Shown here in pieces: positions 1-33,714 of a DNA stretch of 33,714 nt. The stretch's first letter is position 1, and every line of letters starts with the position of its first letter. The translations under genes were made by a program, and so were the position numbers. Origin of the DNA: Candidatus Delongbacteria bacterium (GTDB taxonomy: Bacteria; Delongbacteria; UBA4055). The stretch covers positions 1 through 33,714 of the forward strand of contig JAFGUL010000183.1 of NCBI GenBank assembly GCA_016938535.1, in the 5' to 3' direction. Under the pieces are notes generated by a model. That model had not been told where the DNA came from and ran no database searches. It saw only the letters and a list, made by a program, of their open reading frames with translations.

Positions 1-638
1 AAAATTATCGGTATCTCTTTGATCCTGAATTTATTTTTCCAGGCTTTAAAGTGCATTTCGATCTGAAAGGAATATCCGTTGGACCTGATGGAATTAAGAT
101 CTATCGATTCCAGTACTTTTCTTCTGAAACACTTGAATCCTGAAGTGGCATCTTTTAGCGGCAAACCCGTAATCAGTCTTGTATAGACTGACGCACCTAT
201 GCTCAAAAGCAGTCTTTTTAGCGGCCAGTTTACAACATTTACACCCTGGATATATCTCGATCCTATTACAAGGTCGTGATTTTCCATTTCCGCCAATAAT
301 CTTGAAATATCCTTTGGGTCATGAGAAAAATCACAGTCCATTTCAATGATAAAATCATATTCTTTTTCGATGGCGAATCTGAAACCTTCGATATATGCAG
401 TACCGAGCCCGAGTTTTCCTTTCCGGCGGATTATGCTGACATTATCTTTCAGTTTCTGAATTTCAGCTACCATATCACCTGTTCCGTCGGGAGAATTGTC
501 ATCAACTATCAGAATATCCGGCGATTCGGGAAGTCCGGAAACTGTTTCGATCATCCTCGATATGTTCTCGATCTCGTTATATGTAGGGATTATTACTAAA
601 GTTTTTTCAGATCTTACATCCGTTTTTCTTGAACTCAA
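1..638 (-). CDS. Family 2 glycosyltransferase, polyprenol-phosphate mannosyltransferase-like (partial, 3' end outside window)
   Basis: I translated the reverse strand from the window edge and found an open frame of 212 codons that is still open at base 1. Visible motifs are VIIPTYNE (residues about 15-22), DDNSPDGT (46-53), GLGTAY (77-82) and the metal-binding DCDFSHDP (101-108; the family usually has DAD). This is the DPM1-type GT2 pattern, in which a sugar is moved from a nucleotide donor to a lipid phosphate on the cytoplasmic face of the membrane. The start is inferred to be TTG at 638, because AAGGAG lies at 646-651 with a 7-nt gap and no ATG or GTG fits. The gene would then overlap the end of purE by 32 nt, suggesting translational coupling. 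The sugar and the lipid acceptor cannot be told from sequence. A C-terminal membrane domain may follow outside the window. Confidence 0.85.
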   Translation of the reverse strand, partial: MSSRKTDVRSEKTLVIIPTYNEIENISRMIETVSGLPESPDILIVDDNSPDGTGDMVAEIQKLKDNVSIIRRKGKLGLGTAYIEGFRFAIEKEYDFIIEMDCDFSHDPKDISRLLAEMENHDLVIGSRYIQGVNVVNWPLKRLLLSIGASVYTRLITGLPLKDATSGFKCFRRKVLESIDLNSIRSNGYSFQIEMHFKAWKNKFRIKEIPII

Positions 639-1065
639 TCAGTTTCTCCTTGATACCATTATCATTTAAGGCGAGTATTTGAGCTGCAGTAACTCCCGCA
701 TTCCTGGCCCCCGCGTTTCCGACAGCAAGAGTGGGTACGGGAACTCCGGCCGGCATTTGCACAAAAGAAAGAAGAGCATCAAGTCCGTCCATAACTCCGC
801 CCTTCATTGGAACACCGAGTACCGGCAGAATCGTATGAGCTGCAACTACACCGCCGAGATGAGCTGCCATGCCTGCCGCTGCAATTATGATCTTCACACC
901 GTTTTTTTCTGCATTTTGCGCAAAATCTGCAACTTCATGAGGATTTCTGTGCGCTGATAATATCTTAACTTCATAGTCAATGCCGAAGTAATTCAGATAC
1001 TCTTCGCAATTCTTCATGCAGTCACTGTCGCTCTTACTGCCCATGATTATGACTACTCTGCTCAT
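607..1065 (-). CDS. purE: N5-carboxyaminoimidazole ribonucleotide mutase PurE
   Basis: PurE converts N5-CAIR to CAIR in de novo purine synthesis, working with PurK, in the cytoplasm. The 152-residue protein has the class I signature: GSKSDSD near residues 9-15, SAHRNP with the expected catalytic His at 39, GMAAHLGG around 65-72, and the MDGLDALLS and VQMPAGVPV blocks. The length is close to the family norm of about 160. The frame is open up to 1152, but ATG at 1065 is chosen because AAGGAG sits 6 nt upstream and the protein then begins directly at the first beta strand (SRVVIIMGSKSD). It stops with TGA at 607-609, which shows that UGA is a normal stop here. No other pur gene is next to it; the glycosyltransferase overlaps its 3' end. 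Confidence 0.95.
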   Translation of the reverse strand: MSRVVIIMGSKSDSDCMKNCEEYLNYFGIDYEVKILSAHRNPHEVADFAQNAEKNGVKIIIAAAGMAAHLGGVVAAHTILPVLGVPMKGGVMDGLDALLSFVQMPAGVPVPTLAVGNAGARNAGVTAAQILALNDNGIKEKLIEFKKNGCKI

Positions 1066-1110
1066 AATCTTCTCCTTGATTTTCGTTTCAGTTTTATTTG
1101 CGGTTTGAAA

Positions 1111-1137
1111 ATTATACATTTTTTCTACTAAACGCAA
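1111..1137 (-). promoter_or_regulatory. Possible purE promoter
   Basis: On the minus strand a perfect TATAAT (1111-1116) lies 15 nt downstream of TTGCGT (1132-1137). The -10 box is convincing. The -35 box is weak and its spacer is short, so this is a tentative call. Confidence 0.3.
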
Positions 1138-1183
1138 ACGAATAATGTTCATGAAATTATTATAATTTTTATGATTTTTTTCA

Positions 1184-1212
1184 TTGAGATTATAGTATTT
1201 TTACTATATACT
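1184..1212 (+). promoter_or_regulatory. Probable sigma70-type promoter of the tandem selenoprotein genes
   Basis: TTGAGA at 1184-1189 and TATACT at 1207-1212 are separated by 17 nt. Transcription would start near 1219, just before the ribosome binding site (AGGGGA, 1225-1230), giving a very short leader. No operator-like repeat was noticed beside it. Confidence 0.45.
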
Positions 1213-1237
1213 TAATTAAAAAAAAGGGGAATTGTTC

Positions 1238-2785
1238 TTGACATCCAAATTAAACACCACAATAATTCTGCTGACCGCTTTCTTTTCTCTTTTTGCATCT
1301 GAACATCAGATCAAAATTGGGGACATCAGCTTTATTGATTCGGACTGGGACTTGAACGGGAATACTTTATTCTCGAGAAAGAAAGTTGATGAGATCACAT
1401 CAGATCAAAAAGCTGTAGTTCTGCACTTCTTCACGGCTCAAACCTGCTGAACCGGAATTGCAGAATCGCCGTCGGCGATGAATTTGAATGATGTTATAAA
1501 CAACCTGACAGAAAAGGATTTTTATGCCGTAGGAGCAGCCACTAATTTGTATAACTACGCGGATTTAAAAATATTCAGAGATGTTAATTCTCTGGATTAT
1601 AATCTTTCCGCCTTTTCAGAACTGGGCCGTTTCTACGATTATTTTTCCGGTCAGTTCGTATTCATAGGGAAAGATAACCGTATAGTCGGAATATTGAATT
1701 CTTCCGCTGAAAAAACCATGATCGAAGAAAAAATAAAAGAAGCAATGGCGACTTTTTACGGTATCCGTTCAAAAGAACACCCGAACTATTATTTTCTGGA
1801 CAATGATCAGGAAATGATCAAACTGTCCGATCTATTCTATTATCAAAATATTAATGAGGTCGAATTCAATATAACCGGATCAACTGATGAGTCAGTCTGT
1901 GATTATGAAATCTCAGGAGACGAGATATATCTCTCACGCGGATCAAAACCGGGACATACAGACATGACTGTTTCGATCGGTGTAAAAGACAAAGATATAC
2001 AGATCAGAACTGAAATATCCGTTATTAACTCACAGCATTATGAGCTTGAGGATTTCGAGTACGGATCACTATCAGGATCTCCGTTAAACTGGATCGCTGA
2101 TAGCGGCGGATGGGAAACAGATCTTACAAACAGCTATTCGGGAAAAATGAGCCTTAAGTCGGGGAAAATCGATCATTCAATGAGTTCTGCATTAAAGATC
2201 AATATCACTCTTGATACAGAATCCGCAATTTCTTTTGCATACAAAACCGATTCCTATTATGAGTATTATCTCGATGAGATAGACGGGGATTTCCTTAATT
2301 TCTATATGAACGGAGTAAATGTAACCTTAAGAGAAAGCAGAGAGCTCTGGGGCGGTAACAATGATTGGAGAATGGTCTCATTTCAGCTTGCAAGAGGCGA
2401 CTATGAGCTAATGTGGGAATACAATAAAAATGAGTGGGGAGCCTCGGATAACGATGCTGTCTGGATCGATTTTGCTGTACTTCCGGATAACCTTTCTTCC
2501 GCTGTTTCAGGAGGCTTAATTCCCGAAAGCCATGATTTGAAAATATCTCCAAACCCCTTTAACCCTGAAACTGAGGTTTCTTTTAAACTTGACCAAAAAG
2601 AGCATGTGAAATTAAATCTTTACGATTTAAAAGGCAGGGAAATAATGGAGATCATAAACGAAGAAATGGGTTCAGGCAGACATTCATTTATCATCTCACC
2701 TTCTGATCTTGCCGGAGGCACCTATTTCATGGTTCTTAAAGCAGGAAATAACACTCAGGCGAAAAAAATTGTATTTCTAAAATAG
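1238..2785 (+). CDS. Predicted secreted selenoprotein: thioredoxin-like domain with in-frame UGA (Sec71) and T9SS sorting tail, copy 1
   Basis: Seen: one frame of 515 residues with a single in-frame TGA at 1448-1450 (residue 71). TTG at 1238 is the preferred start, since AGGGGA lies 7 nt upstream; TTG at 1232 is too close. Order of parts: signal peptide (about 1-20); TlpA/ResA-like thioredoxin fold (about 22-175) with AVVLHFFTAQTC-U-TG at the redox site and FVFIGKDNRIVG as the later strand; cadherin-like module (about 195-265); beta-sandwich with ELWGGNNDW and VWIDF (about 268-420); T9SS type-A tail starting at SPNPFNPE (about 435-515). Known: Sec often replaces a redox Cys in thioredoxin folds. 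Inferred: a surface or secreted disulfide or peroxide redox protein. A 13-nt gap to its paralogue suggests an operon. Ordinary annotation would split it at 1450. The SelA, SelB, SelC and SelD machinery is not in the window. Confidence 0.87.
1448..1479 (+). promoter_or_regulatory. UGA codon plus SECIS-like hairpin, copy 1
   Basis: TGA at 1448-1450 is followed by 20 bases up to a 3-nt loop, GTC (1471-1473). The loop is closed by a perfect 6-bp stem, ATCGCC (1465-1470) with GGCGAT (1474-1479). From memory, bacterial SECIS models require an apical loop of 3-14 nt about 16-37 nt after the UGA, with G among its first two bases. This hairpin meets all of these. The hairpin lies inside the reading frame, as bacterial SECIS elements do. 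Confidence 0.8.
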
Positions 2786-2798
2786 AAGGAGATCAGCG

Positions 2799-4331
2799 AT
2801 GTACAGGATGCTCATAATGATAATACTGTCTTTAACTTCTCTATATGCTGTAAATAATGACCCGATAAGTATTGGCTCTGTTTCATTTACGGCTGCAGAA
2901 TGGGATGATTTTTACAATATTGATTATTCCAGCCACAGAATAAATGATTATACAGCTAACGACAGGGCAGTAATTCTCTATCTTTTTGAAGCATGTTTCA
3001 GCTGAACGGGCTATGCTGTACTGCCGGAGGCAGTAAATCTTCATAAAGCAATATATCTTCAGGAAGATCAAAGTGAATTTTTTGCAATTGGAGGATCATC
3101 CAACCTAAATACTTATGAAGAACTACTTGAATTCAAAAAAATACATAATAATAATTTTAGCTTGGCCACAAAAGATGAACTGGGTTTCAGATATCGAACC
3201 GATTTTGCTGATAATTTTACTTTTATCGGAAAGAATAACAGGATAGTAGGCACATTAAATGACGATGCTTCTGTTGACGATATTGATATCATGATAAAAC
3301 GGGCTTTAGCATCATTTTACGGTCTTGCTGTAAAAAATGATTCAGATAAACTCTTGTTGACTGAGGAGCAGACAGCTTTAAACATCGCGGACTATTTTAG
3401 GGCTGATGATCACAGCATAATAGATTATGAAATAAAAAACAATACCAACCCGAATATTGTTGAGGCTATTATTTCTGAAGGTGAACTTATCCTTTCGAAA
3501 ACTGCAGTTAACGGAGTATCTGACCTGAGCATCATTGCAAGAATCCATGGTCGGGATATATATGTTCAGACCGATGTCAAGATCATTAATCCTACATCAG
3601 TTTATGAAGATTTCGAGATCGCGAAACTTGAAGATTCAATTATAAGATGGACTCAGTCGGGTAATGCTGACTGGTTTGTTACTGAAGAAGAGTCATATTT
3701 CGGCTCGAAATCCTTAAGGTCCGGAGAAATAAACGGCGGAGAGACTTCTGCAATAAGCGTGGAACTTAACCTGACTGAACCGGGTGTTGTAGTTTTTGCC
3801 TACAAGACATCCTGCAGAGACTATTACAACAAATTGAATTTTTACATTGATGATCTCAACATGACTGCAACAGAGTCACCGTACTTATGGTCGGGAATAA
3901 GAGACTGGAGATTAATGTCATACAGTGTCAGATCTGGTCCCAGAATACTAAAATGGGAATACTTCAAAAGCCCTTATGATCCTCTCTTCAATCTTGACAG
4001 GATCTGGATAGATATGGTAATAATACCTGATAAATTTTCAGAAACAACTGGAACTTACGAAATACATGATCATGATTTAAACTATACTTCCTATCCTAAT
4101 CCTTTTAATCCTTACACTATCATCAATTTTGATCTGTCCTTAAATTCTCAAGTGGAATTGATGATCTTCGATTCTAAAGGAAGAATGGTCGAGACTTTAT
4201 ATAACGGAAATTTGAACAAAGGAAATCACTCATTTAATTTTGACGGGAGCAGACTTTCAAGCGGTATTTATTATTCTGTTCTAAGATACGGGAATAAAAT
4301 CGTAACACATAAAATGATTCTGGCGAAATAG
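2799..4331 (+). CDS. Predicted secreted selenoprotein: thioredoxin-like domain with in-frame UGA (Sec69) and T9SS sorting tail, copy 2
   Basis: One frame of 510 residues contains a single in-frame TGA at 3003-3005 (residue 69); no other stop lies between the ATG at 2799 and the TAG at 4329-4331. AAGGAG ends 7 nt before the ATG. The protein is a paralogue of the upstream gene along its whole length: signal peptide (1-18), thioredoxin-like fold with AVILYLFEACFS-U-TG, then FTFIGKNNRIVG, a cadherin-like module (LNIADYF to the VKIIN strand), a beta-sandwich with YLWSGIRDW and IWIDM, and a T9SS tail beginning YPNPFNPY. Here the redox site is C-F-S-U, the usual CxxC spacing with Sec as the second residue. 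Homology to copy 1 continues directly across the UGA (TG.A..P.A.NL), so the downstream part is translated as one protein. Likely a secreted thiol/selenol oxidoreductase; its substrate is unknown. Confidence 0.87.
3003..3035 (+). promoter_or_regulatory. UGA codon plus SECIS-like hairpin, copy 2
   Basis: TGA at 3003-3005 is followed by 20 bases up to the loop GGA (3026-3028), closed by a perfect 7-bp stem, TACTGCC (3019-3025) with GGCAGTA (3029-3035). The spacing is the same as in copy 1. Compared with that stem, two base pairs are swapped and still pair (T-A to C-G, and C-G to T-A). That is compensatory change and argues for a conserved RNA structure. Confidence 0.8.
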
Positions 4332-4333
4332 AT

Positions 4334-5650
4334 TTATCCGCAATACTCTCCGAATTTTTTTCCTATTTCCCGATAGAGTTCAAACAATTTTTCTATACTT
4401 TCGATCTCTGCCCATTCATCTGCTCTGTGAGAGTTCCAGCCCACAGGTCCGGAAACTAACACCGGAATATCAGGCCTGTACCTTTTGAAAACATTTTCGT
4501 CAGCAACAGAATATCCCATGTTATAATTCCTGAATGTCCCGATACTGTCAATGCAGTTTCTGACATGAACGGTAAAGGGATGATCCGCAGGAGTCAGGTA
4601 AGCTTCGCTATACGGTGTCGGTCTTTTTTTAAGCTTTAGTTTGATCTTTTTTTCGACTCCTTCTACAACAACGGGAATTAGAATTCTTTTTTTATACAGC
4701 GAATCAATAAAGTCTTTCAGCTTTTTTCTTATTTTTCTTATGGACATGTTCGGTGTGAATGTGCAGTCAATTACTATTCTTCCTGAAGACGGAATTGAAA
4801 GACTTTCGTTCCCGCAGTCGATCTTTGAGATAAACATTGAGCCTTCAATTTTATTTGAAGCTTTGACATCAGGTACTTTTTCTGTATTGAAAACAAAAAC
4901 ATCGCTATAACTTTTCCTGAACTTCTCGAACTCCACTGCGAATTTTGATGCTTCAACTGCTGCGCTGACAAAAGACGGATCCTTCGATATTGCACCGTGA
5001 CCGCCGGTTCCGTAAACACCAATCTCGAACTCGCACCTTCCGAGCCTGCCTATGCCCAGAGTTTCATGTCCGTAAAATCTGTTCGGCCCGTCCCCTATTT
5101 CCGGAACTACGATTGCCTTCACATCGTCCATGAACGGGCTTTGAGCCAACACATTCGCACCCGCAGAATAGTATTCTTCGTCAATGCCGAAGGCTACCTT
5201 GATCTTGTATCCTGTTGGGAGTACATCCCTGAAAGCAAGACAGATCACCGCCAGACCCGTTTTCATATCGTTCGAACCGAGTCCGAATAGCGCTTTTCTT
5301 TTTTTACCCTGAAATGTTACCGTTCCTTCTCTTGGAGTAAGCGCTGTCTTGGTACTCAGCCATGTATCAGACGACACAGTATCCGAATGACCATAAAACA
5401 GGATCGAGCTCTCCCCTTCTCCTTTCTCTGCCAGAAGATTGTAATGTTTAACACCTTTTTTATCCTGAAATACAAACTGCTTCTCAACCCTAAAACCGGC
5501 TTCCTGGAGTTTCAATTCTAGAAATTTATTTATCTTTGCTTCTCCTGAACCCTGATAATATTTTCCATTCTTTTTTACTAGATCGAAAGGATTTCTGGAA
5601 TCAATTCTTATGAGTTCTTTTACCAGTTCTATAACTTCTTTATGTTTCAT
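4334..5650 (-). CDS. M20 family zinc metallopeptidase (ArgE/DapE/carboxypeptidase G2-like)
   Basis: A cytoplasmic di-zinc hydrolase of the M20 clan, acting on N-acyl amino acids or small peptides; the exact substrate cannot be read from sequence. Metal and catalytic residues are in the usual order: YGHSDT with His88 and Asp90, GSNDMKTG with the bridging Asp128, GIDEEYY with the general base Glu158 and ligand Glu159, VPEIGDG with Glu184, and a C-terminal NSHRADE with His408. An insertion between the metal motifs (about 195-340) fits the lid/dimerisation domain. The 438-residue length is typical. There is no signal peptide. The ATG at 5650 has a purine-rich AAGGTCAGGG leader. Its 3' end lies 2 bp from the convergent copy-2 selenoprotein gene, with no room for a terminator. 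Confidence 0.88.
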   Translation of the reverse strand: MKHKEVIELVKELIRIDSRNPFDLVKKNGKYYQGSGEAKINKFLELKLQEAGFRVEKQFVFQDKKGVKHYNLLAEKGEGESSILFYGHSDTVSSDTWLSTKTALTPREGTVTFQGKKRKALFGLGSNDMKTGLAVICLAFRDVLPTGYKIKVAFGIDEEYYSAGANVLAQSPFMDDVKAIVVPEIGDGPNRFYGHETLGIGRLGRCEFEIGVYGTGGHGAISKDPSFVSAAVEASKFAVEFEKFRKSYSDVFVFNTEKVPDVKASNKIEGSMFISKIDCGNESLSIPSSGRIVIDCTFTPNMSIRKIRKKLKDFIDSLYKKRILIPVVVEGVEKKIKLKLKKRPTPYSEAYLTPADHPFTVHVRNCIDSIGTFRNYNMGYSVADENVFKRYRPDIPVLVSGPVGWNSHRADEWAEIESIEKLFELYREIGKKFGEYCG

Positions 5651-5752
5651 GCCCTGACCTTTTATTTTTTATTGAATGTATTATATAAAAATTCTCATTG
5701 TTTAAACAGTAAAATTTAGTTTTATTTTGAGACCGAAAAAAGGAGACCGGCA

Positions 5753-6922
5753 TTGAGCACAAATGAGATTACAGAAGAGAAAAAGAAGAAGTTTGACCTT
5801 CCGATCGTACTCACAGTTTCAATTTCACATCTGATAGCAGACACATATTCCGCTTTTCTCGCTCCCGTACTTCCTCTTCTAATTTCGGGACTGGGAATTT
5901 CAAAATTTCAGGCCGGACTACTAGACTTTGCAAGGAAAATTCCTTCGCTTTTGAATCCGCTTTTCGGGATGATCGCCGACAGGCTCGATGCCAAATACTT
6001 TCTGATACTCGGATGCATAATAATTACAGTTTCAATGAGCCTTTTGGGAGCTGTAAATGATTTCTTAACTTTGTTCATACTGATCTTTATCGCAGGTCTC
6101 GGAACCAGCATTTATCATGTTCCCGGTCCTGTTATAATCAAAAAGGTCGCGTCAGAAAAACTGGGCCTCGGAATGAGTTTCTACATGCTAGGAGGTGAGT
6201 TTGCCAGATTTCTCGGACCTCTCGTTATCCTTAGCGCGATAAGTCTATGGTCATTTAAGGGCAGCTGGCGTGTAATGCCTCTCGGTCTCGCAGTCGCGGC
6301 TTTTCTATATTTGAAGGTTAGAAAAATATCTGTCCACAAAAAAAATGAGAACGGGAACGCAAAGCTTAGAGATTACAGAAAATATATAAGATTTTTCATT
6401 ATCATCACAGGAATAGTGATCTTCAGATCGGGAATGCATTCGGCTCTGACCCTGTATCTTCCTACCTATATGAATTTCAAGGGTAATTCCCTATGGGTTT
6501 CAGGAATTTCGCTTTCCGTACTTCAGTTCGCAGGAGCAGCCGGTACATTTATAATCGGAATACTGTCTGATAGGATCGGCAGGAAGAAAACTCTGCTGGG
6601 TCTTTCGACTTTAAATCCGGTTCTTATGCTGGCTTTTATATACTCATCGGGATTTTTTATTTTTCCCGTTCTGGCTTTGAGCGGGTTTATTCTTCTGGGC
6701 AGCAATCCGATAATCCTCGCTCTCGTTCAGGAAAGGGATACTGAGAATTTATCTTTTTTGAACGGGACTTATATGACGATAAGCTTCGTCGGGAGCTCGG
6801 TCATGGTACTGACCGTAGGATTGCTTTCTGATATATTCGGTCTTGATACAACTTACTTGATCACTGCATTTCTCGCGATAGCTGTAATACCTTTCGTACT
6901 GATGCTGAAAGAAACGAAATAA
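5753..6922 (+). CDS. MFS transporter, fosmidomycin-resistance (Fsr)-like
   Basis: A 389-residue inner-membrane protein with about 12 hydrophobic helices and a short charged N terminus. The first helix carries the HLIADTYSAFLAPVLPLL pattern and the loop after helix 2 has GMIADR, as in the Fsr branch of the major facilitator superfamily; a second half-repeat loop has GILSDRIGRKK. The family exports small molecules by proton antiport. The substrate here is unknown, and resistance to fosmidomycin should not be assumed. The start is TTG at 5753, supported by AAAGGAG 7 nt upstream. It is divergent from the M20 gene and ends 9 bp before the end of the convergent C25 protease gene. Confidence 0.82.
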   Translation: MSTNEITEEKKKKFDLPIVLTVSISHLIADTYSAFLAPVLPLLISGLGISKFQAGLLDFARKIPSLLNPLFGMIADRLDAKYFLILGCIIITVSMSLLGAVNDFLTLFILIFIAGLGTSIYHVPGPVIIKKVASEKLGLGMSFYMLGGEFARFLGPLVILSAISLWSFKGSWRVMPLGLAVAAFLYLKVRKISVHKKNENGNAKLRDYRKYIRFFIIITGIVIFRSGMHSALTLYLPTYMNFKGNSLWVSGISLSVLQFAGAAGTFIIGILSDRIGRKKTLLGLSTLNPVLMLAFIYSSGFFIFPVLALSGFILLGSNPIILALVQERDTENLSFLNGTYMTISFVGSSVMVLTVGLLSDIFGLDTTYLITAFLAIAVIPFVLMLKETK

Positions 6923-6931
6923 TACCGGACA

Positions 6932-9900
6932 TCATTTTATCAAAATCATCTTCTTCGTGAGCGCTTTACCGTCAGTTTCAAGCGTGTAGTAATAAACTCC
7001 CGAATTGAATCTGCTTCCGTCAAAATTCACAGTGTGTATTCCTGCATGTACCGAACCGTTCTCAAGTTCAGCTACTTTCTGGCCTGAAATATTGTAAACA
7101 CTCAATTTTACTTCGGAAGCTTTTGAAAGCGCGAACTTGATCTGAGTAAAAGGATTGAACGGATTAGGGTAATTCTGATAAAGCTCTGTACTCACAGGTA
7201 ATGCTTCATTTTCGCACTCAATATCTGAAGTTGATATTCCTGTAGCAAGTATGTTGTCGATCCATGCCTTATTTGCTCCCGATCCGTAGCTGGCGTCTCT
7301 TGAAAAAGTCCATTTAAACTCATTTATACCAGCAGAAACATCGTAAGATTCTTTTGCCCAGTCACGGTTGCCGCTCCAGAAACTTTTCAACTGTCCGTTT
7401 ATGTAAAAACCGAGCTTATCATAAGTCAGCTCTGAAGAAACTTTTCTGTAAAAGCTGATCTCTCCGTCTTCGAGATAGTTAAATATTACTGAAATTGACG
7501 AGCTTTCGCTGTCCCCCACTTCTCCTGATGAGGCGGAGAAACCTTTCTCAAAGTAAACCAGATCATCTATGATCCACTCTTTGTCGCCCGAAAACACCCA
7601 GTTATTTGCTGTAAAATCTCCGGTCGAAAAATTATCCGTCATTCCTATAGCCTGTGAATAGAAATATTCTTCCGTTAAACCTGTTGTCGAATTAAGTGAT
7701 AACTTATAGTCGGCTTTAGATGAGTTAAGTATGTCTGTCCCGTAGCTGCAGTTAAAAACTAATTCAGCGGTTGCTCCCGGAGGAACAGGTTCTAAATTCA
7801 CAGATGAACTTATCTGAATATCAAATTCCGTGATCTGGTCAAGCACTGCTGTGATCTCTCCGGATCCGGCATGACCTTCATTTTTTACAAAAAAACTTAC
7901 CTGCTGATCTTCACCCTGTATTGCTGATTCTGTATCGAACGAATGCGAAATTTCTATTACGGGAGCATTGGCTGTCATATATACAGTAGAATTATAAGAA
8001 TTTTTTTCGAATGAATCATTAATAGCTATATCGAATCTTATCCTTTCCTGATCGGGAACATTCGGATCGATCATGAAACTGAATGCACCTTCGACTGTAG
8101 CGGTCTGTTCCGGTCGTAAAGAGTCAATTTCAAATGTATAATTATCCTGGATCATCTGAACATACTCAGAATCAGTTGAGACGCTCATATTTATTCCGTC
8201 ACTGTTTTCAAGACCGATATTGGAGATCATGAAGTTCATTGACGACAATTCGCCGTAATCAGTTGTGCTGAAAGAATAATCTCTTATCGTCAGGTACGGA
8301 CCCTGGGGAATTATAACCGGCAGTGTCTCCTGAATCGGAGCCAAATTAAATCCTGAAACGGTCAGAACAATATCACCTTCAATAAATGTATGATCGATCG
8401 ACACATTACCTTCAGCATCGGTTATCCCGCAAAATACATTACCGTTCTGAAACAGACTTACGGTTGCGCCTTGGGCAGGCAGGCCGTTAGAAAGTACCGT
8501 CGTGGAATAATTATCGATAAATACAGTATTATTCATATTATCAGGAATAACAGGTTTATCTCTTCTGACCTGGAGTGCAGCGTCACCGAATACTGTCCAA
8601 GTTTCTACAGTTGAGATTGTAGATGCGTCTGACGGAGCCTCTCCAAGGGTCAGAGCTGCAGCATTTACTGCTATGGATCCGAATGTGATCATCTGATCGG
8701 ATGTTGAATCACCATTCCCGGGATTATGGGTATAATCATATCCGCCTATAAGGATATCGTTGAAATAATCCTGACCTCTCATAGGAGGAACCCAAGGCTG
8801 ATTTATAGTTGCAAACCAACCTGCTACTGCACCACCGCCCGCCTTTTTAAGCCATGCTTCGGCAAAGCAGTCTGATGATCCGGAGAAATGACCTACAACG
8901 CAGGCAACTGAAACAATGAAAGGAAGACGGTTCTCGTTTGTAAGATTGTTCACATTGGTGTTACTGAAGCTCGGCCCGCCCCAGCCCTGAGTATATCCGT
9001 GTCCTGTATAATTGATCAGAGAAACACCCTGATTAATGTAGGATGATATAAGAGTCGAACCTGCACCGTCTGCCTGGTATCCGGTATAAACTTCAGTGTA
9101 TGTTGACGGTAAAAGTTTGTAATTATTAATTATCTCGTTGTGAATCTCATCACTTTCCCCGTCATCACCGATCCCTTCTCCCTCGTTCGAGGCAAGTGCA
9201 AGTGCTTTTGTGTACCACTCTCCCGAAATATCCGGATCTCTTTCATATTCAATTGTTTTATTGATCTGGATTGAAAGCTGAAGTGAATCGTTTGCAGAAA
9301 ATCTTCCGATGATCACATCCTGATATTTGTCATTACCGGCTACACATCCCAGAACAGGGTCTTTTGATCCGTCGAGCTCAAGTGAATATCTTGATTTAAG
9401 ATTTGCCCAGTCACCGACCGGCTGGACATACAAAATGTTGTTATTGCTCTCATAAGCCTGCCTGACAGTTCCTGAAGCATCAAGATCAGTTCCGTTTGGA
9501 ACTTCAAGTGTATGAACTTTATGTCCAAGCTGCATTTTCCAGTCAATATAGGGCTTTAGAGCATCAAGACCTCCGTTCTCAGGTGTATAGATCACAAGAA
9601 TTTCTCCCCTGTCTCCAACCTGTAGGGATTTTGATTCATTATAATTAATGTAAAGCGATCTGTAAACTCCCTCCATTTCTCCGGTGATCAGACCTTTGTT
9701 TGAAGGCAGAACATTTACCGGTTCTTCTTCATTCTCTGTAAGCTTTACAGTAACTGATCTGTATATTCTCAGTATATTCTTCTCTGCATTATATCTGAAA
9801 GGATAGAAGACCACATTGATGCCTCTCGTATCCCTGATTATAAACGGTTCGCTGTTCTCGATCAGATTTTCCGGGTACCATTTATCTGTTAATGACTCTT

Positions 9901-10294
9901 CTGATATCACATAAGGTATTTTTGAAATATCCTGATCTCTTGTTAAGGGACCTCTGGAGGGTAGCATCGGATATTCAAGTTTTATATCTATAAAATCACT
10001 TCCGGAGACAACAGCTGTCATATTTCTGTTCTGTCCGATCTGAATTGAGGCACTCAAATAAGGAAGTTCGGCAAAACCTTTCCTGTTGGTGTGAACACCT
10101 TTATCGAAGATTATTCTCGAATAATCTGTTCCGTCAGAAGAAAATTCCGTTATTTCATAATCCGGTATAGACAATATTATTTCACCGCCTGAATATCCGG
10201 CACTTTGATAGCTGAACAATTCTTTTGAATCATTCAGAGAAAAGGCCCGGGTTATGATTGTCATCAGGATCGTTAGAATATATGCGTGTTTCAT
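6932..10294 (-). CDS. C25 family (gingipain-like) cysteine protease with T9SS sorting tail
   Basis: A 1120-residue secreted protease. Order: signal peptide (1-20); gingipain-type propeptide (about 25-220); C25 catalytic domain (about 228-585) with NYTGHGYTQGW giving the catalytic His432 and VSVACVVGHF giving the nucleophile Cys465; Ig-like modules (about 590-890), where one segment resembles CARDB-type repeats; a beta-sandwich (about 895-1015) with FWSGNRDW and AWIDN; and a type-A T9SS tail (about 1039-1120) starting at YPNPFNPF and ending KKMILIK. PorU, the T9SS sortase, is also C25 but lacks such a tail, so this looks like a T9SS cargo protease. The beta-sandwich and tail resemble those of the two selenoproteins at 1238-4331. 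It stops with TGA (6932-6934). A TTGACA at 10342-10347 lies upstream without a convincing -10 box. Confidence 0.9.
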   Translation of the reverse strand: MKHAYILTILMTIITRAFSLNDSKELFSYQSAGYSGGEIILSIPDYEITEFSSDGTDYSRIIFDKGVHTNRKGFAELPYLSASIQIGQNRNMTAVVSGSDFIDIKLEYPMLPSRGPLTRDQDISKIPYVISEESLTDKWYPENLIENSEPFIIRDTRGINVVFYPFRYNAEKNILRIYRSVTVKLTENEEEPVNVLPSNKGLITGEMEGVYRSLYINYNESKSLQVGDRGEILVIYTPENGGLDALKPYIDWKMQLGHKVHTLEVPNGTDLDASGTVRQAYESNNNILYVQPVGDWANLKSRYSLELDGSKDPVLGCVAGNDKYQDVIIGRFSANDSLQLSIQINKTIEYERDPDISGEWYTKALALASNEGEGIGDDGESDEIHNEIINNYKLLPSTYTEVYTGYQADGAGSTLISSYINQGVSLINYTGHGYTQGWGGPSFSNTNVNNLTNENRLPFIVSVACVVGHFSGSSDCFAEAWLKKAGGGAVAGWFATINQPWVPPMRGQDYFNDILIGGYDYTHNPGNGDSTSDQMITFGSIAVNAAALTLGEAPSDASTISTVETWTVFGDAALQVRRDKPVIPDNMNNTVFIDNYSTTVLSNGLPAQGATVSLFQNGNVFCGITDAEGNVSIDHTFIEGDIVLTVSGFNLAPIQETLPVIIPQGPYLTIRDYSFSTTDYGELSSMNFMISNIGLENSDGINMSVSTDSEYVQMIQDNYTFEIDSLRPEQTATVEGAFSFMIDPNVPDQERIRFDIAINDSFEKNSYNSTVYMTANAPVIEISHSFDTESAIQGEDQQVSFFVKNEGHAGSGEITAVLDQITEFDIQISSSVNLEPVPPGATAELVFNCSYGTDILNSSKADYKLSLNSTTGLTEEYFYSQAIGMTDNFSTGDFTANNWVFSGDKEWIIDDLVYFEKGFSASSGEVGDSESSSISVIFNYLEDGEISFYRKVSSELTYDKLGFYINGQLKSFWSGNRDWAKESYDVSAGINEFKWTFSRDASYGSGANKAWIDNILATGISTSDIECENEALPVSTELYQNYPNPFNPFTQIKFALSKASEVKLSVYNISGQKVAELENGSVHAGIHTVNFDGSRFNSGVYYYTLETDGKALTKKMILIK

Positions 10295-10394
10295 TAGATC
10301 ACTCCGGTTTTTTTGACAAAGCTAATACTTTTTGAACTTCTTGTCAATGCTTAATATCATCCGTTTTTTTTAGAGTTTATTGAACATAAATTTC

Positions 10395-10423
10395 TTGACT
10401 TAGAAAAACAATGCAATTATATT
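10395..10423 (+). promoter_or_regulatory. Probable acpP promoter
   Basis: TTGACT (10395-10400) and TATATT (10418-10423) are separated by 17 nt, 35 nt upstream of the acpP ATG. This is a near-consensus sigma70-type promoter. Confidence 0.6.
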
Positions 10424-10457
10424 TCAGCTGGTTAATTAAAAATCAAAGGAGATTAAA

Positions 10458-10694
10458 ATGTCGGTCGAACAAAGAGTAAAAGAAATAATTATGGACGAAC
10501 TTGGCGTTGACGAAGCAAGCGTAGTACCCGAGGCATCGTTTATTAATGACCTTGGCGCAGATTCTCTTGCAACTGTTGAGCTCGTTATGAAATTCGAGGA
10601 CGAGTTTGATATAAAGATAGAAGAAGAAGACGCTGAAAAGATCACTTCTGTAGGATCAGCAATTGATTTCATAAAGAAACAGATCGGTGAATAG
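10458..10694 (+). CDS. acpP: Acyl carrier protein
   Basis: A 78-residue acidic protein carrying the growing acyl chain in type II fatty acid synthesis. The phosphopantetheine site is Ser36 in GADSLATVE, followed by the helix II/III sequence [16 protein letters not shown]. Length and charge are typical. AAAGGAG lies 6 nt before the ATG. It is followed by a hairpin with a T run (10725-10753) and then fabF, the classic acpP-fabF-rnc order. Confidence 0.97.
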
Positions 10695-10724
10695 TCGCTT
10701 TTTATTCTTATAGTGTGCTTAAAG

Positions 10725-10753
10725 AACAGGGGAAAGATTTTCCCTTGTTTTTT
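10725..10753 (+). terminator. Intrinsic terminator or attenuator between acpP and fabF
   Basis: An 11-bp stem (10725-10735 with 10739-10749, including one G-T pair) around the loop GAT is followed by a T run to 10753. It should end most acpP transcripts while letting some continue into fabF, which would fit a higher demand for ACP than for the synthase. Confidence 0.65.
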
Positions 10754-10789
10754 ATAGCGTAACTGGTAAATTAAATTGGATTCAGTTTT

Positions 10790-12034
10790 ATGAAAAAGAG
10801 AGTTGTTGTAACCGGAATGGGCGTTTTCTCCAGCATCGGACACGATGTTGAGAAATTTTACAATAATCTGTTGAACGGAGTATCGGGAATTTCCGGTATA
10901 GAAAGATTCGACTGCTCGGAATTCTCGGTAAAGATCGCCGGCGAGATAAAGGATTATGACCCTGAAAAATATTTTGACAGGAACGAAGCCAAAAGGCTTG
11001 ACAGATTTACACAGTACGCTCTCATAGCTGCTGAAAGCGCTATGAAGGACTCCGGCATCGATCTCGAATCGGTTGACAGGAATAGATTCGCTGTTATAAC
11101 AGGCTCAGGTATAGGCGGAATGGAAACATGGCAGTCCAATCAGAAAGTTCTGATGGAGAAAGGCCCGAGAAGGGTAAGCCCACTGTTCATTCCAATGATG
11201 ATATCTGACATTGCCGCAGGAAGGATCTCGATGAAGTGGGATCTGAAAGGACCTAACTATTCGCTTACTTCTGCCTGCGCATCAGCAGGTCACGCTATAG
11301 GAACAGCTTTCAGAACTATCCAGTACGGTGACGCGGATTATGCTATATGCGGAGGAGCTGAAGCGGTAATAACTGATCTTGCGATCGCCGGTTTTTCAAA
11401 TATGAAGGCACTTTCATCAAGGAACGATGAACCGAAAAAAGCAAGCAGGCCGTTTGATAAAGACAGGGACGGATTTGTAATGGGCGAAGGCTCCGGAATG
11501 CTTGTTCTTGAAGAGTATGAACATGCTGTGAAGAGAGGCGCGAGAATATACGGTGAGATCGCAGGTATAGGATTTTCCGGAGATGCAAAAGATATCGTGG
11601 CTCCGGACCCCGAAGGTGACGGAGCGAAAAGGGCGATGTTAGCCGCAATTAATGATGCCGGGATCAAACCTGATGATATAGATCATATCAACACTCACGG
11701 CACTGCTACGCCTACAGGTGATTATGCAGAATCCGTCGGCATCAAAAAAGCGTTCGGAGACCATGCATACAAGATCGCGATCAATTCAACAAAATCAATT
11801 ATAGGTCATCTTCTGGGAGCGGCAGGAGCAGTTGAGCTTATCGGTGCGCTTAAGGCCGTTCAGACTGATACAGTTCATCCTACTATAAATCTTGACAATC
11901 CTGATCTTCCGGTCTGCGATCTGGATTACACTCCACACAAAGCCGTTAAAAGAACTGTCAGGTATGCGATCAGTAATACTTTCGGTTTCGGCGGACACAA
12001 TGCTTCCATACTAGTAAAAAAGTTTGAAGGCTAG
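10790..12034 (+). CDS. fabF: 3-oxoacyl-[acyl-carrier-protein] synthase II
   Basis: A 414-residue cytoplasmic condensing enzyme that extends acyl-ACP with malonyl-ACP. The catalytic triad is Cys163 (SACASAGH), His303 (NTHGTATPTGD) and His340 (SIIGHLLGAAG), the same numbering as E. coli FabF; the glycine-rich end NTFGFGGHNAS is also present. The ATG at 10790 has only a weak ribosome site, but the N terminus KKRVVVTGMG is the family's usual first strand. It lies after acpP and its putative attenuator, and 2 nt before the rnc start. Confidence 0.96.
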   Translation: MKKRVVVTGMGVFSSIGHDVEKFYNNLLNGVSGISGIERFDCSEFSVKIAGEIKDYDPEKYFDRNEAKRLDRFTQYALIAAESAMKDSGIDLESVDRNRFAVITGSGIGGMETWQSNQKVLMEKGPRRVSPLFIPMMISDIAAGRISMKWDLKGPNYSLTSACASAGHAIGTAFRTIQYGDADYAICGGAEAVITDLAIAGFSNMKALSSRNDEPKKASRPFDKDRDGFVMGEGSGMLVLEEYEHAVKRGARIYGEIAGIGFSGDAKDIVAPDPEGDGAKRAMLAAINDAGIKPDDIDHINTHGTATPTGDYAESVGIKKAFGDHAYKIAINSTKSIIGHLLGAAGAVELIGALKAVQTDTVHPTINLDNPDLPVCDLDYTPHKAVKRTVRYAISNTFGFGGHNASILVKKFEG

Positions 12035-12036
12035 AA

Positions 12037-12801
12037 TTGCTGCGGACACTGACATCACTTTTTTTTAATAAAGACAAGAATATACCGCATGAGCTCCTTG
12101 AAAATATCAGGGAGCTTGAGGGTATTATCGGATATAGATTCAGGAACAAAAATCTCCTCATTCAGGCATTAAAACACAGATCCTTTACCGCACGAAGCGG
12201 AGAAGAGAGGAAGAGTTCGAATGAAAGGCTTGAATTTCTCGGAGATTCAGTTCTGAATTTTTTGACGGGACAATACTTCTATGAAAATTTCACCGAAAAG
12301 CATGAGGGTGATCTTACAAAAATGAGATCAATTCTTGTTTCAGGTGAAAATCTGAGCGAGACTGCAAGAAAGATCGATCTGGGTAAATATATTCTTGTGG
12401 GTGATTTTGAGGAACGGACCGGCGGAAGAGATAAGGATTCCATTCTTGAGGACTGTATGGAAGCACTTATAGGAGCTGTATTTATTGACGGCGGAATAGA
12501 AAAAGCTTCATCGCTGGTAAAAAAACTGATTCTAAATGATGCTGATGAGATATTACGAACCAAGAAACACTCAAACTATAAATCCGAGCTGCTTGAACTT
12601 GTGCAGTCTAAAGGTTACCCGCCGCCTACTTACGAACTGACCGGATCTGAAGGACCCGAGCACGAGAAGACTTTTACGGTAAATGTGATCGTTGACGGAA
12701 AAGTTATAGCCGACGGAACATCAAACTCGAAGAAAAGAGCTGAACAGGAAGCCAGTGCAAGAGCACTTGAATTGATCAAAAGAAATACCGAACTGATCTA
12801 A
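12037..12801 (+). CDS. rnc: Ribonuclease III
   Basis: A dsRNA endonuclease for rRNA and mRNA processing, 254 residues. The RNase III domain (about 20-170) contains the signature NERLEFLGDSVL (62-73) with Glu66 and Asp70, and the second metal pair in LEDCMEALIGA (Asp139, Glu142). A dsRNA-binding domain follows (about 180-252). The start is TTG at 12037, supported by GAAGG 6 nt upstream; it begins 2 nt after the fabF stop, so the two are probably cotranscribed. Its last 4 nt overlap the last 4 nt of the convergent lipoprotein gene. Confidence 0.95.
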   Translation: MLRTLTSLFFNKDKNIPHELLENIRELEGIIGYRFRNKNLLIQALKHRSFTARSGEERKSSNERLEFLGDSVLNFLTGQYFYENFTEKHEGDLTKMRSILVSGENLSETARKIDLGKYILVGDFEERTGGRDKDSILEDCMEALIGAVFIDGGIEKASSLVKKLILNDADEILRTKKHSNYKSELLELVQSKGYPPPTYELTGSEGPEHEKTFTVNVIVDGKVIADGTSNSKKRAEQEASARALELIKRNTELI

Positions 12802-13526
12802 TCTTTAACACAGCGTACAGAAAGCCCGAATTGCTTTATTACAGCCAACCCGTCAGATTTAAGACTGTCATTATAGAGGCAAACAGCATGAGCGAAACTT
12901 GAAGGCAGATATTCATTTGTGCTTGCCCACCAGTATCCCTCGGTGTTTATATTGTAAAAATTCCCCATGTTTATTCTCCATCCTCCAGGAAGCGCAGTGA
13001 AGCCCGTTTCATTTGCAGCTCCTTCGTTAGGATAGCTCCAGTGATCAAATCCGGTTTCTTTCAACTTCACTCCTGCGCTATCTTCTCCGCCAACCCAGTT
13101 TATAAGAATATCCCACTCATCATCAGTCGGAACATGCCATCCTTCAGGAGCGATCAATCTTGAGTCTTTTACAGCATACCAGTTAAAAAGAGATCCGTAA
13201 ACCGAGGAAATCAACTGATCATTGTTATAGCTGCGTCTGCCTGCACCAGTCAAATTTTTCCATTCGTTGTAATCGGAAACTTCAGGTATCTCTTCTCCGT
13301 TTCTGAAATGCGTAACTTTAAGGTTCTCAGCCATCCATATCTGTGATCCTATACCGATCGTAGGATAAACATTACCATCAATATCTGTAACTGTTCCGAT
13401 TTCACCGGTGTGATCAACGAAAGGTTCTGTAGTTGAAGAATTGTCATCTGAACAACCTGAGACAAAAATCAACAAAGCGAAGATAACAATAATCACGATA
13501 TTGGTTTTTGAAAACATTATTTTCAT
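12798..13526 (-). CDS. Lipoprotein with Fibrobacter succinogenes major paralogous domain
   Basis: A 242-residue lipoprotein. The N terminus has a hydrophobic signal ending in the lipobox FVSG-C (Cys25), followed by an acidic/serine linker. From about residue 40 it shows the TIGR02145-type pattern: DIDGNVYPTIGIGSQIWMAENL, a central APEGWHVPTDDEWD, then GYWWAST and a C-terminal SVRCVKD. The molecular role of this domain is unknown; it is expanded in Fibrobacter and seen in other FCB bacteria. AAAGG lies 6 nt before the ATG. It follows the gene at 13554 by 27 nt, probably as an operon. LspA (18140-18691) is the expected signal peptidase. Confidence 0.85.
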   Translation of the reverse strand: MKIMFSKTNIVIIVIFALLIFVSGCSDDNSSTTEPFVDHTGEIGTVTDIDGNVYPTIGIGSQIWMAENLKVTHFRNGEEIPEVSDYNEWKNLTGAGRRSYNNDQLISSVYGSLFNWYAVKDSRLIAPEGWHVPTDDEWDILINWVGGEDSAGVKLKETGFDHWSYPNEGAANETGFTALPGGWRINMGNFYNINTEGYWWASTNEYLPSSFAHAVCLYNDSLKSDGLAVIKQFGLSVRCVKD

Positions 13527-13553
13527 ATATAACCTTTTGTTTTTAAGATTAAA

Positions 13554-14834
13554 CTAATACCATACAACACCTAATCCGACGGAGAACACGAAAGGCGTCT
13601 CATCTGTTTCGGGCAGAATAAAACCGTTTATAGATAAATGTGCCTCTTTTGCGAGTGTATTTGCGAGAGCTCCAAAAGATCCCCAGTCAAGCGTCCACTG
13701 AAAACCGGTCGGATTGAAAGAGCTTGTCGGATCTCCCTCATAATATTCACCTTCGATCTCTGTTGTGACCTTTGACATAACAAAATTGGGTTTCCAGTAC
13801 AGACCCAGCATGACACCTTTCCATTCCTCCGGTGTGAAAAATCTTCCCAATCCGAAAGTATATCCGATATTACCGGAAAACTCATAGGTCAGCATGGTCA
13901 TGTTCATTTCTGCCATGTATGTGTATTGAGTCATCGTGTTCCAGTCAAATCCTATCATCGGCATATCCATACTTCCAAAAGTCCCGTTGAATGAACCCAT
14001 AAATCCGATCGAAAATCCGCCCCACATATTCTTACCTTCATCATAATTCGGAGGCTGAATAAATTTCATTGTCCCTGAATATGTAAAACCGAAACCGTTC
14101 ATAGTGAAATCTGTGGTGCTGCCGTCATAATTATCAAATTCCATGCTTGTGTATGTGTAATTTCCAGTAAAACCGGATCCTTTTAAAATCCCCCCGTTCT
14201 CGATCCAGCTTCGTCTTTTTGAATCAGATTCGAGAGTTTTGTAATATTCTACGCTTACTTTCCCGGATTTTCTGTCATAATCAACATCAGGTATTTCTTC
14301 AGTGACTACTCTTGAAGTCTGTGAAGGCTTAACTTCCTGATTGTTTCTTTCAGCCCACCTCTCAGCTGCATTTTTCGGCCTGGTTTCTTCAGTTTTCAGT
14401 GTTTGACTGTCTTCAACTTTCTTGTCTTTTGACTTAAACTGTTCAAGCATTGATTTACCGCCGCTGTTCTCTGAGAAGGGGGCGACTGGAACCGCCACAG
14501 GCTCTGCAGACTCCAATTCTGCATCTGTTACCGGTTCTAATTCAATTTCTTCATTTTCAATTATCGGTTCTTCTTCAACTATATCGGGAACAGCGACAGA
14601 TACTTCTTCTTCCTTAAGAAAAACAACCTCGCTTATATTATCCCAGCTGATGATCCTTTTGTTACCTTTGTCATCGATAACTTCAGCATACTTTCCGATC
14701 TCGTAGTTTTCCACAAAGCAATCAAGGGTCGAACCGTTTTTATAATGGATCGTCGCCTTGCTGCCTGAAAATAGAGGTATCATAACAGCGATAAATAGAA
14801 GTACACTAAAAATATTTCGCATTGAGAGCTTCAT
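13554..14834 (-). CDS. Hypothetical exported protein, possible outer-membrane beta-barrel
   Basis: I do not recognise a family. The 426-residue protein has a signal peptide (about 1-27), then a small beta-rich segment (ATIHYKNGSTLDCFVENYEIG, about 28-70), resembling short SH3-like modules that precede other domains. Next comes a long low-complexity linker rich in Glu, Val and Pro (about 75-190). The C-terminal part (about 195-426) alternates glycine and aromatic residues and ends in a terminal aromatic pair (VVWY), as outer-membrane barrels often do. AAGAGG lies 6 nt before the ATG. A strong promoter lies upstream and the lipoprotein gene is downstream. The barrel is an inference. Confidence 0.6.
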   Translation of the reverse strand: MKLSMRNIFSVLLFIAVMIPLFSGSKATIHYKNGSTLDCFVENYEIGKYAEVIDDKGNKRIISWDNISEVVFLKEEEVSVAVPDIVEEEPIIENEEIELEPVTDAELESAEPVAVPVAPFSENSGGKSMLEQFKSKDKKVEDSQTLKTEETRPKNAAERWAERNNQEVKPSQTSRVVTEEIPDVDYDRKSGKVSVEYYKTLESDSKRRSWIENGGILKGSGFTGNYTYTSMEFDNYDGSTTDFTMNGFGFTYSGTMKFIQPPNYDEGKNMWGGFSIGFMGSFNGTFGSMDMPMIGFDWNTMTQYTYMAEMNMTMLTYEFSGNIGYTFGLGRFFTPEEWKGVMLGLYWKPNFVMSKVTTEIEGEYYEGDPTSSFNPTGFQWTLDWGSFGALANTLAKEAHLSINGFILPETDETPFVFSVGLGVVWY

Positions 14835-14872
14835 AACAGGCCTCTTAAACTTTAATTTAGTTTATATACTGT

Positions 14873-14901
14873 ATAATATCTATTGCAGAGTGGTTTGTCA
14901 A
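14873..14901 (-). promoter_or_regulatory. Probable promoter of the 14834-12798 gene pair
   Basis: On the minus strand TTGACA (14896-14901) and TATTAT (14873-14878) are separated by 17 nt, a near-consensus sigma70-type arrangement, 38 nt upstream of the ATG at 14834. Confidence 0.6.
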
Positions 14902-14911
14902 GATAATTGAT

Positions 14912-14941
14912 TAAATAAAAAGGGCGGTTTGAGAACCGCCC
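14912..14941 (-). terminator. Intrinsic terminator of the thrS-infC-rpmI-rplT operon
   Basis: A perfect 8-bp GC-rich stem (14922-14929 with 14934-14941) with a 4-nt loop starts 5 nt after the rplT stop on the minus strand and is followed by TTTTTATTTA. It separates the ribosomal operon from the promoter at 14873-14901. Confidence 0.88.
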
Positions 14942-14946
14942 GTAAA

Positions 14947-15291
14947 CTACTTTACACTTTCGACAAGCTTCTTGAAGCCTGCAGGATCTTCAACTGCCAT
15001 TCCGGCAAGGACCTTCCTGTCAAGTGTGATATTTTTAAGTGAAAGTTTGTGCATGAAATCTGAATAAGACAAACCGTGCTCTCTCGCTGCGGCATTTATC
15101 CTGATTATCCAGAGTTCTCTGAACTTTCTTTTTTTGACTTTTCTGTCTCTGTAAGCGTATTGACCCGCCTTTTTGGTCGCATCGAGAGCACTCTCGATCA
15201 GCTTACTTCTTCTTCCCCAATAACCCTTCGCGGCCTTTAAGACCTTTTTCCTGCGGGCACGGGAGGCTACTCTTGTGTTAGCTCTTGGCAT
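14947..15291 (-). CDS. rplT: 50S ribosomal protein L20
   Basis: A 114-residue basic protein binding 23S rRNA early in 50S assembly. It has the typical start [20 protein letters not shown], the KGYWGRRSK motif and the LWIINAA-type block ([17 protein letters not shown]). The length is typical. AAAGGAG precedes the ATG. It is the last gene of the thrS-infC-rpmI-rplT unit, followed by a strong terminator. In other bacteria L20 or L35 represses this operon; no such control element was identified here. Confidence 0.97.
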
Positions 15292-15320
15292 TTTTTTTCT
15301 CCTTTGTTTTTACCGGTTGA

Positions 15321-15518
15321 TTAAACACCGACCAGTAATCTTTTTACGTTTTTTGTGTCTGCAGCAGAAAGAACACTTCCTTTTCTCAGCTGTCTTTTTC
15401 TTTTTGACGACCTGTTTGAAAGTAAATGGCTCGTAAAAGCTGAGCGTTTTTTAACTTTTCCGCTCGCTGTAAGGCTCATTCTCTTTCTGGCCGCTCTGTG
15501 CGACTTGATTTTTGGCAT
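15321..15518 (-). CDS. rpmI: 50S ribosomal protein L35
   Basis: A 65-residue basic protein of the large subunit with the family start PKIKSHRAARKRMSLTASGK and the HLLSNRSSKRKRQLRK block. The length is standard. AAGGAG lies upstream. It sits between infC and rplT as expected. Confidence 0.96.
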   Translation of the reverse strand: MPKIKSHRAARKRMSLTASGKVKKRSAFTSHLLSNRSSKRKRQLRKGSVLSAADTKNVKRLLVGV

Positions 15519-15550
15519 TTCCTGTTTCTCCTTCGTCGTTTAGTCTGTAT

Positions 15551-16090
15551 CTATTTCTTAGTCAGTATCATTGATATTCTTCTGAAACCTTCCTGCTCGA
15601 TATCTTTATCAATTTTTGCTATATCTTCAAGAAAACCGTAAAATGTTTTAAGAAGCTCTATACCCATTTCCTTATGAACGATCTCCCTCCCTCGAAACTG
15701 AAGGAATACTTTGACTTTGTTCCCTTCATCAAGAAATTCTCTGGCTTTTTTGGACTTGATCTCTATGTCATGATTATCAATGTTAACAGACATGATCCTT
15801 ATAGTCTTAAGAGAAACTGTGTGCTGTTTCTTCTTTAATTCTTTTTCTTTTTTCTGAAGCTCATATCTGTATTTGCCGTAATCAATTATCTTGCAGACCG
15901 GAGGTTTGGCTGTCGGGGCTATTTCAACAAGATCAAGATTCTTTTCTAAAGCGATCTTTCTTGCTTCTTCCGAACTTACTATTCCCAGCTGCTCGCCGTT
16001 CTCGTCTATGAGCCTGACTTTTTCGTGGGTTATCATTTCATTTGTCGGAAGCTCGACTGTGTCTTTCTTTTTGGAAAAGGTCTTTTTAAT
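15551..16090 (-). CDS. infC: Translation initiation factor IF-3 with rare AUU start
   Basis: IF-3 binds the 30S subunit and checks start-codon choice. The first ATG (16036) would remove 18 residues. In the same frame, ATT at 16088-16090 is preceded by AGAGG (16097-16101) with a 6-nt gap, and just upstream is an in-frame TGA. Starting there gives 179 residues (E. coli has 180) and restores the N-terminal segment before the EKVRLID strand. The N domain has LDLVEIAPTAKPPVCKIIDYGKY; the C domain has FLQFRGREIVHKEMG. AUU starts on infC are a known autoregulation device, since IF-3 rejects such codons, so the same control is inferred here. It begins 20 nt after the thrS stop. Confidence 0.9.
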   Translation of the reverse strand: MKKTFSKKKDTVELPTNEMITHEKVRLIDENGEQLGIVSSEEARKIALEKNLDLVEIAPTAKPPVCKIIDYGKYRYELQKKEKELKKKQHTVSLKTIRIMSVNIDNHDIEIKSKKAREFLDEGNKVKVFLQFRGREIVHKEMGIELLKTFYGFLEDIAKIDKDIEQEGFRRISMILTKK

Positions 16091-16110
16091 ACTTCACCTC
16101 TTGATTTAAT

Positions 16111-18042
16111 TTACAGTTCAATTTTATATCCTTCTGGGAGGATCTTTTTATCGTTCTCTTCTTTCATTATGCCTGTAATTTCTTCGAAACCGAACTCTCC
16201 GATGTCTCCGGCCTTGTGCTTTCTGACAGTGAATCTTCCGGTATCTCTTTCTTTTTCTCCGATCACAAGCATGTATGGGATTTTTCTGACTGCCTCCAGT
16301 TCCCTTATCTTGTAACCGACTTTTTCGGATCTGTCATCTAGTTCTGCTCTGAAACCGTTGTCGAGAAGCCTGCGGTGAACTTCCTGAGCAAAATCATTGT
16401 ACTTATCGCTTACCGGTATCACGGCTATCTGAACAGGTGTGAGCCAAAGCGGAAAGAACCCTCCGAAATGCTCGAGAATTATTCCAAGGAACCTTTCGAG
16501 AGATCCGTAAAGAGCTCTGTGGATCATTATTACTCTTTTCTTGTCTGAATTCTCGTCAATGTAATTAAGGTCGAATCTTTCGGGTAGATTCATATCAAGC
16601 TGAACAGTTCCGCACTGCCATGCCTTTCCGAGAGCATTCTTTACATAAATATCAATTTTAGGACCGTAGAAAGCAGCATCACCTTCATTTATCACATAGG
16701 GCTGTCCGTATTCATCGAGAGCATCCTGAAGACCTTTTGTTGCGATCTCCCAGTCTTCAAGCTTGCCGATATATTTCTCTCCGCGGGTTGAAAGCGCAAG
16801 TGAATACTCAAGACCGAAGGTCCTGTAGATCCTGTCAGTAAGCCTTATGACGCCGAGTATCTCATCCTTGATCTGTTCCGAACGCATGAAAATATGAGCA
16901 TCATCCTGAGTAAATGCGATAACTCTGAAAAGTCCGGTCAAGGCACCGCTGAACTCTTTTCTATGGACATGACCGAGTTCCGAGACCCTTAAAGGGAGTT
17001 CGCGGTATGAGTGAAGTCTTGATTTATACCAGAGCATTCCGCCCGGGCAGTTCATCGGCTTTAAGGCGTTCTCCATATCTTCCATTTCAGTTACGAACAT
17101 GTTGTCCTTATAGTTCATCCAGTGTCCCGAAGTCTCCCATAAAGATTTTGTCATAAGCTGAGGTGTCTGTATTTCCTGATATCCGTCAATATTGTGCTCA
17201 TACCTCCAGTAGTCAATAAGAAGCTGCTTTACGATGACACCGTTATGATGATAGAAAGGTATTCCCGGTGCTTCCTGATGAAAGCTGAACAGATCAAGTT
17301 CTCTTCCGAGTTTTCTGTGATCTCTCTTCTCGGCTTCTTCTCTTACTTTGAGGAAATAATCAAGCTCTTCCTGGGTCGGAAAACTTATGCCGTATATCCT
17401 TTGAAGCATTGTATTTTTTGAATCTCCTCTCCAGTATGCACCTGATGTTGAGAGGATTTTGAATTTTTTTACTACTGAGGAGCTTATCAGATGAGGTCCG
17501 CGGCAGAGATCAGTGAATTCTCCGTTGGTGTAAACAGAAATAGTTTTGCCTTCAGGTAAAGCTTCTATCAGTTCGACCTTATATATCTCGCCTTTCGATC
17601 TGAACATTTCCAGCGCTTCTTCTCTCGAGACCTCTTTTCTTTCGAATCTCTGATTTTCTTTAATTATTTTTTTGACTTCTTTCTCGATCTTCACGAGATC
17701 ATCTTCAGTGAAAGGTTCAGATTCGAAGTCGTAGTAAAATCCCTGTTCTATTGCCGGTCCGATCGCGACTTTAACTTTCGGGAAGACCCTGACAACAGCT
17801 TCCGCCATTATATGAGATGTTGAATGCCAGTAAATTTCTTTACCTTTATCGTCTGAAAAATCAATAAAACGGATCTTTGAATCTTTATCGATCTCATGTC
17901 TCAGGTCAAACATTTTACCGTCAATTTCGACACAAAGAACGGATCTTGCCGATTCGGGACTGATGTCCTTTGCGACTTCAATGGCCATAATACTGCCTGA
18001 ATATTGTCTTTTACTTCCGTCGGGAAGTTCTAAGTTAATCAT
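16111..18042 (-). CDS. thrS: Threonyl-tRNA synthetase
   Basis: A 643-residue class II synthetase charging tRNA-Thr. Order: TGS domain (1-60), editing domain with HSTSHIMAEAV (about 73-83) and later zinc-type residues, catalytic core with LKPMNCPGGM (zinc-ligand Cys) and FRVIAFTQDDAH, and an anticodon-binding domain (about 540-640) with PVQIAVIPVSD. Full length for the family. It is the first gene of the thrS-infC-rpmI-rplT unit and has a near-perfect promoter in the 97-nt gap after lspA. No T-box leader is visible; the leader is too short for one. The ribosome site before the ATG is weak. Confidence 0.97.
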   Translation of the reverse strand: MINLELPDGSKRQYSGSIMAIEVAKDISPESARSVLCVEIDGKMFDLRHEIDKDSKIRFIDFSDDKGKEIYWHSTSHIMAEAVVRVFPKVKVAIGPAIEQGFYYDFESEPFTEDDLVKIEKEVKKIIKENQRFERKEVSREEALEMFRSKGEIYKVELIEALPEGKTISVYTNGEFTDLCRGPHLISSSVVKKFKILSTSGAYWRGDSKNTMLQRIYGISFPTQEELDYFLKVREEAEKRDHRKLGRELDLFSFHQEAPGIPFYHHNGVIVKQLLIDYWRYEHNIDGYQEIQTPQLMTKSLWETSGHWMNYKDNMFVTEMEDMENALKPMNCPGGMLWYKSRLHSYRELPLRVSELGHVHRKEFSGALTGLFRVIAFTQDDAHIFMRSEQIKDEILGVIRLTDRIYRTFGLEYSLALSTRGEKYIGKLEDWEIATKGLQDALDEYGQPYVINEGDAAFYGPKIDIYVKNALGKAWQCGTVQLDMNLPERFDLNYIDENSDKKRVIMIHRALYGSLERFLGIILEHFGGFFPLWLTPVQIAVIPVSDKYNDFAQEVHRRLLDNGFRAELDDRSEKVGYKIRELEAVRKIPYMLVIGEKERDTGRFTVRKHKAGDIGEFGFEEITGIMKEENDKKILPEGYKIEL

Positions 18043-18095
18043 AGCTCTATTTCTTGATAATTAAGATTAACGCTCCATTATTTCAAAAGCCTGAT

Positions 18096-18124
18096 AATAT
18101 ATGATTTACAGGGCTTTATGTCAA
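18096..18124 (-). promoter_or_regulatory. Probable thrS operon promoter
   Basis: On the minus strand a perfect TTGACA (18119-18124) and TATATT (18096-18101) are separated by 17 nt. It lies between lspA and thrS, so thrS-infC-rpmI-rplT can be transcribed independently of the ileS group. Confidence 0.72.
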
Positions 18125-18139
18125 GTAAAAACAGGATAT

Positions 18140-18691
18140 TCAGTTTGTTTTCATTATGCCCTGTTTCTCAAAAAATATGAAATGGATAAACAACAGAACC
18201 ATTCCTACGGTGATGAAGGAATCCGCTATGTTGAATATCGGCCACCTCTCCATAATAAGATCAGGAAAATCACAGTCGATAAAATCAATAACTTTACCGT
18301 AAAAGATCCTGTCTATCATATTACCTACTGCCCCTCCGAGAATAAAACTGTAAGCCCAGAGCTCCAGCTTTTTTGCACGGTCGGTTTTAATGATGAGATA
18401 CACTACAGCCAATGATGCGAGAAGTGATATAGCAGAAAGAAGATATCTTCCCCCGAGCTGGATACTGAAAGCTATTCCAGTGTTATAAGCAAGAGTAAAA
18501 CGGGCGAAGTCTTCACCTACCGCTTTAACCGAACGCCCCTCTACTCCAAGCAGGAACCGCTCGAAAAAGATCTTTGATATCTGATCCGATAAAATAATCA
18601 GACCGGAAACCAGAAAAAATCTGATCCTGTTCTTAATCTTTCCTGTCCTTGCTGCTTTTACATTCGTAACACAAAGTTGCGTGAGGAACAA
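18140..18691 (-). CDS. lspA: Lipoprotein signal peptidase (signal peptidase II)
   Basis: An inner-membrane aspartyl protease that cleaves lipoprotein signal peptides before the lipidated Cys. Conserved blocks are present: YNTGIAFS, GNMIDRIFYGKVIDFID (first catalytic Asp in the MIDR block) and FNIADSFITVG (second Asp), with four hydrophobic helices. No ATG lies near the natural N terminus. TTG at 18691 has AAGAGG 7 nt upstream and gives 183 residues; a rare ATT at 18637 overlapping the dksA-like stop would give 165, nearer the family norm. The frame is open to 18766. Either way it overlaps the dksA-like gene, suggesting translational coupling. It stops with TGA (18140-18142). Confidence 0.9.
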   Translation of the reverse strand: MFLTQLCVTNVKAARTGKIKNRIRFFLVSGLIILSDQISKIFFERFLLGVEGRSVKAVGEDFARFTLAYNTGIAFSIQLGGRYLLSAISLLASLAVVYLIIKTDRAKKLELWAYSFILGGAVGNMIDRIFYGKVIDFIDCDFPDLIMERWPIFNIADSFITVGMVLLFIHFIFFEKQGIMKTN

Positions 18692-19007
18692 TTTTGAGCC
18701 TCTTCTTATCAATAAGACAACCGCATGATCTGCATATACCGTAACTGCCTTTTTCGATCCTGACAAGAGCGTTCTCGAGGTTTGTTATGAATTTACCTTC
18801 CCTCTGAGCCATATAGAAATCAAGCTCTCTTGCCTGATGTTCCGTTCCCATTTCCTCGGTGTGAGTTTCTCCTGTCTGACTGATTATAGACTCTGAGTTG
18901 TTCGACATGTTGTGATCAATTATTTCTTTGGTTTCCTGAATCTGTTCGAGTATAATTTTCTTGAAAGATTCAAGCTCTTTAGCAGTGTATTTCTTTTTTA
19001 CAGTCAT
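18633..19007 (-). CDS. TraR/DksA family zinc-finger protein
   Basis: A 124-residue protein with a long helical N-terminal part (coiled-coil-like, about 8-85) and a C-terminal C4 zinc finger, CRSCG (Cys92, Cys95) and CYEC (Cys113, Cys116), next to the family's GSYGIC turn. DksA-type proteins insert into the RNA polymerase secondary channel and tune transcription, often with ppGpp. The tip residues of the coiled coil were not checked, so a stringent-response role is an inference. AAGGAG lies 5 nt before the ATG. It is located between ileS and lspA, a neighbourhood seen in other bacteria. Confidence 0.88.
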   Translation of the reverse strand: MTVKKKYTAKELESFKKIILEQIQETKEIIDHNMSNNSESIISQTGETHTEEMGTEHQARELDFYMAQREGKFITNLENALVRIEKGSYGICRSCGCLIDKKRLKIVPHATLCYECKSSKDRKD

Positions 19008-19029
19008 TTCTGCTCCTTGCCCGGTATAA

Positions 19030-22000
19030 TTAATTTATTTTTTCAGCCTTTATAACACAGTCCATTCCGTTTATCTCCACTTTAACTCCTTCATTCAGAG
19101 CTTTTTCACTGTATTCGATCACTACTGAAAGAGTTTCTGAAGAGATATAATCATTCATTTCTTTTATTGATTCAGCCAGCTTATCCTCAGTGAAATAAAC
19201 TATCTTTATTCTGTCGGATATATCAAATCCGTTATCTTTTCTGATGTTCTGTACTCTGTTCACGAACTCCCTAGCATTGCATTCAGAAAGAAGTGCAGCT
19301 GTTATATTGACATCAAGCGAGACTGTGATATTGTTTTCCGATGCTGAGAAAACACCCTCTTTTGATTCATGCTGTATCATAATATCTTCATTCTTGATAT
19401 TCTCTCCCTCAATATTGACAGATCCTCCGCTTTCGACAGTTCTGATCTGATCAAGTGCCAGAGCGGATATTCCTGCAGCGATCAGCTTTACTTTAGAGCC
19501 GTATTTTTTACCTATCACCCTGAAATTTGGTTTTGCTGTGATCCTTGCCAGTTCTTCCTCGTTCTCAATGAAGATCACTTCCTTGACATTGAGCTCTTCT
19601 TTAATGAGCTCGCTGTACTCTTTGACCGCATTCTGAGTGATCTCGCTGTTTGCTACTACCGTAAAAGATGACAGAGGCTGCCTTATCTTGATGTTCTTTT
19701 CGTTTCTGAGCACTCTTCCCAGCTTTACCGCAGTCTCGACGAAAGACATTTTTTCTTCGAGTTCCTTATCAATAAATCTTTCATCAACTTCGGGATAATC
19801 TCTTAAATGTACCGATGGAGCTGCATCCGGGAACACACTGAGTTCGAGATTCTGATACAATTCTTCAGCCACAAAAGGCATTACAGGCGCTATCAGTTTC
19901 GTAAGAGTGGACAGCACTTCATAAAGAGTTTCGTAAGCATGCTTTTTATCCTGATCGTTCTCGCTCTTCCAGAATCTTCTCCTTGATCTTCTGATATACC
20001 AGTTAGTCAGGTTATCTATAAATCCGACCATCGCGGGAAGTACATTATAAAGCTTATAAGCACTCATCTGTTCGTTCACTTCTTTGGTGAGGCTCTGCAT
20101 ATATGACATTATCCATCTGTCAAGATCGTTCGTAAGATCCTCAGGTTTAAAATATTCAGGTTCCGGCCGCCAGTTGTCGATATTTGCGTAAGTGATCAGG
20201 AAGCTGTAGCTGTTCCATAAAGGCAGCATAACCTTTTTTATAACATCGAGTATTCCGGCCTCGGAGAACCTGAGGTTCTCAGCCCTGACCGCCGGCGAGT
20301 TGATAAGGTACATCCTCATCGCGTCAGCACCGTATTTATCCAGAATATCGGTTACCGGAGGATAATTCTTCTTGGATTTAGACATTTTACTTCCGTCCTC
20401 AGCAAGAACAGTTCCGTTAACGATCACATTGAGATAGGCAGGTTTGTTGAAAACTGCTGTCGAAAGAACGAGAAGCCTGTTAAACCATCCTCTTGTCTGA
20501 TCGATACCTTCCGCAATGAAATCGCACGGGAAATTATCTTCGAACCTTTCCTTATTCTCGAACGGGTAGTGGTTCTGAGCGTACGGCATTGAAGCGGATT
20601 CGAACCAGCAGTCGAGCACTTCGGGAACTCTTGTCATCTCACCGCCGCATGAACATTTCATCGTCATTTTATCCACAAAATGCTTATGAATATCAGTTAT
20701 TTCTTTCAAGCCTGTTCTATTTTTCAGCTCTTCTACAGATCCGATACACTCGGTTTTTCCGCACCCGGCGCAGACCCATATCGGAAGCGGTGCTCCCCAG
20801 TATCTGTTCCTTGAGATATGCCACTCAGGCATCTGTTCAAGGAGATTGCCGAATCTTCCGAACTTGATATTCTCAGGCACCCAGTTTATCTGTTTATTAT
20901 TATTGATCATGTCCTGCTTGATCGGCTCAACATCCACAAACCAGCTGTCGCTGGCTTTCTGGAGAAGAGGTGTGTCGCATCTCCAGCAGTGAGGATAACT
21001 GTGCTGAACAGTACCATGCCTGATCATTTTGCCTGAAGCTTTGAGATCTTTTATAATGTTCTTGTCTGCATCTTTTATATACTGACCTTCATAGTCAGGT
21101 ACTTCAGAATTGAATATACCCATATCATCTATCGGATTCAGCACCGGGATATTGAAAGGTTTGCCGGCCTCAAAATCCTCCTGACCGAATGCGGGAGCCT
21201 GATGAACTATACCGGTACCATCTTCGGTCGAAACATAATCAGCATCAATGACAGTGTGAATAAAATTATCCATATCCTTATAGTAATCAAATAAAGGCTC
21301 ATACTTCATGCCCACAAGATCAAATCCCTTTACCTTCCTGACGATCTTGAATTCATCCTCCTTAAAATAGTGCGGAACCCTTACTTCGGCCATCAGCATT
21401 ATTTTACCTGAAGAAAGATCTTCGACATAGACATAGTCAACATTGTTATTAACGGCAAGAGCTGCATTTGACGGAAGTGTCCACGGAGTTGTTGTCCATG
21501 CGGTCAGGTAAAGATTCTCCTCTCCTTTAACTTTGAATATCACAGTAACCGAAGGATCCTGAACATCTTTATATTCAAGGCTCATTTCATGCTTTGAAAG
21601 CGGGGTCGAACAACGAGGACAGTACGGATTGACCCTGTAACCCTTCTTAATCAATCCCCTGTCCCATATAGTCTTGAATACCCACCATACGGACTCCATA
21701 TATTCGAGTTCCATCGTCTTGTAGTCATCTACGAAATCGACCCATCTGCCTGTTCTGCCGATAATTTTTTCCCACTCGTCAACATATTTTAATACGATAC
21801 CTCTGCACGCTTCGTTAAATTTATCTATACCGAACGCTTCAATATCTTTCTTGGATTCAAACTTGAGTTCTTTTTCCACCTCATATTCAACAGGAAGACC
21901 GTGACAGTCCCATCCGAATCTTCTGGAAACATACCTCCCCTTCATTGTCCAGTATCTCGGTATCACATCTTTGAGTGTACCTCCAACTAGATGGCCGTAA

Positions 22001-22164
22001 TGCGGAAGGCCTGTGGCGAACGGCGGACCGTCGTAGAAAACATATTCTTTACTGTCTTTTCTCTGATCCATTGATTTTTTGAATATATCGTTTTCCTTCC
22101 AGAATTTTAATACTTCAGATTCTTTCTCGGGAAAATTAACTTTAGGGTCAACTTCTTTAAACAT
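19030..22164 (-). CDS. ileS: Isoleucyl-tRNA synthetase, type 2 (eukaryote-like)
   Basis: A 1044-residue class I synthetase charging tRNA-Ile. The HIGH-type motif is HYGH (55-58) within PPFATGLPHYGH, the form typical of type 2 IleRS rather than the bacterial type 1 (IHIGH). The editing domain has LTAWTTTPWTLPSN, the catalytic loop is DGSKMSKSKKNYP, and the anticodon-binding helices include TNWYIRRSRRRFW. The C terminus has no CxxC...CxxC zinc module, again as in type 2. Type 2 enzymes are generally insensitive to mupirocin; that is family knowledge, not shown here. AGAGG precedes the ATG. It starts 13 nt after the DUF4412-like gene and is followed by the dksA-like gene and lspA. Confidence 0.96.
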   Translation of the reverse strand: MFKEVDPKVNFPEKESEVLKFWKENDIFKKSMDQRKDSKEYVFYDGPPFATGLPHYGHLVGGTLKDVIPRYWTMKGRYVSRRFGWDCHGLPVEYEVEKELKFESKKDIEAFGIDKFNEACRGIVLKYVDEWEKIIGRTGRWVDFVDDYKTMELEYMESVWWVFKTIWDRGLIKKGYRVNPYCPRCSTPLSKHEMSLEYKDVQDPSVTVIFKVKGEENLYLTAWTTTPWTLPSNAALAVNNNVDYVYVEDLSSGKIMLMAEVRVPHYFKEDEFKIVRKVKGFDLVGMKYEPLFDYYKDMDNFIHTVIDADYVSTEDGTGIVHQAPAFGQEDFEAGKPFNIPVLNPIDDMGIFNSEVPDYEGQYIKDADKNIIKDLKASGKMIRHGTVQHSYPHCWRCDTPLLQKASDSWFVDVEPIKQDMINNNKQINWVPENIKFGRFGNLLEQMPEWHISRNRYWGAPLPIWVCAGCGKTECIGSVEELKNRTGLKEITDIHKHFVDKMTMKCSCGGEMTRVPEVLDCWFESASMPYAQNHYPFENKERFEDNFPCDFIAEGIDQTRGWFNRLLVLSTAVFNKPAYLNVIVNGTVLAEDGSKMSKSKKNYPPVTDILDKYGADAMRMYLINSPAVRAENLRFSEAGILDVIKKVMLPLWNSYSFLITYANIDNWRPEPEYFKPEDLTNDLDRWIMSYMQSLTKEVNEQMSAYKLYNVLPAMVGFIDNLTNWYIRRSRRRFWKSENDQDKKHAYETLYEVLSTLTKLIAPVMPFVAEELYQNLELSVFPDAAPSVHLRDYPEVDERFIDKELEEKMSFVETAVKLGRVLRNEKNIKIRQPLSSFTVVANSEITQNAVKEYSELIKEELNVKEVIFIENEEELARITAKPNFRVIGKKYGSKVKLIAAGISALALDQIRTVESGGSVNIEGENIKNEDIMIQHESKEGVFSASENNITVSLDVNITAALLSECNAREFVNRVQNIRKDNGFDISDRIKIVYFTEDKLAESIKEMNDYISSETLSVVIEYSEKALNEGVKVEINGMDCVIKAEKIN

Positions 22165-22177
22165 CTTATCCTCTCAG

Positions 22178-22834
22178 TTACTCCATTACTTTAAAATTTT
22201 CAGGTTTTCTTAACACATTTTTAGGGATCTCGTCTATTTTCTGCATTGTTCTTACTATCTTTTCAGAAACAACGGTACCGCCTATTCTTGCAACCTCTTT
22301 AACAACTACACCGCCTGTTGATTTCGTTTTTTCGATCACATTTATTATGTTCTTGGATTTGCTGTACATTTTTGCCTGCTGTCTTACGAGAAGATCGGAA
22401 GGAAAGCCGGTATTTTTCGCAACATACAGGTCAAGTTCCATGTCCATTCCCATGATAGTTGCTGTCGCATTATATTTGTCTGCATTCCAGTTACCAACCT
22501 TCTCCTTTGAACCGGACGGTTGGACATCATAATTTTTTATTTGAGAATCAGTTCCGGTCATGAATTCCTCGAGCTCTTCAAAAGATCTGCTGAAATATGT
22601 ACTGTCTATCATGTTGAATAGTGTAAATGCAGTGTCATCCACATAAGTCCGGCTTATATCATCGATCACAATAATAATTCCGTCAGATATATAATTTTTC
22701 TGATAAGTAGTATCCATCGAACCTGTACCTGTAGCATCAGCAATAAGCAGCTGCTCAATAAAATAACTTTCTCCTAAAGCACAAACAGGCAGAACAGTTA
22801 TTGCGATAATTATAATAATTTTTTTCAAACGCAT
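22178..22834 (-). CDS. Exported DUF4412-like protein
   Basis: A 218-residue protein with a clear signal peptide (MRLKKIIIIIAITVLPVCALG). The mature part is beta-rich. It has a central GNWNADKYNATATIMGMDMELDLYVAKN stretch followed by a Pro/Asp segment, a pattern I associate with DUF4412 (periplasmic, lipocalin- or LolA-like fold); this match is from memory and moderate. The function is unknown. AAGGAG lies 6 nt before the ATG. It is the first gene of a probable operon with ileS, the dksA-like gene and lspA, with a good promoter upstream. Confidence 0.6.
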   Translation of the reverse strand: MRLKKIIIIIAITVLPVCALGESYFIEQLLIADATGTGSMDTTYQKNYISDGIIIVIDDISRTYVDDTAFTLFNMIDSTYFSRSFEELEEFMTGTDSQIKNYDVQPSGSKEKVGNWNADKYNATATIMGMDMELDLYVAKNTGFPSDLLVRQQAKMYSKSKNIINVIEKTKSTGGVVVKEVARIGGTVVSEKIVRTMQKIDEIPKNVLRKPENFKVME

Positions 22835-22879
22835 CGAAGTCTCCTTTTTTAATTTACCGCCGGGTAAAATAAGTCAGTG

Positions 22880-22908
22880 AATATATCAAAATATGCGTAA
22901 AATATCAA
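22880..22908 (-). promoter_or_regulatory. Probable promoter of the DUF4412-like/ileS/dksA-like/lspA group
   Basis: On the minus strand TTGATA (22903-22908) and TATATT (22880-22885) are separated by 17 nt. Between this and the ATG is a small hairpin (stem 22853-22858 with 22863-22868, loop GCCG) of unknown meaning. The rest of the 22835-23105 gap holds nothing else I can name. Confidence 0.55.
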
Positions 22909-23105
22909 GTAAAAATATAATGATTAATGTCAGGTATGTTTTTAGAGATCTAATATGAGAAATTCCTTCCCGATCCTTCAATACTGTATTTTATCCGCTC
23001 AAAAAGACTTTTCATCATTTTTTCATTTCGGAAAAGAGGATGGGGGGCTATATTTGAGGGTATGAATAAAAATTATTTAAAAATAATGTATGCGGAGAAA
23101 AAATA

Positions 23106-25694
23106 ATGAAAAGAACACTGATAATCATGCTCCTTATGATTTTGTCATTATCTGCCCAGGAAATGATCAGCAAGACACTATCCAACGGCCTAGAAGTCGT
23201 AGTGAAAAAGAACACAAGCAACACATCAGTCGGTTTTTTTATGTTCGTCAAGTCCGGCTCGATCCATGAAGAGGAGTACACAGGTAAAGGACTGTCTCAC
23301 TATCTTGAACATATCGTCTCCGGGGGTTCAACAAAAAACCACACTGAAGAGTGGCATCAGAACAAGAGAAAAGAGATCGGCGCGATCTCCAACGCTTATA
23401 CAACTTTTGGCGCTACAGTCTATTATATGCAGGCTGACAAACAGTATGCCGATGATTGCCTCTATATGATAGCTGACAATGTAATTAACTGCGCATTTGA
23501 TTCTGCAGAAGTCGAAAGAGAAAAAGATGTCATTGTAAAAGAATTCGTTTACAGGGTAGCATCACCGATGGCAAAACTCGGGAACAGAATGAGATACAAC
23601 ACATTTCAGACTTCAAATGTAAGAAATGAAGTAATAGGTGAAATTGAGCTTTTCAAGAAGAACTCACGCGAAGACATGATGGATTACTATAAAAGAAGAT
23701 ACATGCCCAATAATATGATATTCGTCGCTGTTGGGGATCTTGACCCTGAAGAAATGATGATCAAGATCGAGAACACTTTCAAAGATTGGGAAAGAGGTGT
23801 CCTCGTACCTGTATATCAGCCTAAAGAAACAGTGCGTCCTGGAAACATAAAATATATAGAAGAATTCGAGATCCAGCAGCCCAGAGCATATATAACAAAG
23901 CTGATCCCTCAATCAAAAACCGACGATTTTGCAGCTTTGAGCATGGCGGCATCAATACTTTTTGAAAAGAGGAATTCACCCGTTCAATATAAACTTGTTG
24001 AAGAGGAAAAACTGGTCAACTGGATCTACGGATATTTCAATGACGGAGGTTATTTCCCCGAGCCTATGCTTCAGTTCGCTTTTGAAACAAAAGATTCAGA
24101 AAATCTTGATAAAGTGGTAAATAGGATCGACGAGATAATAACTGAAACTGCTTTAAAAGGTGTTACACAGAAACAGATAGATGAAGTTATAAACAGAACA
24201 AAGGCACAAAGGATACTGAGAACGCCTTCGTTAGACAGTGATGCCCAGAATATCGGCTGGAACATGATCGTTTACGGTGTTCCCGATATCTATGAATATG
24301 AAATAGAACAGTTCGATAAACTAACTCCCGAAATCATCAATCGCGTTATTAGCGATTACTTTGTTCCTGAAAACAGAGTCATCTTCTATGGTGTGCCTGA
24401 GGGTCAGAAAAACACTATCACAGACGAAGAAAGAGAAATTGTAAAAACTGAAGTTGAGAAAACAGATCTCGGAAAAGGACTTACTCTTCTTTATAAGCAG
24501 AATAATACGGACCCTGTAATTCAGGGGCAGATATTTGTTCCTGTCTCGTCAGATTACGAAACTCTTGAAAATGCCGGACTTTTTCAGTTTACTGTTGACA
24601 TGATGAGTGCGGGAGGAACAAAAAAATATTCTTCAATGGATCTGACATCGTGGTTAGAGGATCACGCGGTCAGATTTGACGCGAATATCGGACCCGACGG
24701 ATTATATGTCAGCTTTAAATGCCTTAAAGACGATTATCCTGAACTTCTCAAGAGATTTTACTCAATAATGAACGAGCCTGTTTTTGATGAAAAAGAGATA
24801 CTGCTTGCGAAAGAAAGAGAGGACGCGAGTTACAAGAGGAGGATGAGCAATCCTGAAGCAGCATATGACGAATTCAGATCCTCGGTATTATATAAAGGAC
24901 AGAAAGCAGGATTGACTTATGAAGAAAAGAATAATATAATTCAGAAAGCTGAAAGAAAAGACCTTATAAGAATCTATAATGATTATTTAAAAGCAGATGA
25001 AGTTCTTGTGACCTTATTTGGCGACCTTGAGAAAAGCGAAGCCGAGAAATATGCTTCCGACATCAGAAAGAATATTCCGAAAGGAAAGATCAAAGGCGAA
25101 AATACTCCGCTTGAAATACCTGAAATTGATGACACTTTTGTTGATGAAAATGAGTTCGAGCAGGTAAATGTAGTATTGAATTTCAAAGCTCCACTCCAAG
25201 ACGATCCGGATTATTTTACCATGACTGCTTTAAATCAGATAATGGCCAACGGTTTCTCAGGCAGACTGGCTAACGCAACAAGAGTGAAAAATGATCTGTC
25301 TTATGCAACATACTCATACTACTCAGGAACAAAAAACTATGGTTTTTACAGAATAGTATCTCAAACTTCAATTGGAAAAAAAGACGAGCTTGTGAGCGTT
25401 TTGAAACATGAAGTTCAAAGACTGATAGACGGCGACATAACTCAGGAAGAGATCGATCTTTCCGTCGATTCTTATGCAAAAATGCTCGACAGCTATTTCA
25501 CGGACAACAATCTTGTCGGTACCATGACAAGATATGAATCCATAGGTCTCGGATATAATTTCCTGAAGGAATCGCTTGCCGATCTAAAAAAAGTGACCCC
25601 TGAAATGATCAAAGAAGTCGCAAATAAATATCTTACTAAAGCTGCCGTAATTATATCACAACCCTCGGAAGATGTCAAAAGAGTAGTCGAATAA
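23106..25694 (+). CDS. Exported M16 family zinc metalloprotease (pitrilysin/insulinase-like)
   Basis: An 862-residue protein with a signal peptide (about 1-17) and two M16 repeats. The N-terminal half carries the inverted zinc motif HYLEH (His65, Glu68, His69) and the third ligand Glu146 in VIVKEF, 77 residues after His69 as in pitrilysins. The C-terminal half (about 450-862) lacks HxxEH but has the family's substrate-clamp-like segment FSGRLANATRVKNDLSYATYSYY. M16 enzymes degrade peptides in a closed chamber; periplasmic location is inferred from the signal peptide. GGAG lies 8 nt before the ATG. A strong terminator follows, so it is probably its own transcription unit. Confidence 0.92.
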   Translation: MKRTLIIMLLMILSLSAQEMISKTLSNGLEVVVKKNTSNTSVGFFMFVKSGSIHEEEYTGKGLSHYLEHIVSGGSTKNHTEEWHQNKRKEIGAISNAYTTFGATVYYMQADKQYADDCLYMIADNVINCAFDSAEVEREKDVIVKEFVYRVASPMAKLGNRMRYNTFQTSNVRNEVIGEIELFKKNSREDMMDYYKRRYMPNNMIFVAVGDLDPEEMMIKIENTFKDWERGVLVPVYQPKETVRPGNIKYIEEFEIQQPRAYITKLIPQSKTDDFAALSMAASILFEKRNSPVQYKLVEEEKLVNWIYGYFNDGGYFPEPMLQFAFETKDSENLDKVVNRIDEIITETALKGVTQKQIDEVINRTKAQRILRTPSLDSDAQNIGWNMIVYGVPDIYEYEIEQFDKLTPEIINRVISDYFVPENRVIFYGVPEGQKNTITDEEREIVKTEVEKTDLGKGLTLLYKQNNTDPVIQGQIFVPVSSDYETLENAGLFQFTVDMMSAGGTKKYSSMDLTSWLEDHAVRFDANIGPDGLYVSFKCLKDDYPELLKRFYSIMNEPVFDEKEILLAKEREDASYKRRMSNPEAAYDEFRSSVLYKGQKAGLTYEEKNNIIQKAERKDLIRIYNDYLKADEVLVTLFGDLEKSEAEKYASDIRKNIPKGKIKGENTPLEIPEIDDTFVDENEFEQVNVVLNFKAPLQDDPDYFTMTALNQIMANGFSGRLANATRVKNDLSYATYSYYSGTKNYGFYRIVSQTSIGKKDELVSVLKHEVQRLIDGDITQEEIDLSVDSYAKMLDSYFTDNNLVGTMTRYESIGLGYNFLKESLADLKKVTPEMIKEVANKYLTKAAVIISQPSEDVKRVVE

Positions 25695-25713
25695 ATTATG
25701 AGTTCTTAAATAA

Positions 25714-25756
25714 TTCCAGACAAAAAATCCCTTCGAAGGGATTTTTTTGTTTGGAA
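25714..25756. terminator. Long bidirectional intrinsic terminator after the M16 protease gene
   Basis: A long, almost uninterrupted inverted repeat covers 25714-25756: TTCCA pairs with TGGAA at the base, then an A/T tract, then CCCTT/AAGGG at the tip. On the plus strand the A-side and T-side tracts give a normal hairpin-T-run terminator. It separates the M16 gene from the permease gene. Confidence 0.85.
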
Positions 25757-25801
25757 TGAACAGCTTTTTTATGTATTTTTCAGTGTTGAACAGGAGGCAG
25801 A

Positions 25802-27652
25802 ATGACGGGAAAGAAATTACATAAAGAACTCGGACTTCTTGATATATTCTGTATATCATCCGGAGCGATGATAAGTTCAGGGCTCTTTATTCTGCCCGGA
25901 CTGGCGTATGTTCAGGCAGGACCCGGAATGATATTATCATACATGATCGCCGGAATGCTTGCACTGACAGGGCTGATGAGCCAGGCCGAACTTGTTTCCG
26001 CAATGCCCAAGGCGGGAGGTGACTATTTTTTTATCACAAGGAGCATGGGTCCCGCAGTAGGAACCATCAACGGGCTAATAGTGTGGTTTTCAATATCATT
26101 AAAAAGTGCTTTCGCCCTGATCGGAATGGCGGCATTCACACAATTAATTATCAATATAGATGTCCATATTATTGCTCTTATTCTGTGCTTATTCTTCCTT
26201 TTCATTAATATTGCAGGTGTAAAAGAAGCGAGCAGATTTCAGGTTTTCATTGTGATATCTCTGATCGCTCTTATACTTTTCTTTGTTTTTTCGGGACTCA
26301 ACTCTGTAAATGTCAACAATTTCTCACCTTTCGCGTCACAAGGGATCCTGAGCATTTTCTCAACAGCCGGACTGGTTTTTGTTTCCTACGGAGGGCTTTT
26401 AAAGGTTGCGAGCGTGGCAGAAGAGGCAAGAAATCCTACAAGAACAGTTCCTCTGGGCATGATACTCTCACTGGTTATTGTCGGGATTCTGTACGCTCTG
26501 GTGATCTTTGTAACTACCGGCATTTTGGGCGACAGTCTAGGAACCAGTGTAGAGAACGCCACTCTTACCCCGATAACTGATGCAGCAAGGATCAGTATGG
26601 GAAATTTTGGATTCTATGCTCTTTCTGTAGCCGCGATCCTTGCTTTTGTTTCAACTGCAAACGCCGGAATAATGTCGGCCTCGAGATATCTTCTGGCATT
26701 AAGCAGAGATAAGCTGATTCCGTCTTTCTTCTCAAAAATGTCCAAAAGATCTTATGTTCCGATATATTCAATATTGTTCACAAGCGCATTCATGGTCTTA
26801 TCGTTATTTTTAAAACTTGATGTTCTGATCAAAGCTGCCTCTACCGTAATGATAATTACTTATATTTTTTCATCTCTCGCAGTAGTGGTTTTAAGAGAGA
26901 GCAAAGTTCAGAACTATCAGCCTAAATTTAAAAGTCCTCTCTATCCCTGGATCCAGATCATAAGCATCACCGGATTTTCATTTCTTGTTTTTGAGATGGG
27001 GATCGAAGCAATTCTTACTGCTCTCGCGCTGGCGTTTATCGGATTTGCGGCTTACTGGTTCTACGGCAAAAAGAATTCAGAGAAAGAATATGCTATACTG
27101 AGCCTGATAGAAAGAATAACGAACAGGGAATTTGTAACTTTCAATCTCGAAAACGAACTCAAAGATATTATAAGAGAAAGAGACGAAATTATTAAGGACC
27201 GCTTTGATCATATTATTGAAGAATGCTCGATTGCAGATATTGATGAAAGATTGTCATGCAAGGATCTGTTCAGTATAATCGCTTCTCATATATCACCAAA
27301 ACTTAACATTGATAGAGAGAATGTTGAGAAACTCCTTATTCAGAGAGAAAATGACAACAGCACTGCACTGACAGATTTTATAGCCATACCTCATATTATT
27401 ATTGAAGGCACAGAAAAATTCGATATATTTTTGTACAGAGGTAAAAACGGTTTCGTTTTCACTGACAACAGAGACAATATAAAAGCTGTTTTTGTTTTAC
27501 TCGGCACCAAAGATCAGAGAAATTTTCATTTGAGAGCAATTTCCGCTATCGCCCAGATAGTTCAGGATCCCGATTTTAAGGAAAGATGGGAAAATGCTAA
27601 AACCATAGAGCACTTAAGAGATATCGTGCTTCTCGGCAAAAGGATCAGATAA
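25802..27652 (+). CDS. APC-family amino acid permease fused to a PTS EIIA (type 2/PtsN-like) domain
   Basis: A 616-residue fusion. Residues about 8-422 form an APC superfamily transporter with about 12 helices: the early SSGAMISSGLFILPG is the substrate-binding helix break, followed by QAELVSAMPKAGGDYFF and KVASVAEEARNPTR. A charged linker (about 425-485) leads to a cytoplasmic EIIA-like domain (about 487-616) with TDFIAIPHI, where His531 matches the phosphorylated His of PtsN/fructose EIIA, and FHLRAISAIAQIVQD. Known EIIA(Ntr) proteins regulate transport by phosphorylation. Inferred: uptake of an amino acid or amine gated by a PTS phosphorelay. The substrate is unknown. AGGAGG lies before the ATG. 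It is flanked by terminators on both sides, so it is monocistronic. Confidence 0.88.
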   Translation: MTGKKLHKELGLLDIFCISSGAMISSGLFILPGLAYVQAGPGMILSYMIAGMLALTGLMSQAELVSAMPKAGGDYFFITRSMGPAVGTINGLIVWFSISLKSAFALIGMAAFTQLIINIDVHIIALILCLFFLFINIAGVKEASRFQVFIVISLIALILFFVFSGLNSVNVNNFSPFASQGILSIFSTAGLVFVSYGGLLKVASVAEEARNPTRTVPLGMILSLVIVGILYALVIFVTTGILGDSLGTSVENATLTPITDAARISMGNFGFYALSVAAILAFVSTANAGIMSASRYLLALSRDKLIPSFFSKMSKRSYVPIYSILFTSAFMVLSLFLKLDVLIKAASTVMIITYIFSSLAVVVLRESKVQNYQPKFKSPLYPWIQIISITGFSFLVFEMGIEAILTALALAFIGFAAYWFYGKKNSEKEYAILSLIERITNREFVTFNLENELKDIIRERDEIIKDRFDHIIEECSIADIDERLSCKDLFSIIASHISPKLNIDRENVEKLLIQRENDNSTALTDFIAIPHIIIEGTEKFDIFLYRGKNGFVFTDNRDNIKAVFVLLGTKDQRNFHLRAISAIAQIVQDPDFKERWENAKTIEHLRDIVLLGKRIR

Positions 27653-27684
27653 AAAAAGGCTGCTCGATCGGGCAGCCTTTTTTA
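27651..27684. terminator. Bidirectional intrinsic terminator between the permease and GLUG genes
   Basis: GGCTGC (27658-27663) pairs with GCAGCC (27672-27677) around an 8-nt loop, flanked by an A run on the left and a T run on the right. It can end the plus-strand permease transcript and the convergent minus-strand GLUG transcript. Confidence 0.88.
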
Positions 27685-27698
27685 TTATACCGTAGTTA

Positions 27699-30641
27699 TT
27701 ACCTTAACCTGTCCTCTCTGACCATAATAATTTTATTTTCATTTATCTTCGTGTTATTAATCGCAGAAACATAATAGAACATCTTAGTTCCCGTGAAAGG
27801 TCCCGTCCATTCCGTTCCGTTGAAAGTACCGGTTTCGTCAAGAGTAAATGTTCCGTAAGGATCTTCTGAAGAGTAAACGAGATAACCCGTAGCGTCTGTA
27901 ACTGCATTCCATGTAATTATCACATCCGTGCCGCTGACTGTCAGAGCAAGATTTGCCGGAGCTTCAACCGGAAGCCTGTATTCCCAGTTTAGGTACGGAT
28001 ATCCGTCATTGAGACTGCTGTGAATGTTCCAGTAATCGTTTGTTCCGTTGGCAGATTCACCGAAAAAATCCCAACCCGCAGAAGTAAATGTGCTCAATGT
28101 GCTCATTTCAGCGTCAGTCAGTCCTGTTGCGGTACCCGCAGAACTGCTTTGAGCAGAAGTTTCTGTATTCCAGAAGACATTTCCGGTCGTACCTGTGTTA
28201 TAACCCAAAAATCCTTTATCTGTCGGATCTGTAGTATTTTCATAATAAACCCCTGAAGTGGAATACGAGTTATTGATCTGCGACCAGTTTGCTCCCGCAA
28301 AACCACCAAAGAAAGTCGCTGTTTGTCCAGTTGCTCTGGTGACAGAACCTTTTGCATAGCAATTGGAAATAACAGATGTTGTAGAGTTCCTGCCGACAAA
28401 AGAACCTACCTCATTATTGCCTTTAACATTACCTTCCGCAAAACAATTATCCACAGTTGAATTATATGCCAGGCCAATAAGATTACCCACATAATTTGCG
28501 CCTGTGATATTTCCGCCTTTTACACCCATATCGTATATGACTGCGCCGTTGGTCCTTCCAAAAAGTGCACAGTAACTTGAAGCCGGTCTGTTCACATAAA
28601 GATCTGTTACTATATGACCGCCACCGTTATATACTCCGGCGAAATTATATATGCCGCTCCAACCTGCACCACTATCCCATGTGGAAGTAGGCGAAGCGTC
28701 AATGTCTGCTGTCTGAAGAAAATTATAGCTAAGGAAACTCCTCACTTCATTAAGTTGGGTCAGGTTCGACACGAGGAACGGTTCATCAGAAGTTCCGATA
28801 CCGCCGGCAAAAGGAGAAGGATTGTGTGAGATTCTCTGCCATGAAAGGAATGGAAATCCGTTGTTTTCAACTGCATTAATTCCCCATATATCTTCAGTTC
28901 CGTTTACAGATTCACCCTGAAAATCCCATGTTGCAGTTGTGAAATTTGATAGCGTCCTCATTCCGTCAGAAGTTAAACCGGAAGCTCCTGTTGCAGTTGA
29001 CTGTCCGGAAACTTCAGTATTCCAGAAGTTATTTGAGAATGTACCTGTACTTGAACCGACAAAGCCTTTATTAATGGGGTCTGTTGACCCTGTATAGCTT
29101 ACGCTCCCTGTAGAATAGGAGTTCGATATATCCCCACCGAAGTTTCTGCCGCAGAAAGCTCCGTTGTCTGTAGTGTTCGTTCCTGCGCTTCTTGTGACAT
29201 CCACATTTGCATAGCAGTTACTGATGGATGATCCCGTGAAAATATATCCAGCGAACCCACCGGATCTGTATCCGTCAGTCGTGTCAAGCAAACCGTTGGA
29301 ATAACAATATCTTACTATACCTTCATTTCTACCTACAAGAGTACCTGCATACTGCCTACCGGTCACATCTGCGTTTTCTATTCCGATGTTTTCAATGATT
29401 CCTGCAGGAGTTGTTGATCCAAATAGACCCACAAGATCCTGTGCAGGTCTGTTTATGTAAAGATTTGATACTGTATATCCCTGACCGTTATATTTTCCTG
29501 CAAATGAAGTGATCGGGATCCAGCCTGCTCCGCTGTTCCAAGTTGAAGTGGCAGAAGCGTCAATATCTGCTACCTGTATAAAACATGCGCTCAAGTAATT
29601 CCTTACAGCATTGAGCTGATCCAGAGTTGCGATCTGGTAGGGATTAGCCTCCGTTCCGGCCCCGTCAGCAAAAGCATTAGCCACATCATTTATCGTGTAC
29701 TGCGTAGCTGAGTTAATTGTATATGTAGCTGTTCTTGGTGATCCCGTTGTATTGAATACTGCTCCATCAACTTCAACCCAACCTAAAGTTTTGGGTGCTT
29801 CTCCAACTGGAGTATAACCGTCGTAAACATCTTCAATATTTCTTTCAGATCCCGTTTCAGCGTTTCTCACTGCCGTTTTAGCGGTGCTTTTCTTCTTCAT
29901 TATTCCAGGTTCGGTTTCTTCACTTCCCGAGACTTTGGATTGATCATATTTCCAGACTTTAAGATTCGAAAGAACATTTCCGTTATCCTCACCTGACAGC
30001 CAGCTTGTTGTAACCTGCCTAGTTCCGGTGAAAGCGTTCGATGTCTGAACATCCCACTTCCTCCAGATACCTTCAGAACCGTATAGAACTACCTCGCTTC
30101 CGTCCCCTGTATAACGGTAAATGGTTACAGTTCCAAGGTTGCCAGTACCAGTACCCATTGAATAACCGATACCCCCGAAAGTGCTCGAACCTGTACCGAC
30201 TAATCTGGAAGCTTTTGTAGTTCCAACAATGTAACCGGAAGTCGATTCTCCGGTGACAGAGGCAGTTGAAGCCAGCTCAAATGTATTTGTTCCGGTAACT
30301 ACATTTCCGCTTACAAATGAAATAGTGCCTGTCAAAGCAAAATTTGCCGTACTGTTATTGAGCCTTACACTGCCGGAAGGTTTGTTGATCTCAATATTCG
30401 GGAAAGTATAAATATTCGTGATCGTATCATTAGAAGACCCGACAAAACTCACTTTTGATGTTGACAAAAAATCTATAGTTGCAAGCTTAGATTCCGAACC
30501 TTCTTTAACGAGATTGTTGGTAATATTTCCGTAAACTCCCAAAGTAGCATTACCGATATACACCCTGCTCCCGGAAGTAAAAGTGATACCTGCATGCATG
30601 AAACTGAATGTAACAAGCATAGCCAGCAGTATCTTTTTCAT
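27699..30641 (-). CDS. Secreted GLUG-repeat protein with internal duplication and C-terminal fibronectin III-like domain
   Basis: A 980-residue secreted protein starting at ATG 30641 (AAGGAGG 6 nt upstream); the frame is open to 30674. Order: signal peptide (1-17); a Gly/Ser/Thr-rich beta region (about 20-310); two large homologous GLUG units (about 328-602 and 615-886), each starting with a NPYQI/EPFLV...LNxVRxxLS segment, then ADIDAS.TSTW.SGAGW, several GxxFxG-type turns and ending FWNTE...WDF.GES.NGT...W; then an FN3-like domain (about 892-965) with APANLALTVSGTDVIITWN. No T9SS tail is visible, unlike three other secreted proteins here. Likely a surface adhesin-type protein; the ligand is unknown. 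GLUG is named from a conserved short motif and its function is not settled. Confidence 0.8.
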   Translation of the reverse strand: MKKILLAMLVTFSFMHAGITFTSGSRVYIGNATLGVYGNITNNLVKEGSESKLATIDFLSTSKVSFVGSSNDTITNIYTFPNIEINKPSGSVRLNNSTANFALTGTISFVSGNVVTGTNTFELASTASVTGESTSGYIVGTTKASRLVGTGSSTFGGIGYSMGTGTGNLGTVTIYRYTGDGSEVVLYGSEGIWRKWDVQTSNAFTGTRQVTTSWLSGEDNGNVLSNLKVWKYDQSKVSGSEETEPGIMKKKSTAKTAVRNAETGSERNIEDVYDGYTPVGEAPKTLGWVEVDGAVFNTTGSPRTATYTINSATQYTINDVANAFADGAGTEANPYQIATLDQLNAVRNYLSACFIQVADIDASATSTWNSGAGWIPITSFAGKYNGQGYTVSNLYINRPAQDLVGLFGSTTPAGIIENIGIENADVTGRQYAGTLVGRNEGIVRYCYSNGLLDTTDGYRSGGFAGYIFTGSSISNCYANVDVTRSAGTNTTDNGAFCGRNFGGDISNSYSTGSVSYTGSTDPINKGFVGSSTGTFSNNFWNTEVSGQSTATGASGLTSDGMRTLSNFTTATWDFQGESVNGTEDIWGINAVENNGFPFLSWQRISHNPSPFAGGIGTSDEPFLVSNLTQLNEVRSFLSYNFLQTADIDASPTSTWDSGAGWSGIYNFAGVYNGGGHIVTDLYVNRPASSYCALFGRTNGAVIYDMGVKGGNITGANYVGNLIGLAYNSTVDNCFAEGNVKGNNEVGSFVGRNSTTSVISNCYAKGSVTRATGQTATFFGGFAGANWSQINNSYSTSGVYYENTTDPTDKGFLGYNTGTTGNVFWNTETSAQSSSAGTATGLTDAEMSTLSTFTSAGWDFFGESANGTNDYWNIHSSLNDGYPYLNWEYRLPVEAPANLALTVSGTDVIITWNAVTDATGYLVYSSEDPYGTFTLDETGTFNGTEWTGPFTGTKMFYYVSAINNTKINENKIIMVREDRLR
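27984..29660 (-). repeat. Two tandem long GLUG units inside the surface protein gene
   Basis: At protein level, 28836-29660 and 27984-28799 encode homologous units of about 275 residues that match along most of their length (for example ADIDAS.TSTW.SGAGW near both starts, and WDF.GES.NGT near both ends). The DNA has diverged, so this is an old internal duplication. Confidence 0.8.
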
Positions 30642-30692
30642 AAAAACCCTCCTTATATTTTGAAAATCTGTCATAACAAATTCCTTTTTCGT

Positions 30693-30720
30693 AATTTACA
30701 CAAAAAATAACTCATTTCAA
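30693..30720 (-). promoter_or_regulatory. Possible promoter of the GLUG gene
   Basis: On the minus strand TTGAAA (30715-30720) and TAAATT (30693-30698) are separated by 16 nt, about 50 nt before the ATG. The boxes are moderate matches. Confidence 0.4.
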
Positions 30721-30730
30721 AATCATTTTC

Positions 30731-30746
30731 TGTGACGGACTTCACA
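30731..30746. promoter_or_regulatory. CRP/FNR-family-like operator
   Basis: The sequence is exactly TGTGA-N6-TCACA, the E. coli CRP half-site arrangement. It lies just upstream of the putative GLUG promoter and 9 nt after the end of the 30756 gene. Its centre would be near -52, not the usual -41.5 or -61.5. It could alternatively be a short hairpin in the mRNA of the upstream gene, but no T run follows it. Confidence 0.4.
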
Positions 30747-30755
30747 ATAATCAAT

Positions 30756-32312
30756 TTATTTCAAAAGTTTTTCAAGCGCTTCTTCAAGTTTTGTGATCCT
30801 TGCATTTTGATCTTCAATTTTTTCAGAGAGCTTCTTATTGCTTTCTATCAGATCAACAACATCCTGATCATCATAACCTTTTTCCTCCTTGCTCAGAACG
30901 CAAAGTAAACCTCTGGAATCAACCTTAAGATCTTTTTTGTCATAAGATGATGTCATTGCATATGCTTCCGGAGCAAAAACTCCTCCGTCCTTTTCAACTT
31001 TAAAAGCATTTGACCTGCTTGTGGAACTTGTACCGTTACCGACTACAAATAATGCATCTCCGCTAACCCATGAAGTTGAAGTTCCGCCGATAGTGTTATA
31101 CTGCCCGCATACAAATGATGCATAAGGTTGTGCCGTTGTGTACCGCCCTATTGCTGTTGAATAATAACCGGTAGCTTCTGTGCGGTATCCCGAAGCTGTT
31201 GAATAAGAACCGTTAGCAATTGAATAATAGCCTGATGCTGTAGAATAACTTCCTATTGCATCTGTGTAATAGCCAATGGCGGTAGAACCATAACCTGATG
31301 CTTCAGCACCTCTGCCTGATAATGTTGCCGTATATGTATTACTGGCTCTTGCACCGGAACCTAACGCAACAGAATTTGAACCTGTCGCCCAGGCTCCGAT
31401 ACCGACTGCAGTCGCTCCGTACTGATTGGCAACTGCCAAACCTCCAAGTGCACATGCATATTCAGCAGATGCTGATGCCACTACGCCAACAGCTGTTGAA
31501 TTAGAGCCTGAAGCAACACTTAATACACCCCCTGCAAAAGAAGACGAACCCGATGCTTCTGTATTAACTCCTATTGCGAATGAACTGGTTCCTGAGGCAG
31601 TAGCTTCAGACCCGATTGCACCAGAATTATCTCCGGAAGCTTCGGCCAGATATCCGGATGCAAAAGATGATTCCCCTGTGGCGTTCGCCTGTTTCCCAAG
31701 CGCTGTTGAAAAATTCCCGACCGCCTGACTCTTGTAACCCGATGCAAATGATCCCCTACCTACAGTTAAAGGATCAGTTATGTACACATATCCGACCCTG
31801 AAAGCATTTCTATCTTTGTACCATAACATGGTTGAGTCGTTAACAGTCTCAAAAACAGATTCGTTTGAAATCCTCATCAGATTTCCTGAACCTTTAGATG
31901 AAATCTGGTCATTGATTGCAAAATCCCTATTTAGAGCAGGATTTACATTCGCAGTGATACCAGTCTTACTGATGCTGAATATCTCATCAGAATTATCCGA
32001 CGGATTGTAAAAAGTAGCTCCTTCATCTGTAGCTACTTCGAAAACTTTACTTTGGGATTTTGTATCTTTTGAAGACGCTGTTGTAACACTGAAAGATCTC
32101 GACAATCCTTTAGTCGCATCCTGCTGGATATATGCTCTGATCCCGTCAGTGCTGATTACCATCAGCGTATCTCCCTGATTAAGTATCCTGAGACCGTCAG
32201 TTGATACATTGAGCACCGTATTGTTCGAAGCATCCTTTACTTCAAAAAGCGTTTCACCGCATAAATATGCAGTAAAAATGACCATGCAGACCATAAGAGT
32301 ATTTCTCATCAA
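30756..32312 (-). CDS. YadA-like head-repeat surface protein, long copy
   Basis: A 518-residue protein. Order: signal peptide (about 1-19); an N-terminal domain (20-180) starting ETLFEVKDASNN, almost identical to the neighbouring gene; about 16 YadA/Hep_Hag-type head repeats of 14 residues (186-408) of the SxASGxxSxAxG kind, which fold as a left-handed beta-roll; a neck (about 411-450) with FVVGNGTSS.SRSNAF; and a C-terminal coiled coil (about 488-517) with heptads. Trimeric adhesins have such heads, but no membrane-anchor barrel and no T9SS tail is present, so this may be a fibre or spike protein rather than an autotransporter. GGAGG precedes the ATG. It begins 9 nt after the short copy, so the two are probably cotranscribed. 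Confidence 0.82.
   Translation of the reverse strand: MMRNTLMVCMVIFTAYLCGETLFEVKDASNNTVLNVSTDGLRILNQGDTLMVISTDGIRAYIQQDATKGLSRSFSVTTASSKDTKSQSKVFEVATDEGATFYNPSDNSDEIFSISKTGITANVNPALNRDFAINDQISSKGSGNLMRISNESVFETVNDSTMLWYKDRNAFRVGYVYITDPLTVGRGSFASGYKSQAVGNFSTALGKQANATGESSFASGYLAEASGDNSGAIGSEATASGTSSFAIGVNTEASGSSSFAGGVLSVASGSNSTAVGVVASASAEYACALGGLAVANQYGATAVGIGAWATGSNSVALGSGARASNTYTATLSGRGAEASGYGSTAIGYYTDAIGSYSTASGYYSIANGSYSTASGYRTEATGYYSTAIGRYTTAQPYASFVCGQYNTIGGTSTSWVSGDALFVVGNGTSSTSRSNAFKVEKDGGVFAPEAYAMTSSYDKKDLKVDSRGLLCVLSKEEKGYDDQDVVDLIESNKKLSEKIEDQNARITKLEEALEKLLK
31089..31757 (-). repeat. Array of about 16 head repeats with 42-bp (14-residue) period
   Basis: Coding tandem array for residues 186-408 of the long copy. 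Units alternate SYSTASGY/SSFASG-type and AxG-type strands. The region nearest the neck (31130-31280) is the most uniform, which suggests recent unit duplication there. Confidence 0.8.
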
Positions 32313-32321
32313 GTCCTCCCT

Positions 32322-33434
32322 CTATTTATTTAAAATCATTTTAATATCATTTAACTCATCTCTCAAAATCTGATTTTCTGTTTTGAGTTGATCTATTTCT
32401 TTTTTCAATTCTTCATATTCAGAATGATTGCTTTCTTTGGAATTTACATACAATTTGCCGTCCTGATCAACAAGAACTACTTTAGGAGAAACAGCCCCGT
32501 AATTCTCATAAAGCTCCGGTATTATGACAGTGCCGTCCTTAAGTATCTCAAAAGCATTCGATCTATTAATTTCACTTGAGCCGTTACCGATAACAAATAC
32601 TGGCTCAGTGTCTATCCATTGAGTCTGGGATCCTGAAACAATATTAAATCGCCCAAATACAACTGAACCTGACGCCTGAGCGGTAGTGCTATAACCTGCT
32701 GCCACTGTATTGTAGCCTGTTGCTCTGGTTAGTGATCCTAGTGAGATTGATCCTATAGCCCCTGAGTATGTACTTATTCCCATCGCGGCTGCACCATATC
32801 CGGACGCTTCTGACAGTAAACCTGAGGCAAAAGAAAACTTTCCTGAAGCTGTAGTTCTGTAACCGGATCCGAATGATGCCTGACCAACTTCCGAATCGCC
32901 GGTTATGTTTATATGCCCGACCCTGAATGCATTTTTCTTTTTATACCATAGTATAGTTGAGTCATTTATCGCTTCTACAGCTGAACGGTTGGAAATTCTG
33001 AGCAAATTATTTCCCGCTTTCTGCTGAGTAAGGTCGTTTATGAGAAAATCCCTGCTTAGTTGAGGGTTAACGCTGGCAACAATTCCCTGTTTATTTACAC
33101 TGAATATCTCATCTGCATTGTTATCAGGATTATAGAAAGTAGCTCCCTCATCAGTTGCGATCTCGAATACTTTATTTTGGGATTTTGTGTTTTTTGATGA
33201 AGCGGTAGTAACACTGAACGACCTTGAAAGTCCCTTTGTTGAATCCTGTTGAATATAAGCTCTTATTCCGTCTGAACTAATTACCATCAGGGTATCTCCC
33301 TGATTCAAAATTCTTAGGCCGTCGGATGACACATTGAGAACAATATTATCAGAAGCATCTTTGACTTCGAAAAGCGTTTCTGAGACCAGGAAAGAAAATA
33401 CTACCATAACTAGAAATATTAACTTCTTGCTCAT
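32322..33434 (-). CDS. YadA-like head-repeat surface protein, short copy
   Basis: A 370-residue paralogue of the next gene. Signal peptide (about 1-18); N-terminal domain (19-178) starting ETLFEVKDASDN; a short head of about 5-6 14-residue repeats (184-265); a neck with FVIGNGSSEINRSNAF (about 280-295) and DGTVIIPELYE; a short linker and a C-terminal coiled coil (about 336-369). The N-terminal 130 residues and the neck match the long copy closely, while the head differs mainly in repeat number. AGGAG lies 6 nt before the ATG. It is 9 nt downstream of the S74-domain gene. Confidence 0.82.
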   Translation of the reverse strand: MSKKLIFLVMVVFSFLVSETLFEVKDASDNIVLNVSSDGLRILNQGDTLMVISSDGIRAYIQQDSTKGLSRSFSVTTASSKNTKSQNKVFEIATDEGATFYNPDNNADEIFSVNKQGIVASVNPQLSRDFLINDLTQQKAGNNLLRISNRSAVEAINDSTILWYKKKNAFRVGHINITGDSEVGQASFGSGYRTTASGKFSFASGLLSEASGYGAAAMGISTYSGAIGSISLGSLTRATGYNTVAAGYSTTAQASGSVVFGRFNIVSGSQTQWIDTEPVFVIGNGSSEINRSNAFEILKDGTVIIPELYENYGAVSPKVVLVDQDGKLYVNSKESNHSEYEELKKEIDQLKTENQILRDELNDIKMILNK

Positions 33435-33443
33435 TGAGTTCTC

Positions 33444-33714
33444 CTACTTTCTTAAAGTCTCAATTATTTTTTTCATTTCACTCATTTCTTTCTTCATTGA
33501 CTCCATTTCTTCCTGCTGTTCCTGTAACGCTTTAATCAGTATAGGCGTTAATTCTGCATAGTTGATCCCAAGTGTCTGATCTTCATCATCCCCGACATTG
33601 ACCACTTCAGGTAACACTTCTATCAGCTCCTGCGCAATCAGTCCGACTTTTCTTCCTCTCTCAGGCTTATCTTTCCACAAATAAGTTACCGGTCTCATTT
33701 TCATTATCGTATTT
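33444..33714 (-). CDS. S74 intramolecular chaperone domain, C-terminal part (partial, 5' end outside window)
   Basis: The minus-strand frame is open at the window edge and encodes about 89 residues before the stop. It has the Peptidase_S74/endosialidase chaperone pattern: MKMRPVTYLWKD, then RKVGLIAQELIEVLPEVV, then INYAELTPILIKALQEQQEE, and a terminal coiled coil. Such domains trimerise beta-fibre proteins and may cleave themselves off; the Ser-Lys part would lie outside the window. The ATG at 33704 is internal, since the residues before it (NTI) also fit the domain. The upstream part is probably another head-repeat or tail-fibre-like protein, the first gene of this surface cluster. Confidence 0.8.
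   Translation of the reverse strand, partial: NTIMKMRPVTYLWKDKPERGRKVGLIAQELIEVLPEVVNVGDDEDQTLGINYAELTPILIKALQEQQEEMESMKKEMSEMKKIIETLRK

What the first reader, a model, noticed from the sequence alone, without database searches (positions are those of the whole stretch)
1238..4331. Two tandem paralogous genes each read through one UGA at the same site: probable new selenoprotein family
Seen in sequence: the frames 1238-2785 and 2799-4331 each contain exactly one in-frame TGA (1448 and 3003), at homologous positions inside a thioredoxin-like domain where a CxxC is expected. Homology between the copies continues directly past the UGA (both have U-T-G-x-A-x-x-P-x-A-x-N-L, then matching strands). 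Two independent nonsense mutations at the same codon with intact flanks are very unlikely. UGA is a stop elsewhere in the window (purE 607, C25 6932, lspA 18140), so recoding must be local. Established: Sec often replaces a redox Cys in thioredoxin folds. Standard pipelines would split each gene in two.
Basis: partly seen in the sequence, partly recalled or inferred. Interest (0 to 1): 0.93.

Follow-up and report, generated by a model that had tools for sequence, protein, structure and literature searches.

The report
Secreted selenoproteins hidden behind UGA codons
Two neighbouring bacterial genes each contain a UGA codon, normally a stop signal, that is very likely read as the rare amino acid selenocysteine, giving an apparently new family of predicted secreted redox proteins, most of whose database entries found here begin only after that codon.

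Summary
Confirmed, and larger than reported. Frames 1238-2785 and 2799-4331 each hold one in-frame TGA (1448, 3003) and are paralogues (33% identity through the site). Each TGA is followed, at the same distance (20 nt), by a 6-bp hairpin with a G-first triloop. A covariance model built only from other genomes ranks these two sites first and second in the window. Ten of those 11 genomes have SelB or tRNA-Sec. In Cloacimonadota, 37 of 38 relatives covering the site have TGA; one has Ser and lacks the hairpin. One Cys homologue was found. In six contigs the TGA gene lies within about 5 kb of selC and selB. The domain is a TlpA/ResA-like thioredoxin fold, fused to further beta-rich domains and a T9SS sorting tail. 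I found no such family in NCBIfam or in a 119-entry review table. Recoding to selenocysteine is very well supported by sequence; protein, selenium content and redox activity are untested. The window's own genome is not held.

The parts
1238..2785 (+). Gene 1 (W1): predicted T9SS-exported thioredoxin-fold selenoprotein, 515 aa; TTG start, TAG stop
   Evidence: 36% identical to the G227 relative over residues 8-274. Long branch in the tree.
1448..1450 (+). In-frame UGA, predicted Sec codon 71; motif Q-T-C-U-T-G (vicinal Cys-Sec)
1465..1479 (+). Predicted SECIS hairpin of gene 1: ATCGCC-GTC-GGCGAT, loop 20 nt after the UGA
   Evidence: second-best hit of model R1 in the window, 21.0 bits, E 0.0022
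2799..4331 (+). Gene 2 (W2): predicted T9SS-exported thioredoxin-fold selenoprotein, 510 aa; GAAGGAG ribosome site at 2785-2791 (by eye)
   Evidence: Its part after the UGA is the closer match to the single resident gene between purE and the M20 peptidase in G227 and G319: 53% and 48%, against 35% and 34% for gene 1.
3003..3005 (+). In-frame UGA, predicted Sec codon 69; motif C-F-S-U-T-G (CxxU)
3020..3034 (+). Predicted SECIS hairpin of gene 2: ACTGCC-GGA-GGCAGT, loop 20 nt after the UGA
   Evidence: best hit of model R1 in the window, 38.2 bits, E 7e-8
1358..1759 (+). Thioredoxin-fold (TlpA/ResA-like) domain of gene 1, residues 41-174
2543..2773 (+). T9SS C-terminal sorting domain of gene 1
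   Evidence: PF18962 E 8e-9; TIGR04183 35 bits, cut-off 23
4092..4319 (+). T9SS C-terminal sorting domain of gene 2
   Evidence: PF18962 E 4e-10; TIGR04183 38 bits

Best explanation
The two tandem genes each carry one in-frame UGA that is very likely decoded as selenocysteine by SelB and tRNA-Sec acting on a predicted SECIS hairpin 20 nt downstream, which would give full-length thioredoxin-fold oxidoreductases predicted to be exported by the type IX secretion system. Shown from sequence: the single conserved UGA, a covarying hairpin at fixed spacing, Sec machinery in relatives of the same phylum, a Cys and a Ser replacement in distant relatives, and a C-terminal sorting domain; an N-terminal signal was read by eye only. 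Inferred: after export the Sec and its partner Cys (CxxU in gene 2, vicinal CU in gene 1, UxxC in most relatives) would form a reversible selenenylsulfide, and the protein would act as a cell-surface or extracellular disulfide reductase or isomerase. The middle beta-rich domains would hold it to the surface or to a ligand. Gene 2 is the resident copy at this syntenic site; gene 1 looks like a faster-evolving duplicate with a rearranged redox motif.
For: One UGA at one site: 25 of 25 hits in 11 of the 13 genomes of the window's phylum (21 reported with 1 TGA; L224, L227, L229 read upstream; L228). In Cloacimonadota, 48 hits, of which 38 cover the site: 37 TGA, 1 Ser. Hairpin: in 12 sequences (the two window genes plus 10 others, groups A and D) 72 of 72 cells pair, with 15 two-sided changes and 0 of 500 shuffles reaching the covariation score. 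In 41 sequences of UxxC groups 87.8% of cells pair, with 26 two-sided changes and 0 of 500. Model R1, built without the window, ranks the two UGA sites first and second in 33.7 kb on both strands (38.2 and 21.0 bits; next 12.7). Synonymous resampling reaches the observed stability in 15 of 400 (gene 1) and 4 of 400 (gene 2). The Ala codon at U+7 is GCG in 37 of 37 Cloacimonadota UGA genes against 6% GCG background; the Ser paralogue L177 shows no hairpin at that place. Machinery: SelB in 11 of 13 and tRNA-Sec in 10 of 13 genomes of the phylum, above cut-off. In Cloacimonadota tRNA-Sec is in 29 of 32 UGA-bearing genomes against 33 of 92 others, Fisher p 7e-8. Linkage: UGA gene, tRNA-Sec, selA (537 and 534 bits) and selB lie consecutively in L256 and L257. 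Cys homologue P0054 has CADC at the site. Fold.
Against: No protein, selenium or activity data. The window's own genome is not held. G315, the nearest genome, has SelB and tRNA-Sec but no hit to this family; G317 likewise. G320, with a UGA gene, shows neither SelB nor tRNA-Sec above cut-off; nor do G091 and G109 in Cloacimonadota. G112 there lacks tRNA-Sec, and G005, G131 and G145 lack SelB above cut-off. These may be gaps in draft genomes; completeness was not given. ARAGORN called tRNA-Sec in 4 of the 10 loci that Rfam scored above its cut-off. Gene 1 lacks the -3 Cys of its relatives and sits on a long branch. Whole-region folding of 45-61 nt is not exceptional against shuffles (z -0.07 to -1.15). 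Of the 37 Cloacimonadota UGA sites my hairpin scan scored a different hairpin best in 12: 10 at 9-10 nt, one at 15, one at 37. One measure of the pair counts, pairs with a change on both sides, is not unusual in A3 (3; 185 of 500 shuffles) and only moderately so in A4 (4; 25 of 500). Model R1 scores sequence as well as pairs, and its sequences encode homologous protein, so its hits are not independent of protein homology. Group B hairpins have other loops and were not in the pair counts.
Confidence: 0.94

Rival explanations
1. UGA is read through as another amino acid (near-cognate or suppressor tRNA, or a reassigned code), not as Sec.
For: A full-length frame alone does not name the residue.
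Against: UGA ends 3 of 20 other genes in the window. Sec machinery is present in relatives of the same phylum. A covarying bSECIS-type hairpin sits at fixed spacing. Cys stands at the site in P0054. UGA genes lie next to selC-selA-selB in two contigs read.
Confidence: 0.03
2. The genes are decayed (nonsense mutations) or mis-assembled, and only the downstream ORFs are made.
For: Database proteins of this branch begin after the UGA (10 of 10 relatives).
Against: The site is TGA in 25 of 25 hits of the phylum and in 37 of 38 of a second phylum, with no TAA or TAG there; the hairpin is conserved. The upstream part keeps a signal-like segment (by eye) and the first strand of the thioredoxin fold.
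Confidence: 0.01
3. The UGA is a regulatory switch: mostly termination, with Sec insertion only when selenium is plentiful, so that the truncated product is the main one.
For: Bacterial Sec insertion competes with release factor 2; 30-40% recoding in vivo is stated in the abstract of PMC4513850 (start of abstract seen in the listing).
Against: Termination at residue 69-71 would leave a short peptide without active-site helix or sorting tail. Whether a separate downstream start is conserved was not tested.
Confidence: 0.02

Closest known systems
Thioredoxin-fold UxxC/UGC selenoproteins such as 'UGC-containing TlpA disulfide reductase family', 'Thiol-disulfide isomerase-like protein' and 'Redoxin family protein' (names from Table 1 of PMC13188914, read)
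   Same: By their names, the same general fold class with a Sec/Cys pair; not compared by sequence here.
   Different: Those entries name no T9SS tail. The window genes use CxxU and CU, and in NCBIfam neither window protein matched any model outside the tail region.
ResA (PDB 2f9s, 1st9), thiol-disulfide oxidoreductase
   Different: About 10% identity. Here one active-site residue is predicted to be Sec and the domain is fused to further beta-rich domains and a T9SS sorting tail.
CxxU and CU selenoproteins (e.g. SelW-like, AhpD-like, KCU-star; names from Table 1 of PMC13188914)
   Same: Position of the Cys before Sec.
   Different: Different names and domains in the table; not compared by sequence here.
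T9SS cargo proteins (Por_Secre_tail)
   Same: C-terminal sorting domain above the Pfam and NCBIfam cut-offs.
   Different: Two searches pairing selenoprotein or selenocysteine with T9SS or type IX secretion listed one paper each, with one or two mentions of the terms (neither paper opened).

Membership tests
Bacterial selenoprotein gene | In-frame UGA inside an otherwise open, conserved frame | tested here: met
Bacterial selenoprotein gene | bSECIS: 3-9 nt loop with G in its first two positions, 4-16 bp stem, 16-37 nt from UGA, MFE at or below -7.5 kcal/mol (criteria from PMC13188914, passages) | tested here: met
   Loops GTC and GGA, 6-7 bp, 20 nt; -8.3 and -11.0 kcal/mol for the 45 nt from UGA, though the hairpin of gene 1 alone is -6.7; covariation
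Bacterial selenoprotein gene | SelB and tRNA-Sec in the same genome | tested here: inconclusive
   Own genome not held. Nearest relative G315 has both; 7 of 11 family-bearing genomes of the phylum have both and 10 of 11 at least one
Bacterial selenoprotein gene | Cys homologues at the UGA position | tested here: met
   P0054 CADC, a member of the sister UxxC branch. No Cys form was found for the window's own branch
Bacterial selenoprotein gene | Sec detected in the protein | not testable with these tools
   Needs labelling or mass spectrometry
TlpA/ResA-like thiol-disulfide oxidoreductase | Thioredoxin fold of this type | tested here: met
   block-mean pLDDT 64-90 over residues 51-174, but under 50 at residues 41-48 and 70-72
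TlpA/ResA-like thiol-disulfide oxidoreductase | Two-residue redox motif (CxxC type) at the start of helix 1 | tested here: inconclusive
   Gene 2 CxxU; gene 1 CU without a -3 Cys; most relatives UxxC. Whether U sits at the attacking or the resolving position in the CxxU group is ambiguous: searches align it differently
T9SS cargo | Por_Secre_tail domain at the C-terminus | tested here: met
T9SS cargo | N-terminal signal peptide | not tested
   Hydrophobic N-terminus read by eye only
An already listed prokaryotic selenoprotein family | Match to a curated selenoprotein model | tested here: not met
   NCBIfam scan of both window proteins and two Cloacimonadota relatives (C for U, E up to 0.1) gave no selenoprotein model; all matches lay in the C-terminal tail region

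The most novel reading that the evidence does not exclude
A superfamily of type-IX-exported selenoproteins exists in at least two phyla, in which selenocysteine is the rule and cysteine the exception. Within it, Sec and its partner cysteine changed places (CxxU, UxxC, UxxxC, vicinal CU), and in some Cloacimonadota such a gene is encoded as a unit with selC-selA-selB, so that surface redox chemistry may be a main reason these bacteria keep selenocysteine.
Probability: 0.6. Interest if true: 0.85.

Novelty: new variant of a known kind. Interest (0 to 1): 0.8.

Why it matters
Much bacterial selenoprotein finding relies on pairing UGA with Cys homologues (passages of PMC13188914 and PMC12013277). 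Here Cys forms are nearly absent (1 found), and 10 of 10 database relatives of the window genes and 22 of 23 hits for the sister family begin after the UGA site, so pipelines mis-call the genes and Cys/UGA pairing has little to pair with. A selenoprotein sent to the cell surface by T9SS would place Sec chemistry outside the cell, and the linkage to selC-selA-selB gives a concrete candidate for what maintains the Sec trait in some Cloacimonadota.

Tried and rejected
Rfam at gathering thresholds and ARAGORN on the window: nothing.

The first collection scans with the full alignment were swamped by the T9SS tail motif PNPFNPxT; the best 80 of more than 554 loci, and 56, came back. A tail-less comparison with all 136 loci found matches in 4 of them, none reaching the thioredoxin part. 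I used these loci only as entry points to genomes.

Foldseek on the whole model showed no thioredoxin among the 50 rows printed; the thioredoxin match appeared only after realignment. The second model (P0054) had pLDDT under 50 over residues 1-151 and was not used. Sequence search of gene 1 alone against solved structures gave nothing useful.

Shuffle z-scores of 45-61 nt regions do not single out the hairpins; I relied on covariation, synonymous resampling and the model search instead.

I considered and rejected a genome-wide code change, pseudogenes and assembly error (see rivals).

Rows dropped before counts: A3 used 12 rows of groups A and D. A4 used 41 rows (6 of groups C and E, 35 of Cloacimonadota); L177 (no UGA), L157 (other TGAs upstream in its frame) and one duplicate were left out. 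Group B (7 rows) and L226, L228 were in neither. The tree used 64 rows and warned that the places of W1, L214, L177 and L158 are unsure. Hit lists for the Fisher tests were copied by hand; fragmentary SelB below the cut-off counted as absent; one marginal tRNA-Sec (G069, 47.5 bits) counted as present.

Full report
Observation. The two frames are as described: 516 and 511 codons including the stop, one TGA each at 1448 and 3003, and no other stop. The products are 33% identical over 514 columns, through the site. The genes are tandem, 13 nt apart, each with a purine-rich ribosome site read by eye. UGA ends purE, the C25 peptidase and lspA, 3 of 20 other genes checked, so any recoding is local.

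Database picture. Gene 1 found 50 proteins. P0003 is the window's own. Ten (P0004-P0013) are true relatives, and 39 cover only 15-29% of the query. All ten relatives begin after the UGA site. A tail-less profile search found the same 11 proteins and no other. So no Cys form of this branch turned up in that database of 5.8 billion proteins, at that search's sensitivity.

Route to DNA of relatives. The window's genome is not held. Gene 1 residues 1-277 searched against 124 genomes of the phylum of G007 (record title of its locus L010: Candidatus Cloacimonadota) gave one hit, in G088, with one TGA. G088 has SelB (326 bits) and tRNA-Sec (58.5 bits) (ARAGORN SeC). The G088 N-terminal part as query gave 48 hits in 39 of 124 genomes: 37 with exactly one TGA (32 genomes) and 11 without. 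Of those 11, ten start past the site and one (G005:C160, locus L177) covers it with Ser. In the 37 the motif is UxxC. A protein search with residues 1-190 of one member found 23 proteins: P0054 covers the site, with CADC; the other 22 cover 48-63% and start after it (eight of the 22 read). A wider search of 289 relatives found G227. Its phylum has 13 genomes held; gene 1 hits 11 of them, 25 hits, all 25 with TGA at the site (21; three read upstream; L228). IleS of the window is 69-91% identical in all 13, in three of them as fragments, against at most 47% in 30 genomes reached through other loci, so this is the window's phylum. Gene order GT2-purE-[UGA gene]-M20-MFS-...-fabF-rnc-rplT-infC-thrS-lspA-dksA-ileS is shared with G227 and G319, which hold one UGA gene where the window has two; that gene is closer to gene 2.

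Hairpins. In the window's branch (groups A and D, 12 sequences) a 6-bp stem with a triloop stands 20 nt after UGA in every one. 72 of 72 cells pair, 15 cells change on both sides, and 0 of 500 shuffles reach the covariation score; the number of pairs with two-sided change (3) is not unusual (185 of 500) because three pairs never vary. In the UxxC groups the hairpin stands at 17 nt; of 41 sequences 87.8% of cells pair, 26 two-sided changes, 0 of 500. A model from the ten non-window sequences ranks 3003 and 1448 first and second in the window, 38.2 and 21.0 bits, next 12.7; it scores sequence too, so protein homology helps it. Synonymous resampling was as stable in 15 and 4 of 400 for genes 1 and 2, and in at most 57 of 400 for all 25 sites tested. 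In a plain scan of the 37 Cloacimonadota UGA sites, 25 gave the 17-nt hairpin as best and 12 another one (10 at 9-10 nt, one at 15, one at 37). Cloacimonadota use GCG at U+7 in 37 of 37 against 6% background, and the Ser paralogue shows no hairpin there. The published bSECIS criteria (PMC13188914, passages) are met.

Machinery. Window phylum: tRNA-Sec above cut-off in 10 of 13 and SelB in 11 of 13. Of the 11 family-bearing genomes 7 have both, 3 have one, and G320 has neither. G315 and G317 have both but no family hit. Cloacimonadota: tRNA-Sec in 29 of 32 UGA-bearing against 33 of 92 other genomes (p 7e-8), SelB in 27 of 32 against 29 of 92 (p 2e-7); phylogeny is not corrected for. In six contigs (G131:C130, G132:C23, G133:C4, G135:C2, G137:C68, G138:C65) the UGA gene lies within about 5 kb of tRNA-Sec and selB, and in G147:C83 of tRNA-Sec. 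Two were read: UGA gene, tRNA-Sec, selA, selB, in a row on one strand.

Known or new. The review PMC13188914 (section with Table 1, parts 1 and 2 of 3; other passages) lists 119 families and subfamilies; I saw none described as T9SS or sorting-domain proteins. PMC12013277 (passages) has no occurrence of Cloacimonad- or Delongbacteria. PMC5330540 (one passage) records an unusual Cloacimonetes-type tRNA-Sec. Searches for selenoprotein or selenocysteine with Cloacimonetes, Cloacimonadota, Delongbacteria, type IX secretion and T9SS returned 1, 0, 0, 1 and 1 papers; of these I read a passage of the first only. Broader searches were seen as listings. Subscription papers and preprints are not held, so absence from print is not proven. 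The review mentions a 44,000-MAG groundwater screen (its ref. 66), which I could not find and which may contain some of these genes.

Verdict. The finding is real and the interpretation right. Sec decoding is very likely; T9SS export and redox function are predictions.

Noticed in passing
L256 (1450 to about 6960) and L257 (about 1380 to 6771): UGA gene, tRNA-Sec, selA and selB stand in a row on one strand: a selenoprotein encoded with its own decoding machinery.
   Followed up: partly
L177 (G005:C160): A paralogue with Ser at both motif positions (SPSS) and no SECIS-like hairpin at the usual place: Sec and its partner Cys lost together.
   Followed up: yes
L216-L222: Group B of the window's phylum (motif U-S-T-C) has hairpins with other loops at 20-21 nt; not included in the pair counts.
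   Followed up: no
L230-L240: ARAGORN calls tRNA-Sec in 4 of the 10 loci that Rfam scores above cut-off, so this phylum may have an atypical tRNA-Sec.
   Followed up: no
window 27699-33434: Three large ORFs on the minus strand: one with GLUG motifs, two with weak similarity to trimeric autotransporter adhesins, far below the curated cut-offs.
   Followed up: no
window 25802-27652: Amino acid permease with a PTS EIIA-type domain at its C-terminal end.
   Followed up: no
window 6932-10294: C25 (gingipain-type) peptidase with T9SS tail, consistent with a working T9SS in this organism.
   Followed up: no
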